From NCBI GenBank assembly GCA_001940825.1, contig MSGT01000052.1, forward strand, positions 1 through 58,792: a stretch of 58,792 nucleotides of DNA, written 5' to 3'. A model generated the notes under the pieces. That model did not search any database. It was not told the DNA's origin and saw nothing but the letters and a program-made list of their open reading frames with translations. The number at the start of each line of letters is the position of its first letter. Within the stretch, counting starts at the first letter, position 1. Source of the DNA: Sphaerochaeta sp. Phil3 (GTDB taxonomy: Bacteria; Spirochaetota; Spirochaetia; Sphaerochaetales; Sphaerochaetaceae). Of this stretch, positions 1-58,792 are shown in pieces. The translations under genes were made by a program, and so were the position numbers.

Positions 1-239
1 GTCTTCAACAGCCCCAACGGCCCAGTAGGCCCCAAGCGCCCAAAGAGCCACAACGGCCCCAAGGATGGATGCTCTCCTTCGATTCCCATCCCCCAATCCC
101 CCAGCTTTTCGTGAAGAACCAGATTTTTTAACGAAGTTGCACAACTCATTGTCACAGAAAAACGGATTTTGGTGACATCCACCAGAGACAGACTTCTTTG
201 AACTTTTGATTTGCAAATGAACGCTGTCTTGTCATTGTT
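1..239. other. Window-edge region without a supported gene
   Basis: No complete gene is visible. On the minus strand an open frame runs off the window edge, and its last readable part (about positions 1-75) is hydrophobic and Ala/Gly/Trp rich after an Arg-rich stretch, so it could be the 5' part of a membrane protein. No start codon with a ribosome binding site supports it. The stretch also holds one copy of a 36-bp element (121-156) found again at 29591-29626. Confidence 0.3.
121..156 (-). repeat. 36-bp dispersed element, copy 1
   Basis: On the minus strand this reads TGTGACAATGAGTTGT followed 16 nt later by an A-run and ATCT. The copy at 29591-29626 has the same length, the same 16-nt core and the same A-rich end. 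In both copies a GTGACA follows shortly downstream on the plus strand (172-177 here), pairing with the TGTCAC inside the element (150-155) as an inverted repeat. It could be a promoter/operator block or the remnant of a coding segment, since both copies translate to a Cys-Asp-Asn-Glu-Leu stretch. Function unknown. Confidence 0.5.
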
Positions 240-824
240 TCATTCAAACAGCATCAGTAGGCTGTCCACCAGGCGGTTGAGCTCCCAGTCCGTATCTTCG
301 CAACCTAGAGCTGCGGCCGCTTCCGGTGTGGCTGCAAGCTTTGCAAGACAGTCCTGCACTGCGCATGAGAAGAGCTCTCCAGCGGCATCGGTGTCTGGAA
401 TGTTCAGCCAGCTGCGCTGTACACAGTACTCGAGGGCTACTTTGACGCGGGCTGTGACCATTGATTCCAGTTCGTGGGCTATTGTGGAGAAACTAGGGTG
501 GTAGAGCCTTTGCTGCTGTGCCACGGCATAGTAGTGGGAAAGAGGTGGTTCAGCGAATGTTTCAATGAAACTTTCAATCAATGAGACCAAAAGGCTCTGC
601 GCATCCTTTGCCTTGAAGTCAACTACGAATGCCTTTTCTGCAAGCAGGTCATGGCAGTGATCCATCATGCTTTGGATTATGTCGTCCTTGCTTTTGAAGT
701 GGCTGTACAGACTGGACTTTCTAAGCCCGGTCGCCGTTGCTATGTCTAGGATGCTTACGTTCGCAAGCCCTTTTTCATGTCCAAGCTCCAGTGTCTTTAG
801 GATTATGTCTTCGTTCGTGTTCAT
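240..824 (-). CDS. TetR/AcrR-family transcriptional regulator
   Basis: A 194-residue protein with an N-terminal helix-turn-helix (about residues 8-50; the recognition-helix region reads TGLRKSSLYSHFKSKDDI, typical of TetR) and an all-helical C-terminal ligand/dimer domain of the usual family length. It should act as a cytoplasmic dimeric repressor that leaves DNA on ligand binding. It is transcribed away from rplU, and the intergenic DNA carries a palindrome (891-910) suited to autoregulation. No efflux pump or enzyme stands next to it in the window, so its target is unknown; the gene running off the left edge is a candidate. The start ATG is preceded by a modest GAGAAG ribosome binding site. 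Confidence 0.85.
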   Translation of the reverse strand: MNTNEDIILKTLELGHEKGLANVSILDIATATGLRKSSLYSHFKSKDDIIQSMMDHCHDLLAEKAFVVDFKAKDAQSLLVSLIESFIETFAEPPLSHYYAVAQQQRLYHPSFSTIAHELESMVTARVKVALEYCVQRSWLNIPDTDAAGELFSCAVQDCLAKLAATPEAAAALGCEDTDWELNRLVDSLLMLFE

Positions 825-890
825 GGTTGCTTCTCATGTATTTTTACAGACTTCTTCAAGTCCTTACAAAGTCCTCCTTTTCCAAAATAT

Positions 891-910
891 ACGAACGAAT
901 GTTCGTTCGT
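891..910. promoter_or_regulatory. Palindromic operator, probably for the TetR regulator
   Basis: The sequence ACGAACGAATGTTCGTTCGT has two 9-bp inverted arms around a 2-bp centre. It lies between the divergent TetR gene and rplU, about 65 bp upstream of the TetR start. Length and symmetry match TetR-family operators. Binding by the adjacent regulator is inferred from position. Confidence 0.65.
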
Positions 911-1010
911 CAAGCTTGCTTTTTCGCTTTTTCCAACGTAATGCTATGGAACAAGGACAGGGGTTTTGGGTATAAAGCTTAGGAAATCAAATTTTAAGGA
1001 TGTGTTTTCA

Positions 1011-1322
1011 ATGTACGCACTCGTAGAAATTCTTGGAAAGCAGTACAAGGCAGAAGAAGGAAAGTCCATCCAGGTCGATCTCGTCAAGGCTGAGGTCGGC
1101 GGGACAGTAACATACGATTCCGTCCTTGCAGTTGTCAAAGAAGATGAAGTCAAGTTTGGCGCTCCATACGTTGAAGGTGCCAGCATTGTAGCCACACTCG
1201 AGTCCAACATCAAGGACGACAAGGTTCGTGTCTACAAGTTCCGCAGGAGAAAGGGATATCGCAGGACCCAGGGTCATCGTCAGCAGTATTCCATTCTCAA
1301 GATCGAAAAGATCAACGCTTAA
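1011..1322 (+). CDS. rplU: 50S ribosomal protein L21
   Basis: A 103-residue protein with the L21 signature: MYALVEILGKQYKAEEG at the N-terminus and a basic C-terminal tail with the conserved FRRRKGYRRTQGHRQ block that contacts 23S rRNA. The chosen ATG has a TAAGGA ribosome binding site 10 nt upstream; an in-frame TTG 45 nt earlier would add a non-conserved extension. It is the first gene of the rplU-rpmA-obgE-nadD-yqeK-rsfS operon. No gene for the Prp ribosomal protease separates L21 from L27, in keeping with the L27 sequence, which has no cleavable N-terminal extension. Confidence 0.97.
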   Translation: MYALVEILGKQYKAEEGKSIQVDLVKAEVGGTVTYDSVLAVVKEDEVKFGAPYVEGASIVATLESNIKDDKVRVYKFRRRKGYRRTQGHRQQYSILKIEKINA

Positions 1323-1334
1323 GGGAGGCAATCA

Positions 1335-1589
1335 ATGGCTCATCATAAAGGTGGTGGTTCATCCAGAAACGGAAGAGACTCTAATGCACAGCGCCTTGGC
1401 GTAAAGCGTTACGGCGGACAGGTCGTGAAGGGCGGCGAGATCCTCGTTCGTCAGCACGGCACAAAGATTCACCCGGGTCAGAACGTTGGCTTGGGCTCAG
1501 ACTACACACTCTTTGCAAAGGTTGGTGGAAAGGTTCTTTACCACTCAAGGAACAACCGCAACTATGTTAGCATAGTCGTCGAAGAGTAA
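1335..1589 (+). CDS. rpmA: 50S ribosomal protein L27
   Basis: An 84-residue L27. The N-terminus starts directly with [16 protein letters not shown], the flexible arm that reaches the peptidyl-transferase centre, without the Firmicutes-type extension that needs Prp cleavage. The middle carries the conserved [11 protein letters not shown] and [11 protein letters not shown] blocks. It begins 12 nt after rplU with an AGGGAGG ribosome binding site and is followed 18 nt later by obgE, the usual conserved order. Confidence 0.97.
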
Positions 1590-1607
1590 ATTCGAGAAAA
1601 GATCTCT

Positions 1608-2675
1608 ATGTTTGGTTTTTCAGATGAAACCTATATCGACATTGCCTCCGGAAACGGAGGCAATGGCTGTGTTTCCTTCAGGCGTGAGAAGTTCGTAGCC
1701 AAAGGCGGCCCTGACGGCGGCGATGGCGGAAAGGGCGGAGACGTCGTCTTCGTCGTGAAGAACAATCTAAGGACGCTTGCACATCTCAAGGTCATACGTT
1801 CCTTCCGTGCAGAGAACGGCAGGGGCGGCAGCGGTGCACGTTGCTACGGCCGCAACGGAAACGACATGGAGATACCGGTTCCACCTGGGACCGTGATCAA
1901 GGACGCCAGCACAGGTGAGGTCATAAAGGACCTTACGGGCGTTGACCGCTTCGTGTTCCTCAAAGGCGGTCGCGGCGGACTTGGCAACTATCATTTCAGA
2001 ACCTCCACTAGACAGGCTCCAAAGTTCGCTCAGCCAGGCGAGCCAGGTGTTGAAATGAGAGTTGGAGTGGAGCTTTTGGTCATAGCGGACGTGGGTTTCG
2101 TAGGGTTCCCAAACGCAGGTAAGAGCTCCCTTATGAACATGCTCACCAATGCACGCAGCAAGGTGGCATCATATCCGTTTACAACGAAGATACCTCAGCT
2201 TGGCATGATGCGACTTGGAGACCAAGATGTCGTGATTGCAGACATACCTGGAATCATAGAAGGTGCAAGCCGGGGCGCAGGCATGGGCTTCAAGTTTCTC
2301 AAACACATTGCAAGAACGGGAGGTTTGGCATACCTCATTGATATGTCGGACCCTCAGTTCCTTGACCAATATGAACTTCTGAGGAATGAGCTTGGCACAT
2401 ATTCGCCGGATCTCCTTGAAAAGAGGGAGGTCCTCATTGGTACGAAGCTGGACGAAGACGGAGCTGCCGATAACTTTGAGAAATTCAAGGCAAAATACGC
2501 AGACAAGAAGGTCTTTGGAATGAGCATATTCGATGAAGATTCCGTCAAGCCAATCATGAAGGCGTTTGTGGATATGCTGGAGGAACCTTCCGTCGAAAAA
2601 GGGTTCACAACAAAGCCAAACGAAGACGCCTTCTACCCGGAGACTGACGATAGGTTCATGCCTCAGGACGAGTGA
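1608..2675 (+). CDS. obgE: Obg family GTPase (ribosome assembly, stress control)
   Basis: A 355-residue GTPase. Residues 1-158 form the Gly-rich Obg fold (GNGGNGCVSFRREKF and many GG repeats). The G domain follows, with the P-loop GFPNAGKSS, the switch II motif ADIPGIIEGA and a NKxD-like GTKLDED. The short acidic C-terminal tail is not the full Obg C-terminal domain found in Gram-positives. Obg proteins bind the 50S subunit and couple assembly to (p)ppGpp level. The gene is co-transcribed with rpmA upstream and nadD downstream. Confidence 0.96.
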   Translation: MFGFSDETYIDIASGNGGNGCVSFRREKFVAKGGPDGGDGGKGGDVVFVVKNNLRTLAHLKVIRSFRAENGRGGSGARCYGRNGNDMEIPVPPGTVIKDASTGEVIKDLTGVDRFVFLKGGRGGLGNYHFRTSTRQAPKFAQPGEPGVEMRVGVELLVIADVGFVGFPNAGKSSLMNMLTNARSKVASYPFTTKIPQLGMMRLGDQDVVIADIPGIIEGASRGAGMGFKFLKHIARTGGLAYLIDMSDPQFLDQYELLRNELGTYSPDLLEKREVLIGTKLDEDGAADNFEKFKAKYADKKVFGMSIFDEDSVKPIMKAFVDMLEEPSVEKGFTTKPNEDAFYPETDDRFMPQDE

Positions 2676-2700
2676 GCAAATGGGTGAGGGAAGAGACGAA

Positions 2701-3306
2701 ATGAAGGTTGCCATGCTTGGAGGAAGTTTCGACCCCGTTCATTTGGGTCATTTGTTCCTTCTTCACTGTGCGATTTCCATGTCTGACTATGATACGTTCA
2801 TAGTCGTCCCAGCCGCTTTGAGCAACTTCAAGCGCACCAACGCACCAAAGGCCACGGACAAAGACAGGCTTGAGATGCTGCGCCTTGCACTTCTTGACTA
2901 CAAAGATGTCTATCCGCAGGACTGTGATGCAGACATAAGACTTTCCACCATGGAGCTGGACCGCGGAGGGGTCTCGTATACATACGACACCGTCATGGAC
3001 TTGAAACGCGACATGGACATCCATGGCCGGCTTGGTCTCATAATGGGAGACGACCAAATTCCTTCTCTAGCCCGATGGTATCGATTCGACGACCTCAAGC
3101 GAGAGGTTCGTTTCCTTGTATGCCGCCGCAATCAGGACGGAGCCCTCTGGACCCTTATGCCTGAAGGTGTCGTATATTCGAAGATTGAACCTTCCGGACT
3201 AGCTCCGCAATCGTCAAGCGGTTTCAGAGCGGATGTCCACAGTAGAATGGGGGACCTTTCCCCAAGGGTTGCAGAGTATGTCAGAGAACACAACCTATAC
3301 AGCTGA
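2701..3306 (+). CDS. nadD: Nicotinate-nucleotide adenylyltransferase
   Basis: A 201-residue nucleotidyltransferase making deamido-NAD from nicotinate mononucleotide and ATP. The N-terminus MKVAMLGGSFDPVHLGHL carries the GSFDPxHxGH motif. The family normally has a late ISxTxxR motif; here the corresponding end reads SGFRADVHSRMGDLSPRVAEYV, so the exact motif is weak. An alternative in-frame ATG lies at 2680; 2701 is preferred because the conserved beta-strand starts there and a GAGGGAAG ribosome binding site precedes it. It overlaps the start of yqeK by 29 nt. Confidence 0.9.
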   Translation: MKVAMLGGSFDPVHLGHLFLLHCAISMSDYDTFIVVPAALSNFKRTNAPKATDKDRLEMLRLALLDYKDVYPQDCDADIRLSTMELDRGGVSYTYDTVMDLKRDMDIHGRLGLIMGDDQIPSLARWYRFDDLKREVRFLVCRRNQDGALWTLMPEGVVYSKIEPSGLAPQSSSGFRADVHSRMGDLSPRVAEYVREHNLYS

Positions 3307-3970
3307 TGTGATTGCAAACATAGAAGACCTGGACGGTTTCCTGAAAGGAAAGGTCTCAGAAAAGAGGTACATCCATAGCCAAGGTGTCGCTGCAACTACG
3401 GCCAGGCTCTTGGAACTGTATCCATCCAACAACTACCCAAAGACATGGAAGGGCTTTGATGCAGCGTACTTCTGCGGACTTGCTCATGATATCGCACGGG
3501 AGATGGACGATGCCTCAATCCTTGCATATTGCCATGAAAACTCTGTGGAACTTACGCAGCAGGAGATCGATGCGCCTGTTCTGGCCCATGGCAAAGTGTC
3601 GGCTGACATCGTCCTTAGGATGTGTCCAGGCTATCCCTCTTCCTGGAAGAGAGCTATAGAAGTCCATACCACGGGAGGTGCTGGAATGGACAGCCTTGCG
3701 CTTGCATTGTTCGTCGCTGATTTCATAGAACCCTCACGAAGGTTCATGACTGACGAAAGACGCTCCTACTACTTGGCCTCGCCAAACCTTGGATCCTGTG
3801 CGTATAGAGTCCTATGTGATATGATAGACCACTGGAGGGAAAGAGGATTCCTTAGCATAGCCAATGGTTCACTTGAAATGAAGGCTGACCTTGAAGCTAA
3901 AGGATGCGACGAAGGCCGGTTTCCATGGATGGACAGAAATGCAGCAGGAGGAGGGCGCAGTTGCTCGTAG
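3278..3970 (+). CDS. yqeK: HD-domain phosphohydrolase, YqeK family (Ap4A hydrolase)
   Basis: A 230-residue HD-domain protein. The first metal-binding His is in KRYIHSQGVAATTARLLELY, the HD pair in FCGLAHDIAREM, and further ligands in VLAHGKVSAD and ALFVADFIEPSRRF, the pattern of YqeK-type symmetrical diadenosine tetraphosphatases. These enzymes usually follow nadD, as here. The ATG at 3278 lies inside the 3' end of nadD. The C-terminal tail, about 30 residues, is Gly/Arg rich and overlaps the next gene. Confidence 0.85.
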   Translation: MSENTTYTADVIANIEDLDGFLKGKVSEKRYIHSQGVAATTARLLELYPSNNYPKTWKGFDAAYFCGLAHDIAREMDDASILAYCHENSVELTQQEIDAPVLAHGKVSADIVLRMCPGYPSSWKRAIEVHTTGGAGMDSLALALFVADFIEPSRRFMTDERRSYYLASPNLGSCAYRVLCDMIDHWRERGFLSIANGSLEMKADLEAKGCDEGRFPWMDRNAAGGGRSCS

Positions 3971-4554
3971 AGAAAGGAAGGCTTCCAAAGGTTCTCTTTG
4001 TTCTTGTGGTCGTTGTGTGCCTGGCCTTTCTATGTTCGTGCACTTCATCCAGCAAGGACTGCTTCTATGCATACTTCGAGGACACCGCATTCATTTTGGT
4101 GTACGACAGGAACCAGGATGCCCTCTATGAAGTGATTCTTCCTCTTGAACCCATACTCCTTTGGGGGAAGGACGCAGGACTGGACTCCATACCCGTCGCG
4201 ATGAGGAACTTCGTGGGCCTCAAGGAAAACGGCTTCCTCGTTGGGACAAGCGGTTCTCTCCAGACCCTGCGCGACATGCTGGACGTCATGGGTGCTGATA
4301 GGGAAGGAGAACCCAGCGGAGCCAAGAGGCTTGCGACGTTTGCGGACAACGTTGCAGTATTGAGCAAAAAACCGTTGTCAGATAATATGAACAGGCTTTG
4401 CGGGCAGGATATGTCCAAAGTCCTGAATGTACTTGAAAACAAAAGTCCAAATGCCGTCTACTACGATGCAAGAGGGCTTTTCGACAACGAAGATTTGAAC
4501 TTCTCCCAGCGGTACTTCACACAGTGGCTGGGCCAGGTTCTTGGAGGATACTGA
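3925..4554 (+). CDS. Predicted lipoprotein of unknown function in the yqeK-rsfS interval
   Basis: A 209-residue protein with a basic N-terminus, a hydrophobic segment VLFVLVVVVCLAFLCSC and a lipobox-like LCSC, so it is probably a lipid-anchored exported protein. In related operons this slot often holds a LytR-CpsA-Psr phosphotransferase. I see none of that family's Arg/Asp motifs, and the protein is about half the usual length. The start at 3925 has a GAAGG site 9 nt upstream; an ATG at 3904 is also possible. It overlaps yqeK and its stop overlaps the rsfS start. Function not assigned. Confidence 0.6.
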   Translation: MDGQKCSRRRAQLLVEKGRLPKVLFVLVVVVCLAFLCSCTSSSKDCFYAYFEDTAFILVYDRNQDALYEVILPLEPILLWGKDAGLDSIPVAMRNFVGLKENGFLVGTSGSLQTLRDMLDVMGADREGEPSGAKRLATFADNVAVLSKKPLSDNMNRLCGQDMSKVLNVLENKSPNAVYYDARGLFDNEDLNFSQRYFTQWLGQVLGGY

Positions 4555-4895
4555 TGATGAAAGAAGAGATTAGGGAGAAGGCGGCAGCCATAAGCGAATT
4601 CCTCGTTGACCACAAGGGCCTTGAAGTCACAACCATAGACGTGTCTGAGGAATGTTCCTGGACCGAATGCTTTGTGATCTGCACAGTCACGAGCCTTGGG
4701 CATCTAAGAGGTCTGGCACGTGAGCTCTGGGGCCTTTTGGATGAGCTTGGACTTGAAGTGAACAACCGACACAAGGCCGTTGGCGACGACGGCTGGGAGC
4801 TCATCGACTGCGGAGACATCGTGATCCATCTCATGAGCCAGGAGCTCAGGGACTTCTATTCGCTTGAGAAGCTTTGGCAGAAGATTGGAAAATAG
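4554..4895 (+). CDS. rsfS: Ribosomal silencing factor RsfS
   Basis: A 113-residue RsfS/Iojap protein, which binds L14 and blocks subunit joining when nutrients run out. Recognisable parts are the N-terminal helix, the strand TTIDVSEECSWTECFVICTVTS, the GLEVNNRHKAVGDDGWELIDCGDIVIHLM core and the C-terminal RDFYSLEKLW, all hallmarks of the family. Two adjacent ATGs (4554 and 4557) sit 6 and 9 nt after a GGAGG. The gene overlaps the lipoprotein stop and ends the operon, meeting the convergent amidohydrolase gene 1 nt later. Confidence 0.95.
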   Translation: MMKEEIREKAAAISEFLVDHKGLEVTTIDVSEECSWTECFVICTVTSLGHLRGLARELWGLLDELGLEVNNRHKAVGDDGWELIDCGDIVIHLMSQELRDFYSLEKLWQKIGK

Positions 4896-4896
4896 T

Positions 4897-6480
4897 TCAC
4901 CTGGCTTGGCAGCAAGCTTTGACCACTGCACCGCTCCTACTTCCAGTAGGGGCGTTTTCGTATACGGCGAACTCCCCGTTGACCATCACATACTCCAGGC
5001 CTGTACACATTGCAAAAGGATTGGAAGGGTTTGAATTGTCATGAAGCGTCCTTGGGTCGAACACTACGATGTCAGCCTTCATGCCTTCTTGGATTGCGCC
5101 TCTGTCTTCGATTCCAAGTCTCTTCGCTACCTTGGATGTCATCTTTGAGATTGCTTCAGACAAAGTCGCAACCTGGTCTTTCAGACACATCGTCTCCAAT
5201 AGATGTATGGCGGCGTTGGCGCTTCTTGGATGGCAGAGTTCTCCAGTATAAAGGGCATCCGTTCCAAAAAGCATGAGCGGATCCTTGAATATCCTTCTAA
5301 GGTTCGCCGTGCTTTGGGTTATGTCTGTCATGAGTGCAAGCTCGCTTTCCTTTGATAGCAGGAGGAACAAGGTGTCGAACGGGTCTTTGCCTAGCTTTTC
5401 AGATGCTTCCTTCAATGTCATGCCATCGTATTCCGGGGAACTCTCAAGGCTTGCTATGGTTATGTCGTCCCAGGTGCACAGCTCCACTATGCTGTCCCAT
5501 CCATGCGGGTGCATGATCTCCTCAATTGTGTGCGCCCTTAGCGAGGGATTGCTCTCCATTTCTGCAAGGGTCCTCGAAAGCTCGTCCTTCTCCAATCTGA
5601 GGAGAAACGGTGGCAACAGACTGAACAGGCTTGTGCTTCCGTATTCGTATGGATATTGGTCGAACTGTACGTCAAAGCCTTCGTCCTTGAAGCGGTGTAT
5701 CTTTCCAAGCACTTCGTCCACTTTGCTTTGGTTCGCCCTGCCAATGGCTTTGAGGTGGGAGATTTCAAGTCTTACACCGGTCTTCCTTACATATCCAAGC
5801 ACTTCGTCTATGGACTGGAGTATTTCGTCCCCCTCGCATCTGTGATGCACTGCAAATATGCCGTCATGTTTCTTCACTGTTTCAAGCAGTTTGGTGATTT
5901 CATATTCGTCTGCAAAGAGGCATGGTGCATAGTACAGCCCCGTCGATAGCCCAAAACAGCCTTGTTGCAGCGAGATTTCAAGCAGCCGGCACATTCTGAA
6001 CACTTCTTTCTGTGTCGCCGTCCTGTTTGGATTTCCTTCCATGGCCATCATGCGAAGCATGCTGTGGCTTTGGAGGAACCCCATGTTGATGCCCGGTTCA
6101 AGCTTTTGTGAGAACGACTGGAAATCCGTCCAATCCCATGGCTTTGCATAGTGTCCAAGTATGTCGGCGAAGACAGCTGGGTCCTCAAGTCTTCTTGGAT
6201 AGACTCCAATGCCGCAGTTTCCGGATAGGTCGAACGTTATGCCCTGCTGGGCCTTGTGCGTCATGGTAGGGTTCCTCTTCGCTTCAAGCTCGCTGTGTGC
6301 GTGTATGTCCATGAAGCCAGGGCATAGGACTTTGCCATCCAGGTCAATCACAGAGAAGGAGGATGGAGCCTTCAGGTCCTTGCCAACGGCTGCAACAAGC
6401 GAGCCGACCACAAGGACATCGGCCTTGAATGGGGCGTCGCCTTTTCCGTCGATGACGGTGGCGTTTCTGAAGAGCGTCAT
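4897..6480 (-). CDS. N-acyl-D-amino-acid deacylase family amidohydrolase
   Basis: A 527-residue cytoplasmic amidohydrolase of the D-aminoacylase group. It has the N-terminal beta-sandwich start (FRNATVIDGKGDAPFKADV), the metal motif DIHAHSE, the family's NCGIGVYP segment, the HHRCEGDEI and LEISHLKAIG metal-binding strands and a C-terminal return to the small beta-domain (GAIQEGMKADIVVFDP). Such enzymes release the acyl group from N-acyl-D-amino acids or act on related cyclic ureides. It lies 1 nt downstream of the Fic-like gene on the same strand, so the two are likely co-transcribed. An upstream in-frame TTG at 6495 would overlap that gene; the ATG is preferred. Confidence 0.88.
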   Translation of the reverse strand: MTLFRNATVIDGKGDAPFKADVLVVGSLVAAVGKDLKAPSSFSVIDLDGKVLCPGFMDIHAHSELEAKRNPTMTHKAQQGITFDLSGNCGIGVYPRRLEDPAVFADILGHYAKPWDWTDFQSFSQKLEPGINMGFLQSHSMLRMMAMEGNPNRTATQKEVFRMCRLLEISLQQGCFGLSTGLYYAPCLFADEYEITKLLETVKKHDGIFAVHHRCEGDEILQSIDEVLGYVRKTGVRLEISHLKAIGRANQSKVDEVLGKIHRFKDEGFDVQFDQYPYEYGSTSLFSLLPPFLLRLEKDELSRTLAEMESNPSLRAHTIEEIMHPHGWDSIVELCTWDDITIASLESSPEYDGMTLKEASEKLGKDPFDTLFLLLSKESELALMTDITQSTANLRRIFKDPLMLFGTDALYTGELCHPRSANAAIHLLETMCLKDQVATLSEAISKMTSKVAKRLGIEDRGAIQEGMKADIVVFDPRTLHDNSNPSNPFAMCTGLEYVMVNGEFAVYENAPTGSRSGAVVKACCQAR

Positions 6481-6481
6481 A

Positions 6482-7300
6482 CTAGGCCCGTGCAACTGCG
6501 TCCAATATCATGGCCACGAGGGTTTGGCTGTTGCCGCGTATCTTGGTGGAGGCGAGGGCTGCCTTGAGTTCAGGGATCTTGGTCTCCCCAAAGAGAGCTG
6601 GCGGAAGCTTTGCCTTGTACATCTCGTTTGCAAGCAGGATGAAGGCAATGAGGGTGCTTCCTTCCTCGAACGGTGCTATTCTGAGGATTTCAGAGAACAG
6701 GAACGCTGCCCTTGCCACTGGGTGCAGTACTGACCATGGACCTGCGTACTGCTCGAGCATGGCCTCCGTCTCCTGTGACTGCGGGCCGCCAAGCTTGTAG
6801 TAGCCGGCGCTTCTTTCGTTGATTGAACTCATGAGGCGTCTGTGGATGTCAAGGAGTTTCTTCTCGTTGAGGTCGAACGGTATGGAGGAGAGTATGGAGC
6901 TGGCATTGAGGGCCATGACCTGCTGCTTGAGGGTGAGGGACGTCTGGTTCTGCAGGCCTAGAACGCCTTCGAGGGCCTGTGATGTGGTTTCGTCTCCATC
7001 GTATGTCATGGCCTCGAGTATCAACTGGGCCTTTTGCCTGTTGTCCAGTGGCGTGACTATTAGGCTTGAACGTATGGAATCCGCCTTGCTGTAGTCCTGG
7101 ATCCCCGTCCTAAGGCTCCTGTTCTTCATGTATCTTAAGGTTCTTCCATCGGCCGGCTTTTGGGTCCCCACAGGGATGCTCCACACCCAGTCGCCACAGC
7201 GTGCGGCTCCTTCTATCTTGCCTTCTGCGCATAGGGATCTCACGCGCCTTTCGCTTATCCCCCATTTCTGTGCGGCTTCCTTCGTGCTTATATACTCCAT
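6482..7300 (-). CDS. HTH-Fic family protein with a degenerate Fic motif
   Basis: A 272-residue protein. Residues 1-50 are an excisionase-like HTH domain (STKEAAQKWGISERRVRSLC, ending in IPVGTQKPADGRT). The C-terminal half keeps the Fic scaffold, including LLDIHRRLMSS, LHPVARAAFLFSEILRI and the post-motif helix. The catalytic HPFxxGNGR motif, however, reads APFEEGSTL (residues 209-217): the catalytic His is Ala and the anion-hole Asn-Gly-Arg is lost. It should therefore not AMPylate and may work only as a DNA-binding regulator or ligand-binding protein. Divergent from the sugar ABC operon and upstream of the amidohydrolase. Confidence 0.8.
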   Translation of the reverse strand: MEYISTKEAAQKWGISERRVRSLCAEGKIEGAARCGDWVWSIPVGTQKPADGRTLRYMKNRSLRTGIQDYSKADSIRSSLIVTPLDNRQKAQLILEAMTYDGDETTSQALEGVLGLQNQTSLTLKQQVMALNASSILSSIPFDLNEKKLLDIHRRLMSSINERSAGYYKLGGPQSQETEAMLEQYAGPWSVLHPVARAAFLFSEILRIAPFEEGSTLIAFILLANEMYKAKLPPALFGETKIPELKAALASTKIRGNSQTLVAMILDAVARA

Positions 7301-7550
7301 GGAATTCCCTCCAAACCGGTCGTTCTCTCGTTCGTGGTTCTAGGATATTCCGAACTCGGATGGAATTTCAAGTGTCGTTTTACATGGTTTTTACTGGATA
7401 GGGGATATGCTTCTCAAGACGGTGCAACAAATTGCAACATTTTTTGCGTTCTTTGGGCTCTTCATGTAAAAAAAATTTTACTTTTTCCTTTCAAATACAT
7501 CGTTTGTGTGCTACAATTACTAGTAGCATTTTTTCTAGGAGGAGAAAAAC
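7301..7550. promoter_or_regulatory. Divergent intergenic region with the sugar-operon promoter
   Basis: The region separates the Fic-like gene from the sugar ABC operon. A promoter for the operon is visible as TTTCAA (7489-7494), 17 nt, TACAAT (7512-7517), followed by an AGGAGGAG ribosome binding site before the ATG at 7551. Upstream are a 5-bp-arm palindrome TCCGAACTCGGA (7349-7360) and an AT-rich inverted repeat GTAAAA...TTTTAC near 7466-7482, either of which could bind a regulator. Confidence 0.5.
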
Positions 7551-8843
7551 ATGAAAAAAGCTCTTATCGCTATGCTTCTTGTCCTCGCAATTGCATTCCC
7601 AATGTTCGCACAGGGTGCAGTCGAAGAGGATAACTCACCAATCACACTCGAATTCTGGACACACGAGGATGCCGCAAGAGCAGAACTCGAAGACAAGTGG
7701 ATCAAGGAATTCCAGGAGATACATCCAAACGTAACAGTCAATGTCACAAGACAGAGCGCTGAAAAGCTCCGTGAGCTTGTCCAGACGGCTTTCGCTTCCG
7801 GAGAGGGTCCATCATTTTTCAACCTCCCTATCGAGAACGAGTATCAGTACATCGAAGCCGGCCGCGTAGCTCCATGTGACTACAAGACCCTTGGATTCAA
7901 GGATGCAGCAGACCTTCTCGACCACTATCAGGATGGCATGATCGATGCAGTCGTCTATGACGGTGATGTCTATGGTCTTCCTCTTGAGCTGACCAACTGG
8001 TCCATCTTCATCAACAAGAACGTCTTCCGTGCAGCTGGCCTCGATGCAGAGACCGACTATCCAAAGACATGGGAAGACATGGTCGAAGTCTCCAGCAAGA
8101 TCGTTCTCCGCGATGGCGACATCATCACAAGACGTGGTTTCGACTTCAGATACTCCTACGAGCTTACATACTTCGTTCCAATGGTCGAGCAGCTTGGTGG
8201 CGAGCTCAACGAGAAGGAAGGATGTGTCAACAAGGACGCTTGGGTGAAGGCTCTTACTTTCATGCAGAACTGGGGACCTCAGGGACTCAACCTTGGAAAC
8301 TCTTCCCTCACAGCTGCCAGAAAGCTCTTCAACAAGAACAACGGTGACATTGCAATGGCCAACACAGGTCTCTACCAGGAGTCCAGAATCCTTACCGACA
8401 ACCCAGACTTCTACAACAGCGGCGAGTGGATGGTCGTTCCTTATCCAGTATTCGAGGATGCTGTCAAGAACGTTGCAGGTTGCTACTATGGACACTTCTA
8501 CATGGTCAACGCAGACAAGTCTGAGCGCGAGCAGAAGATGGCTTGGGAACTCATCAAGTACTTCCTCCTCACAGAGGGACACGCTGAAGAGTACCTCACC
8601 AACGTTGGTCTCATCCAGCCTCTCAAGACTCTCATGAACGGCGAGACATACCAGAGCATGCCTTACTCTGATGTCTTCAGCGGTGACTTCGCAAGATCCC
8701 ACATCGTCTACTACGGAAAGGGAGCTGCAGAGATCCAGTCGGCAATTGGAAGCGCAGTCAAGTCAGTCATGCTCCAGGGCACAGACCCAGCTGCAGCATA
8801 CGATGCTCTCCAGAAGAACGTTCTCGAGATCCTCGCAGACTGA
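7551..8843 (+). CDS. Extracellular sugar-binding protein of an ABC importer
   Basis: A 430-residue solute-binding protein (family 1, carbohydrate). It has a Sec signal peptide (KKALIAMLLVLAIAFPMFAQG), then the mature start with TLEFWTHED typical of CUT1 sugar receptors. Later segments such as YGLPLELTNWSIFINKNVF and GCYYGHFYMVNADKSEREQKMAWEL are family features. It lacks a lipobox, so it is probably periplasmic. It is the first gene of an operon with two permeases and a HAD phosphatase; no ATPase gene is present, so a shared MsmX/UgpC-type ATPase elsewhere is expected. The sugar cannot be read from sequence. Confidence 0.9.
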   Translation: MKKALIAMLLVLAIAFPMFAQGAVEEDNSPITLEFWTHEDAARAELEDKWIKEFQEIHPNVTVNVTRQSAEKLRELVQTAFASGEGPSFFNLPIENEYQYIEAGRVAPCDYKTLGFKDAADLLDHYQDGMIDAVVYDGDVYGLPLELTNWSIFINKNVFRAAGLDAETDYPKTWEDMVEVSSKIVLRDGDIITRRGFDFRYSYELTYFVPMVEQLGGELNEKEGCVNKDAWVKALTFMQNWGPQGLNLGNSSLTAARKLFNKNNGDIAMANTGLYQESRILTDNPDFYNSGEWMVVPYPVFEDAVKNVAGCYYGHFYMVNADKSEREQKMAWELIKYFLLTEGHAEEYLTNVGLIQPLKTLMNGETYQSMPYSDVFSGDFARSHIVYYGKGAAEIQSAIGSAVKSVMLQGTDPAAAYDALQKNVLEILAD

Positions 8844-8869
8844 TTGTCATTCAATTAGGCGTTTTTCAT

Positions 8870-8897
8870 GCAGTGGACCACTTTGCTGGTCCACTGC
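8870..8897 (+). terminator. Intercistronic hairpin after the binding-protein gene
   Basis: An 11-bp perfect stem, GCAGTGGACCA paired with TGGTCCACTGC around a 6-nt loop, followed by TTTTA. It sits between the binding-protein gene and the first permease gene. Such hairpins act as partial terminators or 3' stabilisers, giving more receptor than permease mRNA. Confidence 0.75.
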
Positions 8898-8924
8898 TTT
8901 TAGATTTAGAAAGGTCATGCTTTT

Positions 8925-9854
8925 ATGAAAAAGAAACTAACTCCATACAGCATAGAGAAGAAACAGGTACGCTGGGGATTTCTGTTCACCGTTCCATGTC
9001 TTGTATTCTTTGCTGTATTCAGCTTCTATCCAATAATCAGTGCGTTTTTAACCAGCCTTACGAACCGCGATGCAATAAGAAGGACCTATGATTTCATAGG
9101 CTTTCAGAACTACACATACCTGTTCACTCAGAGCAACGGAGGATTCTCCCTTCTCAATTCCCTGAAGGCTACAGCCATATTCACCGTTGGTACATTCGTC
9201 CCAATGGTTGTTGTATCACTTATCCTTGCAGTACTTATCATGCAACTTCGCAAACCTGGGCATTCCAAGATGTTCGAGCTTGCTTACTATACTCCTGCAG
9301 TCCTTTCCTCTGTCGTAGCTGCTACGATATGGATGATCCTGTTCCAGCCTACAGGTCTTTTCAACCAGATCTCCAACTTCGTTATGCATACGTCAGGCAA
9401 GGACTACCAGTGGCTCACCAACAATTCGATGCTCAGGGCTTCCACAATCATAGTGTATTTCTGGAAGTACATTGGATACTTCACCATCCTGTTCATCACA
9501 GGTCTTGCATCGATCCCTCCAACGATCTACGAGGCCGCCATCGTGGATGGCTCCTCCCGTTGGCATACCTTCTGGAAGATAACGCTTCCTCTTCTCAAGC
9601 CAACCGTAGTGCTTGTTTCAATCATGGCCATGCTCCAGTGCCTCAAGACGTTCAGCACCCAGTACATGTTCGTACAGGGAGGAACGGCAAGAGAGCCTAT
9701 AGACGTCATTACCATGAACATCTACTACACAGGCGTCGTGAACAGGCGTCTTGGACGTTCTAGTGCAATGTCCATAATCCTGTTCCTCATCATGCTTTGC
9801 TTCACCTATCTGCAGTTCTCCACTCAGAAGGGTGGTGACGACGTCGAGTATTGA
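8925..9854 (+). CDS. Sugar ABC transporter permease (MalF/UgpA type)
   Basis: A 309-residue inner-membrane permease with about six helices, the first near residues 18-42. The EAA loop, EAAIVDGSSRWHTFWKITLPLLKP, lies in the second half and docks the ATPase. The gene follows the intercistronic hairpin and is 12 nt from the second permease gene, with which it should form a heterodimer. Confidence 0.92.
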   Translation: MKKKLTPYSIEKKQVRWGFLFTVPCLVFFAVFSFYPIISAFLTSLTNRDAIRRTYDFIGFQNYTYLFTQSNGGFSLLNSLKATAIFTVGTFVPMVVVSLILAVLIMQLRKPGHSKMFELAYYTPAVLSSVVAATIWMILFQPTGLFNQISNFVMHTSGKDYQWLTNNSMLRASTIIVYFWKYIGYFTILFITGLASIPPTIYEAAIVDGSSRWHTFWKITLPLLKPTVVLVSIMAMLQCLKTFSTQYMFVQGGTAREPIDVITMNIYYTGVVNRRLGRSSAMSIILFLIMLCFTYLQFSTQKGGDDVEY

Positions 9855-9866
9855 TGGAGGTGTAGC

Positions 9867-10748
9867 ATGAACAACAACAAATTCGTTGGAAAGGTAGGCG
9901 TTGGAGAGATCCTTACATACGTGGTTCTCATCCTCGTGCTCGTCTTCACCGTAATGCCGCTTCTCTTCATGGTCACAGCGGCCTTCATGGATGCAAAGCA
10001 GATCATGGCCATGCCTTACTCCTGGATTCCAAGCAAGGAGTACTTCACGACAGAGAGCAGGACGTTCTTCACCAACTTCCAGAAGGCCATCGTTGGAAAC
10101 CACAACGACCACATCTTCTTCAGGAATCTGTGGAACTCCCTCATAGTTGCATTCACATGTGCGTTGACCACGGTCCTTTTGGCTTCCCTGTGCGGCTATG
10201 GACTTGCAAAGTTCAACTTCAAGGGAAAGACCGTCGTATTCATGGCAATCATGAGCACCATGATGATTCCTTTCGAGGCCATCATGATTCCGTTGTACCT
10301 TGTCGCTTCAAAGCTCAAGATAATCAACACAATTCCGGGCCTCATAATCCCGTTCCTTGTAAGTGCCTTTGGTGTGTTCCAGATGAGGCAGTACCTCATA
10401 ACGTTCCCAAGCGAATACCTGGACGCCGCCAGAGTGGACGGCCTTACGGAATTTGGAATCTATGCAAGGATAGTCCTTCCAAACTCCACACCTGTCATAG
10501 CAACGCTTGGAATCCTGTCCTTCAGGAACCAGTGGGACAACCTCCTTTGGCCTCTTCTTTGTTCACAGGCCGAGAAGATGAAGACCATTCCTTTGTATAT
10601 CTCCAAGTTCGCAGAGGAGAAGCAGACTGACGAAGGAGCCCTCATGGCCTGCGCCTTGCTGGCTTCCATTCCAATGTTCATCCTGTTCTTCTCACTTTCC
10701 AAGTACTTCCTTGGAGGTGCTGCGGTATACGAATCAAGAAAAGGTTGA
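9867..10748 (+). CDS. Sugar ABC transporter permease (MalG/UgpE type)
   Basis: A 293-residue permease with an N-terminal helix near residues 13-38 and the EAA motif DAARVDGLTEFGIYARIVLPN before the last two helices, the normal layout for the second CUT1 permease. A GGAGG ribosome binding site precedes the ATG. It is followed 9 nt later by a HAD phosphatase gene, so the four genes form one transcription unit. Confidence 0.92.
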   Translation: MNNNKFVGKVGVGEILTYVVLILVLVFTVMPLLFMVTAAFMDAKQIMAMPYSWIPSKEYFTTESRTFFTNFQKAIVGNHNDHIFFRNLWNSLIVAFTCALTTVLLASLCGYGLAKFNFKGKTVVFMAIMSTMMIPFEAIMIPLYLVASKLKIINTIPGLIIPFLVSAFGVFQMRQYLITFPSEYLDAARVDGLTEFGIYARIVLPNSTPVIATLGILSFRNQWDNLLWPLLCSQAEKMKTIPLYISKFAEEKQTDEGALMACALLASIPMFILFFSLSKYFLGGAAVYESRKG

Positions 10749-10757
10749 TTTCTTTGT

Positions 10758-11336
10758 ATGGCAAAACTATATGTCTTTGATTTGGGAGGCGTTGTTCTGA
10801 AGAACATCGACTTCCGCGATAGAATGATCGAACTCCTTGGTGTTGACGCCAAGGAGTTCCTTGTAGAATACAGGCACTACGACTTCCCAATCATGGATGG
10901 GAACTACAGCATCCACGACTTCTACAGGCATTTGGAACATGTCTTTGGCATAAAGGTTCCAGGAGATCCGTTCAAGGACCTCTTCCATCCTGTGGAGAAC
11001 GCTCCAATGGTGGATCTGATAAAGGCCCTTAGAGCCCGTGGAAGCCGTGTTGTCTGCGCCACGAACAACTGCATCCCTCATTGGAACATAATCCAGGAGA
11101 AGGGGTGGGACAAGCTCTTTGATGCCTGCTATGTATCCCATCTCATTGGTCTTACCAAGCCTTCCAAGGCTTTCTTCAACTATGTGCTGTCGCACGAAGG
11201 AGTAGAGGGCAGGGACGCTGTGTTCCTCGACGACTACGAAGAGAACATACTTGGGGCAAAGGCTTTGGGTATAAACGCCCTTTGGTACGATACGGAGCTC
11301 TTGGACAAGGATCTGACGACGGTCCTTGATATGTAA
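10758..11336 (+). CDS. HAD-superfamily phosphatase, YihX-like
   Basis: A 192-residue HAD hydrolase. Motif I is FDLGGVV: the nucleophile Asp is kept and the second position is Gly, as in the YihX-type sugar-phosphate phosphatases. Motif II is CATNN, the Lys of motif III is in LTKPSKAFF, and motif IV is VFLDDYEENILGA. Placed at the end of a sugar importer operon, it probably dephosphorylates a sugar phosphate made from the imported sugar, but the substrate is not known. A hairpin (11343-11368) follows the stop. Confidence 0.85.
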   Translation: MAKLYVFDLGGVVLKNIDFRDRMIELLGVDAKEFLVEYRHYDFPIMDGNYSIHDFYRHLEHVFGIKVPGDPFKDLFHPVENAPMVDLIKALRARGSRVVCATNNCIPHWNIIQEKGWDKLFDACYVSHLIGLTKPSKAFFNYVLSHEGVEGRDAVFLDDYEENILGAKALGINALWYDTELLDKDLTTVLDM

Positions 11337-11342
11337 CTGAGA

Positions 11343-11368
11343 CCATTTTCGTGGTTTCTCGAAAATGG
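11343..11368. terminator. Bidirectional hairpin terminator between convergent genes
   Basis: A perfect 9-bp stem, CCATTTTCG paired with CGAAAATGG around an 8-nt loop. It lies between the convergent YihX-like and Cof-type phosphatase genes. There is no long T-tract on either side, so terminator strength is uncertain. Confidence 0.6.
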
Positions 11369-11386
11369 CAGACTTGTTTGGTCCGT

Positions 11387-12235
11387 TTATCGGACTACGA
11401 ACCTCTCCAAAGCCTCGGCGACTGCACTGTTGTTGCAGTCGCTTTCCGTTACATAGCGGGCCACGGCCTTTATGTCGTCCGGTGCGTTTCTCACCGTTAC
11501 CGGAACCCCTACGATCTTGAGCATATCTATGTCGTTGTAATAGTCTCCAATGGCAAGTACATTGCTCCTTTCTATGCCATAGTGGCGGCACAGGGCATCG
11601 ACGGCGGTTCCCTTGTTCACTCCTTTTGGAACTATTTCAAGATACATCGGTGATGAAAGGAAGCAGTCAACTTCATTGGAATACCTTTCAAGGATGGCGT
11701 CACTGAGCCGCTTCACCTTGTCTGTGTCGCTATGGACTCCAAGAAGTTTGTTTGGATTGATGCGACCGAACAGACCAGTGAGGTCCTCGATGACCCCAAT
11801 GGTGTCAGTGGCATCGGCCTCTGATTTGATCCAGTCGGGATGACCGGGGTCTATGTACCAGTCGTTGTGATGGTATGCAAAGCAAAGACAGCCCATGGCC
11901 TTTATAAGGTCGTTTATCTTGGTGGCAAGCCTTCCGTCCACGACGTTCTCCTCAATTATCGTTCCGTCCCAATCCTCTATGAGGCATCCTCCAAGGGATG
12001 GCACGACACCCGTTATCCCAATTTCGTCCATGTATCGTCTGACGGATGGCGCAATGCGGCCCGATATTATCGCAAAATGCATCCCTTCCTCCAGAACGGC
12101 CTTTCTAATGGCCTCCCTGTTCTTTGGAGAGAGTTTCTTGTAGTCGTCCACGAGAGTGCTGTCAACATCGCTGCATATCAGTTTCGTCTTCATTGCGTTG
12201 TTCTTGCCGTTGTCCATATCGTGCATTCCGTCCAT
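11387..12235 (-). CDS. Cof-type HAD-IIB phosphatase
   Basis: A 282-residue HAD phosphatase of subfamily IIB. Motif I is SDVDSTLVDD, motif II IISGRIAPS, and motif IV VLAIGDYYNDIDML followed by VRNAPDDIKAVARYV, the normal C-terminal signature. The large C2 cap between motifs II and III determines the sugar-phosphate specificity, which is unknown. Start chosen at 12235 because GTGGAG lies 7 nt upstream; an internal ATG at 12193 directly precedes the conserved core and cannot be excluded. Divergent from the next gene. Confidence 0.85.
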   Translation of the reverse strand: MDGMHDMDNGKNNAMKTKLICSDVDSTLVDDYKKLSPKNREAIRKAVLEEGMHFAIISGRIAPSVRRYMDEIGITGVVPSLGGCLIEDWDGTIIEENVVDGRLATKINDLIKAMGCLCFAYHHNDWYIDPGHPDWIKSEADATDTIGVIEDLTGLFGRINPNKLLGVHSDTDKVKRLSDAILERYSNEVDCFLSSPMYLEIVPKGVNKGTAVDALCRHYGIERSNVLAIGDYYNDIDMLKIVGVPVTVRNAPDDIKAVARYVTESDCNNSAVAEALERFVVR

Positions 12236-12305
12236 AAAGTTGCTCCACAAATGAAAGACTTTTAATGTATGATTGTCAAGAAGAGGTTTTGATGGAGGTT
12301 TCGTT

Positions 12306-13382
12306 TTGAAGAGGTTCCTTAAAGTCCTGCTAGGCGTTTTGGCGTTCGTTTTGTTGGTTGTTCTCGTCTATGTGGCGTATGTACTCATAGACTACCACAG
12401 GTTGGAGGACAATCTTGTCCTTTCCGTGGAGAATCCGCTTTTGGATTCCAGGCCTGTACCTGTTGGCGAAGAGCAAGGCATCCTTTCCTGGAACATAGGC
12501 TTTGGTGCATACGAGGACGACTATGACTTCTTCATGGACGGAGGCAGACAATCCTGGGCCAAGAGCAAGGAAGCCCTAAAGACCAACTTGTCCAAGATAG
12601 GAGCTTCTTTGAAGGCTTTGGACGCTCAATTCAACCTCATACAAGAGGTGGATTTCGATGCAACAAGGTCCTACCATGTGGATGAGAGGACGTTCTTGGT
12701 AGATGCTCTTGAGGGCCAGAACCATGTGTTCGCCCAGAACTACGATTCGCCGTTCCTTTTCTACCCGTTCTACCAGCCGCATGGAAAGTCCAAGGCTGGA
12801 ATCATGACGTTCTCGTCCTATTCCATCACTAGTGCCGTGAGACGCAGTCTGCCAATAGAGGACTCTCTCATGAAGCTCGTGGATTTGGACAGGTGCTACA
12901 GCGTATCGCGCATTCCAACTGACAATGGAAGGGAGCTTGTGCTGTACAACCTGCACCTTTCTGCATACACATCTGATGGTACGATTGCCATAGAGCAGCT
13001 TGAAATGCTACTTGCCGACATGCAGAAGGAATACGAGAAGGGCAACTACTGCATTGGAGGCGGAGACTTCAACAAAGACGTCGTAGGGCGTGGAGTTGAG
13101 GCCTTTGGCATAGAAAGGACTGAATTCTCATGGGCCCAACCAATCCCAGAAGGGGTGTTCGAGTCCAATGAAATGCACCTGGTTGCACCATACGACGAGT
13201 CAAATCCCATTGCAAGCTGCCGTAATCCAAACGAAGCCTATTGGGAAGGCCAATACCAGATAACTGTGGATGGTTTCCTCGTGAGTCCAAATGTGACCGT
13301 TGTAGAGAGCCATGTGGAGGACGCCCGTTTCGAGTGCTCAGATCACAACCCTGTGTATATGACGTTCATACTTGAGCCTTGA
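12306..13382 (+). CDS. Membrane-anchored endonuclease/exonuclease/phosphatase-family protein
   Basis: A 358-residue protein starting at a TTG 6 nt after a GGAGG. The N-terminus is a signal anchor (FLKVLLGVLAFVLLVVLVYVAYVLI). The rest is an EEP-fold phosphodiesterase: ILSWNIGFG, LIQEVDFDATRS with the metal Glu, LVLYNLHLSAYT, GGGDFNKD and a final SDHNPVYM. The catalytic domain should face the periplasm. Family members cleave nucleic acids, sphingomyelin or inositol phosphates; I cannot say which applies. Confidence 0.85.
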   Translation: MKRFLKVLLGVLAFVLLVVLVYVAYVLIDYHRLEDNLVLSVENPLLDSRPVPVGEEQGILSWNIGFGAYEDDYDFFMDGGRQSWAKSKEALKTNLSKIGASLKALDAQFNLIQEVDFDATRSYHVDERTFLVDALEGQNHVFAQNYDSPFLFYPFYQPHGKSKAGIMTFSSYSITSAVRRSLPIEDSLMKLVDLDRCYSVSRIPTDNGRELVLYNLHLSAYTSDGTIAIEQLEMLLADMQKEYEKGNYCIGGGDFNKDVVGRGVEAFGIERTEFSWAQPIPEGVFESNEMHLVAPYDESNPIASCRNPNEAYWEGQYQITVDGFLVSPNVTVVESHVEDARFECSDHNPVYMTFILEP

Positions 13383-13426
13383 ATGTGGATTTTTGTGTGT
13401 TTGCGACCGTTTGGGACATTGGTCTG

Positions 13427-13455
13427 TTGAAAAAAGCCCTGCAAGTGGATAAATG
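13427..13455 (+). promoter_or_regulatory. Promoter of the two-component operon, likely leaderless transcript
   Basis: TTGAAA (13427-13432), a 17-nt spacer and TAAATG (13450-13455) are followed by only 7 nt before the ATG of the response regulator. No Shine-Dalgarno sequence is present. This layout puts the transcription start at or next to the start codon. Confidence 0.6.
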
Positions 13456-13462
13456 ATTTGTT

Positions 13463-14242
13463 ATGAAGCTGATATACATTGTGGAAGACCATAGCGTGAT
13501 AAGGGAGGGAGTCCGGAGATACCTTGAGCTTGCAGGCTACAAGGCCATGTCCTTTCCAAACCTGGCCTCTGCCCGGGAGGCTTTCAGAATCACGAAGGCG
13601 GACCTTTTGATTCAGGATGTGATGCTCCCTGACGGGGATGGCTTTGAATTCGTAAAGGAACTTCGCAGCACATGCGATGTCCCAGTCATCTTCATGACCG
13701 CAAGGATTGCCGAGGAAGACCGCATACACGGCTTTGAACTTGGCGCAGACGACTACATAACAAAGCCGTTCTCTCCAAAGGAGCTGGTGCTCAGAGTCCA
13801 GGCGATATTCAGACGCATAGACGGCGCAGCAGTCGAAGGTGGTGCATCAGGTGGTGCCGTCGCCAGTCCGCGGTTCTTCAAGGCCGGTCCGTCGTCGATG
13901 CTTTTCAGCGAAGCAGAGCACCGCATAGAAGTGGATGGCGCTCCAATGTCCTTGACTGCAGCCGAGTGGCGCATCCTCACGCTTCTGATAGAGAACTCCA
14001 ATAGGGTCATCCCTAGGTCCGAGATGCTCCAGAAATGCTTCGACTATTCATCGGAGGCTTACGAAAGAATTGTTGACACCCACATAAAGAACCTTAGGGC
14101 CAAGCTTGGCGATGCGCCTTGGATAGAGACGGTAAGGGGCTATGGCTACAGGTTCATAGGCTATGCATCTGATATGGAACTGTCAGGTTCTGACGATACG
14201 CGAGTTGAAAACGCACACGCAAAGGGAAAAGAGGTCAGATGA
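13463..14242 (+). CDS. OmpR/PhoB-type response regulator
   Basis: A 259-residue regulator. The receiver domain (1-120) has the acidic pair in YIVEDHSV, the phosphoacceptor Asp in LLIQDVMLPDGDG, Thr in IFMTAR and Lys in DYITKPFSP. The C-terminal winged helix ends with the RTVRGYGYRF-type signature (ETVRGYGYRFIGY). A 40-residue Ala/Gly-rich linker joins the domains. Its last four bases overlap the histidine kinase gene. The target genes are unknown; the nearby copA has a distinct promoter palindrome, but a link is not shown. Confidence 0.93.
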   Translation: MKLIYIVEDHSVIREGVRRYLELAGYKAMSFPNLASAREAFRITKADLLIQDVMLPDGDGFEFVKELRSTCDVPVIFMTARIAEEDRIHGFELGADDYITKPFSPKELVLRVQAIFRRIDGAAVEGGASGGAVASPRFFKAGPSSMLFSEAEHRIEVDGAPMSLTAAEWRILTLLIENSNRVIPRSEMLQKCFDYSSEAYERIVDTHIKNLRAKLGDAPWIETVRGYGYRFIGYASDMELSGSDDTRVENAHAKGKEVR

Positions 14243-15783
14243 AAAAGGCCTTCTTCAAATACTTCATAAGCATATTCTCCATAACGGTCGTGACGCTCCT
14301 TCTGCAAAGCGTCATCCTCGTCGTGCAGTATTCGCATAGCCAAACCAAGTGGAAGACTGGCGTCTACAATGATTTTGTGGATGCCTTGGAAGAGAGCATA
14401 GAAAGCGGCCGCTTCAAGGATTTTGGTCTTGGAAGCCTTAGGCTCATAATGTCGTCTCTGGATGACAACAGGGTATCCGGCTACGTGGTCAGGGACACCA
14501 ATGGCAGCACGATGTTCACCTTTGGGAAGACATCTGAAGGCAGAATGCTTGCAGCCATTCTTCCAGTCGACCAAAAGACATCTGCCGCTGCAGCATCGGA
14601 CGGAAAACTCATGTCCACCGATTCACGCAACACGGTGAGGCTCAACGTCGTGTTCTCCGAGGATTCCTTGGAAAGTGTGGAAGGATTGGATGCCTTTGTC
14701 CTATCCAGCGATGCAGACAGCTTCATGGTAGTGGAAAGAAAATCCCCGTACAGCAAGTACCAGACATATCTTGTCCTTCCAACTGCAATAAACGCCGATG
14801 ACATAGTTGGCTCCATAACCTTGGCGTTCGAAGGGGAGGACCTTTTCATAATAGACCTGTTGACATATTCGCCAAGGACCTATGCCTATTCCAAGGACGT
14901 CTTCGACTCCTGTCTCAGGGGTGTATTGGTGTCCGTTCCAGTGTGCCTTGTGATAGCGCTGATCGCGGCATGGATCATAAGCTCCCGCAACATAAAGTTC
15001 ATAGATGGTGTACGTACTGCATTGAAGAAGCTTGCAAGGGGTGAAAGTGATGTAAAGATGAAGCGCAGCCGCAACAGCGAGCTTGATGAGATTTCGACAG
15101 CCATAGAGGATCTGGACAAGGAGCTTCAGAAGAATGCCATGAGCCGTAGGGCTTGGCTTAGCAGCATCTCCCATGACCTGAACACTCCTGCAAGTGCAAT
15201 AAAGATGATGGTTGACGGCATGGGCGACGGAGTGTTCCCCCTTGATGAAACCTCTGTCGCAGAGCTTAGAAAGGAATCCGATACGCTCAACGAGCGCATA
15301 GGGAAGGTCATAGACTTCTCTTCCATGCAGGCTGATTCTACGCCTGTCATAGACGAGGTTCCGGTGGCTGTGCTTGAGAACTGCATTGTGAACAGCCTTC
15401 CGTTCCTGAAGGACGGATCAAGACATATAGTGTTCGAACCCGTTTCAGACAATGTCAGATGCGATGTGGTCCTCATGACACGAGCCTGCATGGAGCTCAT
15501 AAAGAATGCTTTCGAATACGGAGAGGACAATGGTCCTGTCGTTCTCCGTGCAGGTGACGACTCCCGTGGATGCTTTGTATGCGTTGAGAACAATGGCTCG
15601 ATTCCAAAGGACATCGAGGATGGAAGCTTCCTTGAACCTTGGATAAGGGGTGATTGGTCCAGAACCAGCGGAGGCTCAGGCCTTGGCCTTCCAATCGTAT
15701 GCACCGTAGCCAGGCTCCATGGAGGAGCCGTGACTTTGGAGAACGTGGAAGGCGGTACTGTAAGGGCTACGATCCGCTGGTAG
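14239..15783 (+). CDS. Sensor histidine kinase
   Basis: A 514-residue membrane kinase. Two transmembrane segments (about residues 7-30 and 230-255) flank a periplasmic sensor of about 200 residues. After the second segment come a HAMP-like region, the H-box SSISHDLNTPASAIKMM, the N-box MELIKNAFEYG and the G-box SGGSGLGLPIV. Partner of the response regulator it overlaps. The periplasmic domain has no motif that I recognise, so the signal is unknown. Confidence 0.93.
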   Translation: MKKAFFKYFISIFSITVVTLLLQSVILVVQYSHSQTKWKTGVYNDFVDALEESIESGRFKDFGLGSLRLIMSSLDDNRVSGYVVRDTNGSTMFTFGKTSEGRMLAAILPVDQKTSAAAASDGKLMSTDSRNTVRLNVVFSEDSLESVEGLDAFVLSSDADSFMVVERKSPYSKYQTYLVLPTAINADDIVGSITLAFEGEDLFIIDLLTYSPRTYAYSKDVFDSCLRGVLVSVPVCLVIALIAAWIISSRNIKFIDGVRTALKKLARGESDVKMKRSRNSELDEISTAIEDLDKELQKNAMSRRAWLSSISHDLNTPASAIKMMVDGMGDGVFPLDETSVAELRKESDTLNERIGKVIDFSSMQADSTPVIDEVPVAVLENCIVNSLPFLKDGSRHIVFEPVSDNVRCDVVLMTRACMELIKNAFEYGEDNGPVVLRAGDDSRGCFVCVENNGSIPKDIEDGSFLEPWIRGDWSRTSGGSGLGLPIVCTVARLHGGAVTLENVEGGTVRATIRW

Positions 15784-15821
15784 CTCTAGCTGGTCTGCCC
15801 CAGGTTCGACTGGAGACTTAC

Positions 15822-18137
15822 TTAGGCCTTGAATCTCTTGAGGCTCAAGGCATTGAGTACGACGGACAGGCTTGAGAGACTCATGCACAGCGCAGCTATC
15901 ATTGGATCCAACGTTGGTCCTCCAAACAGTGTGAGCAGTCCCGCCGCAACTGGAATCCCAAGTGTGTTGTAGAAGAAGGCCCAGAACAGGCTGTGCTTTA
16001 TGTTTTTTATGGTAGCTCTACTAAGACGTATCGCTGTGGGAACAGAGTTTAGGTTGCTGTTCATTATGACGACATCCGCAACCTGCATTGCAGCGTCTGT
16101 TCCACAGCCCATTGCAATGCCTATGCCTGCTTTTTCAAGGGCAGGAGCGTCGTTTATGCCATCGCCCACCATTATGCTGTCCTTGTTTCTCCCTATGAAC
16201 GAGAGCTTGTCCTGAGGCATGAGCGATGCATGGAAGCCGTCAAGACCCGCCTGCTTGGCTATGGCCGCGGCGGTCTTCTGGTTGTCTCCTGTAAGCATTG
16301 TGGATTCAAGTCCAAGCTCCCTAAGCTTTGCCACGGCTTCCTTGGCTTCAGGTCTCAAGGAGTCCTCTATCATGACAAGCCCTTTGTACTGGCCGTTCAG
16401 AGCTACGTATATCTGGGCCTGCGAGTCTTCCTTTGGCATCTCTATGCCGTTGTCCTCCATGAGGGCTCTGTTGCCTGCAAGGATCACTCCTTCTGGAACG
16501 GTCGCTCTTATGCCTTTTCCAACTATCGCCTCAAAGGAGACGCCGTTGGCTAAGTCCGAATCTCCAAGCTTTTCGATCGTGCAGCTTTCGTTGCATTCGT
16601 CGTCTCCGTTTCCATTGCCGCCTTCTACGGCGTTCTTCGAGGCTTCGTCCTCGTATGCTTCCAGAATGGCCTTTGCGTAGGGGTGTTCTGATCTGCGTTC
16701 TGCAAGGGCGGCTAAGCGGAGCGTGCCAAAATCGGTATAGAAGGAGACTTTGGGCTTTCCCTGTGTCAAAGTCCCCGTTTTGTCGAACATTACGGTCTTC
16801 ATGATGGATAGCTGTTCGAGGGCCTGTGCGCTGCGGAACAGTATTCCAAGTGAGGCGGCCTTGCCGGTTGAGACCATTATTGCAATTGGCGTGGCAAGTC
16901 CAAGCGAGCATGGGCAGGCTATGACGAGCACGCTAACGGCGCACCTAAGGGCGAACGAGATGTCGCGTCCTGCAAGCAGCCATGCAACGAGGGTGACGAG
17001 CGATATCGACATTACGATTGGCACGAACACACCCGACACCTTGTCCGCAAGCCTTGCTATTGGTGCCTTGGACGCTTGGGCCTGCTTGACCATTTCTATG
17101 ATGGAGGAGAGCACTGTGTCCTTTCCAATCTTCTGCGTTTTGAATATGAATGAGCCGTTTGTGTTTATCGTGGCGCCCCAGACCTGAGAGCCTACTGTCT
17201 TGGATACAGGTAGGCTTTCGCCTGTGAGCATGCTCTCATCGACGTCGCTTGCGCCTTCCATTACGATTCCGTCTGCGGCAATCTTCTCGCCAGGGTGCAC
17301 GAGTATGAGGTCTCCCACGGCTATATCCTTGGCGTCTATCTCAACGTTCCTGCCGTCCTTGACCAGCGTTGCTTTTGCAGGTGCCAGGTTCATAAGGCTT
17401 CGTATCGAGTCGCCGGCCTTTCTCCTTGACCTGAGCTCTATGTGCTTTCCCACCATCACCAGCGTGATTATCATTGCCACGCCTTCGAAGTATAGGTGAG
17501 GGTGCTCCATTGCCATGCCCGCCATCTCCATGGCTTCCATCGTGTGGCCCATTGCTGCATGCTGGGCTGCAAGCTGGGATGTCTGGACATTGGCCGCAGT
17601 TGTCTGGATGAGGTTCACGAGGCTGTAGACGAAGCTTGCTGTCGCACCTGTGGCCACCAGACTGTCCATGTTGGGCTGCAGCTTGAACAGGTTGAAGAAC
17701 CCCTTGGTGAAGAACGTGTAGCCTGCAATCATCACCGGTATGCATAGGGCCATCTGGATCCAACCCGATGTCATTGGCACTGACGGCACCACCATGGGAC
17801 CCATGCACAATATGAAGAGCGGAACCGTGAATGCAATGCAGGTGTAGAGCCTTATGAGGTGGATCCTCTCGCTTTTCTTCTCCTGCTTGGATTCCTCGTC
17901 GCTTATGCCTCCTTGGCTGTCGTCCTGCGGTGGAAGAAGCTGGAAGCCCGCTTTCTTCACTATGCTCTGAAGTTCCTCGAAGGAAACCTTATCTTCGTCG
18001 TATACTATGGTGGCTTCCTCTGCGGCAAGGCTCACCTGGGCGCTTTCCACGCCCTCCTTTCTTGAAAGTATCCTTTCCACGGATGCACTGCACGCCGCAC
18101 AGCTCATTCCTTTGACTCTGCAAATGACTTTCTTCAT
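15822..18137 (-). CDS. copA: Copper-translocating P1B-type ATPase
   Basis: A 771-residue P-type ATPase exporting Cu(I). It has one N-terminal heavy-metal domain with [15 protein letters not shown], eight predicted helices with the translocation motif [11 protein letters not shown], the phosphorylation motif [13 protein letters not shown], the actuator TGES and the hinge [11 protein letters not shown] Met/His-rich extracytoplasmic loop ([19 protein letters not shown]) may bind copper. A short Cys-containing acidic insertion ([11 protein letters not shown]) in the nucleotide domain is unusual. It is a single gene, preceded by a promoter whose -10 box is enclosed by an inverted repeat. Confidence 0.95.
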
Positions 18138-18139
18138 GT

Positions 18140-18173
18140 GTTAGATTATACTAACTGGCCATTTCCACGGCAA
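18140..18173 (-). promoter_or_regulatory. copA promoter with palindrome around the -10 box
   Basis: On the minus strand TTGCCG (18168-18173) and TATAAT (18145-18150) are 17 nt apart. The -10 box is enclosed by the inverted repeat GTTAG-TATAAT-CTAAC (18140-18155), and the copA ATG follows 7 nt after the -10 box with no ribosome binding site. A metal-responsive repressor could bind over the -10 box, and the mRNA would be leaderless. Confidence 0.65.
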
Positions 18174-18275
18174 GTGTTGTATTAAATTAGCAAGCTTTGT
18201 ATGATTGCTGTCGTGTGGGTTGAGCCACGATTTTGTTTGGCTGGCATCGTCGATGTCCTAGCAAAGGAGAGTTAG

Positions 18276-19109
18276 ATGGATTTCAAAAGAGTTCTTACTA
18301 TTCAAGACATTTCATGTGTAGGGCAGTGCTCGCTCACAGTTGCACTTCCAATACTCTCCGCCTGTGGGCTTGAGACGGCAATCCTCCCTTCAGCAGTTCT
18401 TTCTACGCATACTGGAGGTTTTACCGGCTATACATTCCGCGACCTCACGGACGATATACCGGCAATCGCCGCCCATTGGGAGAAGGAAGGCATTGGCTTC
18501 GATGCCGTCTACACTGGCTATCTTGGAAGTTCTAAACAGATTTCATACGTCATGGACATCATGTCATCATCTCTCATGAATGCTGGTGCATTGAAGATCG
18601 TTGACCCTGCCATGGCAGACAACGGTTCCCTCTACTACGGCTTCAACAACGCCTTCGTAAAGGAGATGAAGAAGCTGTGTTCTGTTGCAGACTTCGTCCT
18701 TCCAAACATAACGGAGGCCTGTTTTCTGACAGACTACGAGTACAAGGAAGTCTATGACGAAGCCTATATAAAGGAGCTTCTTGGCAAGCTTGCCTCGTTC
18801 TGCAAGGGCACCATCGTCCTTACAGGCGTAAGCTATGACAGCTCATCCACTGGTGTCGTCGTCTACCATGACGGCAAGATGGACTACTACCGCCATGTAA
18901 AGCTCGAGGGCGGTTGCCACGGAACAGGCGACATCTATGCGTCTGCATTCGTTGGTGCCCTTGTCAACGGCCATGATGCAGTTGCTTCTGCAAAGATTGC
19001 CGCAGACTACACCGTCAAATGCATAGAAGTCACCCAAAGCGACAAGGATCACTGGTACGGGGCCCGTTTCGAGCCGGTGCTTGGCTCCCTCATCTCCGCA
19101 GTAAGGTAA
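18276..19109 (+). CDS. Pyridoxamine/pyridoxal kinase
   Basis: A 277-residue ribokinase-like vitamin B6 kinase, phosphorylating pyridoxal, pyridoxamine or pyridoxine for the salvage of pyridoxal phosphate. It shows the PdxY/PdxK start RVLTIQDISCVGQCSLTVALP, the middle TGYLGSSKQI and DPAMADNGSLY, and the ATP/catalytic loop GGCHGTGDIYASAF with the anion-hole GTGD. An AAAGGAGAG site precedes the ATG. The stop codon abuts the first unit of the 106-bp repeat. Confidence 0.88.
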   Translation: MDFKRVLTIQDISCVGQCSLTVALPILSACGLETAILPSAVLSTHTGGFTGYTFRDLTDDIPAIAAHWEKEGIGFDAVYTGYLGSSKQISYVMDIMSSSLMNAGALKIVDPAMADNGSLYYGFNNAFVKEMKKLCSVADFVLPNITEACFLTDYEYKEVYDEAYIKELLGKLASFCKGTIVLTGVSYDSSSTGVVVYHDGKMDYYRHVKLEGGCHGTGDIYASAFVGALVNGHDAVASAKIAADYTVKCIEVTQSDKDHWYGARFEPVLGSLISAVR

Positions 19110-19334
19110 TTCTTGGTCTTTGGGTCGTCTTCTGCGTCACTGCACTCGGGCTGTGCATCACAGCACTATCCCTCGTTTGTGTCCTTGAATACGGCTCAAA
19201 TCCCTGCGAATTGCATTCTTGGTCTTTGGGTCGTCTTCTGCGTCACTGCACTCGGGCTGTGCATCACAGCACTGTCCCTCGTTTGTGTCCTTGAATACGG
19301 CTCAAATCCCTGCGAATTGCATTCTTGGTCTTTT
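19109..19334. repeat. Tandem repeat, two full 106-bp units plus a partial third
   Basis: Units at 19109-19214 and 19215-19320 are nearly identical (one clear substitution, CACTATCC versus CACTGTCC), and a third breaks off after 14 nt. Each unit contains the small hairpin GCTGTG-CAT-CACAGC. The array begins at the stop codon of the pyridoxamine kinase gene. Diverged units occur at 53241-53460. It does not encode a convincing protein. Confidence 0.9.
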
Positions 19335-19638
19335 GATTTCCACAAAAACTTGGAAAAAACTCAGTTCAGTGGAAGATTTTCCACTTCTTTTGCAAAATCT
19401 GTACAAAAGAGAAACAGGTCTTTGCATAAAACCAATGAAAGCAGCTTTTTATGCAAATAAAGTTTAATATTTGGGGGGAAATGCCGTTTTTATTACACCT
19501 TGACATGTCTCCTTGATGGAAAGGACTTGGCTCTGAAAAGCTGGTTTCTCAAACTTTTTTTCAAAAAGTGTGAATGGAAACGCAAGGATTTTTTGAATTA
19601 GTTAGATAGAAGGCAAAAACACATAAAAGGAGGTGCTT
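19335..19638. other. AT-rich gene-free region with inverted repeats
   Basis: No gene is seen. The stretch holds a GTGGAA...TTCCAC hairpin (19369-19384), an 11-bp inverted repeat TTTGCATAAAA...TTTTATGCAAA (19421-19457) and a 7-bp A/T hairpin (19553-19569). The last part supplies the AGGAGG ribosome binding site (19628-19633) of the next gene. Confidence 0.6.
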
Positions 19639-20547
19639 ATGTTTTCTTATCTAAGGTTCGAGATGGAGAATTCCTTGGGGATTCCCGTGAAGGTTGAGAT
19701 CGATCACAAGGCAGGGCTTTTGACTTATGGAATTGCGTTTGGAGGAGAGAACACAAAGGAAACCAAACGTCGCACGATGAGCAAGGGGAACTCCGACAGG
19801 TTCATACGCAGGTGGCATAAGGTGAGTTGCAATGACCTTATCAGAGATCTTGCGGCTTACCAGGAAACCCAAAAAGGGGACTATTGGCAGCTTTTCGTCA
19901 AGTACGACGATGTGGATCTTTCCATTTCAGGGCAAAGACCAGGGGCATCGCTTTTCGATTCGTTCATAGAGCCGCTGATGGAGCTTCTTGACGATACGTT
20001 TGGAATCACGCAGTTCGTGAAGGCTTCAAGGGTGGACAGGCTTGAGATAGAACTGTTCGATCCTTTTCCTGTTCCTGAAGAGCTTTCGTTCATGGAAGGT
20101 TCCGATGAATGCTCCCATGTGGAACATGTAAGCCTTTCAAGGGATGATTGGACCCTGACCTATACAAGAAGATTCCCTCAAGGTTGCTTTCACAACAGCT
20201 ATGAATGCCACTGCGAAGGTGAGATCCGTCAACTGTTGGATCAGACCTCAGACATCTTCGATGGAGGGGATTTGTTCAAGGGTCATATAAGTGAAGATGA
20301 CGACCCCATCCTTACCTTCACATTCCATTTTCACGATGGAAACCAGGCAATGGTCAACAGAAGTCTCTCAAAGGAAGGGACAGGCAGTCAGGTCTACGAC
20401 GAATTGCTTGACGTCATTGGTCGAACGATAGAGTGTACTGTCTTTGGTGGTGGCATGTTTGACCCTGATAGGAATGGCGGCGTGGACGAATCTTCTGAAA
20501 CGGCTTTCGAGGGTGAGGGGTCTACTAAGGACAGGTATTTGGGTTGA
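19639..20547 (+). CDS. Hypothetical protein, unknown family
   Basis: A 302-residue, acidic, soluble protein with no signal peptide or membrane segment. It starts at an ATG 5 nt after a perfect AGGAGG. It is rich in Asp, Phe and Gly, with a basic patch (TKETKRRTMSKGNSDRFIRRW) near residues 40-60 and a predominantly beta appearance. I do not recognise a family. It stands alone between the repeat array and a 54-residue gene in an AT-rich segment, so it may be a recent acquisition. Confidence 0.6.
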   Translation: MFSYLRFEMENSLGIPVKVEIDHKAGLLTYGIAFGGENTKETKRRTMSKGNSDRFIRRWHKVSCNDLIRDLAAYQETQKGDYWQLFVKYDDVDLSISGQRPGASLFDSFIEPLMELLDDTFGITQFVKASRVDRLEIELFDPFPVPEELSFMEGSDECSHVEHVSLSRDDWTLTYTRRFPQGCFHNSYECHCEGEIRQLLDQTSDIFDGGDLFKGHISEDDDPILTFTFHFHDGNQAMVNRSLSKEGTGSQVYDELLDVIGRTIECTVFGGGMFDPDRNGGVDESSETAFEGEGSTKDRYLG

Positions 20548-20617
20548 CAGAGAGCGGAATGCATTTGACATCGGCCTATAGGATATGATTAAACAATGTA
20601 TGCATTGGAGGTGTTGT

Positions 20618-20782
20618 GTGGAGATAACAAAGCTTCTTGAAAACGAAAAGATTACAGAAAGTGATTCTTGGAACAGAATGTTGGAGGGTCTTTCAATGTT
20701 CTCAGATGATTTCATGGAAACAGGGCGAGAACAAGGTGAATTCGAAAGAGACGAAAGCTTCTTTGCGGAGAATTGGTTGTAG
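20618..20782 (+). CDS. Small protein resembling the tail of a VapB-type antitoxin
   Basis: A 54-residue protein starting at a GTG 6 nt after a GGAGG. The C-terminal half, LSMFSDDFMETGREQGEFERDESFF, resembles the toxin-neutralising tail of VapB/AbrB-type antitoxins (FSDDFM ... REQ ... R). The DNA-binding domain expected in front is absent, as is a PIN toxin downstream. A possible promoter, TTGACA (20565-20570), 17 nt, ATTAAA, lies upstream. It is either an orphan remnant or an unrelated small protein. Confidence 0.45.
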   Translation: MEITKLLENEKITESDSWNRMLEGLSMFSDDFMETGREQGEFERDESFFAENWL

Positions 20783-21036
20783 CTGATTCCTACATGTTGC
20801 AAAAATGTTGCAGTTTGACGAGGTTGTTGTTTTTATGTTGCCAAAATAACGGTTTTGCAAACTTGTGAGCTGCCTCAAACGACTGTTGAGAAAGTTTTAT
20901 GGCAAAGGTGTCAATACTGTGGTATACTGCCTGTATCAAACTAGTGGGCGTTGGAAGATTGTGCATAGGGGCTTTGGACCAAGTCTCATAGCCGTGTACG
21001 TTGGACGACGAAGACATCATTCCTTGGAGGTATGAA
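20783..21036 (+). promoter_or_regulatory. Promoter and structured leader of the ECF S-component gene
   Basis: An extended -10 box, TGGTATACT with TATACT at 20923-20928, is followed by a leader of about 100 nt. The leader can fold a 7-bp hairpin, GGGGCTT-TGGACC-AAGTCTC (20968-20987), with flanking GTGCA and TGTAC able to close it in an alternative fold. I could not match it to a known riboswitch class. A GGAGG (21026-21030) sets the start at 21037. Confidence 0.4.
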
Positions 21037-21633
21037 ATGGAAGAAAAGAAGAACATCGGCAAGCTGCTCTTGGGTGAGTGGAACACAAAGACGATCGTCG
21101 CCGTCGCTGTTGGTGCAGCTCTGTTCGGAGTCCTCATGTGCTACGGTGGAATCCCTGTGTTCACCAATACGAGCCTTACGACTGCAATGCTTGTGCCTGT
21201 CATCGTCGGAGGTCTCTTTGGACCTCTTCCTGCCTTCGTCGCAGCGGGCGTCGGCAACGTGATCGCTGACCTTATAGGCGGTTGGGGAATGTGGTTCGAC
21301 TGGTCAATTGGAAACGCCGTGATGGCATTCTGCGTTGGACTGCTTCCAGTCTATGGTGCAAACATCAAGGAAGGCGTCTTTGAAGTGAAGCATATGGTCA
21401 TCTATGCAATATGCTGCATTCTTGGAAACGTGATTTCGTTTGGGGTCATAACTCCAATCTTCACCGTCATCTTCTATGGTGGCGACCTTGAAGTCACTTT
21501 CATCCAGGCATTCGCTGCAACACTTGGAAACTTTGCGGTGTTGGTCGTAGTTGGAATCCCTGTTCTCAAGGTTCTTGCAAACCGCTACAAGTCAAGGTCC
21601 AACCTGGCTCAGGAGCACAGCGACAACTATTGA
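21037..21633 (+). CDS. ECF transporter S component, ECF-ribofla_trS/UPF0397-like
   Basis: A 198-residue integral membrane protein with about five or six helices, resembling the UPF0397 family of substrate-capture subunits. Shared features are the N-terminal WNTKTIVAVAVGAALFGVLM, a central AGVGNVIADLIGGWGMWFDWSIGNAVMAF and a C-terminal ATLGNFAVLVVVGIP. It binds the vitamin-like substrate and docks on the A-A'-T module encoded downstream. A strong terminator separates the two, so it is expressed partly apart. The ligand cannot be read from sequence; the DUF62 array nearby points to an adenosyl, methionine or purine-related compound. Confidence 0.8.
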   Translation: MEEKKNIGKLLLGEWNTKTIVAVAVGAALFGVLMCYGGIPVFTNTSLTTAMLVPVIVGGLFGPLPAFVAAGVGNVIADLIGGWGMWFDWSIGNAVMAFCVGLLPVYGANIKEGVFEVKHMVIYAICCILGNVISFGVITPIFTVIFYGGDLEVTFIQAFAATLGNFAVLVVVGIPVLKVLANRYKSRSNLAQEHSDNY

Positions 21634-21649
21634 TGTCGTGTCGCGGATT

Positions 21650-21681
21650 GGGGCTGTTGTATGGCAACAGCCCCTTTTTTT
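21650..21681 (+). terminator. Intrinsic terminator
   Basis: GGGGCTGTTG paired with CAACAGCCCC around a 5-nt loop (10-bp perfect stem) and followed by seven T residues. A textbook rho-independent terminator between the S-component gene and the ECF ATPase gene. Confidence 0.95.
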
Positions 21682-21755
21682 GGTTTTTCGCTCTATTGCT
21701 TGGACAATTGGACGAGAAACTTTGACCCCATTTAAAACGACGATAGGAACGATCA

Positions 21756-23549
21756 ATGGCTGATACGGTAATCAGATTCAAGGACTTTGGGTTCCAGTAC
21801 AAGGTTCAGCAGAAACCTACTTTGTACGATATAAACCTGGAGATACACAAAGGGGAGAAGGTTCTGATCCTTGGAGGATCGGGCAGTGGGAAGTCCACAT
21901 TGGCCAATTGCATAAACGGACTCATCCCATTTTCATACGAAGGGACCATAACAGGGTCCGTTGAAGTCAACGGACACGAAACCAAGGGTTCTTCGATTTA
22001 TAAGCTAAGCAAGGAAGTAGGTACTGTGCTTCAGGACAGCGACGCCCAGTTCGTTGGTCTCTCCGTTGCGGAGGATATAGCCTTTGCAATGGAGAACGAG
22101 TGCATACCGCGTTCCCAAATGGTTCCAATAGTGGAGGAACATGCTGCAACCGTTGGCATGCAGGATTTCCTAAAGGCTGTGCCGTTCGACCTTTCAGGAG
22201 GTCAGAAGCAAAAGGTCGGCATTGCAGGAGTCCTTGGAAGCAATGTGGATATCCTCATATTCGACGAGCCTTTGGCCGCATTGGATCCAAGAATGGGCGA
22301 GATGGCCATAGAGCTCATAGACCAGCTTGCCCAGGACAAGGAAAGGACCATAGTCATAATAGAGCATAGACTTGAAGATGTGCTTCACAGACGCGTGGAC
22401 AGGGTCATCCTAATGTCTGAGGGACGCATAGTCGCAGACACGACGCCAGATGAGATTCTCAAAGGTACTCTTCTCCAGCAGTACGGGATACGAGAACCTC
22501 TCTATATTACCGCAATGAAGTATGCAGGTTGCAGTCTTGAAGGAAACGATGGCCTAAGCAGCATAGACAACATGGTTTTCTCTAATGAAAGCCGTGAGAA
22601 ACTCCTTCGTTTCTTTGAAAGCCAGGTGGAGTCCCATGAACCTCATCTTGGTGAGGAGCTTGTAGCGGTGAAGGATGTGTCCTTCTCATACGATGACAGC
22701 CGCAAGGTCCTTGAGGATGTCTCGTTTACGATCCACAAGGGTGAACGCATAGCCGTAGTTGGCAGAAACGGGGCTGGAAAGTCCACCGCCGCAAAGCTTA
22801 TATGCGGAATCTGCCGTCCCAACAAAGGTTCCATAACCATAGACGGCAAGGATGCCAAAGGCCTTTCCATAAAGGAGATTGGCGAGCGTGTTGGCTATGT
22901 CATGCAGAACCCCAACCAAATGATCGTGAAGGACACGATAAAGAACGAGGTCGAATATGCGCTCACGCTACGCAATATGCCAAGGGATCAGATAATAGCC
23001 CGTGCGACTGATGCCCTCAATGCATGCAGCCTCTTTCCCATGCGCAACTGGCCTGTCGATACGGTGAGCTATGGACAGAAGAAGAGGATAACCGTTGCAT
23101 CCATACTGGTGCTTCAACCTGATGTGATAATCCTTGACGAACCGTCTGCCGGACAGGACTACAGAAGCTACACTGAGATCATGAAGTTCCTTGATGTCCT
23201 CAACAAGGAGTATGGCAAGACCATAGTGTTCATAACCCATGACATGCACCTTGCTTTGGAGAACACTGACAGAGCCATAGTGTTCACCGATGGAAGGCTG
23301 CTCAAGGACGACAGGACGTTTGCCGTACTTGCGGACAACGACACCATTGAAAAGGCCAATCTCAAACAGACGTCCCTCTACAGACTCGCCCAAAGGCTTG
23401 GACTTGAGCCCGAGAGGGTCATACGCCATTTCATAGACTACGAGAACTACAGAAGCCGTGAAAAGGGGAACGCCAAAGACGAAGAGTTCGAAGGCAAAGA
23501 ACTTGAAGACGTAGAAGCTGAAGACTCAAAGGAGGGTGGACAGGCATGA
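21756..23549 (+). CDS. ECF transporter fused A-A' ATPase
   Basis: A 597-residue protein made of two ABC domains. Domain 1 has Walker A GGSGSGKST, signature LSGGQKQKVGIAG and Walker B ILIFDEP. Domain 2 has Walker A GRNGAGKST, an altered signature VSYGQKKRITVAS and Walker B VIILDEPSAGQD. This is the fused EcfA-EcfA' arrangement (YkoD-like). It energises import through the S and T subunits. The start has AGGAA 6 nt upstream. The charged Glu/Asp/Lys-rich C-terminal tail overlaps the EcfT gene by 4 nt. A weak promoter, TTGGAC-17-TTTAAA, may lie upstream. Confidence 0.93.
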   Translation: MADTVIRFKDFGFQYKVQQKPTLYDINLEIHKGEKVLILGGSGSGKSTLANCINGLIPFSYEGTITGSVEVNGHETKGSSIYKLSKEVGTVLQDSDAQFVGLSVAEDIAFAMENECIPRSQMVPIVEEHAATVGMQDFLKAVPFDLSGGQKQKVGIAGVLGSNVDILIFDEPLAALDPRMGEMAIELIDQLAQDKERTIVIIEHRLEDVLHRRVDRVILMSEGRIVADTTPDEILKGTLLQQYGIREPLYITAMKYAGCSLEGNDGLSSIDNMVFSNESREKLLRFFESQVESHEPHLGEELVAVKDVSFSYDDSRKVLEDVSFTIHKGERIAVVGRNGAGKSTAAKLICGICRPNKGSITIDGKDAKGLSIKEIGERVGYVMQNPNQMIVKDTIKNEVEYALTLRNMPRDQIIARATDALNACSLFPMRNWPVDTVSYGQKKRITVASILVLQPDVIILDEPSAGQDYRSYTEIMKFLDVLNKEYGKTIVFITHDMHLALENTDRAIVFTDGRLLKDDRTFAVLADNDTIEKANLKQTSLYRLAQRLGLEPERVIRHFIDYENYRSREKGNAKDEEFEGKELEDVEAEDSKEGGQA

Positions 23550-24466
23550 ACAACAGATTCCTGATAAACTTCACTCCAGGCAGCACGATGATGCACAAGC
23601 TTACAGGGGGAACCAAGGTCTTGCTGTTCGTCTTGTTCACCATTGCCATAATCGCCACGTTTGATGTAAGGGTCATAGCTGTGCTTTCGATCCTTCCAAT
23701 AGCCGCAATCATATCCATGAAGCCAAACTACAAACCCATAAGGTTCATGATAGGCTTCATGGTTCTTGTGGTTGGCATAATTGGCTCTCTAATGCTACTT
23801 CTCGTGTCTCCCAACGCCGGCCTTACAAACGTTGGCGGCAGCACCGTGATATGGCGCCTTGGTGAGAACTTCTTCGTCACGAAGGAGACCCTTTGGTACA
23901 TATTCGCAATGTTCGTCAAAAGGCTTGCCTCCTTCATGGTCGTCATAGCGTTCGTGCTTGCGACGACTCCAAGCGAGTTTGCATCGGGCTTGGCCTTCCT
24001 GCACGTTCCATACAAGGTGTGCACCATCGTCTCCCTTGCATACAGGACGATTCCAGACATTGCAAGACGCTATACCGACATAAAGAACAGCATGCAGATG
24101 CGCGGCGTCGAACTCTCGAAGAAGGCCTCCCTTGGAAAACGCCTCAAGGCCACTGCGGCGCTTCTGGTTCCACTTGTCGTATCGTCCTTTGGAAAGGTCG
24201 AGGTCATAGCCAACGCAATGGACCTAAGGGGGTTCGGACGGCTCAAGAAAAGGACCTGGTACTCCGAGCACGAGCTCACCAAGGCCGACAAGGTCCTAAG
24301 GAAGCTGTGCATTCTGTTCACGATTGGAATCGTGGCCTATATCGTTTGGTTCAGAGTCATAAATCCATGGCCTGTAACGTATTGGAGTCCGTTCATAGCC
24401 CGTGAGGACATCGTGAAGGTGGGTCGTTTCGAAACCCTGTCCATCCTCAAGTGGTTTGGCAAATAG
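23546..24466 (+). CDS. ECF transporter T component (EcfT)
   Basis: A 306-residue membrane coupling protein with about four or five helices near the N-terminus and the cytoplasmic coupling motifs AMDLRGFGR and, upstream, QMRGVELSKKASLGKRL, which contact the A and A' subunits through Ala-Arg-Gly-type sequences. It is translationally coupled to the ATPase gene by an ATGA overlap. The first DUF62 gene follows 37 nt after its stop, so the transporter and the adenosyl enzymes are probably one transcript. Confidence 0.92.
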   Translation: MNNRFLINFTPGSTMMHKLTGGTKVLLFVLFTIAIIATFDVRVIAVLSILPIAAIISMKPNYKPIRFMIGFMVLVVGIIGSLMLLLVSPNAGLTNVGGSTVIWRLGENFFVTKETLWYIFAMFVKRLASFMVVIAFVLATTPSEFASGLAFLHVPYKVCTIVSLAYRTIPDIARRYTDIKNSMQMRGVELSKKASLGKRLKATAALLVPLVVSSFGKVEVIANAMDLRGFGRLKKRTWYSEHELTKADKVLRKLCILFTIGIVAYIVWFRVINPWPVTYWSPFIAREDIVKVGRFETLSILKWFGK

Positions 24467-24502
24467 GCGCCACGAAATAGGCACTGCAACAAGGAGTTCG
24501 CA

Positions 24503-25342
24503 ATGAAAAGAGCAGTAGTACTACAGACCGATTTTGGCGAGGGCAACGTATCGGTCTCGACAATGAAAGGTGTTTGCAGAATCGTGGACCCAACGCTTGA
24601 GGTCTTCGATTCGACCCATTCCGTAAGGCCGTTCGATGTACTCAAGGCAAGCGACGCCTTGTTCTACGTCATTCCCTTCTGGCCTGCTGGAACCGTATTC
24701 GTGTCGGTCGTAGACCCTGGTGTTGGAACGTCGCGCAAGTCGTGCGTTGCGCTTCTGGAGAACGGAAGCTATGTTGTCACTCCTGACAATGGAACGCTTA
24801 CCTACATCAAGGATAGGCTTGGCATAAAGCAGGTGAGACAGATAGACGAGACCACGAACCGCTACCCAACGACGCGCGACGTGCATATCTTCCATGGCCG
24901 GGATGTCTATGCCTACACCGCCGCACGCCTTGCTGGCGGAGTGATAGACTACGAAGGGGTGGGTCCTGAATATCCTGTGTCCCAGATAGTCGAAGCCCCT
25001 TATGTGAAGCCTCGGAAGCTCGCTGACGAAGTCTACGGCATGATAGCCGATTCCTCAGTTCACTTTGGACTTGTCACCACGAACATCCCGTTCCGTTGGT
25101 TGGCAGAGTGCGGTATGGAATATGGCGACAATGTGAATATACGCATCGAGAATGCAGGTGAGTGCGTTCTTGAAGAAGTCGTTCCAATAGCCAAGAGCTT
25201 TGGGTTCGTGCCAGAGGGCTGCGATTTGGTCTACAATTCCGAGACCTCCATGATTGAGGTTGCAACGAACCGTAGGAACATGGTCGTTGAGCGCAATCTT
25301 GGCGATGGCGCTGATTGGACCCTTGCTGTACGCAAGGCCTGA
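24503..25342 (+). CDS. SAM hydroxide adenosyltransferase family (DUF62), paralogue A, intact
   Basis: A 279-residue DUF62 protein. Family members hydrolyse S-adenosylmethionine to adenosine and methionine, or transfer halide. The Asp-Arg-His triad of the hydrolases is present: Asp71 and Arg78 in VDPGVGTSRK and His131 in FHGRD. The nucleotide-binding TPDNGTL is also kept. The C-terminal beta-barrel domain (after about residue 170) is complete, ending in LGDGADWTLAVRK. The homotrimer active site lies between the N domain of one subunit and the C domain of the next. First of four tandem paralogues behind the ECF genes. Confidence 0.9.
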   Translation: MKRAVVLQTDFGEGNVSVSTMKGVCRIVDPTLEVFDSTHSVRPFDVLKASDALFYVIPFWPAGTVFVSVVDPGVGTSRKSCVALLENGSYVVTPDNGTLTYIKDRLGIKQVRQIDETTNRYPTTRDVHIFHGRDVYAYTAARLAGGVIDYEGVGPEYPVSQIVEAPYVKPRKLADEVYGMIADSSVHFGLVTTNIPFRWLAECGMEYGDNVNIRIENAGECVLEEVVPIAKSFGFVPEGCDLVYNSETSMIEVATNRRNMVVERNLGDGADWTLAVRKA

Positions 25343-25358
25343 CGAAGGAAGGTTTGAT

Positions 25359-26207
25359 ATGGATTCAAATGGAAAGGTTTCAAGGAAATCGGTCCCAAGT
25401 GGGGGACTTGTCGCCGTGCAGAGCGATTACGGCATGGGCGGTGCAGCTTCCAAGATCGTTGGCAGCATACTGTCCACAAGTCCAAGTACGACCGTCTACG
25501 ATGTGACAAGTGCAATTCCCAAAGGGGATGTGGCCACAGCTTCGTGCGCGATGTATTCGTTCTTCCAATTCTTTCCTGTTGGGAGCGTGTGCCTCTCCCT
25601 CGTTGGTGAGGGAAGGCCGTGTGTCGTGAAGACCTCTCAGGGCCGATGCATAGTGACGCCTGACAACGGAACGCTTACCGCATGGTATTCCAAGTTCCCT
25701 TTCGAAGAGGTCCGAGAGGTGGATCTGTCCGGTGCTCCTGACGGCTGCATCCCTCTTGCGTGGGCCGCAGCCCGTCTTGCAAGTGGAAAGTGCTCCTTTG
25801 AGGACATGGGACCTTCTTATTCCGTAAAGGACATCGTGCTTATTGACGCCAAGCCTGCAAAGGTTGGAGACGGCGTTGTGGAGTGTGGGGTGTTCAGCCT
25901 TGTGAGGAACTTTGGAAACCTGAACCTGAGTGCCACATACGAGGAGTTCGAGAAGTCCGGCATACGCTTTGGAGATCATGTCAATGTCCTGATGCGTAGG
26001 GATGGCGTTGAAATATTCAACGAAGATATGCTCTATGAGCATTCTTTTGGATTCGCAAAGCCTGGAGATCCAATCCTTTTCAACGGAAGCACCGGCTACA
26101 TGGGACTGGGGCTCAACCTTGAAAGCTTCGTCTCGAAGTATATGCCGGAGTCAATGGAGGATGGGTTCGACCTGTCTCGCTATGAGATTGCTATAAGAAG
26201 GATCTGA
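25359..26207 (+). CDS. DUF62 paralogue B, catalytic residues lost (pseudoenzyme)
   Basis: A 282-residue DUF62 protein that keeps the fold landmarks (VQSDYGMGG, IVTPDNGTLT, RLASGKCSFEDMGPSYSV and the full C-terminal domain ending YEIAIRRI) but has lost the catalytic triad. The VDPGVGTSRK segment is replaced by LVGEGRPC, and FHGRDVYAYTAARLASG by PDGCIPLAWAAARLASG. Hydrolysis is not expected; ligand binding or a structural role in a mixed trimer is possible. The start has AAGGAAGG 6 nt upstream. It sits between two intact paralogues in the same operon, 4 nt from the next gene. Confidence 0.85.
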   Translation: MDSNGKVSRKSVPSGGLVAVQSDYGMGGAASKIVGSILSTSPSTTVYDVTSAIPKGDVATASCAMYSFFQFFPVGSVCLSLVGEGRPCVVKTSQGRCIVTPDNGTLTAWYSKFPFEEVREVDLSGAPDGCIPLAWAAARLASGKCSFEDMGPSYSVKDIVLIDAKPAKVGDGVVECGVFSLVRNFGNLNLSATYEEFEKSGIRFGDHVNVLMRRDGVEIFNEDMLYEHSFGFAKPGDPILFNGSTGYMGLGLNLESFVSKYMPESMEDGFDLSRYEIAIRRI

Positions 26208-26211
26208 AGAT

Positions 26212-27141
26212 ATGAGTGATGTGGAAGTTGGAAATGCCACTGTGAATGGTGGCAAACCTGACATTGTTTTGATGACTGACTTTGGGCTTACGACAGGTTT
26301 TGTAGGTTCCATGTACGGCGTGATACGCAAGGTGGACCAAAGCCTTGGAGTGTTCGACCTCAACCATGAGATACGACCATACGACATGAGACAGGCAGCT
26401 TTCCTGCTCGCCGATACCGTCATGTACTGGAAGGACGGAACCGTTTTCGTATCCGTCGTAGACCCTGGAGTTGGAACATCACGCAAGTCGTGCGTTGCGC
26501 TTTTGGAGAATGGCAGCTATGTGGTGACTCCTGACAACGGAACGCTAACTGCAGTGAAGGACCACATTGTTGCAGTGCGTGAGATAGACGAGAGCGTCAA
26601 CCGCCTCTCTGGATCGGAGCGTGCCAACAGTTTCCATGGCCGTGATGTCTATGCCTACACCGCTGCTCGCCTTGCTTCTGGTATAATCGATTACGAGGGG
26701 GTGGGGCCTGAGTATTCCGTAGATGAGATAGTTTTGTTTCCCCAGACCAAGGGCCACGTGGAACCTGGTCTCGCAAGGGGCTGCATAACGGGCTGCCTCA
26801 AGCACTTTGGCTCTCCTGAGACCGATATCTCAGTGGTTGACTTCGAGAAGACAGGCATAGTGTACGGCGACATGGTCCATGTTCGCATAGAGAAGAAAGG
26901 TGCGGTTCTCTTTGATATGCCTGTGCTCTATCACAAGTCGTTTGGGTTCGTGCCTGAAGGCGAGCCCATACTTTGCAACGGAAGCACAAGTCCATACATG
27001 GAGATAAGCCTGAACAAACGCAGCTTCGCCCAGAGATACCTTCCAGACATCTTCGATGACGGCGAGGTTTTCACTGACTATTCCATTGAGATTTCAAAGC
27101 TATCGGGTTGTAGTGCCCACCAGTTTTCCAAGGAGGTGTGA
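26212..27141 (+). CDS. SAM hydroxide adenosyltransferase family (DUF62), paralogue C, intact
   Basis: A 309-residue paralogue with all three catalytic positions: Asp84 and Arg91 in VDPGVGTSRK and His142 in FHGRD. The stretch from VDPGVG to TPDNGTLT is identical in protein and nearly so in DNA to paralogue A, a sign of recent duplication or gene conversion. The C-terminal domain is complete. A longer N-terminus (about 16 extra residues) and a C-terminal tail distinguish it. The gene follows B by 4 nt and is followed 1 nt later by D. Confidence 0.9.
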   Translation: MSDVEVGNATVNGGKPDIVLMTDFGLTTGFVGSMYGVIRKVDQSLGVFDLNHEIRPYDMRQAAFLLADTVMYWKDGTVFVSVVDPGVGTSRKSCVALLENGSYVVTPDNGTLTAVKDHIVAVREIDESVNRLSGSERANSFHGRDVYAYTAARLASGIIDYEGVGPEYSVDEIVLFPQTKGHVEPGLARGCITGCLKHFGSPETDISVVDFEKTGIVYGDMVHVRIEKKGAVLFDMPVLYHKSFGFVPEGEPILCNGSTSPYMEISLNKRSFAQRYLPDIFDDGEVFTDYSIEISKLSGCSAHQFSKEV

Positions 27142-27142
27142 T

Positions 27143-27634
27143 ATGAGGCCATTTGTAGTTATGCAGACCGATTTTGGCGTAGGTGGCGGTGGTGCCATGT
27201 ACGGTGTATGCAAGACCGTTGACCCTGATCTAGGTGTCTACGACCTTAGCCATGTCATTCCAAAGTTCAATGTGGAGGCGGCGTCCAAGTCCTTGGTGTC
27301 AGTGATTCCATATTGGCCTGTCGGAACCGTGTTCGTATCCGTCGTGGATCCAGGCGTTGGAACTTCAAGGCGTGCATGCGTGGCAAAGACGTCCAACGGC
27401 TACTATGTCGTCACGCCTGACAACGGAACGCTTACGCTTCTCAAGAAGGAGTTTGGCATTGATGCCGTAAGGGAGATAGACGAGACCGTAAACAGGCTCA
27501 AGGGCACGGAGAAGACCAGCATATTCCATGGCAGAGACCTCTTTGCATACTGCGCCGCACGCCTTGCTTCAGGAGTGATAGACTTCGAAGGCGTTGGCCC
27601 TGGGTATCCAGTGGAGGAGATTGTCCTTTACTAG
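27143..27634 (+). CDS. DUF62 paralogue D, N-terminal domain only
   Basis: A 163-residue protein starting 6 nt after a perfect AGGAGG. It has an intact triad (Asp69, Arg76, His129) but ends at EEIVLY, exactly where the paralogues pass into the C-terminal domain. Because the active site needs the C domain of the neighbouring subunit, it could work only with a partner paralogue, or it is a decaying gene. No C-domain coding sequence follows; the convergent paralogue E begins to read 50 nt away. Confidence 0.8.
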   Translation: MRPFVVMQTDFGVGGGGAMYGVCKTVDPDLGVYDLSHVIPKFNVEAASKSLVSVIPYWPVGTVFVSVVDPGVGTSRRACVAKTSNGYYVVTPDNGTLTLLKKEFGIDAVREIDETVNRLKGTEKTSIFHGRDLFAYCAARLASGVIDFEGVGPGYPVEEIVLY

Positions 27635-27658
27635 TTCAAGAGAGACGTTTCAGAAAAT

Positions 27659-27700
27659 GCTTCAGAAGGCGAGGCCGTTGGTGGTCAGGCTTTCTGAAGC
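27659..27700. terminator. Inverted repeat between convergent DUF62 genes
   Basis: GCTTCAGAA (27659-27667) pairs with TTCTGAAGC (27692-27700) around a GC-rich 24-nt loop that can extend the stem. It overlaps the last codons of paralogue E and may terminate both convergent transcripts. Confidence 0.5.
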
Positions 27701-28572
27701 TTTATTGCCCAGTTCTCACCTGAACCAATTCTGTACTCCTGTGCGAAGCTTCCTTGGTTTATTGCAAGGCCAACGTTCAGGAGGCTGTTTATGTACAGAA
27801 GCGGTTCGCCTATCTCCACTTCAGTGAAGTTCCTGCACATTCGCATCGTATAGCCAAAGACTATCTTGTGGTTGTGGCTTATGAGGACCCTCACATCGTC
27901 TCCGTACTTGATGCCGTACTTCTCGAAGATCATGGTGTCCGGGATGTTGGTCCAAAGGCTTCCATAGCGTGTGTCAAGGACGTCTATGTTTCCACAGACC
28001 TCTCCTCCTTCTATGACCGGATCCGATACGTTGAGCATGACGGGGTTTGGTTCAAGAAGGGGACCCACTTCGTCGAACGTTATGGTTCCGCTTGCAATCC
28101 TAGCTCCAGTGTATGCATACACGTCACGTCCATAGAAGGTGAACGACCTTTGGCTGTTCTTGAGCCTGTTGACGGTCTCGCTTATCCTACGTCTTTCAAG
28201 GATTCCAATCTCCTTTGCAACGTGCGACAGTGTGCCGTTGTCAGGTGTCACTATGACGTGTCCTGTTTTTGTAAGCACCGCCACGCTTTCACGTTCCGAT
28301 CCCACACCCGGGTCCACGACTGATACGAAAACGGTTCCGGGGGCCCAGAACGACATCGTTTGGATGAGTCTGTAGCTTGCCTCCCATATGTTGAACTGTG
28401 GGATTTCATGCGTAAGGTCTTCAAGCTTGAGGTTGTGGTCCACTTCGTCCGCAACTCCGTGCATGGCGCTCACGGCTCCGTCCACATATCCAAAGTCCGA
28501 CATGAACACAACAGTGCCCCTTTTCGTCCATGGTGCAAGCTCTTTGAGCTCCTTTGCGCTTTCGTATGTCAT
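27685..28572 (-). CDS. DUF62 paralogue E, catalytic His replaced by Tyr
   Basis: A 295-residue DUF62 protein on the opposite strand. Asp87 and Arg94 are present (VDPGVGSERE), but the conserved FHGRD reads FYGRD, with Tyr147 at the catalytic His position. The rest, including TPDNGTL and the C-terminal ending GSGENWAIKLQK, is conserved. It is the most diverged intact-length copy and may have altered chemistry or none. A GGAGG stands 9 nt before the ATG. The Rpn nuclease gene lies 50 nt upstream on the same strand. Confidence 0.85.
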   Translation of the reverse strand: MTYESAKELKELAPWTKRGTVVFMSDFGYVDGAVSAMHGVADEVDHNLKLEDLTHEIPQFNIWEASYRLIQTMSFWAPGTVFVSVVDPGVGSERESVAVLTKTGHVIVTPDNGTLSHVAKEIGILERRRISETVNRLKNSQRSFTFYGRDVYAYTGARIASGTITFDEVGPLLEPNPVMLNVSDPVIEGGEVCGNIDVLDTRYGSLWTNIPDTMIFEKYGIKYGDDVRVLISHNHKIVFGYTMRMCRNFTEVEIGEPLLYINSLLNVGLAINQGSFAQEYRIGSGENWAIKLQKA

Positions 28573-28622
28573 GTGTTCATACCTCCGTAGTCGTTGTATT
28601 CGTACAATCCTGGCCTATCATT

Positions 28623-29495
28623 TCATTGTCCAATGATTCTTTGGACCTCTTCGATGCCAAGGGAAGCACATTTTGCAATCATTGGGATTGGAATTCCGTT
28701 TGCATTCATCTCCTTGACCATGCGGTTTCGTTCGTTGGAGACACCTCTAGCCTCTCCAATGGAGATTCCTTCAGCCTCGCCGGCGGTTCTGCCCTCGTCG
28801 TATTTGTCCTTTAGAAGGAACTCCAGCTTCATGTACTCTTTCCTCCAGTCGTCGTCTCTGTTGTACTTCTGTACGTACTTGTCCAGAACCGTCACAAGCC
28901 CGCTTCTGGTCTCCATCCCTATGGCCCCGACACCTCCGTTCAGATACCTGAACAGCTCGTCCATGTCCAGGTTGGAGACGCCCTTGGAACCTCTGCTGTT
29001 CAGGAACATGATATATCTACGGTCCCCAAGTGGCAAGCCTTGGACGTCCTCGCACATCGTGGAGAACCTGTAGACCTTCTCGTCTTTTGCAAACGGATCG
29101 AACGTGCACAGGAATATCACATAGCTTGTCCTCATGCTCCCAAAGCCCTCGCCCTTGTCCAGCATGGCTATGTCCATGGAGGAGGAATACAGCCTTGCCC
29201 TTTGGGCGAGGTCCGTGATCGACGTACGCTGCAGTTCGATGTCGTACACCGTCTTTCCATCGTCGAAGTAGACGTCGAGCCTCACGCCCCTTCTCATTGG
29301 ATCTGAGAGTATGCTCTTCTCCGCCTCGGGATGCCTTGCATACCTTATGTCCGCTATGCGGTGTTCATCGCCGAATATGGCCTCCAGCAGCTTGATGCAT
29401 GCCTTCTTGTTCTTCATGACCGTGGTGAACATGAAGTTGTTCTCCAGGGCCACGTCGTTCCTGTTCCTTGCAACTGCGTTTTCCTTAATCTTCAT
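28623..29495 (-). CDS. Rpn-family PD-(D/E)XK nuclease (putative transposase)
   Basis: A 290-residue protein of the Rpn/PDDEXK_2 group, recombination-promoting nucleases once annotated as transposases. The N-terminal NNFMFTTVMKNKKACIKLLEAIFG and the active-site strand pair RLDVYFDDGKTVYDIELQR (Asp, Glu, Gln) are typical. The tail has the Gly-Glu-Ala rich repeats EGRTAGEAEGISIGEARG and a coiled C-terminus, also usual. Start at 29495 has AGAGG 8 nt upstream; an in-frame TTG further upstream is less likely. An accessory gene next to the DUF62 cluster. Confidence 0.88.
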   Translation of the reverse strand: MKIKENAVARNRNDVALENNFMFTTVMKNKKACIKLLEAIFGDEHRIADIRYARHPEAEKSILSDPMRRGVRLDVYFDDGKTVYDIELQRTSITDLAQRARLYSSSMDIAMLDKGEGFGSMRTSYVIFLCTFDPFAKDEKVYRFSTMCEDVQGLPLGDRRYIMFLNSRGSKGVSNLDMDELFRYLNGGVGAIGMETRSGLVTVLDKYVQKYNRDDDWRKEYMKLEFLLKDKYDEGRTAGEAEGISIGEARGVSNERNRMVKEMNANGIPIPMIAKCASLGIEEVQRIIGQ

Positions 29496-29590
29496 ATCTA
29501 AGACCTCTCTGAATTTGGATTGAAGGGCTTTGGAAACCCTACATAATTCCAAATACGAGAAACCTGCAGTTTCCGTTCTCGCTTTTCGAA

Positions 29591-29626
29591 AGATTTTTGA
29601 AGAACACCCAACAACTCATTGTCACA
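29591..29626 (-). repeat. 36-bp dispersed element, copy 2
   Basis: Second copy of the element at 121-156, same orientation, with the identical 16-nt core TGTGACAATGAGTTGT on the minus strand and the same A-run and ATCT at its end. It lies about 95 nt upstream of the Rpn gene start. Confidence 0.5.
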
Positions 29627-29645
29627 CAAATAGATGTTTTTTAAA

Positions 29646-29671
29646 AAAAAGTGACAGTGATGTCACTTTTT
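29646..29671. promoter_or_regulatory. Perfect 11-bp-arm palindrome between Rpn and lplA
   Basis: AAAAAGTGACA, a GTGA centre and TGTCACTTTTT form a symmetrical dyad. It lies in the divergent region between the Rpn nuclease and the lipoate ligase gene. With A and T runs on both sides it could be a bidirectional terminator, or an operator of a Crp/Fnr-like or other dimeric regulator controlling the divergent genes. Confidence 0.5.
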
Positions 29672-29741
29672 GAATGGGAAATGGATTCTGGGACACATCG
29701 AGGGCTCTGCAATATGTAGATGTTTGTGCTATATTGTCACC

Positions 29742-30764
29742 ATGCAGAGCCGCTACGTTTTCGTGTCAGATGAGACAAACATTCATTTCAACCTTGCCTT
29801 GGAGAAGTACCTCATAGAGGAGTTCGACCCTAAGTCCACAATTCTTTTCCTTTGGCGCAACAGCCCTGTTGTGGTCATTGGACGCTATCAGAACCCTTGG
29901 GAGGAGTGTAGACTCTCTGCAATGGAGGACAACAACGTCGTCCTTGCAAGGCGTTGCAGCGGGGGAGGTGCGGTCTATCAGGACCTTGGAAATATTTGCT
30001 TCACGATAATTTCCCCAGCGGATGAGAGCGACAAGGCCCGCAACTTCAAGGCCGTAGTGGAGGCCTTGGACATGATGGGTATAAAGGCTCAGGTAAGCGG
30101 AAGGAATGATGTCGTCGTAGATGGACGCAAGGTGTCAGGCAGTGCGTTCCAGACAACGAAGGGCAGGTTCTGCCACCATGGAACCATGCTGGTCTCCACT
30201 GATCTTTCCTGCCTTCCAAATTACCTTACTCCAAACAAGAGAAAGCTTGAGAGCCATGGAGTACGCTCTGTGGCGTCCAGAGTGGCAAACCTCGTGGAGT
30301 TCTCTCCAAATGCCACAACGGAGATGTTCGCATCCTGCATGGAGAAGGCGTTTGAAAACGAATTCTGTGGCAGTGCGAATGAAAATGCAACTGAAAAATG
30401 CCCTGTCGAGCATATTGGACTTGAAAAAACAAAGGCCTGGCCGTCTTTGAGGCAATCGTTTGAAATGTTCTCAAGTAGGGATTGGAATCTTGGGAAGTCT
30501 CCTACGTTCACGGATAGGTTCAGCGGAAGGTTCGAGCTTGGGTGCGTTACGTTCTATCTTGTGGTGAAGAAAGGCGTGGTCTCAGAGGCATCGGTCTCAA
30601 GCGATACCTTGGTGTCGGGTGGGGTTGAAAGGCTTGAGCAGGAGATTGTAGGCCTTCCTTACGATGCCGTGCGAATAAACGAAAAGGCCAACGCAGTCTC
30701 GGATCCGTTCGTGTCCGGTGCATTGGCCCTTCTGTACAGTCTTATGGTTCAGGATTCTCAGTAG
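29742..30764 (+). CDS. lplA: Lipoate-protein ligase A
   Basis: A 340-residue ligase that activates lipoate with ATP and joins it to a lysine of lipoyl-domain proteins such as GcvH or the E2 subunits. Motifs are NIHFNLALEKYL, FLWRNSPVVVIGRYQNPW, the lipoate-binding LARRCSGGGAVYQDLGN and SGSAFQTTKGRFCHHGTML. The C-terminal accessory domain is present and has an insertion rich in Asn/Glu. The ATG has no ribosome binding site, and TATATT ends 6 nt before it, which suggests a leaderless mRNA. It overlaps the convergent acidic gene by 7 nt. Confidence 0.9.
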   Translation: MQSRYVFVSDETNIHFNLALEKYLIEEFDPKSTILFLWRNSPVVVIGRYQNPWEECRLSAMEDNNVVLARRCSGGGAVYQDLGNICFTIISPADESDKARNFKAVVEALDMMGIKAQVSGRNDVVVDGRKVSGSAFQTTKGRFCHHGTMLVSTDLSCLPNYLTPNKRKLESHGVRSVASRVANLVEFSPNATTEMFASCMEKAFENEFCGSANENATEKCPVEHIGLEKTKAWPSLRQSFEMFSSRDWNLGKSPTFTDRFSGRFELGCVTFYLVVKKGVVSEASVSSDTLVSGGVERLEQEIVGLPYDAVRINEKANAVSDPFVSGALALLYSLMVQDSQ

Positions 30765-31015
30765 TCTTCGTCCTGATTGTCGTCCGAGTACTCGTCGTCA
30801 TAGTAGAAGCCGTCCCCCATGAGGTCGTCCTCTTCGTCTTCATCGTCCTCGTCGTCATCCTGATAGTCGTAGTCTTCGTAGTCGCTCACGTCCGGTGCGT
30901 CGTAGGCATCTTCGAATTCCTCGTCCTCGTCGAAATCGTCCTCATCATCCTCATCGAAGTCGTCGTCTTCGAGAGTGTCGTCATCACCGAACAAATCATC
31001 GTCCCAATCAGACAT
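30758..31015 (-). CDS. Hyper-acidic small protein
   Basis: An 85-residue protein in which 52 residues are Asp or Glu and none is Lys, Arg or His; the rest are mainly Tyr, Phe and Gly. A GGAGG lies 6 nt before the ATG, so it is a real gene. Such proteins can bind cations, act as DNA mimics or serve as chaperone-like tails, as in the RNA polymerase delta subunit, but there is no folded delta-type domain. Its 3' end overlaps lplA. Confidence 0.75.
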   Translation of the reverse strand: MSDWDDDLFGDDDTLEDDDFDEDDEDDFDEDEEFEDAYDAPDVSDYEDYDYQDDDEDDEDEEDDLMGDGFYYDDEYSDDNQDEDY

Positions 31016-31127
31016 TGCAACCTCCAGTTGTCTGAAAGGATAATTGCATAGCGGTGGCATGTCAATTGAGTTTTTGCTATACTCTGCGCATCCACTCACT
31101 AAATAGATAAAGGAGAAGGAACGAAAA

Positions 31128-32267
31128 ATGAACAGAAAACCAAGAATAGCCGTAGTGCTGCTTCTAGCACTTGCCATACTACTCTCTGTTGCAGGATGCT
31201 CCACATCCATAGCTCTCAGGACACTCGTCCCGGCTGAGGTCAACGTAAGCGGTTACAAGACCATTGCCGTGCAGTCCACTGCGTACAACTACTCGCCATC
31301 CGACCTTTGGTGGAGGTATTTCTTCATTCCAATCAGAGGAAACGTAGAGGAACGCTACATCAACGACCTGAAAAAGTTTTCGCTGTTCGATGCCTCAACG
31401 TCGAGCAATGTTGCAAAATATGCATCGGAGAACCTTGTCAGGGCCATCGACAAGGGATATTTCGATATCAAGTCCCCAAATCTTACAGACCCTCTCATAA
31501 CGGTTGGAAAGAGCCTTGGAACCGTTAGGCAGACCCTTATGGACAATGGTGTGGATGCACTGCTCACATCCAACATAAGCTACATGAACTACGACGAGTT
31601 CATAGAGTCCGAGCCTGTCTATTCCAAGGAGACTCCAAACACCGTCGTTGGCTACAGGTTCTATCTGAACCAGAGCGCGACCATAAGCCTTACGTACTCC
31701 GTGATAGACGTTGAGAACAACGTGATAATAGGAAACGACACGCTTACAAGGTCATGTGGACCGTTCAGGACCCTCATAGGACATACGAACGATGCCAAAG
31801 AGTTCGTATCGGACCGCAACTATTTCGAGCTCAGGCATGCATCGGATATCTTCGACGACCTTATAGACGGCTTTGTGGACGACATCACAAGAAAGCTTAC
31901 GCCCCACTATGTGACATCCTATTTTGGACTCATGGACAACAAGCCAAAGGTGAAGTCCCTAGAGAGCGCCTACGACTATGTGAAGAGCGAGAACTATAGA
32001 ACGGCTCTGGATCTTTTCGTGGCCGAGTACAATAGGTCCGGCCATGTGGCGGCTGGTTACAACGCCGCAATCCTGTACTATACCCTTGGTCAGTACGAAG
32101 AAGCATTCTCCATGGCAAAGGACGTCTACGAGAAGAGCGGCAACTCACAGGCTTTGGATCTCTACTATAGACTCAAGGATGTGAGGGAAAAGCAGGAGGC
32201 TGCACGCGACCAGATGAACAGCACGACGAAAAATCCATCCTCATCTGGTGAGCTTATAGGATTTTGA
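31128..32267 (+). CDS. Lipoprotein with C-terminal TPR-like repeats
   Basis: A 379-residue exported lipoprotein. The signal peptide (RKPRIAVVLLLALAILLSVAGCS) ends in a clear lipobox, AGCS. The middle, starting with VSGYKTIAVQSTAYNY, resembles outer-membrane-biogenesis lipoproteins whose first strand follows an ITIP-like pattern. The C-terminal 80 residues carry helix pairs (YRTALDLFVAEYNRSGHVAAGYNAAILYYTLGQYEEAF) of TPR type. Probably faces the periplasm. An AAAGGAG precedes the start and a good terminator (32328-32362) follows. Confidence 0.75.
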   Translation: MNRKPRIAVVLLLALAILLSVAGCSTSIALRTLVPAEVNVSGYKTIAVQSTAYNYSPSDLWWRYFFIPIRGNVEERYINDLKKFSLFDASTSSNVAKYASENLVRAIDKGYFDIKSPNLTDPLITVGKSLGTVRQTLMDNGVDALLTSNISYMNYDEFIESEPVYSKETPNTVVGYRFYLNQSATISLTYSVIDVENNVIIGNDTLTRSCGPFRTLIGHTNDAKEFVSDRNYFELRHASDIFDDLIDGFVDDITRKLTPHYVTSYFGLMDNKPKVKSLESAYDYVKSENYRTALDLFVAEYNRSGHVAAGYNAAILYYTLGQYEEAFSMAKDVYEKSGNSQALDLYYRLKDVREKQEAARDQMNSTTKNPSSSGELIGF

Positions 32268-32327
32268 TGGCTTATTATGGCCTGTTTCTAATAAAAAACT
32301 GATTTTTTAACGTAAAATTTCAATTTA

Positions 32328-32362
32328 GGTCATCATTTTTAACGAATGATGGCCTGTTTTTT
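32328..32362 (+). terminator. Intrinsic terminator after the lipoprotein gene
   Basis: GGTCATCATT and AATGATGGCC pair over 10 bp (one G-U) around a 7-nt loop and are followed by TGTTTTTT. It separates the lipoprotein gene from the ATPase/RloB-like operon. Confidence 0.9.
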
Positions 32363-32458
32363 ATGTTTTCATGTTTACTCTTCCATTTTTTCGAATGTTC
32401 GGTTAGACTTTATGCTGTGAAACAGTGAAAATGCCGTTTGTCGGCAAAGGAGGCCTTT

Positions 32459-33715
32459 GTGCTTATTGATATTACTGTGGCCAATTTCAGGTCAATCAAG
32501 GAACCCCAGACGATTTCGTTTGCGGCCTTGAAGGATAAGAGGCTTGACCAGTCAAAGGTCGAGATCGTGTCCGACAAACTCAAGGTCCTAAGAACCGTTG
32601 CGGTCGTAGGTCCCAACGGTGTAGGAAAGAGCACCATTGTCAGAGCCCTCGAAGCCATCAAGGGCATCGTTACGGCGGACCTCTCAGAGGAGAACCCTCT
32701 CAAGAGAATCCTTACAGGTTCCATATTCGCCTACAACGAAATCAAGAACCAGCCTGCCGAGTTCACCGTGCGCGTGCTTCTGAGAGAGGCCACACAGGGT
32801 GAGCGGGAGGTGATCGCTACATATACGATAAAGGCCGATACGGACCATGTCTGGGAGGAGAGCCTCTACTACAACTTTGGCTCCTCCAAGAAGCTTATGT
32901 TCGAGAGGATAGCTTCGTCTGGTCTTGAGGAGGAGGTCTCCTACAAGGTTCGCTGGGGCAAGCTCTACAGAGGCGACAAGAAGCGCAGCGAGAAGGCTGT
33001 CGATTCCAAGCACTCGTTCCTCAAACACGCAGCCTCCAAGGGCGGTGAGACCTGCTCTGAGGTCTACGGATGGTTCGAGAACACTCTGGACATCCTTCCA
33101 ATGGGCGTTGGTTCGTCCTCCGAGAAGTATGTGGCTGCAATGCTCAACCAGCATCCTGCATGGAAGGACCAGCTCATAAACTTCTTCTGGAGCATGGACA
33201 TCACGGACATAAGGGACATAAGGGTTGGTTGCAACAAGGATGGAAAGTTCGTCCAGTCCAACGATGGTGACATGGTTTTCTTCATCCACTCCAACACCAA
33301 GGCTGCAATGTTCAGCCCTTATGCAAAGGAGAGCCTTTCCATGAAGAGGCTTTCGCTCCTTGCATTGGCCTTCTTCGAGGCCTTCACAAAGGGCAAGGTC
33401 CTTGTAGTCGATGACTATGGTATGTTCCTGCATCCAGAGGTCATCATCTACCTCACAAGCGTATTCACCGGCGGATGCAAGCGCGCCAGCCAGCTCTTCG
33501 TATTCGACTGCAACCCGACCCTCCTTGAGGACGGTCTTCTCAGAAGGGACGGCATCTATTTCGCAGAGAAGGACAGCGTGGGATCAACTATCTACTATCC
33601 TCTCAGCGACTTCAAGTTTGGTGCAAGTGCCAAGACGCGTGCAATGTATGAGAGCGGAGCCTTTGGAGCTCTTCCAATCACAAGCGAATTCCGCTTTGTA
33701 AACGAGGAGGCATGA
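32459..33715 (+). CDS. AAA ATPase, AAA15/RloA-like
   Basis: A 418-residue ATPase of the AAA15/AAA21 (ABC-like, OLD-type) group. Start at a GTG 5 nt after AAAGGAGG. Residues 1-25 form the strand ITVANFRSIKEPQTISF usual for this group. Walker A GPNGVGKST is at 51-59. Near residues 312-327 the Walker B reads LVVDDYGMFLHPE; most relatives have DE followed by SLHP, so the catalytic Glu is replaced by Asp. A D-loop and the His switch follow. The RloB-like gene starts 1 nt after it, as in RloAB-type or PARIS-type defence pairs. Confidence 0.82.
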   Translation: MLIDITVANFRSIKEPQTISFAALKDKRLDQSKVEIVSDKLKVLRTVAVVGPNGVGKSTIVRALEAIKGIVTADLSEENPLKRILTGSIFAYNEIKNQPAEFTVRVLLREATQGEREVIATYTIKADTDHVWEESLYYNFGSSKKLMFERIASSGLEEEVSYKVRWGKLYRGDKKRSEKAVDSKHSFLKHAASKGGETCSEVYGWFENTLDILPMGVGSSSEKYVAAMLNQHPAWKDQLINFFWSMDITDIRDIRVGCNKDGKFVQSNDGDMVFFIHSNTKAAMFSPYAKESLSMKRLSLLALAFFEAFTKGKVLVVDDYGMFLHPEVIIYLTSVFTGGCKRASQLFVFDCNPTLLEDGLLRRDGIYFAEKDSVGSTIYYPLSDFKFGASAKTRAMYESGAFGALPITSEFRFVNEEA

Positions 33716-33716
33716 C

Positions 33717-34346
33717 ATGATGCGAAAGAGAAATCCAGTCCAACCAAGAAAGACTATGCTTATCGTGACTTCCAACCCAGCCCTTGCAGTCTATTTCTCA
33801 AGGGTCAGGAAGGACTGCAGATATGTCAGCCTCACTGTAGAGTGCCAGACAGCCGATAGCCTTGAGAACCTCATCAAGGTCACAGCCAAGAGAAGGATTG
33901 CAGGAAAATACTCCAGCGCCTGGGCTGTGTTCACATTCGATGACTTTGGCATCAAGGCCGGTGATGTGAACGCTTTGGCTCCGCTTGCCGATTCCAAGAA
34001 GGTGAAGCTTGGATGGACCAATCCAAGTCTAAGCCTGTGGCTCTTCCTCCACCTCAAGCCAATCAACGTCTACGTTGACAACGCAGCGTCCTTCGATCAG
34101 GCCATTGCAAAGGTCTTCCCTGGATATCAGGAGACGGAGGACTTCATGTCCAACGAAGGCAAGGACATCCATCTTAGACTGTTCTCTTCGTTCAGCACCG
34201 CAGTCCTCAATGCAAGTTCATACAACAAGCTCTGCGAAAAGGCCACCGGCCTTGCAGCCACAACTTTCCCTCTGCTGTATGAAAACATAAAGGAAATCTG
34301 TGGAGAGGCGGACCTTTCCCACAACCAGAAGCTTCTTTCCAAATAA
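33717..34346 (+). CDS. RloB-like protein with a degenerate TOPRIM site
   Basis: A 209-residue RloB-type protein. The typical layout is kept: N-terminal strand (MLIVTSNPALAVYF), a central strand (AWAVFTFDDFG) and the RloB marker KLGWTNPSLSLWLFLHL. In canonical RloB these read EGEKTE, VFDxDD and SNPxFELW. Here the first catalytic Glu has been replaced, and only the DD of the second motif remains. It probably pairs with the upstream ATPase, perhaps without nuclease activity. GGAGG is 6 nt upstream. The LuxR gene begins 9 nt after the stop. Confidence 0.7.
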   Translation: MMRKRNPVQPRKTMLIVTSNPALAVYFSRVRKDCRYVSLTVECQTADSLENLIKVTAKRRIAGKYSSAWAVFTFDDFGIKAGDVNALAPLADSKKVKLGWTNPSLSLWLFLHLKPINVYVDNAASFDQAIAKVFPGYQETEDFMSNEGKDIHLRLFSSFSTAVLNASSYNKLCEKATGLAATTFPLLYENIKEICGEADLSHNQKLLSK

Positions 34347-34355
34347 GGGGATGAG

Positions 34356-35255
34356 ATGGGCGGGTTCGTACTGTTCACCTATACAATCTCCATAGCTGTG
34401 TCGTGCATGGCTTTGGCCTTGGCCATAGCCGCACGCATATTCCGCAAGGACCCTTGGACCGGCTACTACGTGGTATTCCAAAGCTGTCTCATTGGGATAA
34501 TGGGGACGGGTTTGGCTCGTGGCCTTTCATTGTTCTTCATGCCAAATCGGGTCTATGCGGTGTTCAACTTCATATTCACGACGCTGTTGCATGCCGCAAT
34601 GGCGTTCGTGATTGTGTTTCTTCCGTTCTTCCTCAGCTGGGTAATAGCTAAACCCTGGAGAAAGCTGCAACGCATGGCGTTCTATCCTTTGGCGTTGGTT
34701 TACTTTGGGATAGGGCTTGCTTCTCAGATTGTTGAGAGCGAAAGGTTCTTCTTTTGGGTGTCAGTGGGACAGACCCTTGTATTCCTCACTATGTATGTTT
34801 TCTGCATCGTGACGCTTTGGAAGAACCTCAAGAGCATAGAGAACAAACAGTCCCGTGATGTATGCCTTGCCATAAACATCGTGAGCCTTGCACTCATCCC
34901 CCTTTGCTTCTTCTCCCTGTTCTTCGCAGCCGTCAAGGACTTCAGCTATCCAGTCTATGTTCTGGCCTTCTCCATAATCATGCTGGTCTACTACTATTCC
35001 CGTATTACGATAGATGTCGAGGAGAAGAAGCGCTCCACCTTGAGCCTTGAAAGCCTTGCCTCCTACAAGATAACAGAGCGAGAATTCTCCGTAATCCAGC
35101 TAATATGCGACGGTCTTACCAACAAGGAGATAGCAGGGGAACTGTCCATCTCCGTCAATACCGTCAACAACCATGTTGCGAACATATTCGACAAGATGGG
35201 AGTTCGCTCCAGAATAGACCTGCTAAAGCTCTTGAAGGAAGGTCCTTGGGCGTAG
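34356..35255 (+). CDS. Membrane LuxR-family regulator with seven predicted helices
   Basis: A 299-residue protein. The first 210 residues hold about seven hydrophobic helices (first VLFTYTISIAVSCMALALAIA, last VYVLAFSIIMLVYYYS) and the last 65 form a LuxR/GerE helix-turn-helix (ITEREFSVIQLICDGLTNKEIAGELSISVNTVNNHV). The membrane part may sense a small molecule or membrane state and control transcription directly. It follows the RloB-like gene by 9 nt with its own AAGGGG site, so it is in the same operon and likely controls it. Confidence 0.85.
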   Translation: MGGFVLFTYTISIAVSCMALALAIAARIFRKDPWTGYYVVFQSCLIGIMGTGLARGLSLFFMPNRVYAVFNFIFTTLLHAAMAFVIVFLPFFLSWVIAKPWRKLQRMAFYPLALVYFGIGLASQIVESERFFFWVSVGQTLVFLTMYVFCIVTLWKNLKSIENKQSRDVCLAINIVSLALIPLCFFSLFFAAVKDFSYPVYVLAFSIIMLVYYYSRITIDVEEKKRSTLSLESLASYKITEREFSVIQLICDGLTNKEIAGELSISVNTVNNHVANIFDKMGVRSRIDLLKLLKEGPWA

Positions 35256-35337
35256 GTGTCGCATGGAGGTCGCCTCTGCGGACTGGCCTGCATCGATGGG
35301 CCTAGCATTGCGATTGCTTTTTTCGTGAATAAAATTG

Positions 35338-35367
35338 TTGACAGTTTTCGAAAGTCGTTCCTATAAT
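35338..35367 (+). promoter_or_regulatory. Promoter of the LacI-type regulator gene
   Basis: Consensus TTGACA (35338-35343) and TATAAT (35362-35367) with an 18-nt spacer. The LacI operator begins 4 nt after the -10 box, so repressor binding would block initiation. Confidence 0.85.
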
Positions 35368-35371
35368 CATG

Positions 35372-35389
35372 AATGTTAGCGATAACATT
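35372..35389. promoter_or_regulatory. LacI-family operator 1
   Basis: AATGTTAGCGATAACATT is a palindrome with 7-bp arms and a GCGA centre. It overlaps the transcription start of the lacI-like gene and nearly matches the site at 36461-36476. Autoregulation is inferred. Confidence 0.85.
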
Positions 35390-35442
35390 GGAATGTTTGG
35401 CATATATGTCGGGCGAAGGCCTGACGTAAAGGAAGAACTGGA

Positions 35443-36408
35443 TTGACCATCAAGGACATAGCTCAGAAGGCAGGGGTCTCGATGATAACCGTTTCGCGGG
35501 TTATCAATACGCCGGAGAAGGTCTCCGAAAAGACCCGTGAGCGCATACAGGCCCTCCTTGAAGACGAAGGATACACCCGCAACACAGCGGCGCACAACCT
35601 AGCGTCCAACAAGTCTGGGATAATATGCATACATGCCTCCAGGGATATGGCGTATCAGGATCCGTTCTTCCAGCAGTTCCTCGTCGGCGTAGGTACTTTC
35701 CTGTCCCAGGCCAACTATTCGATACAGATAGTGAGCGAGATAAAGCCGACCCAGTTCTGCGATGGATACATACTCTCTGGCTACAACTACTCGGACCATG
35801 TTCTGGACGATGCGAAGAGGACTGGAAAGCCTGTCGTGATGTTCAGCTCATACAGGGATCCGGACGTCGATAGCGTTGATACCGACAACGTCAGTTCTGC
35901 AAAGAAGATAGTCGAGTTCCTGATATCGAAGGGGCACAGGAGGATCGCTGTTTTCCTCAACAGCGTCAAGGGTACCTACGTAAACGACCGCTTCCAAGGC
36001 TATAGAAGTGCATTGGAGGAGAACGGGATACCCCTCGACAATGGTCTGATACATGTAGTGGACAACTCCGTGCAGGGAGGGATGGCCGCCGCCAAATGGT
36101 TCGACGATACCAAATGCAATGCAACTGCCGCATTCTTCATAACCGATATCATCGCCGTTGGGTTCATAATGGGGATAAAGGGATATGGTTACAATGTTCC
36201 TAACGATGTTTCGGTCGTCGGTTTCGATGGTTTGGGTCATCACCTGATGACATCGCCAAAGATTACTACCATCGTGCAGCCCGTGTATGAAATCTCGCGG
36301 GTCTTGTCTGAATGCTTGATTGACAGAATCAGAAATCCAAAGCTGCCGCCGGTCTATAGGCTGGTCGATGGTGCTTTGGACGAAGAGGAGTCGGTGAAGA
36401 ATATCTAA
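35443..36408 (+). CDS. LacI-family transcriptional repressor
   Basis: A 321-residue repressor starting at TTG with AAGGA 9 nt upstream. The HTH and hinge are textbook (IKDIAQKAGVSMITVSRVINTPEKVSEKTRERI), and the rest is a periplasmic-binding-protein-like effector domain with the late VSVVGFDGLGHHLM segment. It probably senses an oligosaccharide from beta-glucan and controls the following importer and glycosidase genes. Two near-identical operators, one at its own promoter and one inside the next gene, support this. The binding-protein gene begins 13 nt downstream. Confidence 0.93.
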   Translation: MTIKDIAQKAGVSMITVSRVINTPEKVSEKTRERIQALLEDEGYTRNTAAHNLASNKSGIICIHASRDMAYQDPFFQQFLVGVGTFLSQANYSIQIVSEIKPTQFCDGYILSGYNYSDHVLDDAKRTGKPVVMFSSYRDPDVDSVDTDNVSSAKKIVEFLISKGHRRIAVFLNSVKGTYVNDRFQGYRSALEENGIPLDNGLIHVVDNSVQGGMAAAKWFDDTKCNATAAFFITDIIAVGFIMGIKGYGYNVPNDVSVVGFDGLGHHLMTSPKITTIVQPVYEISRVLSECLIDRIRNPKLPPVYRLVDGALDEEESVKNI

Positions 36409-36421
36409 GGAGGATTTTGAT

Positions 36422-37699
36422 ATGAAAAAAGGTATCAAAGCAGTTCTTGTTATCGCTTTCATGTTAGCGTTAACATCGGGTTTTCTGTTCGCCCAGTCCG
36501 CTTCAGAGTCAAAGGACTCTTCAAGTCAGGACGTGGTGACCCTTGAAGTCTGGGCGAGAGGCGATGAAATCAAACAGTGGGTTCCAGGTTTTGAGGCTGC
36601 AAATCCTGGCATCAAGGTGAACGTAACGGTTATTCCCGACCAGGAGATGACACCAAAGCTCATAACCGTCCTTGGCAGTGGAAAAGGAGTTCCAGACCTT
36701 TTCATGCAGGAAGCGAGCTACATTACGTACTTGGTTGAAGCAGGATGCTTTGCAGACCTCAACAAGGCACCTTATCACATCAACGACTACAAAGACAACA
36801 TTTGGGATGCCATCCTCAAGGTTGGAACCGACTCCACAGGTGTCGTTAGGGCTTTGACCTGGCAGGCCAACCCTGGTGCCATCATCTATCGTAGGGACAT
36901 CGCGAAGGAGTTCCTCGGCACCGACGACCCGGCAGAGGTTGCATCCTTGCTTGACACGGATGAGAAGATGCTCGAAGTCGCAAGGAAGATGAAGGAGAAG
37001 GGCGTAAGCTTCGTATCCTGCTTCAAGGACCTCTATGACAGCAAGGTCGCCTCGAGGACGAACCCCTGGGTCGTTGACGGAAAGCTTGTCATCGACGAGC
37101 AGCTCATAGACTTCATGGATATGGCGAAGGAGATCATCGCCAACGGATACGACTTGGGTGTCGACCAGTGGGCGAGCGAGTGGATCGCAGCCGTCGAATC
37201 CGACAGCCTCTTCTGCTACATCCTCCCGCCATGGGGATACCAGTACGTCGTGAAGCCGGCTGCGGACAAGACCATCGGCAAGTGGGCGATTACGACGCCT
37301 TCCACCTCCTACATTTCCGGAGGCTCCTACCTTGGCATATATGAGAACACACCTCACAAGGAAGAGGCTTGGAAGTTCTTCGAGTACGTCATGCTCAACG
37401 ATGATGCACTGTATGAGTATGCAAAGAACAGCGGAGACTTCGTCGTCCTCAAGAGCGTCTGCGAGAAGCTCGCCCAGAGCGAAGGCGAGGAGGTCCTCGG
37501 AGGGCAGAATCCTAACGGAATGTTCATCGAAGCCATGAACCATGAGTTCAGAAGCCTGAACACCGCATACGATTCACAGCTCAACGACGCATTCGTCTCT
37601 GCTATAAAGGCCTACGCCGCCGGAATCGACAAGGACGCTGCGATCGAGCAGTTCAAGAACGATGTGAAGACGGCCTTCCCTGATCTCATCGTTGAGTGA
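36422..37699 (+). CDS. Sugar-binding protein of the beta-glucan locus ABC importer
   Basis: A 425-residue family-1 solute-binding protein with a signal peptide (KKGIKAVLVIAFMLALTSGFLFAQSAS) and a mature start VTLEVWARGDEIKQW. A perfect AAGGAGG precedes the ATG. The signal-peptide codons contain an operator-like palindrome (36461-36476). The first gene of the importer, behind LacI and before two permeases and three glycosidases, so oligo-beta-glucosides are the likely ligand. A hairpin (37731-37760) lies between this gene and the first permease. Confidence 0.92.
   Translation: MKKGIKAVLVIAFMLALTSGFLFAQSASESKDSSSQDVVTLEVWARGDEIKQWVPGFEAANPGIKVNVTVIPDQEMTPKLITVLGSGKGVPDLFMQEASYITYLVEAGCFADLNKAPYHINDYKDNIWDAILKVGTDSTGVVRALTWQANPGAIIYRRDIAKEFLGTDDPAEVASLLDTDEKMLEVARKMKEKGVSFVSCFKDLYDSKVASRTNPWVVDGKLVIDEQLIDFMDMAKEIIANGYDLGVDQWASEWIAAVESDSLFCYILPPWGYQYVVKPAADKTIGKWAITTPSTSYISGGSYLGIYENTPHKEEAWKFFEYVMLNDDALYEYAKNSGDFVVLKSVCEKLAQSEGEEVLGGQNPNGMFIEAMNHEFRSLNTAYDSQLNDAFVSAIKAYAAGIDKDAAIEQFKNDVKTAFPDLIVE
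36461..36476. promoter_or_regulatory. LacI-family operator 2, inside the binding-protein gene
   Basis: ATGTTAGCGTTAACAT differs from the same 16 nt of operator 1 at one position. It lies in signal-peptide codons about 40 nt into the binding-protein gene, so bound repressor could act as a transcription roadblock or form a DNA loop with operator 1, about 1.09 kb upstream. Confidence 0.75.
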
Positions 37700-37730
37700 T
37701 GGAGGGAAGGACCTGTCCGTCCAACGTTTG

Positions 37731-37760
37731 CTGGGGAAGGGCTGCGAGGCCCTTCTCCAG
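37731..37760 (+). terminator. Intercistronic hairpin after the binding-protein gene
   Basis: CTGGGGAAGGGC pairs with GCCCTTCTCCAG (12 bp with one G-U) around a 6-nt loop, then a T-run at 37766-37770. The position mirrors the hairpin at 8870-8897 in the other sugar operon. Confidence 0.75.
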
Positions 37761-37784
37761 AGGTGTTTTTAGGAGATGAGTTGA

Positions 37785-38681
37785 ATGTCGAAGAAAGGTT
37801 TGGCTTCCAAAACGAACAACTGGGGATATTTCTTCATAGCCCCGTTCATAATAGTGTTCATAGTGTTCGGATTGTATCCAATGGTCTATACGTTCCAGCT
37901 TTCCTTCCAGAAATGGAACGGCTTCGGTGCGGTTCAGAACGTTGGGTTCGAAAACTTCAAGAGAATCATTGCCGACAGTACATTTCCGCTCACCGTAAAG
38001 AATACATTGAAGATATGGCTTTGCGACTTCATCCCCCAGCTGGGATTCGCATTGCTTCTTTCCATGATATTCACGTTCTACAGAATCAAGGGGATGAAGG
38101 TCTTCAGAGCCGTCTACTACCTTCCCAACCTCATAACCGCCGCATCCATAGGGCTTTTGTTCAACATACTCATGAACGGCGACAAATCGACCGTCAACCA
38201 GCTTCTATCCATGCTGGGGGTCAAGTCCGCGCCTATTGCGTTCTTCAAATCCCAGTCTATGACCCAGGCGGTCGTTTCCTACATACTCTGGTGGATGTGG
38301 TTCGGCTATACAACGGTGATAGTGATGGCCGGAATAACATCCATAGAACCGGATCTGTACGAAGCGGCTCAGATCGACGGCTGCAACAGATGGCAGACAT
38401 TCGTAAGGATTACCCTGCCGTTGATAAGGCCTACGATCATATACATAACGATAACATCCGTAATAGGCGGAATGCAGATATTCGATGTGCCCGCCAACGT
38501 CACCAACATGCAGGGGGATCCTCAGAAAGCAATCCTCACGTCATCCATGTATGTGTATCAGCATGGTTTCAAGAACAACTCGTTCGGCTATGCAAGTGCA
38601 TTGTCGGTTGTGCTGTTCGTCATAATCGCGGCTTTGAGCTATCTCGCGTTCAAAACCATGAAGGGCAAGGAGGACAGATGA
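37785..38681 (+). CDS. Sugar ABC transporter permease 1, beta-glucan locus
   Basis: A 298-residue CUT1 permease with a first helix at about residues 13-37 and the EAA motif EAAQIDGCNRWQTFVRITLPLIRP before the last two helices. The gene has an AGGAGATGAG ribosome binding site. It overlaps the second permease gene by 4 nt. No ATPase gene is in the cluster, as for the first sugar operon. Confidence 0.92.
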   Translation: MSKKGLASKTNNWGYFFIAPFIIVFIVFGLYPMVYTFQLSFQKWNGFGAVQNVGFENFKRIIADSTFPLTVKNTLKIWLCDFIPQLGFALLLSMIFTFYRIKGMKVFRAVYYLPNLITAASIGLLFNILMNGDKSTVNQLLSMLGVKSAPIAFFKSQSMTQAVVSYILWWMWFGYTTVIVMAGITSIEPDLYEAAQIDGCNRWQTFVRITLPLIRPTIIYITITSVIGGMQIFDVPANVTNMQGDPQKAILTSSMYVYQHGFKNNSFGYASALSVVLFVIIAALSYLAFKTMKGKEDR

Positions 38682-39496
38682 TGGAGAAGGTTCTGAAAGT
38701 CCTGATATATGCATTCCTCATACTCCTACTCGTGATATGCATACTTCCGTTCTATCTTGTCATCGTGAATTCGACATACAGCTCGATAGACATAGTGACG
38801 AGAATAAAGTTCGTTCCTGGAGACCGCTTCCTTGAGAACTACGGAAAGCTTCAGGAACTCACCAACATATGGAGAGGCTTTGCAAACAGCCTTCTGATCG
38901 CCGTCCCCTATGTGCTGCTCACCGGGTACTTCGGAGCCTTTGCAGGCTACGGCTTCGCCAAGTATAGGTTCAAGGGCCGTGGATTCTTCTTTTGCATAGT
39001 GCTCGCCAGCATGATGCTTCCATCACAGCTCAGCATAATAGGGTTCTACAAGCTGAACCTCAAACTTGGACTCCTGAACACCTACTGGCCGTTCATAATA
39101 CCAGGGATCGCCAATGCGTCGGCGGTGTTCTTCCTGAAGGGCATGATAGAGCAGACCGTTCCGACTTCACTCATCGAGGCGGCGAGGATGGAGGGGTACT
39201 CCGAACTGGGGATCTTCAACAGAATCGTCCTCCCCTGCGTGATGCCTGGGGTCGCTACCATGTGCATATTCAACTTCGTATCGTGCTGGAACAACTACTT
39301 GGCCCCACTCATCGTCCTCAGCGACGCCAAGAAGTTCACAATGCCCATACTCATATCCACGATAAGGGGGATATTCCTCGCAAACTACGGAGCCATGTAC
39401 GTCGCCATAGCGATATCCGTGGTGCCTGTGATTGTGGTGTACCTATTCCTTTCGAAGTACATAATCAACGGACTTACCATAGGAGCTGTAAAATGA
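38681..39496 (+). CDS. Sugar ABC transporter permease 2, beta-glucan locus
   Basis: A 271-residue CUT1 permease, six helices, with EAA motif EAARMEGYSELGIFNRIVLP. Two adjacent ATGs (38678 and 38681) are possible; the second is 7 nt from a perfect AAGGAGG. An open frame continues upstream through the first permease gene and is not coding. The stop overlaps the GH30 gene start. Confidence 0.92.
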   Translation: MEKVLKVLIYAFLILLLVICILPFYLVIVNSTYSSIDIVTRIKFVPGDRFLENYGKLQELTNIWRGFANSLLIAVPYVLLTGYFGAFAGYGFAKYRFKGRGFFFCIVLASMMLPSQLSIIGFYKLNLKLGLLNTYWPFIIPGIANASAVFFLKGMIEQTVPTSLIEAARMEGYSELGIFNRIVLPCVMPGVATMCIFNFVSCWNNYLAPLIVLSDAKKFTMPILISTIRGIFLANYGAMYVAIAISVVPVIVVYLFLSKYIINGLTIGAVK

Positions 39497-40887
39497 ATGC
39501 CTATCGCATAGGATGTGATTTGAAAAGAAGTGTCGTCCCTGTGGAACGGGACATAAACCATAGAAAGATGGAGGAGAACATATTCGAAGTGTTCCCTGCA
39601 ATCCAAAAACATCGTTTCTTCGGGTTCGGCGGTGCTTTGACGCAGGCCAGCGGATACGTGCTCTCCCAAATGGACAGTCGTGATGCAAGGTCCGTCCTGG
39701 CCTCCTATTACGGCAACGACGGGGTTGGATACGGCTTTGTGAGGGTCCCCATGGACAGCTGCGATTTCTCGACGGGGCAGTACAGTGCATGCCGTACCCT
39801 GCAGGACTTCAAGAACGGCGCCTACGACTTCTCAAACGACGAGGCCTATATATTCAAATACCTCGATATCATCTGCGAGGAAGCCGGACGCAATGTACCG
39901 ATCATGTTCTCCCCTTGGTCTCCTCCTGCATACTTCAAGGACAACGGCAGCCGAATCCAAGGGGGGCGGCTCAGGGAGGAATGCTATCGCGACTGGGCCC
40001 TCTACATAGCCAGATATCTCTGTGAGTATAGAAGGCGCGGCTACAACGTATGGGCCTTGAGCATACAGAACGAACCACATGCGATCCAGACCTGGGACAG
40101 CTGCCTCTACACCGCCCATGAAGAGAGGAAGTTCCTTGTCGAACACCTCAAGGGTGCTCTTGAGGCCAACGGCCTTGGCGATGTGCTTGTGCTGTTCTGG
40201 GACCACAACAAGGAGAGGCTCGTTTCAAGAGCTGAGTCATTCCTTGACGAGGAGTCACGAAAAGCCGTAGGAGGCATAGCGTTCCACGGCTATTGTGGAG
40301 ACCACTTCGGGAACATTGGCTGGTATAGATCCTCCAACCCCATGCATAGGGTTGTTATGAGCGAATTCTGCATGGGCTTCGACGATAGGGACGACTACTT
40401 GAAACAGCTCAGGGTCTACGGCCATGAGTACATCAACGACGTCTTCTACGGCGCGGATACGATGATCGACTGGAACCTTGTCCTTGACTGCAATGGAGGT
40501 CCCAACCATGTAGGGAACTACTGCATGGCGCCGTTCATGGCAGATTCCAGGTTCAAGCCACATTCCAACATGGCGTTCGAGGTGATAAAGGCCGTTTCGC
40601 GCACAGCGGGTTCAAACGGCAGGGTCCTCTACCATTCGTCGTTCAGAAGCGACATCGACGCCGTTTCGTTCCTGAGGGCCGACGGTTCGATAGGAATCGT
40701 CTTCGGGGCCTTCGAAGGTGTCGTCGAGGACGACTTGGGAGTGTCGGGTGTAGGCAAGGATGGAAAGGCCGCATGCGGCCGTGTGGTCAATGTTAGGATA
40801 GGTGAATGCATCTTCAGGCTTTCGTTGGAGAGCGATGCCCTGACAGTCCTTGAAATAGATGAAAACGAATATGGAGTTTGCCGATGA
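39493..40887 (+). CDS. Glycoside hydrolase family 30 enzyme
   Basis: A 464-residue TIM-barrel GH30. It begins with the family's FFGFGGALTQASGYVLSQM. The acid/base Glu194 is in LSIQNEP and the nucleophile Glu291 in VVMSEFCMG. A C-terminal beta-sandwich begins around residue 370 (RTAGSNGRVLYHSSF). Related enzymes cleave glucosylceramide or beta-1,6-glucan. No signal peptide is seen, so it works in the cytoplasm on imported oligosaccharides. Start has AGGAG 7 nt upstream; ends with an overlap into the GH5 gene. Confidence 0.88.
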   Translation: MNAYRIGCDLKRSVVPVERDINHRKMEENIFEVFPAIQKHRFFGFGGALTQASGYVLSQMDSRDARSVLASYYGNDGVGYGFVRVPMDSCDFSTGQYSACRTLQDFKNGAYDFSNDEAYIFKYLDIICEEAGRNVPIMFSPWSPPAYFKDNGSRIQGGRLREECYRDWALYIARYLCEYRRRGYNVWALSIQNEPHAIQTWDSCLYTAHEERKFLVEHLKGALEANGLGDVLVLFWDHNKERLVSRAESFLDEESRKAVGGIAFHGYCGDHFGNIGWYRSSNPMHRVVMSEFCMGFDDRDDYLKQLRVYGHEYINDVFYGADTMIDWNLVLDCNGGPNHVGNYCMAPFMADSRFKPHSNMAFEVIKAVSRTAGSNGRVLYHSSFRSDIDAVSFLRADGSIGIVFGAFEGVVEDDLGVSGVGKDGKAACGRVVNVRIGECIFRLSLESDALTVLEIDENEYGVCR

Positions 40888-41993
40888 GTAGAATAAGAGG
40901 TGTCAATCTTGGCGAGTGGCTTGTGTTGGAGAGATGGATGGATACATCCGTCTTCCGTGGTACGGATGCAAGGGACGAGGACAACCTGTGCCGTCAGTTG
41001 GACGATGGTGCGAAGGCCGAACGCTTCAAGGAGCACAGGGATGGGTTCATAGTGGAGAAGGACTTCGAGTTCATTCGAAGATGTGGACTGGACTCCGTGA
41101 GGCTTCCGATCCCCCATTTCGTCTTTGGGGACGATTCCGCATACTGCACTCCATACGTTGGCTGCTTAGAGTATGTGGACAGATGCTTCGACTGGGCGCA
41201 GAAGTACGGTCTAAGCGTCGTCCTCGACATGCATACAGCCCCGGACTCACAGAACGGCTATGACAACGGTGGCATTTGCGCCGTATGCAAGTGGCGCCAG
41301 AAGCCGCAGAACATAGCCCGTCTCATCGATGTCCTTGCCATGCTTGCGGACAGATACGGCAAAAGGGAGAACTTCCTTGGACTTGAGCTTCTCAACGAAC
41401 CGGCGTCCGAGGAGGTCTGGCAGCGCAACAAACGGTTCTACCAAGCCCATGACAAGGAACGGTCCAAGGGCTCCAGCTCAGTGCCGGTCGAGGTGTTGTT
41501 CGATTTCTACACAAGGGCGTATGAAGAAGTCAGACGCCATATGCCAAGCGACAGGTTTGTCATCCTCCACGATGGATTCAGGCTGAACCTCGTCAAGACG
41601 TTCATAAGGGAATCCGGATTCAAGAACGTGGTTCTGGATACGCATCCCTATCTTGATATGGAGGGGGTTACGGAGACTACGTCCACGCAGAACCATCTCC
41701 ATAGGATACTCTTCGATTGGAAGAACTCCATAGACGAGTGTCAGAAATACGTTCCAATCATGATTGGAGAGTGGTCGCTTCCACACAATATACTTCCTTC
41801 TCTGTCTCCAGAGCAGCGGTATGAATCCTACAGGCTCATGTCCGCCGCACAGCTCATGACGTTCGAGGCCGCATTCGCACATTATTTCTGGTCATACAGA
41901 GTGGAATGCTACGACAAGCTTGGTTGGGATTTCCGTTCATGCGTGGGGCGTGGATGGCTGCCGTCCGATTTCAGAAGTGTGGCTGAGATATAG
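40884..41993 (+). CDS. Glycoside hydrolase family 5 enzyme, exo-beta-1,3-glucanase-like
   Basis: A 369-residue TIM-barrel protein, starting RIRGVNLGEWLVLERWMD, the N-terminus typical of fungal-type exo-1,3-glucanases and their bacterial GH5 relatives. The acid/base is Glu172 in LLNEPAS and the nucleophile Glu296 in PIMIGEWSLP. The His-Ala of LDMHTAPDSQNGYDN and a late HYFWSYRVE are also usual. No signal peptide, so intracellular. The ATGA start overlaps the GH30 stop, and the next gene follows after 43 nt. Confidence 0.9.
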   Translation: MSRIRGVNLGEWLVLERWMDTSVFRGTDARDEDNLCRQLDDGAKAERFKEHRDGFIVEKDFEFIRRCGLDSVRLPIPHFVFGDDSAYCTPYVGCLEYVDRCFDWAQKYGLSVVLDMHTAPDSQNGYDNGGICAVCKWRQKPQNIARLIDVLAMLADRYGKRENFLGLELLNEPASEEVWQRNKRFYQAHDKERSKGSSSVPVEVLFDFYTRAYEEVRRHMPSDRFVILHDGFRLNLVKTFIRESGFKNVVLDTHPYLDMEGVTETTSTQNHLHRILFDWKNSIDECQKYVPIMIGEWSLPHNILPSLSPEQRYESYRLMSAAQLMTFEAAFAHYFWSYRVECYDKLGWDFRSCVGRGWLPSDFRSVAEI

Positions 41994-42036
41994 CCTTTGG
42001 TTCCGCTCATCGAACCATGCATGATTGGAGGTTCCA

Positions 42037-43803
42037 ATGAAACATCCCAGATTGGATTTCGCAAGGGATAGGTTCCAGGTGCTCGACGGCCTCTGGGACT
42101 TCGAATTCGATGATTCCAACGAAGGCCTTGCATCCAAATGGTATGAAGACCATGCCTTCGAGAACAGGATAAACGTACCCTATGTCCCTCAATGTAGGAA
42201 GTCCATGGTGGAGGATGCATCGTACCATCCAATCATGTGGTATGCAACATCCTTTGAGACCCCGTTCGACAACGCCTACATCGTTTTCGGTGCGGTGGAC
42301 TTCAAATGCTCCGTGTTCGTCAATGGGATGCACGTAGGCGACCATGAAGGCGGATATCTTCCTTTCTCTCTGCACATGGCGCCGTTTCTGAATGGGATCG
42401 GCTGTATGAACAGACTGGTCGTAAGGGTGGAGGATAGGAACGATGAGTCCCAACTCAGGGGAAAACAGTACTGGAGGGACCTTCCAGATAGATGCTGGTA
42501 CATCCCATCCTCAGGGATATGGCAGAGCGTGTACCTGGAGGAACGTCCTGGGACCTACATCGAGAACATACTCTGTACTCCGGACATAGACAGTTCCATG
42601 GTACATGTCAGAGCCGTATTCAATGTTCGTTTCAGCGGTTCCATTGGTTTTTCCGTATCGAAGGATGGAGCGGAGGTCGTATTCGCCTCAATATGCAGTT
42701 CGGGAAGGGAGGTTTCCGTCTGCGTCCCGATTCCAGTCGGCGATGAGGTCGATGAAACCAACTATTGGAGTCCTGAAAACCCCGTTCTGTTCAGACTTGA
42801 TGCCACGATATTCGGAGATGGGCCATGCGATCATGTATCCACATATTTCGGGATGCGGAAGATCGATGTCATCGATGGAAGGGTCTTTCTGAACAACAAG
42901 CCATATTTCCAGCGTCTTGTACTTGACCAAGGCTACTTTCCTCAAGGTCTTCTGACCGGAACCGAATCTGAGTTCGAGCACGACATACGACTCATAAAGG
43001 ACCTTGGCTTCAACGGAGTGAGGATGCATCAGAAGATAGAGAACCCTTTGTTCCTCCATTTGGCTGACAAGCTCGGACTGCTTGTCTGGGACGAAGTCCC
43101 AAGCGGCTACAGCTTCGATTCGTTCGAAAGGAAGCAGCTCTATGAAACGATGCAAGGTCTGATCGAAAGGGACTTCAACCATCCCTGCGTGGTGTGTTGG
43201 GTTCCGTTGAACGAATCCTGGGGTGTCCGCAAGATATGCGCATCCAAGGAGGTTCAGAGCTTTGCGGTGAGTCTCTACCATATGGTGAAGGCTCTGGATC
43301 CAACACGGCTGGTCAGTACGAACGACGGATGGGAGCAGGTGGAGTCCGACATATGTGCCGTCCATGACTACGCAAAGGACGCCGCTGTACTTTTGGGACG
43401 ATGGAACGGAGAATCCGTACCACTGGCTTGTCCAGAGAGGAAGACGTATGCAAACGGCTTTGAATATGAAAATAAGCCAGTATTCATTACCGAGTTCGGA
43501 GGTGTAGCGCTGAAGAACCTCTGTGGTGCCGACTCCGAACCAATCTCGGAACCGGACGGCGATGCCGGCAAGGCTTGCACAACTGTGGAAGGATGGGGAT
43601 ACGAGGGTGTCGAATCCAATGTGGAAGGCTTGCTTTCCAGAGTCGGAGGCCTTGTGTCGGCTGTTCTTTCGCTTCCACGTGTGAACGGCTATTGCTATAC
43701 GCAGTTCACCGACGTATTCCAGGAGATAAACGGACTCATGGACATCGAAAGACGTCCAAAAGCGGCCATATCCAGTCTGAATAATATATTCAGTGTACAT
43801 TAG
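42037..43803 (+). CDS. Glycoside hydrolase family 2 enzyme
   Basis: A 588-residue GH2 enzyme with an N-terminal sugar-binding beta-sandwich (about 1-170), an immunoglobulin-like domain, and a TIM barrel. The acid/base is Glu393 in WVPLNESWG and the nucleophile Glu486 in FITEFGGVAL. The barrel start PYFQRLVLDQGYFPQGLLTG is that of beta-galactosidase/beta-glucuronidase-like members of the family. No signal peptide. GGAGG is 5 nt upstream of the ATG. Last gene of the LacI-controlled locus; the specific sugar is unknown, and a beta-glucosidase role is a guess from neighbours. Confidence 0.88.
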   Translation: MKHPRLDFARDRFQVLDGLWDFEFDDSNEGLASKWYEDHAFENRINVPYVPQCRKSMVEDASYHPIMWYATSFETPFDNAYIVFGAVDFKCSVFVNGMHVGDHEGGYLPFSLHMAPFLNGIGCMNRLVVRVEDRNDESQLRGKQYWRDLPDRCWYIPSSGIWQSVYLEERPGTYIENILCTPDIDSSMVHVRAVFNVRFSGSIGFSVSKDGAEVVFASICSSGREVSVCVPIPVGDEVDETNYWSPENPVLFRLDATIFGDGPCDHVSTYFGMRKIDVIDGRVFLNNKPYFQRLVLDQGYFPQGLLTGTESEFEHDIRLIKDLGFNGVRMHQKIENPLFLHLADKLGLLVWDEVPSGYSFDSFERKQLYETMQGLIERDFNHPCVVCWVPLNESWGVRKICASKEVQSFAVSLYHMVKALDPTRLVSTNDGWEQVESDICAVHDYAKDAAVLLGRWNGESVPLACPERKTYANGFEYENKPVFITEFGGVALKNLCGADSEPISEPDGDAGKACTTVEGWGYEGVESNVEGLLSRVGGLVSAVLSLPRVNGYCYTQFTDVFQEINGLMDIERRPKAAISSLNNIFSVH

Positions 43804-43901
43804 CGCCCCTTCTTGTTGAAAGAAGACCTCTTTTCTAGTAAAACATATACAATGGCATTGCGCTGCGGTACTGCAAGACATGCATGCCATTGGAGTTTTC
43901 T

Positions 43902-45380
43902 ATGGAAGTTAGAGTAAGATATGCACCGTCCCCAACGGGACTTCAGCACATAGGCGGCGTAAGGACCGCTCTGTTCAACTATTTCTTCGCAAAGTCAAGC
44001 GGGGGTAAGTTCATACTCAGAGTAGAGGACACAGACCGCGAACGCTACAGCGACGAGTCCCTTCAGGATTTGTATGACACGCTTGATTGGCTTGGCGTGA
44101 AGTGGGACGAAGGCCCTGTTGTAGGCGGTCCCTATGGTCCATACATCCAAAGCGAAAGGACCGCAATCTATCAGGAGTATGCAAAGAAGCTCGTTGACAT
44201 GGGAAAGGCCTACTACTGCTACTGTACATCTGAAAGGCTCGAACGGCTTAGAGAAAAGCAGATTGCAGAGAAAAGTCCCGTTCAGGGATACGACGGCCAT
44301 TGTCGCGACCTCACGGACGAGCAGAGAAAGGAGCTCGAGGCCCAAGGATTCAAGCCTGTCATAAGACTCAAAGTCCCAAGGGAAGGAAGCACCACGTTCC
44401 ACGATGTCCTCATGGGCGACATAACAAGGGAGAACAAGGACGTAAGCCCTGATCCTGTACTCCTCAAGAGCGACGGCTTCCCCACATACCATCTAGCCAA
44501 CGTCATCGACGACCACCTCATGGGCATAACCCACATAATGCGCGCCCAGGAGTGGATACCGTCGGGACCGCTGCACGTCCTGCTCTACGAAGCATTCGGC
44601 TGGGAGGTCCCTACGTACTGCCATCTTCCAATGGTCATGGGAAGCGACGGCCACAAGCTCTCCAAGCGCCACGGCTCCACAAGCGTGCGCGACTTCAGAG
44701 CCAAGGGCTACCTGCCGGAGGCGCTGCTGAACTATGTGAGCCTCGTAGGTTGGTCCTACGACGGAGAGAAGGAGTTCTTCACAAGGGAGGAGCTTGAGAA
44801 GTGCTTCTCTCTGGAGAAGATAAACAAGGCCCCCGGCGTCTTCGACTATCAGAAGCTCGACTGGTTCAACGCACAGTACATAAGGCAGAAGTCCGACAAG
44901 GAGCTTGCAGACCTCCTCTTGCCTTACCTCAAGGCCGCCGGCCGCCTCGACGACAAGGACTACGACAGACTCCTTGCCTTCGTACCCGGCGTGAGGGACA
45001 GACTCACACTGCTGTCCGACATCGTCCCCATGACTGACTTCCTTGAGGACCATGGCGAGCCTGACGCAGCCATCCTCATTCCAAAGAAGATGGACGCCGC
45101 TTCGTCGCTTTCATCCCTCAAGGCTGTATATGAACTTGTGAAGGACGACTTGGCAAAAGGAAGAACGGACGACGAACTTCAGAATGACCTGTGCGAGCTT
45201 GCACAGGGACTTGGAATCAAGAACGCCGGAGTATTCAATCCTCTGCGTGCAGCGGTGACTGGACTTCAGGTTAGCCCACCGCCGTTCAGCTGCATCCATC
45301 TCCTTGGTGAAGAGGAGTCGTACAGACGTATAGAACGTGCAATAGAAGTTTTGGAAAGAGAGGTAGAGAAGAATGTCTGA
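43902..45380 (+). CDS. gltX: Glutamyl-tRNA synthetase
   Basis: A 492-residue class I synthetase charging tRNA(Glu). It has the N-terminal VRYAPSPTGLQHIGGVRTALFN with an HIGG variant of HIGH, and KLSKRHGS of the KMSKS loop. The C-terminal helical anticodon domain is complete. The full length argues for discriminating or non-discriminating GluRS rather than the short GluQ enzyme. Start ATG has TTGGAG 6 nt upstream. First of a three-gene synthetase operon, overlapping glyS by 8 nt. Confidence 0.97.
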   Translation: MEVRVRYAPSPTGLQHIGGVRTALFNYFFAKSSGGKFILRVEDTDRERYSDESLQDLYDTLDWLGVKWDEGPVVGGPYGPYIQSERTAIYQEYAKKLVDMGKAYYCYCTSERLERLREKQIAEKSPVQGYDGHCRDLTDEQRKELEAQGFKPVIRLKVPREGSTTFHDVLMGDITRENKDVSPDPVLLKSDGFPTYHLANVIDDHLMGITHIMRAQEWIPSGPLHVLLYEAFGWEVPTYCHLPMVMGSDGHKLSKRHGSTSVRDFRAKGYLPEALLNYVSLVGWSYDGEKEFFTREELEKCFSLEKINKAPGVFDYQKLDWFNAQYIRQKSDKELADLLLPYLKAAGRLDDKDYDRLLAFVPGVRDRLTLLSDIVPMTDFLEDHGEPDAAILIPKKMDAASSLSSLKAVYELVKDDLAKGRTDDELQNDLCELAQGLGIKNAGVFNPLRAAVTGLQVSPPPFSCIHLLGEEESYRRIERAIEVLEREVEKNV

Positions 45381-46701
45381 AGTAACAATGGACAAGATAG
45401 TTTCGCTTTGCAGAAGAAGAGGATTCATATTCCAGAGCAGTGAGATCTACGGAGGCCTCAACGGCGCCTACGACTATGGTCCACTTGGAGTACAGCTCAA
45501 GAACAACATAAGGGATCTGTGGTGGAAGGAGATGACCCAGCTCCATGACAGCATCGTTGGACTTGATGCTTCCATTCTCATGCACCCAAGGGTATGGGAG
45601 GCAAGCGGACACGTGAGCAACTTCACTGACCCAATGGTTGACTGCAAGCAGTGCAAGAGCCGCTTCAGAGCGGATCAGGTAGACCTCAACGGGCCATGCC
45701 CGGTGTGTGGAAGCAAGGGTACGTTCACAGCGCCAAGGAACTTCAACCTCATGTTCGCCACCCACATTGGACCTGATGTGGATGCAGCATCCACAATCTA
45801 TCTCAGACCTGAGACAGCACAGGGAATCTACACTGAGTTCAAGAACGTCGTACAGTCCTCCCGTGTGAAGATTCCATTTGGAATCGCACAGGTTGGAAAG
45901 AGCTTCAGAAACGAGATTACGACCAAGAACTTCATATTCCGTTCCTGTGAGTTCGAGCAGATGGAGATGCAGTTCTTCTGCAAGCCAGGTACGGACGAGA
46001 AGTGGTTCCCGTACTGGAGGGAGCAGAGGATGAACTTCTACATCAACAAGCTTGGAATCATCCCCGAGCACCTCAGATGGCACCAGCACGGACCGGATGA
46101 GCTTGCCTTCTATGCAAAGGATGCCTATGACATCCAGTTCCTCTTCCCAATGGGATGGCAGGAGCTTGAAGGCATCCACAGCAGAACGGACTACGACCTC
46201 ACCCAGCACCAGAAGTTCTCAGGCAAGGACCTCACGTACCTTGATCCGGAGACCAACGAGAAGTACATACCTTATGTCGTGGAGACATCGGCTGGCCTTA
46301 CGAGAAACGTCCTCATGGCTCTTTCAGATGCATATGACGAAGAGCAGCTTGAAGACGGCGATGTCAGGACCGTCCTTCACTTCCACCCAAGCGTGGCACC
46401 TATCACTGTTGCAGTCCTTCCACTTGTCAAGAAGGACGGCATAGGAGAGTATGCCGACAAGCTTGAGCATGAGCTCAGAGAGGACTTCGCAACGTTCTTC
46501 GACCAGAGCGGAGCCATTGGCCGCCGCTACAGAAGAATGGACGAGATTGGAACCCCTTACTGCGTGACCGTTGACTATGACACTCTCAAGGACCACACCG
46601 TTACGCTCAGGTTCCGCGACTCCATGCAGCAGGTAAGAGTCCCAGTCAGCGAACTTGTTTCTGAAATCAGAAAAGCGACCAAGGAATACAAGAGGGTATG
46701 A
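45373..46701 (+). CDS. glyS: Glycyl-tRNA synthetase, dimeric type
   Basis: A 442-residue class II synthetase of the alpha-2 (eukaryote/archaea-like) type rather than the alpha2-beta2 form. Motif 1 region RRRGFIFQSSEIYGGLNGAYDYGPLG, the zinc-type VDCKQCKSRFRADQ ... CPVCG, motif 2 GIAQVGKSFRNE and the late EFEQMEMQFF are clear. It overlaps both gltX and tyrS, so the three are translationally coupled. Confidence 0.96.
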   Translation: MSEVTMDKIVSLCRRRGFIFQSSEIYGGLNGAYDYGPLGVQLKNNIRDLWWKEMTQLHDSIVGLDASILMHPRVWEASGHVSNFTDPMVDCKQCKSRFRADQVDLNGPCPVCGSKGTFTAPRNFNLMFATHIGPDVDAASTIYLRPETAQGIYTEFKNVVQSSRVKIPFGIAQVGKSFRNEITTKNFIFRSCEFEQMEMQFFCKPGTDEKWFPYWREQRMNFYINKLGIIPEHLRWHQHGPDELAFYAKDAYDIQFLFPMGWQELEGIHSRTDYDLTQHQKFSGKDLTYLDPETNEKYIPYVVETSAGLTRNVLMALSDAYDEEQLEDGDVRTVLHFHPSVAPITVAVLPLVKKDGIGEYADKLEHELREDFATFFDQSGAIGRRYRRMDEIGTPYCVTVDYDTLKDHTVTLRFRDSMQQVRVPVSELVSEIRKATKEYKRV

Positions 46702-47936
46702 GCATGAACAAAGCGTTACAGGTACTCGTAGACAGAGGCTTCGTGAAGGACTGCACCAATCTGAACGGCCTGTCAGACCTCATGGACAAGGGCCCCGTCA
46801 CGTTCTACTGCGGCACGGATCCAACGGGTCCTTCCCTGCACGTAGGACATATCGTCCCGTTCTTCGCAATGCACCACCTTCAGGAACATGGTCATAGACC
46901 GATAGCCTTGGTAGGCGGCGGTACGGGTCTCATTGGAGACCCATCCGGCAAGACGGAGATGCGCAAGATACTTCCTCCCGAGCAAATAGACGCCAATGCC
47001 AAAAACATTGCAAAGCAGCTTGCAAAGGTCGTGAACTTCGACGAAGTCCCTCCTGCAGGCTACGGCAAGGGCATGATAGTGAACAACGCAGACTGGCTCG
47101 TTGGGCTCAACTACATCGAATTCCTCAGAGATGTAGGCAAGTACTTCTCTGTAAACAGGATGCTTACGTTCGAAGGCGTCAAGCAGAGACTTGAGAGAGG
47201 GCTTTCATTCATAGAGTTCAACTATCAGCTCCTTCAGTCCTACGACTACTACATGCTTTACAAGAACTACGGCAACATGCTCCAGATAGGAGGCGCCGAC
47301 CAGTGGGGCAACATAGTGGCTGGAATAGACCTTATCCAAAGGATGGGTGGCCCAGAGTGCTATGGACTTACGTTCAACCTCATCATGAGGGCTGACGGCA
47401 AGAAGATGGGAAAGAGCGAGCAGGGGGCTGTGTTCCTTGATCCTACGCTCTACACTCCATACAACTTCTACCAGTACTGGAGGAACATAGCAGATGCCGA
47501 TGTCATCAAGTTCATGAAGCTCTTTACGTTCATGAGCCTTGACGAGATTGCAACGTATGACGATCCTGCAAGGAACATCAACGATGCAAAGGCAAAGCTT
47601 GCATACGAGATCACAAAGATCATCCATGGTGAGGAAGAGGCTGAAAAGGCAGTTGCAGCCGCAAAGGCAGCTTTTGGAAACGGCGGCGACCGCAGTGCAA
47701 TGCCAACGGTCAACGTGGCGTTTGGTGAAGGCAAGGGTGTCATAGACCTGTTCTTCGAAGCCGGCCTTGGTTCCACCAAGAGCGATATAAGAAGGCTTGT
47801 GGAAGGCGGTGGATGCTTTGTCAACGACAACAAGATCACAGACGTCAAGGCCGTCATCACGAAGGACGACGCCAAGGACGGCGAGATGATTCTAAGAGCT
47901 GGAAAGAAGCGCATAATGAGGGTCGTCGTAGAATAG
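46698..47936 (+). CDS. tyrS: Tyrosyl-tRNA synthetase
   Basis: A 412-residue class I synthetase. The HIGH motif reads HVGH in GTDPTGPSLHVGH, the KMSKS motif KKMGKSEQGA, and the C-terminus carries an S4 RNA-binding domain (STKSDIRRLVEGGGCFVNDNKITD). The motifs place it with the TyrZ-like bacterial group. Start at 46698 overlaps the glyS stop; a second ATG at 46704 is possible. Last gene of the operon. Confidence 0.96.
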   Translation: MSMNKALQVLVDRGFVKDCTNLNGLSDLMDKGPVTFYCGTDPTGPSLHVGHIVPFFAMHHLQEHGHRPIALVGGGTGLIGDPSGKTEMRKILPPEQIDANAKNIAKQLAKVVNFDEVPPAGYGKGMIVNNADWLVGLNYIEFLRDVGKYFSVNRMLTFEGVKQRLERGLSFIEFNYQLLQSYDYYMLYKNYGNMLQIGGADQWGNIVAGIDLIQRMGGPECYGLTFNLIMRADGKKMGKSEQGAVFLDPTLYTPYNFYQYWRNIADADVIKFMKLFTFMSLDEIATYDDPARNINDAKAKLAYEITKIIHGEEEAEKAVAAAKAAFGNGGDRSAMPTVNVAFGEGKGVIDLFFEAGLGSTKSDIRRLVEGGGCFVNDNKITDVKAVITKDDAKDGEMILRAGKKRIMRVVVE

Positions 47937-47994
47937 ACGGACTTCCCAAGGCTTTCGTTGGAGTACCGGATGCAAATGGCTGTCCAAACGTTGT

Positions 47995-48681
47995 TCAGCC
48001 TATGAGCGTCCGGTATATTTTTGCCTGAATGGTGGCCGTATTCTCCAATGTGCGCTCGTTTCTTGGAATTCCTATGTGAAATGAGCCGTCGATCTTCATT
48101 GGTTTTCCTGAGAGACACACTATGGTGTCTGCAACAAGGCAGGCCTCGGTTATGTCGTGTGTAACCCAAAGCACGGTTCTTCCATCCTGCTTCCATAGCT
48201 CTACGAAGACCTTGAGAAGATCCGACTTCAACTTGGTGTCAAGGTTCTGAAAGGGTTCGTCCATAAGTAGCAGTTTCGATGGATATGAGAAGGCCCGTGC
48301 CATGGAGACCCTTTGCCTCATCCCTCCTGAAAGCTCACCCGGATATTTTTCCAAGCTGTCTTCAAGTCCTACGGCATTGAGCATCTTCCTCGCTGCCGCA
48401 GCATCTCCTTCCAGCACCAATGCAACGTTCTCAAGCGCCGTCAGCCACGGCAGGAGCCTTGGTTCCTGGAAAAGATAGCTTATACTTCCATTCTCATCTG
48501 CATCCCGTGCAATTGTCCCAGAGTCAGGGGGGAGCATCCCTGCAATGATGTTGAGAAGGGTCGTCTTTCCACATCCTGACGGCCCTATCAGACACGTTAT
48601 CCCATGAGGCTGCACATCAAGGGAAAAGCTTTTCATTACGGAGTTGGATCCAAAGGCTTTGCCGAGGTTTTCTATCTTCAT
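47995..48681 (-). CDS. ABC transporter ATPase, NitT/TauT type
   Basis: A 228-residue ATPase with Walker A GPSGCGKTT, signature LSGGMRQRVSMARAF, Walker B LLLMDEPFQNLD and the H-loop VTHDITEA. It belongs to the nitrate/sulfonate/thiamine-precursor group (SsuB/TauB/ThiZ-like). The ATG overlaps the permease stop. The substrate is unknown. It forms a set with the permease upstream and the binding protein at 50179-51108. Confidence 0.92.
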   Translation of the reverse strand: MKIENLGKAFGSNSVMKSFSLDVQPHGITCLIGPSGCGKTTLLNIIAGMLPPDSGTIARDADENGSISYLFQEPRLLPWLTALENVALVLEGDAAAARKMLNAVGLEDSLEKYPGELSGGMRQRVSMARAFSYPSKLLLMDEPFQNLDTKLKSDLLKVFVELWKQDGRTVLWVTHDITEACLVADTIVCLSGKPMKIDGSFHIGIPRNERTLENTATIQAKIYRTLIG

Positions 48682-49445
48682 CTCAGTGGACTCCTCTTTG
48701 AGATCCTTCCAATAAGGAGATCGAAGGTTGCGTCTCCAAGGGCTGTGAGTAGAACCGCCACTATGGTCCATGCCAGGACTACGTTGGTTTCAAGCTGGAT
48801 CTGGGCAAGCTGCAGTGAGCGCCCTATTCCATACTTTGGCAGTACTATCACCTCAGCGGCTATCACGACCTTCCATATCATCGAAAGGGTTTGGCGTGCT
48901 CCCGTGAGGATCTGCGGCATCATGGAGGGGATGATCAGGTATTTCAACCTGCGATGGCCTTTGATGCCGTATACCGTACACATCTGCCAAAGTTTTTCAT
49001 CTATGTTTGAGTATGCGTCCATCGTTTGCACGAACATGACAGGAAACGCCATGAGAAATGCGCTGAATACAGGTACATCTGAGGTCCCAAGCCAAATGAA
49101 TGCAAGAAGTATCACGCTCATGACTGGAGTAGCCTTGAAGAGCGCCACAAGAGGGGCTATGGCTCTTCTGAATGCAATGAACCTTCCTGCAAGGATTCCG
49201 CACAATGTTCCGCACAGCGTTATGAGTACGAAGCTGTACAGTAATCTAAGCATAGTACCACCAACATTGGAGAGGAACGCCTTGGAGCCAAGCAGCCCAA
49301 TGGTCGCCCTGAGCACTTCGTCTGGAGCTGGAAGGATTATTGGTGCATCCAATGCAACTGCGGCAATCCACCATACGAGCATGATTGCAAGGCACGAAAC
49401 GACGGAAACATATCCATATCTAGTTCTTCGTCCTTCGTGGTTCAT
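48678..49445 (-). CDS. ABC transporter permease, NitT/TauT type
   Basis: A 255-residue permease with about six helices and the EAA-type segment GIKGHRRLKYLIIPSMMPQILTGAR before the last pair. Layout fits the SsuC/TauC/ThiX group. Overlaps the ATPase start; the mntP gene lies 60 nt upstream on the same strand. Confidence 0.92.
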   Translation of the reverse strand: MNHEGRRTRYGYVSVVSCLAIMLVWWIAAVALDAPIILPAPDEVLRATIGLLGSKAFLSNVGGTMLRLLYSFVLITLCGTLCGILAGRFIAFRRAIAPLVALFKATPVMSVILLAFIWLGTSDVPVFSAFLMAFPVMFVQTMDAYSNIDEKLWQMCTVYGIKGHRRLKYLIIPSMMPQILTGARQTLSMIWKVVIAAEVIVLPKYGIGRSLQLAQIQLETNVVLAWTIVAVLLTALGDATFDLLIGRISKRSPLR

Positions 49446-49505
49446 TGAATCTCCTTGGTGGCTGTCTCAGGGACATCGGTCTATGATATCGGTCTGCACC
49501 AATGC

Positions 49506-50096
49506 CTACAGTATACCACCAAGTAGTATCTCTATGCCAATGCCTACGAGTATGATGCCTCCAAGAATCGTGGCCTTTTGGGCAAGTTTGGTGCCAAAGC
49601 GTTTGCCTCTGACGACTCCGGCTATGCAGATTCCAAACGTTATGGCCCCAATTATGAAGGATGCAACCAGCGCTGTCTGGATATCGTACTGCTCAATCGT
49701 GAATCCCACGGAGAGGGCGTCTATTGATGTCCCGACCCCTTGGATGAACAGTTTCTTGAAGGAAAGAACCTTTACGTTGCCGTCTTCGTCCTTGGTTTCG
49801 CCCTTCACACCTTCGACTATCATTTCGATTCCAATCCACATGAGGACTGCAAATCCAATCCATGGGATGAACTTCTCGAACTTCTTGAAGTACTCCACAA
49901 TCGTGTGGATGCATATCCATCCTGTCATTGGCATTACGAACTGGAAGACTGCGAACGTCCCTGCTATGAGACTCATTCTGTCAAACTCCATTTTGGGTTC
50001 TCTAAGTCCATTTGCAAGGGAGACGGAGAATGCATCCATCGCCAGCCCTATGCCAAGAAGGCAGGTGTTCAGAAAAAAGACGAAGCTGAATTGCAT
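49506..50096 (-). CDS. mntP: Manganese efflux pump MntP
   Basis: A 196-residue membrane protein of the MntP (YebN/DUF204) family with two three-helix repeats. Key Asp residues are in GLAMDAFSVSLANGL and GVGTSIDALSVGFT, which form the Mn(II) site. It exports excess manganese. It stands between the binding-protein and permease genes of one ABC transporter, all on the same strand. A palindrome over its own -35 box and a -10 box 9 nt before the ATG suggest separate metal-dependent control. I looked for the yybP-ykoY leader and did not find it. Confidence 0.93.
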   Translation of the reverse strand: MQFSFVFFLNTCLLGIGLAMDAFSVSLANGLREPKMEFDRMSLIAGTFAVFQFVMPMTGWICIHTIVEYFKKFEKFIPWIGFAVLMWIGIEMIVEGVKGETKDEDGNVKVLSFKKLFIQGVGTSIDALSVGFTIEQYDIQTALVASFIIGAITFGICIAGVVRGKRFGTKLAQKATILGGIILVGIGIEILLGGIL

Positions 50097-50105
50097 AATG
50101 ACGCA

Positions 50106-50141
50106 ATCATACTCCAAAACAAGGGCTTTTGTTAACAAAAG
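50106..50141 (-). promoter_or_regulatory. mntP promoter with palindromic operator
   Basis: On the minus strand TTAACA (50130-50135) and TATGAT (50106-50111) are 18 nt apart, and the ATG follows 9 nt after the -10 box. The 16-bp perfect palindrome CTTTTGTTAACAAAAG (50126-50141) covers the -35 box, fitting a dimeric metal-responsive regulator such as MntR or a Fur-family protein. Confidence 0.6.
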
Positions 50142-50178
50142 TTAGAGGGCTCTTACTTGTTGTGGCCTCACAGGATTG

Positions 50179-51108
50179 TCAAAGCCAAAAGCCCTCGTCA
50201 GGCAGTCTGCCTCCTATTGCATCGGGGGCGAGGGCAAGCAAAGTCTCATAGTATGAGCCGGCCTCTTCCTTTGCCGCCTTTCCGTCTTTGTAGACCAGAG
50301 CGCATTGGGCTATTGCCGGAGTGGCCATGGCAGCCTTCATTATCCCAAGCTCCTCTATCCTTTCTCCTGCGGTCTGTGGATCTGAGATAATACTTTCTAT
50401 CGAATTCCTGTAGGCCTCTTTGATTCTCTCGACCTTCAAAGGGTTTTCCTTTGCATACTCATCCCTCACGACGAGGATGCTCATTGGGTACTGTTCCTGA
50501 CCGGTGAGTTCCGTCCATTTCTCCTGGACATCGCTTAGAATGCTCACGTTTGGATTCTGTCTAAGGACCATGGAGACGAAAGGTTGGGGGAGGATCGCCA
50601 GGTTGGTCTTCTGGGCGATCACCAGCTGTGCAAGCTGAGCAGGTGCGGTGACAGAGTAGTCCGCTTCGTATTGTGGATACAGCAGCTGCGCCATGTGGTC
50701 AGGTGTACCTCCTGCCCCAGGAACGTTTATCGTGATGGGGCTGGTGCTTGGATCTTCCAAGGCTTCCTGCGTGCCAACCACGCTCAGCATCCCTTCTCCT
50801 ATGATGGCTACGGCCTTTATTCCAACTCCCTTGTTGTAGAGGTTGGCTGCAGCGTTCGCAGGAAGCGCCGCCATGTCAAGTTCACCCTTCGCAAGACGGG
50901 CGACCGCTTCGTTTGGTGATGGATATACGCTTATCTGTGCCATTTCCCCAACGAAGTCTCCAATCATGGAACTTGAGAACCCCGTAGGCCCCTGCATGAC
51001 TCCAAGGCGTACCGCGCCGTTGTTCCCTTCGTTCACAGCCTGTGCATACACCTGGGTCATGCACACTATCAAAACAGCAACTGAAACAATCTTTCTAATG
51101 TTCTTCAT
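50179..51108 (-). CDS. ABC transporter substrate-binding protein, NitT/TauT type
   Basis: A 309-residue secreted binding protein of the NMT1/SsuA-like group. The signal peptide is MKNIRKIVSVAVLIVCMTQVYAQ, and the mature protein begins with AVRLGVMQGPTG. Features include the two-lobe pattern with ELDMAALPANAAANLY and AILPQPFVSMVL. Partner of the permease and ATPase downstream. The start has only a weak ribosome binding site. Divergent from the 8-oxoguanine glycosylase gene. Confidence 0.88.
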   Translation of the reverse strand: MKNIRKIVSVAVLIVCMTQVYAQAVNEGNNGAVRLGVMQGPTGFSSSMIGDFVGEMAQISVYPSPNEAVARLAKGELDMAALPANAAANLYNKGVGIKAVAIIGEGMLSVVGTQEALEDPSTSPITINVPGAGGTPDHMAQLLYPQYEADYSVTAPAQLAQLVIAQKTNLAILPQPFVSMVLRQNPNVSILSDVQEKWTELTGQEQYPMSILVVRDEYAKENPLKVERIKEAYRNSIESIISDPQTAGERIEELGIMKAAMATPAIAQCALVYKDGKAAKEEAGSYYETLLALAPDAIGGRLPDEGFWL

Positions 51109-51166
51109 GGTTTGGATTCTATCCGTTTCAAAGGGGAGATGGCAATTGCCGACAAGTTGCTGATGA

Positions 51167-51195
51167 TTGTTAAAATGCGACATTGTTTCTATAAT
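51167..51195 (+). promoter_or_regulatory. Promoter of the 8-oxoguanine glycosylase gene
   Basis: TTGTTA (51167-51172), a 17-nt spacer and TATAAT (51190-51195). The first ATG in frame follows 7 nt after the -10 box and no Shine-Dalgarno sequence is seen, so the transcript is likely leaderless. Confidence 0.65.
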
Positions 51196-51202
51196 CACAT
51201 GT

Positions 51203-52096
51203 ATGCAGAACATGACTGTCAATCGTCTTATGACGGAGAAGGGGCTTGGCGAAAAGGAATTGAGCCTCAAGGACACCCTCTTGAGCGGACAATGCTTTAG
51301 AGTAGGCGAATGCAATGGAATTTGGACTGTAAAGGCCGGAGTTGGGGCATCGTTGAGGACCTTGACGGTTTCCCAAGATGATTTGAGTCCAATAACGGAA
51401 GACCCGTTCTGGTCCAACTACTTTGACCTTGGCCTTGACTACGAGTGTCTCAAATCACGCTTCTCCCAACTGTCTCCAGTAATGGCTAAGGCCTGTTCAT
51501 ATGCACCTGGCATACGAATCCTGAATCAGGACCCATGGGAGGCCCTTTGCAGTTTCGTTGTCTCCCAGAACAACAACATAAAGAGGATAATGGGGATAAT
51601 AGAGAGGATGTGCAATTTCTATGGCGGAGCCTGCAGCGGAGAGGGTGGCTTCCCAGAGGTCTCCACGCTGGCTGATGCAAGCGAGGACGATCTTCGAGCC
51701 CTTGGTCTAGGATTTCGCGCTTCATACATAGTCAACACTGCAAAGGCCGTGCTCTATGGCGACATAGACCTTGATGCTCTTAAGACAATGGACATAGATG
51801 CAGCCCGTGCATGTCTCATGAAGGTGAAGGGCATTGGGCCAAAGGTGGCGGACTGCGCCCTCCTGTTTGGATGCCACAGACTTGACTGCTTTCCAATGGA
51901 TGTATGGATGAAGCGCGCCATGGCGGAGTTCTTCCCAAACGAGGACAAATCCATCTTTGGGGAATACGCCGGCGTTGCCCAGCAGTACATTTTCCATTAC
52001 GCTAGGACATCGGGCTATTTTGCCAAGGACTCCGCTGCGAATGATGAACCTTCAAGCAAGGAAAAAGCACCCAAGAAGATAGTCCCCAAGGAGTGA
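51203..52096 (+). CDS. 8-oxoguanine DNA glycosylase (Ogg-type)
   Basis: A 297-residue HhH-GPD glycosylase. The N-terminal beta domain begins LSLKDTLLSGQCFRV, the same start as OGG1 proteins. The helix-hairpin-helix carries the catalytic Lys214 (KGIGPKVADCALL) and, 19 residues on, the essential Asp233 in FPMDVWMKR, the same spacing as K249/D268 of human OGG1. It removes 8-oxoG from DNA and cleaves the strand. The start at 51203 is chosen by the promoter position; ATGs at 51212 and 51230 are possible. The YhcH gene follows 4 nt downstream. Confidence 0.9.
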   Translation: MQNMTVNRLMTEKGLGEKELSLKDTLLSGQCFRVGECNGIWTVKAGVGASLRTLTVSQDDLSPITEDPFWSNYFDLGLDYECLKSRFSQLSPVMAKACSYAPGIRILNQDPWEALCSFVVSQNNNIKRIMGIIERMCNFYGGACSGEGGFPEVSTLADASEDDLRALGLGFRASYIVNTAKAVLYGDIDLDALKTMDIDAARACLMKVKGIGPKVADCALLFGCHRLDCFPMDVWMKRAMAEFFPNEDKSIFGEYAGVAQQYIFHYARTSGYFAKDSAANDEPSSKEKAPKKIVPKE

Positions 52097-52100
52097 TGAT

Positions 52101-52550
52101 ATGGTTTTCGATTCGTTGGATCAGCTTGAGATGTATATTCCAATCCTTCCAGCCCTGCGCGTGGTTGCGGATGTCATGGACCACGATGACGTGTACGACA
52201 AGGAGTGCGGCACATACAGCACCTATGACGACAAGGTCTCGTACGTGGTGTCGGAATACAAGACCTCCGTTGGTGGTAGGCAGTTCGAATTCCACAAGGA
52301 CCACTCCTGCGTCCAGATAGTCCTCAAGGGCCAGGAGCTCATGAGCACTACATGGCGCGAGCTCAAGAGCCAGTGCGAGAACTTCAACGCTGCATCGGAC
52401 ATAGGCTTCACGGACGCCGAGCCAATATCAGTCCTGCAGGCCACCCAGGGCCGTTTTGCAGTGTTCTTCCCAGGTGAGCTCCACAAGACAGGTGTTGCCT
52501 TTGGAGAGCCTTCCATCGTAAAGAAGGTTTGCTTCAGAATCCAGGACTGA
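52101..52550 (+). CDS. YhcH/YjgK/YiaL-family (EbgC-like) protein
   Basis: A 149-residue cupin-like protein of the DUF386 family. Features are the EFHKDHSCVQIVLKGQELM segment with metal-binding His residues and RFAVFFPGELHKTGVA with a second His, then KKVCFRIQ. Relatives act as sugar mutarotases or sialic-acid-processing accessory enzymes, such as EbgC. It is close behind the glycosylase gene, probably only for convenience of transcription. Confidence 0.88.
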   Translation: MVFDSLDQLEMYIPILPALRVVADVMDHDDVYDKECGTYSTYDDKVSYVVSEYKTSVGGRQFEFHKDHSCVQIVLKGQELMSTTWRELKSQCENFNAASDIGFTDAEPISVLQATQGRFAVFFPGELHKTGVAFGEPSIVKKVCFRIQD

Positions 52551-52698
52551 GCCTTTCGCTTTTGGTGGCAACCTCCTCTTTGTGAAGAAAAGTGTTGATT
52601 CGACCTCTTTCGTTTGACCTGGATACGACATGGTGTATATTTAGGGCAGTTGATGAGGCTACAGAGAATGCGGCCTCGGTACATGGAGGTTCACTTCT

Positions 52699-53112
52699 AT
52701 GAAAAAGACATCTACAGCAAGCTTCGTCGTAGCCATCACGCTTGTCGTGGCCTCGATTTCTCTATTCGTTCTAGGGGCATTGAACGTCAACACCCCTCAG
52801 GTCTACTCAAGAGTTGGAAACGGTTACAGCTTCATGCGCGTGTCCTACAATTTCTCGATTGGTAGAATTGCAAACGGATTCATGATGATTCTTTTTGGAG
52901 GATTCACATTCCTTGGAGGCATCATGCTTTTCATCCTTGCAGCTGTAACCCGCCCCGCAAAGGCCAATTGCGCTGTGGAATGCTGCACCGCACAGCCAAC
53001 GCAGGCACCATCGCCTTCACAGCCCGATGTCGTTGAGACTGCCGCTTCCTGCTGCAACTGCACAGCGGACTCATCCGCCACTGAAACACCTTCTTCAGAG
53101 ACGGAGAACTGA
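52699..53112 (+). CDS. Small membrane protein with a Cys-rich tail
   Basis: A 137-residue protein with two predicted helices (about residues 7-28 and 55-82). The C-terminal 50 residues are low-complexity Ser/Thr/Pro/Glu with clustered cysteines (NCAVECCTAQP, then ASCCNCTADSS), which could bind metal or form disulfides. A GGAGG precedes the ATG by about 8 nt. Family not recognised. A 13-bp stem-loop (53169-53232) lies downstream. Confidence 0.65.
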   Translation: MKKTSTASFVVAITLVVASISLFVLGALNVNTPQVYSRVGNGYSFMRVSYNFSIGRIANGFMMILFGGFTFLGGIMLFILAAVTRPAKANCAVECCTAQPTQAPSPSQPDVVETAASCCNCTADSSATETPSSETEN

Positions 53113-53168
53113 ATCGTACCTTAGACCAAAGCGATTTGGCAGGTAATATAGTTTTTCCCTTCCCAATT

Positions 53169-53232
53169 GGTCTGCCGCCCGACATCCCCACATGAAGAGT
53201 TTCATATTACTCTCCCCTCCGGGCGGCAGACC
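53169..53232. terminator. Long-stem hairpin downstream of the small membrane protein
   Basis: GGTCTGCCGCCCG (53169-53181) pairs perfectly with CGGGCGGCAGACC (53220-53232) around a 38-nt loop. A T/C-rich tract follows (CTCTTTTCTTCTT). It may be a terminator or the body of a small RNA; the loop itself has a weak inner hairpin. Confidence 0.6.
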
Positions 53233-53240
53233 CTCTTTTC

Positions 53241-53460
53241 TTCTTGGTCTTTGCGCGCATTGCGTCGTCAGTTCGGACACAGCCGTACAAGTAGTACTGT
53301 CTGTGTCCTTCTTTCTAGCTCTGCATCGCAAATACCTGCGAAGATTTTTATGGTTGCAAATAGCTGCGAGAATTCTTCGTTGTTTGGTTCATCTACTGCG
53401 TCAGCTCTCTCGAGCCGTGCATCCAGCACTGTCTCTTGTTCCTATCCTTGCATATTGATC
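53241..53460. repeat. Diverged units of the 106-bp repeat
   Basis: Two units related to the array at 19109-19334 are visible. The first starts TTCTTGGTCTTTG (53241) and ends CAAATACCTGCGAA. The second starts ATTCTTCGTTGTTTGG (53372) and contains CCGTGCATCCAGCACTGTC, aligned with the array's CTGTGCATCACAGCACTATC. A short duplication, GCAAATNNCTGCGA, separates the units. No gene is seen here. Confidence 0.7.
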
Positions 53461-53541
53461 CTTGATGTTTGGTGCATTGACAAATGAGCCCCAATGAATG
53501 TAATAATTATGCGCATCACATGATGCGTATCAAGTGATGCG
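53461..53541 (+). promoter_or_regulatory. Promoter and operator of the ABC exporter operon
   Basis: TTGACA (53477-53482) and TAATAA (53501-53506) are 18 nt apart. Just behind the -10 box lie CGCATCA-CA-TGATGCG (53512-53527), a 7-bp palindrome, and a third half-site TGATGCG (53535-53541). A repressor binding here would block transcription of the exporter genes. The cognate regulator is not in the window near the site. Confidence 0.65.
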
Positions 53542-53636
53542 TTTCCAACAAGTGGAAGTGATACGGAACTTTGGAATCTAGGGACAGTTGAGGTGAATGT
53601 AGTCGTTGGACTTTCAAAGAAGGGAACAAAGTTGAA

Positions 53637-54551
53637 ATGAGCGACATTATCAGAATAGAGCATCTTTGCAAAAGCTTTGGAGCTGTCAAAGCGGTGCAGA
53701 ATTTGAGTTTCCGTGTAAAGGAGGGGGAGCTGTTCGCCTTCCTTGGTGTCAATGGCGCAGGAAAATCCACGACCATCAACATACTATGCGGTCAACTCCA
53801 AAAGGATAGCGGTACAGTGGAGATAGACGGTATGGATCTGGACCATGACACTGTCCGTATCAAACGAGAACTGGGTGTGGTCTTTCAGAACTCTGTATTG
53901 GACGGGGCCTTGACAGTGCGAGACAATCTTCAAAGCCGGGCTGCCTTGTATGGCATTGTAGGTGTTGTCTTTAAGAAGCGTTTGGAAAGGCTTTCGAATC
54001 TTTTGGACTTTGAGGATGTAATCAACCGTCCCGTATCCAAACTTTCTGGAGGTCAGCGTCGACGCATAGACATTGCAAGGGCTTTGATCCATCATCCCAG
54101 AATCCTGGTTTTGGATGAACCCACTACGGGTCTCGACCCTCAGTCTCGGAGATTGTTGTGGGATGTCGTTACGAAACTAAGGGAAAGGGAAGGTCTTACC
54201 GTTTTCCTTACCACCCATTACATGGAAGAGGCTACGGATGCAGACTATGTAATCATCCTAGACAACGGCAGCATTGCAGGTGAAGGGACTCCGTTATCGT
54301 TGAAGAACACCTATGCCGGCGATTATGTAACACTTTATGGCATTGATGAAAAGTCCGTTGGGGCTTTGGGGCTACCTTATGTACCTATAAGGGATGGTTG
54401 GCGTATTGAAGTGGCGACTACAAGTGAAGCAACGAAGCTTATCTTGGAACATCCTGCGCTTTTTGAGGACTATGAGATTACAAAAGGCAAAATGGACGAT
54501 GTGTTTCTTGCCGTGACTGGCAAGAAGCTCAATGGAGGGGAAGGAAAATGA
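53637..54551 (+). CDS. ABC exporter ATPase, ABC-2 type
   Basis: A 304-residue ATPase of the DrrA/NodI group. Walker A is GVNGAGKST, signature LSGGQRRRIDIARAL, Walker B ILVLDEPTTGLDPQ and the H-loop TTHYMEEA. A C-terminal extension of about 80 residues follows. It energises export of a lipid, drug or polysaccharide-like molecule with the permease that overlaps its stop by 4 nt. Promoter and operator DNA lie upstream. Confidence 0.93.
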   Translation: MSDIIRIEHLCKSFGAVKAVQNLSFRVKEGELFAFLGVNGAGKSTTINILCGQLQKDSGTVEIDGMDLDHDTVRIKRELGVVFQNSVLDGALTVRDNLQSRAALYGIVGVVFKKRLERLSNLLDFEDVINRPVSKLSGGQRRRIDIARALIHHPRILVLDEPTTGLDPQSRRLLWDVVTKLREREGLTVFLTTHYMEEATDADYVIILDNGSIAGEGTPLSLKNTYAGDYVTLYGIDEKSVGALGLPYVPIRDGWRIEVATTSEATKLILEHPALFEDYEITKGKMDDVFLAVTGKKLNGGEGK

Positions 54552-55441
54552 CAGGGTTCTTCTCATTGACGAAACGAAACTGCAAGTTGTTCTTCAGGGA
54601 CAAGGGTATGTTCTTTACCTCACTTATCACTCCTGCGATTCTTTTGGTGTTGTATGTCACGTTCCTTGCGAAGGTCTATAAGGAGTCATTCACATCCGCT
54701 TTGCCTGCTGCATTTGCTTTGGACGATTCCCTCATCAATGGAACTGTGGGAGGTCAGCTCGTTTCCTCTCTGCTGGCGGTTTGCTGTGTGACGGTGTCTT
54801 TCTGCTCCAATCTTTTGATGGTGCAGGACAAAGTCAGCGGAGCAAGGAGGGATTTGACCATGAGCCCTGTGTCCAAATCCACATTGGCTCTTAGCTACTT
54901 CACAGCAAGTGCATTGTCTACAATGCTGATTTGCTTTGTTGCACTGGGTGTATGTCTTGTATACTTGGCTATAGTCGGTTGGTATATGACAGTGAAGGAT
55001 GTTCTCCTGCTATGCGTGGATGTTTTCATTCTCGTTCTGTTTGGTACCGCTCTGTCATCCATCGTCAACTGCAACCTTTCAACAAATGGCCAGGCTTCTG
55101 CCGTAGGTACCATTGTAAGTGCAGGTTACGGCTTTGTCTGCGGTGCGTATATGCCAATTTCCAATTTTGGTGATGGGTTGCAAAAGGTTTTGTCATTTCT
55201 TCCAGGAACCTACGGAACGGCTTTGTTCAGAAACCATGCTCTAAGAGGTGTGTATGCAGAGATGCTGAGCATTGGTTTTCCTGTGGAGATAGTAGAGGGA
55301 ATAAAGGATTCAATAGACTGCAACCTCTATTTCCTTGGAGAAAAGGTGGGCATTGGATCAATGTATGCTGTGATGATTCTTTCTTTGGTTGTGTTGGTTG
55401 GAGGATACGTCTTGCTGAACACCATTAAGAGGAATGACTGA
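54548..55441 (+). CDS. ABC-2 type exporter permease
   Basis: A 297-residue membrane protein with six helices: one near residue 22, a group from about 76 to 210, and a last at about 270. The ABC-2 layout includes VVSFCSNLLMVQDKVSGARRDLTMSPVSKSTL-like cytoplasmic loop features near residues 80-115. Partner of the ATPase it overlaps. The substrate is unknown; drug or bacteriocin self-protection is possible in view of the dedicated repressor-type operator. Confidence 0.88.
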   Translation: MTGFFSLTKRNCKLFFRDKGMFFTSLITPAILLVLYVTFLAKVYKESFTSALPAAFALDDSLINGTVGGQLVSSLLAVCCVTVSFCSNLLMVQDKVSGARRDLTMSPVSKSTLALSYFTASALSTMLICFVALGVCLVYLAIVGWYMTVKDVLLLCVDVFILVLFGTALSSIVNCNLSTNGQASAVGTIVSAGYGFVCGAYMPISNFGDGLQKVLSFLPGTYGTALFRNHALRGVYAEMLSIGFPVEIVEGIKDSIDCNLYFLGEKVGIGSMYAVMILSLVVLVGGYVLLNTIKRND

Positions 55442-55518
55442 TCGTCTGCAGAGGGGCTGAGAATAATACCATGCCAATGGTGCTTGGTTGTCCGTAAAGA
55501 TGTCAATCCGTCTACATT

Positions 55519-55824
55519 TCAAACCAGTACCAGCAGGATCGCGACTGTTACAGCAAGGGAAGAGAGGATTGATACGAACATTGAGCCTTTGTTGTATGAG
55601 ACGAAGAATGCTGTGGTTACACCCAACAGTCCTGCAAGCCATTCCGTTCCAAAATCAGTGAGTGCGAGAGGGAATATAAGGGCTCCCAATGCAGCTACAG
55701 GGAGGAGCATCATGCATTTTTTGACAAAGCGAGGGAGCTTTGAAAGAAACGGCATGAAAAGAGGTAGGATACGGGGAACCATCGTTACAAGTGCACACAA
55801 CAGAATCATTTCCATGGCATTCAT
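55519..55824 (-). CDS. azlD: Branched-chain amino acid exporter small subunit AzlD
   Basis: A 101-residue membrane protein with three or four helices, the small partner of AzlC. The start MNAMEMILLCALVTMVPRILPLFMP with the conserved PR and the late TAFFVSYNKGSMFVSILSSLAVT are family-typical. It exports leucine, valine or related compounds together with AzlC. Its start overlaps the azlC stop by 4 nt. Confidence 0.9.
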   Translation of the reverse strand: MNAMEMILLCALVTMVPRILPLFMPFLSKLPRFVKKCMMLLPVAALGALIFPLALTDFGTEWLAGLLGVTTAFFVSYNKGSMFVSILSSLAVTVAILLVLV

Positions 55825-56522
55825 GCTATTCCTACCTCCTCATCAGTGTATATTCTGGCTCCAAAGAGGGTTGCGGCAATCATGGAGATTATGAACGAAA
55901 TCCCAACGGACATGGAGAATCCAATTATGAAAAGAGAATTCAATGCGGCTGACAGCATAAAGACGAAGATTGTCTTTGTGAGCTTTCTTGTTTCTCCTCC
56001 AAGAAGGGATGCGAACATGGCATACACAGTTATGACAGATGCCTTTTGTATGACTTCAGGCAGGAACGTCCCTGCAACGTATCCAACGGCTGTTCCCAAA
56101 ACCCATCCTATATATGAAATGAATACAAGTCCGCACATATACTGCATGTTGAGTTTTGAACCTTTGAACGATGCAACTGCGAACACCTCATCGGTCGTTC
56201 CAAATCCAGATACAAGCTTCAAAGGGATGCTGTTGGGATCTTCAAGTCGCCCTACAAGTGAACTTGCCATGAAAAGGTACCTTGTGTTTATGAAAAGCAC
56301 AGAAATGCATATCTCCAATAGGAGGGCTCCGCTGTTGTAGAGGTTCATCATGAGGAACTGTCCAGAGCCCGAGTAGTTTGTCAGACTGATGAGAATGCCT
56401 TCTACGAATCTGAGTCCGCTAGTTCTTGTAAGAAGTCCAAAAGCAAGCGCTGTAGTGAAATAGCCTACGAATATTGGAGATCCGTCCTTTATTCCTTCCT
56501 TAAGAGTCAGTTTTCCAGCCAT
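55821..56522 (-). CDS. azlC: Branched-chain amino acid exporter large subunit AzlC
   Basis: A 233-residue membrane protein with about seven helices. The N-terminal GIKDGSPIFVGYFTTALAFGLL, the SGSGQFLMMNLYNSGA segment and STRYLFMASSL-like NTRYLFMASSL are AzlC signatures. GGAGAAG precedes the ATG. It forms a two-gene operon with azlD. Confidence 0.92.
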   Translation of the reverse strand: MAGKLTLKEGIKDGSPIFVGYFTTALAFGLLTRTSGLRFVEGILISLTNYSGSGQFLMMNLYNSGALLLEICISVLFINTRYLFMASSLVGRLEDPNSIPLKLVSGFGTTDEVFAVASFKGSKLNMQYMCGLVFISYIGWVLGTAVGYVAGTFLPEVIQKASVITVYAMFASLLGGETRKLTKTIFVFMLSAALNSLFIIGFSMSVGISFIISMIAATLFGARIYTDEEVGIA

Positions 56523-57380
56523 ATAGCTTCTCCAATGGACGTAGTTTATGTTTTGTCGCCATTCGAATCAATATGGTTGTTTTTCTCTGCTCTGACATCC
56601 TGCAACTCTTTTTATGATGCTTGTATATTGAGGCTGGCACTTACTGAAACTCATTGTCTTTGGAGTCTTCGAAAAATAATTGTAAGCAGTTTGTGAGCAT
56701 GGTGGGTTTGTGAGCATGGTGAGCATGGTGGGCGTGGTTGAATCCGTGGCATCTGAAACTGGTGTCTGAAGTGCGAAATCAAATATCCAATTCACATTCT
56801 CGATAAGGTTCAATGCATCTGTGATAAAGCGGAAAGCAACTGCTCAGCACTGAAAGGTAATGACTTTCTTCTTTTTCTTTCGGTTTTGGCTTTGCTGAAG
56901 AAAACTTTCTTCATAAATCTGCTTTTTTCGATTTTGTGAAGAATGCTTGTTTCATGTCTTCAACACTTGGGACTTTGTCGACAGACCCAGACAGGTGGTT
57001 GTATCGGACATGACGGTATCTGGAACTATGTGGTCTTCTACAATTTCCAGAGGCCTTCCTAGGTGATTGGATATGATACTTCGGACAACTACTACAGAAT
57101 GTTCATGGAAGGTGGAATCGAACACCGTGAAACATTTGGAAAACGTATACTATCGAAAATCCAAAAAGGCTGTAGGAAAACAAGGAAGTCCACTATTGGA
57201 AATGAAAACCATCCAAACCAATCTGTGGAGTCTACTTTTCTTGACAGGTACCCACAAGTACCGTTTTTATGGAAAACGGGTCAAAAATAGCCTGAAAAGT
57301 CTTGGAAAACGGGTCAAAATATGTGAAAATATGCATGGAAAACGGGTCAATCCCAACTGTTTTCATTGTGGGAGAATGAA
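56523..57380. other. Gene-free region with short repeats upstream of the DUF4143 gene
   Basis: No convincing gene in 858 nt. Near 56695-56730 GAGCATGGTG occurs three times. Short open frames at about 57063-57290 exist but show no family and no good ribosome binding site. The last 110 nt hold three copies of a motif at 33-nt spacing (57270-57350). The base composition is AT-richer than the operons to the left, as in an accessory island. Confidence 0.5.
57270..57350 (+). repeat. Three direct repeats at exact 33-nt spacing
   Basis: TGGAAAACGGGTCAA occurs at 57270-57284, 57303-57317 and 57336-57350. The phase of 33 nt equals about three helical turns and also 11 codons. The last copy ends 31 nt before the start codon of the DUF4143 ATPase gene, so it is probably a regulatory site such as a tandem operator. 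Confidence 0.75.
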
Positions 57381-58739
57381 ATGCTCTGGAGAAAGGTTGA
57401 AACAAGGATAAACGATTGGTTGAAAGAGGGTAAAGAAGCCCTTCTAATAAGTGGTGCAAGGCAGACTGGAAAGACATTTGTCATAGAAAAATGCCTTAAG
57501 GATTCCAAAACTGATTTTGTTTCCTTCAATCTCATAAAATCTCCAGAGGTGGTTGATGTTCTCAATGATTGCATTGATAGAAACATGGAGGACTTCGTTT
57601 CCAGAATTTCGCTTCTTGCAGGTAGAAGAATGGTTAAGGGAAGGACTGTTGTGTTCTTCGATGAGATTCAGGAGTGCAAGGAAATTCTTACAGCGGTAAA
57701 GTTTCTAGTGGAAGAGGGCTCTTTCAGATACATTCTCAGTGGGTCTCTATTGGGTGTTGAATTGGTTGGGATAAAATCGGCACCAGTCGGCTATCTACGC
57801 ACTTTGAAGATGTACCCTCTTGATTTCTACGAGTTTTTGGTTGCTTTGACCGTTCAGCCTGAACTCATTGAGACTCTTAGAAATCGGTTTGAAGAGAGAA
57901 AGATGGTGGATGAGGTTGTTCATCGCAAGTTGTTGGAAATCTTCTACATTTATCTTGTGATTGGGGGGATGCCTGCTGCTGTACAGAGCTTCGTTGATGA
58001 TGGTGATTTCATGGAGGTTTCAGATATCCACCGCATGATTACGGAACAGTACAAGGTCGATTTCTCCAAGTATGAGAAAGAACAGAAATTGAGGTTGATT
58101 GGAGCTTATGAGCTTATTCCTTCTGAATTGAATTCCAAGAACAAGCGGTTCATATTGTCTGACTTGGATAAGAATCTCAGATTCGAAAGGTACGAAGATT
58201 CTTTCCTTTGGTTTGCAAATGCAGGTGTGGCCATTCCTGTTTTCAATACTACGGAGCCTATCGTTCCTCTTGCTATAAACAAAAAAAGCAATCTTTTTAA
58301 GTTGTTCCTTTCCGATATTGGAATGTTGTCTACTATATATGGAAACGCTGCCAAGTTGAAGCTTCTCAATAATGGTGATGATATGAACTGTGGGGCTATG
58401 TTTGAAAACGCAGTGGCGCAGGAACTTGCTTCAAAGGGGTACAATCTGTTTTATTACAACAGCAAACGGCTTGGAGAGATTGATTTCATAATCGAGAGCA
58501 ATGGTGCTTGCCTTCCAATAGAGGTCAAAAGCGGAAAGGATTACTCCGTCCATTCTGCATTGGATAATGTTCTAGAGAACTCTGACTTCAATATTCCTTT
58601 TGCGTATGTACTTTCAAAAGGCAATGTCCGTGTGGATGGTAAGATTGTGTATTTGCCTGTATACATGAGTATGTTCATTGAGGAGCATAATCTTCCAACA
58701 AGGGTTTCCATTCCGGATTTGTCGAAGCTTGTTTTGTAG
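57381..58739 (+). CDS. AAA ATPase with DUF4143 domain
   Basis: A 452-residue ATPase of the AAA_14 plus DUF4143 family. The N-terminal P-loop is GARQTGKTFVIEKCL, Walker B VVFFDEIQECKEIL, and a sensor-like SGSLLGVEL follows. The C-terminal DUF4143 region ends with a nuclease-like strand (KRLGEIDFIIESNGACLPIEVKSGKDYSVH) in which Asp, Glu and Lys follow a PD-(D/E)XK-type pattern. GGGAG is 6 nt upstream. Such genes are common, multicopy and mobile in gut bacteria; function unproven. Follows the 33-nt repeats. Confidence 0.9.
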   Translation: MLWRKVETRINDWLKEGKEALLISGARQTGKTFVIEKCLKDSKTDFVSFNLIKSPEVVDVLNDCIDRNMEDFVSRISLLAGRRMVKGRTVVFFDEIQECKEILTAVKFLVEEGSFRYILSGSLLGVELVGIKSAPVGYLRTLKMYPLDFYEFLVALTVQPELIETLRNRFEERKMVDEVVHRKLLEIFYIYLVIGGMPAAVQSFVDDGDFMEVSDIHRMITEQYKVDFSKYEKEQKLRLIGAYELIPSELNSKNKRFILSDLDKNLRFERYEDSFLWFANAGVAIPVFNTTEPIVPLAINKKSNLFKLFLSDIGMLSTIYGNAAKLKLLNNGDDMNCGAMFENAVAQELASKGYNLFYYNSKRLGEIDFIIESNGACLPIEVKSGKDYSVHSALDNVLENSDFNIPFAYVLSKGNVRVDGKIVYLPVYMSMFIEEHNLPTRVSIPDLSKLVL

Positions 58740-58744
58740 CTTCG

Positions 58745-58778
58745 AGCCCTATTGTGTCTCCTAATACAACAAGGGGCT
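58745..58778 (+). terminator. Possible hairpin terminator at the window end
   Basis: AGCCCTATTGTGT can pair with the later ACAACAAGGGGCT with mismatches and a bulge. No T-run follows, so this is a weak call. Confidence 0.3.
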
Positions 58779-58792
58779 GTAACAAAAGTCGG

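Follow-up and report, generated by a model that had tools for sequence, protein, structure and literature searches.

An ECF transporter joined to an array of DUF62 paralogues in Sphaerochaeta sp. Phil3: a candidate SAM-salvage module

Organization of the ECF-DUF62 locus

The window analysed here is a stretch of 58,792 nucleotides from the gut-type spirochaete Sphaerochaeta sp. Phil3 (contig MSGT01000052.1, positions 1 to 58,792). It carries a complete ECF transporter, all components of which were recognized by Pfam and NCBIfam: the substrate-binding component EcfS (21037..21633, forward strand; PF07155, 105 bits), a fused ATPase EcfA-A' with two ABC domains and a DUF3744 domain (21756..23549, forward) and EcfT (CbiQ; 23546..24466, forward). 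Four DUF62 genes follow on the same strand, A (24503..25342), B (25359..26207), C (26212..27141) and D (27143..27634), and a fifth, the type-1 gene E, is convergent with them (27685..28572, reverse strand). PF01887 matched all five above the Pfam cut-off (E ≤ 2e-17), and together they form the complete DUF62 set of the 2.36 Mb assembly. The gene content and order given by an earlier sequence-only reading of this DNA were thus confirmed for every gene.

The same reading had described the gaps as short. This holds from EcfA-A' through E: EcfA-A' and EcfT overlap by 4 bp, EcfT and A are separated by 36 bp, A and B by 16 bp, B and C by 4 bp, C and D by 1 bp, and the convergent genes D and E by 50 bp. 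It does not hold for the wider gap of 122 bp between EcfS and EcfA-A', which contains a terminator-like hairpin with an 11 bp stem followed by seven T residues (21650..21674, forward). A strong hairpin, in some cases with a T-run, is found at this place in most of the related arrays described below (L064, L065, L066, L068, L247, L249, L252, L255), and EcfS may be produced in excess of the remaining gene products.

What the sequence-only reading had missed are the differences among the five DUF62 proteins. The catalytic Asp-Arg-His (D-R-H) triad is intact in A, C and D; B has lost all three residues (D68, R75 and H127) from its N-domain, and E carries Tyr in place of the catalytic His. The C-terminal domain SAM_HAT_C is present in A, B, C and E and absent from D, a protein of 163 aa that consists of the N-domain only.

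A conserved array with five positions

The same array was found in 16 other complete loci, mostly of Erysipelotrichales and other Bacillota, giving 17 with the window. Eight Bacillota loci were recovered by a scan for type-2 DUF62 genes, and ten newly fetched loci yielded nine more complete arrays; contig ends truncate the arrays L064 and L250, which do not count among the 17. The array genomes are mostly metagenome-assembled. In the complete arrays the order EcfS-EcfA-A'-EcfT is followed by DUF62 genes at positions P1 to P5 or subsets of these. The five positions are syntenic, and the proteins at P1, P3, P4 and P5 each fall into a clade of their own across arrays, which indicates old orthologous positions.

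The array nearest to that of the window is L061. Window A groups with P1 of L061 (99/90) and window C falls into the P3 clade (99/97). The N-domain tree gave no firm placement of B, a long branch, which occupies position P2. The window array has no full-length P4. Instead, D combines a P4-like N-domain, closest to P4 of L061 (74%), with a P5-like end, its stop lying at the same residue as in P5 of other arrays; judged from these similarities, D is possibly a P4/P5 recombinant. D was also considered as the product of a frameshift, which was rejected: the 50 bp separating D from E cannot hold a remnant of a C-domain, and D stops where P5 does elsewhere.

Position P1 is missing from three arrays (L068, L072, L073), and a single open reading frame with a short linker encodes P1 and P2 together in three related genomes. 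L311 has a true P1 (495 bits), but neither P2 nor P5 was seen there, which shows that P1 can also occur outside arrays. A DUF62 fragment of 102 aa at the edge of L306 matched P2 best, at 75 bits, which is too weak to class it.

With a profile built on B, B-type proteins score 348-449 bits and all other DUF62 proteins of about 1,100 genomes at most 221 bits, which separates the two. Carriers of a B-type gene are rare: 12 of 316 genomes of one order that contains the Erysipelotrichaceae, a single one of 394 in the order to which L066 belongs and, among 393 Spirochaetota, the window genome only.

Reciprocal losses in B-type and D-type proteins

Residues are numbered as in fluorinase or PH0463 and were mapped onto the alignment by motif, in part with the fluorinase sequence as a guide. 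The set of SAM-binding residues used was that of PMC3999930, and the triad was defined according to PMC10491745.

The catalytic N-domain residues are gone from P2 proteins in 19 of 19 cases, and in all 19 the C-domain residues N215, S269 and N278 are retained. The opposite pattern was seen for P5 and window D: the N-domain residues are retained in 17 of 17 proteins bar one Arg change, and the C-domain is absent from all 17, the P5 orthologues included. The 147 other intact DUF62 genes used as controls show neither pattern: D68, R75 and the C-domain are always present in them. Both the copy with the dead N-domain and the short copy were found in 17/17 arrays on long enough contigs, a co-occurrence that does not amount to 17 independent events because the arrays share ancestry. 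In close pairs, dN/dS was 0.06-0.10 for P2 and 0.03-0.16 for P5. Values of 0.03-0.16 place both under purifying selection, and neither is decaying.

The AlphaFold model of B (pLDDT 79.5) matched 40 chains of DUF62-family structures with E ≤ 1e-12 and TM scores of about 0.6-0.75, and B is predicted to retain the whole DUF62 fold. Going by its residues, B is a member of this fold family which, by itself, would not be an enzyme of that kind. Changes were also noted in the C-domain of A and P1 (N215 to L and S269 to E, fluorinase numbering); they were dropped as a candidate loss, since Glu at position 269 also occurs in 51 of the 147 controls.

Origin of the block

The window EcfS shares 73-74% identity with EcfS of Bacillota arrays (L066, L068), compared with 26-33% for relatives in the genus and family. 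For EcfA-A' the values are 61-67% for array homologues and 51-53% for native relatives, and the window EcfT is 64% identical to that of L061. E, on the other hand, is the native spirochaete copy. It is 69-74% identical to E of the relatives, which lies in the same place beside the relatives' own ECF genes. These relatives have a different EcfS-EcfA-A'-EcfT set at this site, convergent with E, and share the genes downstream of E with the window. Both flanks are native, the left one with PdxK (67-68% identity to family members) and the right one with E and the conserved gene run; a comparison of the copper ATPase flank did not narrow the kinship further. GC3 is uniform. An assembly chimera is unlikely in view of the native flanks and the uniform GC3. 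Most likely, as far as identities and gene order tell, a Bacillota-like block from the ECF genes to D has replaced the native transporter horizontally and in place at the spirochaete E locus, and has since been ameliorated.

Two further features lie close to the block. Intergenic tandem repeats at 19110-19460, in the interval between PdxK and the array, show as repeated peptides in overlapping reading frames. A gene of the PD-(D/E)XK transposase family (Rpn-like; 28623-29552) separates E from the conserved gene run that follows; no counterpart was seen at the loci of the relatives, and the gene may be linked to the rearrangement.

E and its orthologues in several relatives carry Tyr, Phe or Gln instead of the catalytic His and retain Asp and Arg. 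Fluorinases have Tyr at this position as well. Judged by this residue, single-copy proteins of the E type may not be ordinary hydrolases.

Linkage of DUF62 and ECF genes across genomes

Within the phylum, DUF62 genes were found in 28 of the 101 relative genomes searched; 22 carry one copy, five carry two, and the window genome is the only one with five. The earlier statement that most genomes have a single copy is thus correct for the phylum (22 of 28), but it does not extend to the Bacillota, in which two DUF62 copies adjoining an ECF transporter are commonplace. In the 28 DUF62-bearing genomes the gene nearly always adjoins an ECF set. The scan for type-2 DUF62 genes in 84,980 species genomes returned 80 loci, mostly of Bacillota and mostly beside ECF genes. 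ECF genes are present at 150 of the 183 DUF62 loci gathered and lie within 2 kb in 150/150, in a sample that was picked by DUF62 and not by ECF, is skewed to relatives of the window clade and includes some short contigs. The linkage of ECF and DUF62 genes is general. This supports the joint function that the sequence-only reading had inferred; unlinked DUF62 genes in relatives, which would have spoken against it, were not what we observed at these 150 loci. None of the papers searched connects DUF62 with ECF transporters.

Additional genes and gene fusions were seen at some of these loci. In 13 of them, a PepV-like M20 dipeptidase is encoded between EcfT and the first DUF62 gene (e.g. L286:10125-11486). 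Genes for a GNAT acetyltransferase and/or a GntR-type regulator lie beside or inside several loci of Lachnospiraceae (L067, L069, L070, L071, L090-L096). In several of the spirochaete relatives (L046, L047, L048, L051-L053, L055, L057), EcfA-A' and EcfT are joined in a single protein about 870-900 residues long.

Riboswitches and gene context

A SAM-I riboswitch model run over 163 loci (2.45 Mb) gave six confident sites. One lies before metK next to a DUF62 gene (L291), one elsewhere (L071), and four lie directly before EcfS (L065, L286, L300, L307), out of about 150 loci; the regulatory evidence as a whole comes from a minority of loci. L065 is an array, and its site scores 59 bits with Rfam; the site at L307 (54.7 bits) was detected by the model run here, which had not been trained on this locus. 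By a rough estimate, the chance of four out of six sites falling into the approximately 300 bp before EcfS is about 1e-7. Terminator-like hairpins follow all four aptamers upstream of EcfS, which points to the usual off-switch design.

Other features of the context were in line with these sites. At L260 a purine riboswitch (63 bits) is located 48 bp before EcfS, and the C in its GACTAT motif marks it as guanine-type. At L303, metK lies 8 bp from EcfS. Genes for MetQ, MetI and MetN are nearby in nine loci, including the array L251, where they are preceded by a T-box. No FMN riboswitch was present at any of about 60 loci scanned. Upstream of the window operon no SAM or other riboswitch was detected, even with relaxed thresholds, and the window genome has no SAM-I riboswitch. 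The link of the window to SAM rests on the homology of its EcfS and its array to riboswitch-bearing loci.

The import of a compound related to SAM, adenosine or methionine, which the sequence-only reading had inferred, is well in accord with the four SAM-I sites before EcfS, the metK and MetNIQ neighbours and the purine riboswitch. Together, riboswitches and gene context support a SAM, methionine or adenosine substrate over riboflavin.

Proposed function of the module

With a probability of roughly one half, we propose that the block is a SAM-salvage module. The ECF transporter would import an adenosyl compound that resembles SAM and is shed by other cells in the gut or rumen; the likeliest candidate is SAM itself, its non-biological (R,S) epimer included. 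The DUF62 proteins, as subunits of one hetero-oligomer, would hydrolyse this compound to methionine and adenosine, which would then replenish the methionine/SAM and purine pools. Both the substrate and hydrolysis as the physiological reaction are inferred. A joint need for methionine and purine suggests a compound that can be a source of the two at once, and SAM, when split by DUF62 chemistry, is one. An off-switch responding to SAM that induces a SAM hydrolase speaks against the proposal at first sight, since it would be futile to hydrolyse cellular (S,S)-SAM at low SAM. The enzyme is more likely to act on a pool brought in from outside the cell or on the (R,S) epimer.

In a different division of labour, the cargo of the transporter would be methionine, one of its precursors or a nucleoside similar to adenosine, and the DUF62 proteins would act apart from it, as damage control inside the cell that clears (R,S)-SAM. 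Part of this evidence would also serve such a scheme, which we consider rather unlikely, if worth keeping in mind. SAM-I riboswitches and MetNIQ neighbours suit methionine uptake as such, the guanine-type switch suits nucleoside uptake, and StDUF62 prefers (R,S)-SAM (PMC10491745, PMC12120602). However, MetNIQ already serves methionine in several loci, the 150/150 linkage to a transporter exceeds what general damage control would need, and four or five paralogues with reciprocal losses are left unexplained by it. That the transporter takes up riboflavin or another vitamin, with DUF62 as a mere neighbour, is improbable. The NCBIfam label of EcfS, "ECF-type riboflavin transporter", is scored above its cut-off (129 versus 99 bits), and Thermotoga RibU is among the nearest folds of the AlphaFold model (pLDDT 85). 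Yet the nearest solved fold is FolT (TM 0.66), followed by RibU and ThiT, so the modelled structure matches the general S-component fold and names no substrate. Placement by sequence among solved S components gave no usable match, RibU included. The general ECF-DUF62 linkage, and the presence of SAM-I and purine switches with FMN switches at none of the loci scanned for them, are likewise hard to reconcile with riboflavin uptake. Finally, the family includes a fluorinase and a chlorinase, and E has Tyr at the position of the catalytic His; the DUF62 proteins might hence transfer halide to SAM to form a 5'-halo-adenosine, and the cargo of the transporter would then be this product or one of its precursors. 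This is highly improbable, because halogenases are devoid of the triad (PMC10491745) that A, C and D possess, and the NCBIfam fluorinase model scores only 29-84 bits against a cut-off of 400.

Possible division of the active site among paralogues

The active sites in DUF62 and fluorinase structures are found where the protomers of a trimer meet (PMC12120602, PMC2515338). Since B and D have lost complementary halves of such a site, the paralogues may be subunits of a hetero-oligomer rather than separate enzymes, and from their sequences those of the array probably act as one mixed complex. B would supply a C-domain half-site, its N-domain half being dead, and D would supply the catalytic N-domain half without a C-domain. 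If B stands beside D in the trimer, the dead N-face of B would be opposite the missing C-domain of D and both losses would fall on one interface. This adjacency would leave two working sites, with A as the other neighbour of B; this arrangement is deduced from the pattern of losses.

The idea of several DUF62 proteins of different capability, put forward from the sequence before, stands in outline. It implied independent enzymes, however, and both the A-B fusions and the way in which B and D have lost opposite halves point to subunits of one hetero-oligomer. Independent enzymes of differing specificity, with B a decaying pseudogene and D a truncation, would agree with the full triad in A, C and D; they are scarcely probable, given that B-type and D-type proteins keep to the same places in the arrays of different phyla, with dN/dS of 0.03-0.16, and that B-type proteins retain their C-domain site residues (19/19). 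For B, decay was ruled out on the same grounds: cross-phylum conservation, purifying selection and the retained C-domain site.

A more specific version of the hetero-oligomer proposal is possible, though we hold it to be doubtful: a SAM-splitting machine of four or five DUF62 proteins with complementary half-sites, among them one dead-N and one N-only subunit, dedicated to a SAM ECF transporter, perhaps docked to it at the vacated interface and cleaving SAM on entry. To our knowledge no ECF transporter for SAM has been known before, and that of the array, if the proposal is true, would be the first. The array offers a testable case in which the inter-subunit active site of an enzyme family is divided among specialised paralogues, and the natural loss-of-half mutants and the natural A-B fusion may serve as guides for experiments. 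For DUF62 as a family, the ECF linkage, the SAM-I and purine riboswitches and the proximity of metK and MetNIQ suggest a role in salvage, with SAM or another sulfonium akin to it as the imported compound. A study from 2025 holds that hydrolysis of (R,S)-SAM may not be the role of DUF62 (PMC12120602).

Comparison with known systems

The window proteins share their fold with the DUF62 SAM hydroxide adenosyltransferases/(R)-SAM hydrolases PH0463, TM and StDUF62 (PF01887 + PF20257), and A, C and D also share the triad; the inter-protomer active site of these enzymes is expected in the window proteins, too. The fluorinase FlA and the chlorinase SalL have the same fold; in FlA two trimers form a dimer, and the active sites are located where subunits meet. 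Both are homomers without the hydrolytic triad.

The closest functional analogue is the queuosine salvage operon QueK-QrtT-QueL of C. difficile, in which a riboswitch-controlled ECF substrate component is combined with a hydrolase for the imported nucleoside (PMC11477304). Enzymes and substrate are unrelated to those proposed here, however, and the ECF-DUF62 module carries its own A-A' and T components.

Nearer in sequence are the ECF-DUF62 loci of Spirochaetota and Bacillota with one or two DUF62 genes, which have the same EcfS family, a fused EcfA-A', EcfT and adjacent DUF62. They contain one type-1 and/or one type-2 DUF62 protein, full-length and with D68 and R75, and neither a pseudoenzyme nor an N-domain-only copy. 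DUF62 proteins have so far been described as single genes and homotrimers, in contrast to the four or five linked paralogues of the window and the related arrays, among which a member with a dead N-domain and a member with the N-domain only are obligate.

Follow-up and report, generated by a model that had tools for sequence, protein, structure and literature searches.

A triad-free DUF62 protein in an unusual, ECF transporter-linked gene array of Sphaerochaeta sp. Phil3

Introduction

S-adenosylmethionine (SAM) is a common cell cofactor. One of the DUF62 (SAM_HAT) proteins encoded by Sphaerochaeta sp. Phil3, here called B, is by alignment a triad-free member of the family, and it is encoded in an unusual array of paralogues that display complementary losses. 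The B gene lies at positions 25359..26207 (+) of the window, that is, of the whole stretch of DNA that was analyzed (58,792 nucleotides), which is one entire contig (G000:C52); the draft genome to which it belongs has 2.36 Mb and a completeness of 96%. The explanation that we favor, and which we hold to be about evenly balanced between right and wrong, is that B is a translated and folding, but non-catalytic, SAM_HAT subunit of the ECF-linked type-2 array A to D, where it would either play a structural part in putative mixed trimers or bind adenosine within them. A literature search found no paper on a DUF62 pseudoenzyme or on a link between ECF transporters and DUF62.

The array and its neighbors

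A profile search of the genome detected five copies of the SAM_HAT_N domain (PF01887), and all five are inside the window. The earlier note on this DNA had recognized three paralogues, A to C, and so fell two short, as the cluster also holds D and E. Pfam and alignment identify A (24503..25342, +) and C (26212..27141, +) as type-2 DUF62 copies in which the triad is present. B itself (282 amino acids; open reading frame, Pfam and AlphaFold2) has both domains, and D (27143..27634, +; open reading frame, Pfam and predicted model) consists of the N domain only, with the triad present and the C domain absent. The fifth copy, E (27685..28572, -; Pfam, alignment and tree), is the ancestral type-1 copy, and its catalytic His is replaced by Tyr.

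Genes for an ECF transporter precede A to D on the same strand. Domain searches identified an S component (PF07155; 21001..21633, +), fused ECF ATPases (21756..23549, +) and a T component (23546..24466, +); a PDB sequence search with the S component gave no useful match. The intergenic gaps within the A to D array are only 1-16 nt, and B, C and D each have a Shine-Dalgarno sequence ahead of the start codon; the one that belongs to B, GAAGGAAGG (25344..25352, +), read directly from the sequence, is 6 nt before the ATG. A PD-(D/E)XK transposase-family gene (PF12784; 28623-29552, -) adjoins E and might relate to local rearrangement.

Loss of the catalytic loops in B

The reading frame of B was correctly described as fully open within the operon, with exact coordinates: the ATG is at 25359, the stop codon ends at 26207 and there are 282 open codons between them. 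Both Pfam domains score above their cut-offs (SAM_HAT_N, 64.2 bits vs 26.3; SAM_HAT_C, 33.5 bits vs 25.5), and this, together with Z scores of 24-27 to family structures, places B in the SAM_HAT/DUF62 fold family. The N domains of the other four copies score 145-158 bits, and in a class-wide search the N domain of B scored 65.9 bits, with the next-lowest full-length match at 133.6 bits.

The catalytic triad of the (R)-SAM hydrolase PH0463 is Asp68-Arg75-His127 (PMC4859513). In the alignment, A and C carry VDPGVGTSRKSC where B has LVGEGRPC (25599..25622, +), a shortened first catalytic loop from which Asp68 and Arg75 are gone. Likewise, the FHGRDVYA segment of A and C is replaced in B by PDGCIP (25737..25754, +), a shortened second loop that lacks His127 and the GRD motif. 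Both replacements, and the disappearance of all three triad residues, had been noticed before and are borne out here. In both places the loop has been shortened without a shift of frame; in the predicted models, the beta3-beta4 loop has 4 residues in B vs 10 in D, and the loop that precedes the helix at FHGRD has 11 residues in B vs 20 in D. The NCBIfam equivalog NF058624 (cut-off 350) does not discriminate in this case, because the triad-bearing copies (100-123 bits) fall below the cut-off just as B does (49.9 bits).

Structural modeling, which the earlier note had proposed, gave a confident AlphaFold2 fold for B (pLDDT 93.3, pTM 0.87). VIA-align superimposed the model on 2zbu with a Z score of 26.8 (rmsd 2.4 over 248 residues), on SalL with 25.5 and on PH0463 with 24, and SAM hydrolases and chlorinases together span Z scores of 24-27. 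Alignment and predicted structure agree that B is an enzyme homologue that has lost its catalytic residues and kept its fold, which is the definition of a pseudoenzyme. The loss of hydrolase catalysis in B is strongly supported.

Conservation in relatives and sister copies

Conservation was judged from 143 distinct, aligned homologues of the same phylum. Each of the 143 has Asp68, Arg75 and both the Arg and the Asp of GRD, and B has none of them, a difference for which chance is no explanation. The third triad column is less strict, with His in 120 of the 143 relatives and Tyr, Phe, Asp or Gln in the other 23. This variation, which includes the Tyr of copy E, contrasts with a review that describes the Asp-Arg-His triad as strictly conserved (PMC10491745).

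In the fluorinase structure, Asp16 contacts the ribose hydroxyls, Asp210 the Met amino group and Asn215 the adenine amino group, and Thr76 and Tyr77 also contact the ribose (PMC1282579). According to the alignment, B keeps the equivalent of Asp16 as Asp23 (25425..25427, +) and the equivalent of Asn215 as Asn187 (25917..25919, +), and it has Val182 (25902..25904, +) at the position of Asp210, which is Asp in 143 of the 143 relatives. No other array member has Asn at the 215 column (A has Leu and C has Ser), but this is only a hint, because the column is variable among the 143 relatives (N 47, S 83, others 13). The earlier view that the whole C domain of B remains therefore holds for its length and fold, but not for the invariant Asp.

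The sister copies are not intact either. In a gapless local alignment, the Asp210 column has Asp in E, as in the relatives, but Ser in A and Leu in C, and D ends where the N domain ends. By alignment, then, part of the ordinary SAM site is lost in every array member from A to D, and as a result A and C, which had been taken as ordinary active enzymes, cannot be assumed to be such. Of the conserved sites, E retains 70 of 73 and 21 of 21, but it has Tyr in place of the His.

Two other observations concern the layout of such genes. D amounts to a free-standing DUF62 N domain in which the triad is complete, and it gives a confident model by itself (pLDDT 92.9). Clusters of three DUF62 genes also occur in the same class at L149 (G591), L150 (G606) and L151 (G554); the full-length copies aligned from these clusters retain Asp68, Arg75 and the Asp210 equivalent.

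Is B maintained?

The pattern of change in B differs between its two domains. When G087 served as the outgroup in a relative-rate test that paired B with C, the N domain had 42 v 16 changes (p=0.0009) and the C domain 12 v 10 (p=0.83); against A, the counts were 42 v 13 and 16 v 18, respectively. The C-domain test has less power because this domain is fast in every copy. Of the N-domain sites conserved among the type-2 relatives, B keeps 38 of 83 (A 73, C 73 and D 78), and of the C-domain sites, 13 of 25 (A 14 and C 17). Judged by these counts, the release from constraint is limited to the catalytic (N) domain of B. General decay should affect both domains, so this pattern counts against it.

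The open frame can be weighed in a similar manner. When neutral change was simulated on B, the frame stayed open in 4.8% of the runs at 0.15 substitutions/site and in 0.1% (P 0.001) at 0.5 substitutions/site. Between B and its sisters A, C and D, 71-74% of the synonymous sites are different, and a fit with omega_B set to 1 still yields a branch of about 0.5-0.7 neutral substitutions per nucleotide (t divided by three), which makes neutrality along the whole branch very unlikely. An open frame behind a strong Shine-Dalgarno sequence also speaks against long neutral decay, and the codon-position G+C of B is the same as that of its neighbors. A recent loss of constraint, within less than about 0.15 substitutions/site, may have occurred.

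The dN/dS comparison that the earlier note suggested is less decisive: omega_B was 0.25-0.55, with saturated synonymous sites, and the test against 1 was significant in two of five settings, which include three- and four-taxon fits. A branch codon model of ten type-2 genes, with an omega_B of 0.25 vs 0.03 for the background, was set aside as untrustworthy, as its branch lengths saturate. The frame, the start signal, the confident fold, the codon-position composition and a C-domain rate no faster than in A and C favor the view that B is maintained but fall short of proof, and the dN/dS tests are equivocal and disagree with one another. Searches of 139 family/order, 393 phylum and 395 class genomes, of genome contigs and of viral contigs returned no orthologue of B, which leaves no population-level test of selection. 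The closest match to B in another genome (38%), a protein of G429, is an ordinary triad-bearing type-2 copy and not an orthologue.

Origin of the array

In a phylogenetic tree, E is inside the vertical family clade, alongside its congeners, and A, C and D are outside this clade, grouped with second-copy DUF62 genes from other genera. B itself cannot be placed reliably: its branch, with 5.8 changes per column, is longer than any other in the tree. In two congeners (L116 and L117), the ECF S component, ATPases and T component are followed by a converging E, and the interval between the T component and E is empty. The ECF proteins of the window are closest to those of G087, which is another genus, and more distant from those of the congeners: 64% vs 29-33% for the S component, 61% vs 51-53% for the ATPase and 46% vs 38-39% for the T component. 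The simplest account would be that the transporter was replaced and that type-2 DUF62 genes were imported and expanded with it.

ECF ATPases of the same type adjoin DUF62 in about 30 of the 39 longer loci (hand count), and an ECF transporter with fused ATPases beside DUF62 genes is found in most loci examined (21001-24466 in the window; L039-L056 and L103-L121). In G087 (L039:9484-10956, -), an open reading frame that resembles an M20-type peptidase by eye is located between the ECF T component and a DUF62 pair. As A and C encode identical protein over about 37 residues of the catalytic segment, recent gene conversion between the two was considered, but it is ruled out because the synonymous differences persist (pS 0.56).

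A proposed non-catalytic subunit and its alternatives

In the DUF62 family, the two contacting domains of a site come from neighboring subunits. The active sites of both DUF62 and fluorinase sit at the protomer interface of the trimer (PMC12120602), and both domains touch the ligand (PMC1282579). This location between subunits is the reason to consider B as a mixed-trimer partner. The loops that bear the water-activating triad are cut short in frame, B alone does not have the residues that activate water, and SAM splitting by B on its own is not expected. The Asp that binds the Met amino group has been lost, with the ribose-binding Asp and the adenine-binding Asn kept; the N domain has been freed from active-site constraint, with the C domain evolving as in the sister copies. 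As a putative trimer subunit, B could then offer its C-domain wall to the triads of A, C or D. D, which has a triad and no C domain, must borrow a C domain if it is active. The residues that B retains fit an adenosine/nucleoside binder or a structural mixed-trimer subunit better than a SAM sensor, an idea of the earlier note that is weakened because the equivalent of Asp210 is lost.

The strongest rival, although we consider it unlikely to be correct, is that A to D are relaxed duplicates in the process of being lost. The ECF block and type-2 DUF62 genes would have entered beside E and duplicated, and the copies would now be shedding invariant residues in turn, with B furthest gone and E working as it does in the congeners. 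That A, C and D also lack invariant parts counts against a dedicated non-catalytic subunit and fits array-wide decay, since something invariant is missing from all four members. The truncation of D, the presence of the E copy alone in two congeners, the exceptional length of the B branch and the three of five settings in which omega_B=1 is unrejected point in the same direction. However, decay has to account for four frames that are open and have good start signals, for conserved N domains in A, C and D (pN 0.28-0.30 vs pS 0.59-0.70), for the C domain of B, which changes no faster than that of A or C, and for the lack of the stops expected if B were neutral along its whole branch.

Another reading, to which we attach a distinctly smaller probability, is that A to D form an obligate mixed enzyme with E, tied to the ECF transporter, in which A, C and D would supply the triads through their N domains and E and B the C-domain walls, so that the interfacial site would be split between paralogues.

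It is more doubtful still that B alone, as a homotrimer, is an adenosine/nucleoside binding protein, either a sensor or a carrier, for an ECF-linked pathway. The contacts to ribose and adenine kept next to the lost Met contact and triad would suit this role, as would the position of B in the ECF operon, but B has no DNA-binding or signaling domain, and the shortened loops also supply ribose contacts in fluorinase (Thr76 and Tyr77 there).

A halogenase-like or otherwise re-purposed adenosyl enzyme is very improbable, for although two chlorinases without the triad, ClA1 and SalL, are the best solved relatives of B by sequence and by Foldseek, they rank first only because B lost the hydrolase motifs; 2zbu, a DUF62 protein with hydrolase motifs, is at least as close by VIA-align, and C, with hydrolase motifs, prefers hydrolases. 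Halide is held by Thr80/Ser158 in fluorinase and by Tyr70/Gly131 in SalL (PMC4859513), and the loop around Thr80/Tyr70 is deleted in B, not substituted, with one Gly that may align with Gly131.

Comparison with known systems

The non-catalytic subunit that we favor can be compared with three known systems. B shares with the (R)-SAM hydrolases, or SAM hydroxide adenosyltransferases (PF01887 + PF20257; PH0463, MJ1651 and StDUF62) the two-domain fold, the domain order, the TPDNG motif, the ribose-binding Asp and the F and G of the FGN motif; unlike them, it has lost Asp68, Arg75, His127, GRD and the Asp210 equivalent, and both of its catalytic loops are shorter. With the SAM-dependent halogenases (fluorinase FlA and the chlorinases SalL and ClA1), it has in common the fold, the absence of the triad and the Asn215 equivalent, but its halide-holding loop is deleted, its Asp210 is lost and the identity is only 22-27%. 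Non-catalytic partners of the DNMT3L type (PMC1282579) are also dead paralogues of SAM enzymes kept beside live ones, although their fold is unrelated and the partner role of B is putative.

Conclusions

The cellular role of the DUF62 SAM hydrolases is debated. Among the relatives, ECF and DUF62 genes are frequently linked, and this suggests that transport is the physiological context. The products of the Sphaerochaeta cluster may act together as a mixed complex, or the cluster may be in slow decay; with one triad-free copy, two triad copies that lack the Met anchor and one copy that lacks the C domain, all beside an ECF transporter, it is a natural test of mixed trimers and of SAM as the ligand.

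Follow-up and report, generated by a model that had tools for sequence, protein, structure and literature searches.

Defence systems in which an ATPase gene adjoins the gene of a Toprim-type partner include AbiL of Lactococcus lactis (AbiLi and AbiLii), RloAB and PARIS (AriA and AriB). EG and DxD are Toprim catalytic residues, and the AriB partner of PARIS belongs to a family of its own, DUF4435. The AbiL/RloAB pairs typically have a patchy, accessory distribution, and RloAB is found in type I restriction-modification operons. According to the available excerpt of one report, RloB is related to OLD_TOPRIM and AbiLii is a toxic effector (PMC10440598), and in PARIS, as the accessible part of its source describes it, a trigger is sensed by the AriA ATPase, whereupon AriB, once released or activated, cuts tRNA (PMC12409363). 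The wider ATPase group also holds a precedent for a cellular role, because the excerpted account of Cran1, an OLD-family ATPase of Saccharolobus islandicus, presents it as required for progression through the cell cycle and not as antiviral (PMC12796447). However, Cran1 is an archaeal OLD protein for which the same excerpt reports nickase and ATPase activity, whereas the locus described here encodes a two-gene pair whose catalytic residues are gone.

The window, that is, the whole stretch of 58,792 nucleotides of Sphaerochaeta sp. Phil3 that was analyzed, contains three genes, called A, B and C below, on the forward strand (Table 1). A preliminary description had read them as a three-gene operon with gaps of 1 and 9 nt, and rereading the coordinates and both intergenic gaps gave the same values. 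We consider it likely that A and B are a domesticated, non-cutting, regulatory pair of the AbiL/RloAB type and a core module of the Sphaerochaetaceae. No description of this operon was found in the open-licence PMC literature; on present evidence, the altered pair is a domesticated variant of AbiL/RloAB.

Table 1. Positions of the operon, its altered sites and its surroundings in the window
Feature	Position	Strand	Remarks
c0, conserved upstream neighbour	31128..32267	+	probable TPR lipoprotein; weak TPR matches
Terminator-like site after c0	32326..32362	+	consensus match; parts c0 from A in the window genome
Inverted repeat TGCCG-TTTGT-CGGCA	32432..32446	+	just before the ribosome-binding site of A (32447-32453)
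Gene A	32459..33715	+	GTG start, 418 aa; ABC ATPase of the AbiLi/RloA type; Walker B, signature and H-loop altered
Walker A of A, GPNGVGKS	32609..32632	+	P-loop G, N, G, G, K, S invariant in 120/120
Signature of A, ESLS for ES.G	33329..33340	+	E, S and second S in 124/124; ES.G in 21/21 controls
Walker B of A, DD for DE	33410..33415	+	DD in 124/124 orthologues; DE in 21/21 canonical controls
H-loop position of A, DCN for THN/THD	33506..33514	+	D and C in 124/124, N in 125/125; controls His in 20/21
Gene B	33717..34346	+	209 aa; RloB/AbiLii-type Toprim-like protein without catalytic residues
B residues 18-24, TSNPALA, lost EGxxTEx	33768..33788	+	first Glu 0/126, last Glu 0/126
B residue 73, lost first Asp of DxD	33933..33935	+	Thr here; Asp in 4/126 orthologues, gone in 122/126
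B residue 106, lost Glu of FE	34032..34034	+	Ser here; Glu survives in 46/126 orthologues
Gene C	34356..35255	+	299 aa; seven-helix membrane LuxR regulator
GerE helix-turn-helix of C, residues 240-290	35073..35225	+	Pfam match; many residues invariant among orthologues
gltX	43902..45356	+	usually close downstream of the operon; displaced here, 8.6 kb away

The resemblance to RloAB pairs that had been noted before was borne out by profile searches. A matched AAA_21 in Pfam (E 1.6e-13) and AbiLi in PADLOC (7.5e-56), the latter far above its match to the AriA profile of PARIS (3.2e-11), and all 37 A representatives matched AbiLi. For B, the Pfam match to RloB (1.6e-11) exceeded the curated cut-off, the PADLOC match was to AbiLii (1.5e-6), and RloB was likewise matched by 37/37 representatives. 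RloB and DUF4435 had both been proposed as families to search for B; the former was recovered, while the latter was not, because no Pfam family other than RloB matched B up to E 1. The layout is therefore that of AbiL/RloAB, an ATPase gene adjoining an RloB-type gene, and the likeness to PARIS lies in the ATPase with a Toprim-type partner and in the AriA match. C combines both marks of membrane-embedded LuxR/GerE regulators, a GerE helix-turn-helix (Pfam, 3e-18) and seven N-terminal hydrophobic segments with an N-out/C-in charge pattern, a count in which the last segment (173-213) is taken as two helices.

The model of B had a pLDDT of 92.3, and its best structural rows were OLD C-terminal (Toprim) regions with a Z of 7.7 and an rmsd of 4.7 over 150 residues, too small a margin over unrelated rows at 6.7 to decide the fold; the PARIS chain 8ux9_A stood in the same list with a Z of 5.5. 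Foldseek with this model gave no match at E 0.001, and a PDB sequence search with B found no relative. The PDB sequence search with A returned P-loop matches only, and its model had a pLDDT of 58. In the predicted structure of B, the motif positions come directly after strands 14-18 and 67-73, which fits the placement of Toprim catalytic residues.

Twenty-one ATPases and 14 RloB partners, taken from the Sphaerochaetaceae and the phylum, served as the canonical yardstick. The Walker B of the window A reads VLVVDDYGMFLHP, and the replacement of DE by DD, as well as the missing first catalytic Glu of the RloB-like protein, had been pointed out in the preliminary description; both turned out to be fixed among the orthologues and absent from the A controls or, for B, from nearly all canonical partners. 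At the position of that Glu, the 126 B orthologues carry Ala in 107, Ser in 14 and Glu in none. The 14 canonical partners have EG in 12 (one has QG and one is cut short), DxD in 14 and the FE-type Glu in 12. Some points weigh against a domesticated, non-cutting pair: a Walker B with Asp substituted for Glu may retain residual ATPase activity, and in B the FE Glu is still there in 46/126 orthologues, with two other Glu of the motif kept in most orthologues but not in the window. The signature and the H-loop of A and the DxD Asp and the FE Glu of B are altered sites that had not been listed before. The degenerate B proteins also share conserved residues of their own clade, such as the stretch FSQMRKDCR. 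Judged from these alignments, degeneracy is a trait of the whole family and is not peculiar to the window. Degeneracy of one genome only was ruled out by the fixed changes in 124/124 A and 126/126 B proteins, and a pseudogene or an assembly artefact by the open frames across loci and the low dN/dS; one A orthologue (G032) has an in-frame TAG.

B orthologues (E 1e-3 or better) were found in 125 of 139 Sphaerochaetaceae genomes and 17 of 22 genera, nearly always in single copy, and the weaker second matches in family genomes are other RloB genes; the order-level search covered the same 139 genomes. A was matched in 130 of the 139, with a few of these being other ATPases only. Among 126 loci (the 125 and the window), A adjoins B in 125, and 116 have C next in line. 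The LuxR gene, which the preliminary description had placed in the operon, is thus co-conserved with the pair, and its reading of the trio is not refuted by a lack of co-conservation. Ten loci are without C, four of them because B lies at a contig end, which leaves six real cases (three in genus g13 and three in g22). Fourteen genomes are without B. Eleven of these belong to five small-genome genera (g3, g4, g8, g15 and g19; 1.1-1.6 Mb), and all but one (G018) keep C; the other three are from g17, where A is cut at a contig end in G105 and the completeness of the genomes G097 and G102 is 80 and 85 percent. A-B and C are separable, with some genera keeping C without A-B and others A-B without C.

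Outside the family, no A orthologue was found in the 296 phylum genomes sampled, the best outside match being 1e-25. Other Spirochaetota have seven-helix LuxR proteins like C: of 283 phylum genomes from outside the family, 44 gave matches to the C profile, some partial and others full-length, the best at E 2.3e-61. Unlike C, none had A or B beside it in the seven loci read. Canonical RloB is patchy (26 of the same 283 genomes), and the accessory distribution typical of AbiL/RloAB is not seen for B, which is present in 125/139 genomes and tracks GltX.

The typical gene order is pdxA, c0, (cobA), a cpsB-like phosphatase gene, A, B, C, an alpha/beta-hydrolase gene, gltX, glyS and tyrS, with glyS and tyrS named by their N-terminal sequences. 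Neighbours were called mechanically, spurious antisense open reading frames included, and the following counts come from separate tallies. Among loci with room, c0 lies upstream of A in 103/105, the cpsB-like gene directly before A in 73/119, the hydrolase gene immediately behind C (or behind B in loci that lack C) in 99/115 and gltX downstream in 89/95. Median spacings were 16 nt for cpsB-A, -0.5 nt for A-B, 2 nt for B-C and -4 nt for C-hydrolase. In the window, the cpsB-like gene and the hydrolase gene are absent, and C is separated from gltX by a LacI/ABC/glycosidase block. A defence island was considered but seems unlikely from the recurrent neighbours, which are metabolic or translational. 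No hsd genes were found among the annotated recurrent neighbours of the pair, unlike RloAB in type I restriction-modification operons.

In a quick tree with long canonical branches, from which three truncated canonical ATPases were left out, all degenerate A proteins fall into a single clade (SH-aLRT 100) with one change of state. Distances correlate with those of GltX at 0.86 for A, 0.84 for B and 0.77 for C (86 loci; 0/999 permutations as high). The operon genes are under purifying selection, with dN/dS from 0.01 to 0.23 in informative pairs. On the GltX tree, A-B-C is found in early branches, and the sampled genera with C only group with the genus of the window at a support of 100; L059 and L237 are marked there as lacking A-B only owing to contig ends. 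This is most simply read as an A-B-C operon already present in the ancestor of the Sphaerochaetaceae, followed by loss of A-B in small-genome relatives of the window's genus and by loss of C in g22 and in most of g13. Family-wide presence, fixed altered sites, GltX tracking and low dN/dS together argue for a domesticated, vertically inherited AbiL pair.

The leaders of A tend to carry a short inverted repeat that ends 0-12 nt before the ribosome-binding site. A stem of at least 5 pairs occurs in 40 percent of 124 A leaders versus 11 percent in shuffles, and in 3 to 18 percent for other genes of the block. After removal of 42 of the 124 as similar, such stems remained in 31/82 versus 8.6 expected (0/1000 shuffles reach this), and since four contig-edge leaders (L094, L124, L127 and L160) stayed among the 82, the signal is diluted. 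None of seven control gene sets was enriched. The canonical AbiL leaders also showed the enrichment, 12/28 versus 4.9 expected (0/1000 reach), with shuffles as the control and script-assigned starts; nine leaders without a recognizable Shine-Dalgarno had been dropped, at least two of them (L189 and L313) with clear inverted repeats, and 7 of the remaining 35 were removed as similar, including duplicate loci. Folding of four single leaders was no better than shuffles (z from 0.05 to -0.90), a result that speaks against unusual structural stability of individual leaders, and several genera are without the enrichment, while the leaders are not fully independent of each other. The 5' arms of the A-leader stems comprise 53 different sequences that drift, and this variety favours a structure over one fixed DNA site. 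DNA alignments put the stems out of register, and no palindromic operator with one common sequence was shared upstream of A. The repeat could instead be a DNA operator, and it hints at retained autoregulation through nucleic acid binding.

How far the pair and C work together bears on the alternative that they merely share a transcript, A-B being domesticated with its own job and C being an older LuxR regulator that happens to lie downstream. The 10 genomes of the five small-genome genera with C but no A-B, the three g22 and three g13 genomes with the reverse, and the C-type proteins without A-B outside the family all fit this explanation, and such independent losses argue against an obligate partnership. 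However, these separate losses are confined to a few lineages, and B and C are spaced by 50 nt or less in 89 of the 93 loci where the two genes were called on the same strand, despite a deep divergence (the mean pairwise difference of C is 0.59); hence we regard mere transcript sharing as unlikely, though still deserving weight. A different alternative puts the pair in the service of the gltX-glyS-tyrS aminoacyl-tRNA synthetase cluster, watching or regulating translation. It draws on gltX downstream of the operon, with glyS and tyrS behind it, on the g22 locus L176, in which gltX begins at the end of B, and on AriB, a distant relative that, in the accessible part of its description, cleaves tRNA (PMC12409363). 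But in most loci the hydrolase gene and a wider gap come between C and gltX, the distance is 8.6 kb in the window, and genomes with C only keep the same gltX neighbourhood without A-B, which makes this account a long shot.

The preliminary description had proposed a derived, regulator-controlled defence or stress system. Its "derived" stands, given the fixed loss of sites, while its "defence" does not, since the pair is core and single-copy, lies in a housekeeping neighbourhood, tracks GltX and has lost its catalytic residues, and the canonical copies are intact and patchy. As far as the sequences indicate, the operon is not supported as a defence system on present evidence, and core presence taken alone is compatible with an immune role and does not exclude it. 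A still active defence system with changed chemistry, fixed through its usefulness to the whole family, would agree with the strong AbiLi score, the conserved pair layout and the intact Walker A, and yet we judge it very unlikely in view of vertical inheritance without patchiness and of the absence of the catalytic Glu from every B and of the DxD Asp from nearly all of them; AriB E26A, a Glu mutant of the corresponding type in the Toprim nuclease of PARIS, lacks activity according to the excerpt consulted (PMC12409363), if the two positions indeed correspond. Finally, the dead pair might act as an inactive partner and keep intact AbiL pairs of its cell in check. The window genome holds two other RloB genes, one of them in the intact pair L185, but among 13 family genomes sampled, 8 of the 12 with an RloB match have only one, so that most carry the degenerate pair alone and restraint of this kind seems extremely improbable.

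According to our preferred reading of a domesticated regulatory pair, the ancestor of the Sphaerochaetaceae had an AbiL/RloAB-type pair, from which the nuclease residues and some of those for ATP hydrolysis were lost, and selection has since kept it as a core chromosomal module in one operon with the seven-helix membrane LuxR regulator. In the canonical relatives, the ATPase senses a trigger and licenses the Toprim RNase. In the Sphaerochaetaceae pair, A is still expected to bind ATP because its Walker A is invariant, and it may act as a slow or hydrolysis-poor switch, while B would not cut but would bind RNA, DNA or protein as its partner. The A-B complex might then regulate expression, either via the membrane-tethered C or via the inverted repeat at its own leader. 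In this view, the pair is likely a sensor/regulator of immune origin and no longer a killer. A regulatory role seems the most economical, as the residues for nuclease action and hydrolysis are gone and ATP binding, fold and pairing are kept under selection. The coupling step from A-B to C, taken alone, is tentative, and we would put it below even chances. Further, an AbiL ancestor may have been autoregulated by a stem-loop at its ribosome-binding site, with the Sphaerochaetaceae pair keeping stem-loop and binding, dropping catalysis and becoming connected with a seven-helix membrane transcription factor in a family-wide signalling system; this whole scenario is speculative and appears distinctly unlikely.

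Compared with AbiL/RloAB, the Sphaerochaetaceae pair shares the two-gene layout and the profile matches; in contrast to it, the Walker B DE, the ES.G signature, the H-loop His and the Toprim catalytic residues are missing family-wide, and the pair is core, vertically inherited and in an operon with a membrane LuxR gene. It differs from PARIS in the same loss of catalytic residues. A PADLOC call of AbiL on this pair is therefore probably misleading, and in most genomes of the Sphaerochaetaceae AbiL can be reported by defence callers that work with profiles, even though the pair, from its residues, probably cannot cut. Sphaerochaeta has cultured members, and the inverted repeat in the leader opens AbiL autoregulation to a direct test. 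If our reading is true, the operon would clearly exemplify how a two-gene abortive-infection module was domesticated family-wide with its catalysis removed, and it would offer a setting in a cultured family to ask what ATPase-Toprim pairs do when they are not killing.

By comparing the leaders of the ATPase genes, we found that orthologues of gene A (the AbiLi/RloA-type ATPase gene) across the family are enriched in an inverted repeat, variable in sequence, placed before the ribosome-binding site, and the leaders of canonical AbiL pairs, those with intact motifs, are likewise enriched in a repeat at this place. In the window, an inverted repeat (32432-32446) lies directly 5' of the ribosome-binding site of A. 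One group of canonical AbiL-type pairs carries a recurrent TTTGTA...TACAAA inverted repeat immediately 5' of the ATPase gene start.

The surroundings of the trio were also compared among loci. Upstream lies the conserved gene c0, a probable TPR lipoprotein gene, and relatives of the three adjacent ORFs, which presumably resemble SAM hydroxide adenosyltransferases, adjoin c0 in genus g19 (cluster c29). Acidic ORFs resembling the one divergent from c0 occupy the equivalent place in other genera (L079:2433-2765, L234:4441-4704). Downstream, the interval between C, the seven-helix LuxR gene, and gltX holds an alpha/beta-hydrolase gene or nothing in other genera, whereas LacI/ABC/glycosidase-like ORFs fill it in the window. 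In another spirochaete family, f24 (L282, L286, L287, L288), a C-like seven-helix LuxR gene stands immediately 3' of a conserved gene of ~255 aa, for which no convincing Pfam match was found.

Features of the window, its genome and the canonical leaders
Feature	Position or loci	Strand	Remark
Three adjacent ORFs	26212-28572		VSVVDPGVGTSR-like motifs common to all three
Transposase protein, PDDEXK_2 nuclease family	28623-29552	-	E 5.6e-13
Small, very acidic ORF	30758-31243	-	Divergent from c0
LacI regulator, ABC sugar transporter, glycosidase-like ORFs	35443-43900		Separate C from gltX
Additional RloB gene 1	G000:C45:5091-5633		Window's genome
Additional RloB gene 2	G000:C58:49691-50197		Window's genome; member of intact AbiL-type pair (L185)
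TTTGTA...TACAAA repeat group	L188, L189, L190, L312, L313, L315, L316		Canonical AbiL-type ATPase leaders

The TTTGTA...TACAAA repeat of the canonical leaders is possibly an AbiL operator or an RNA stem-loop.
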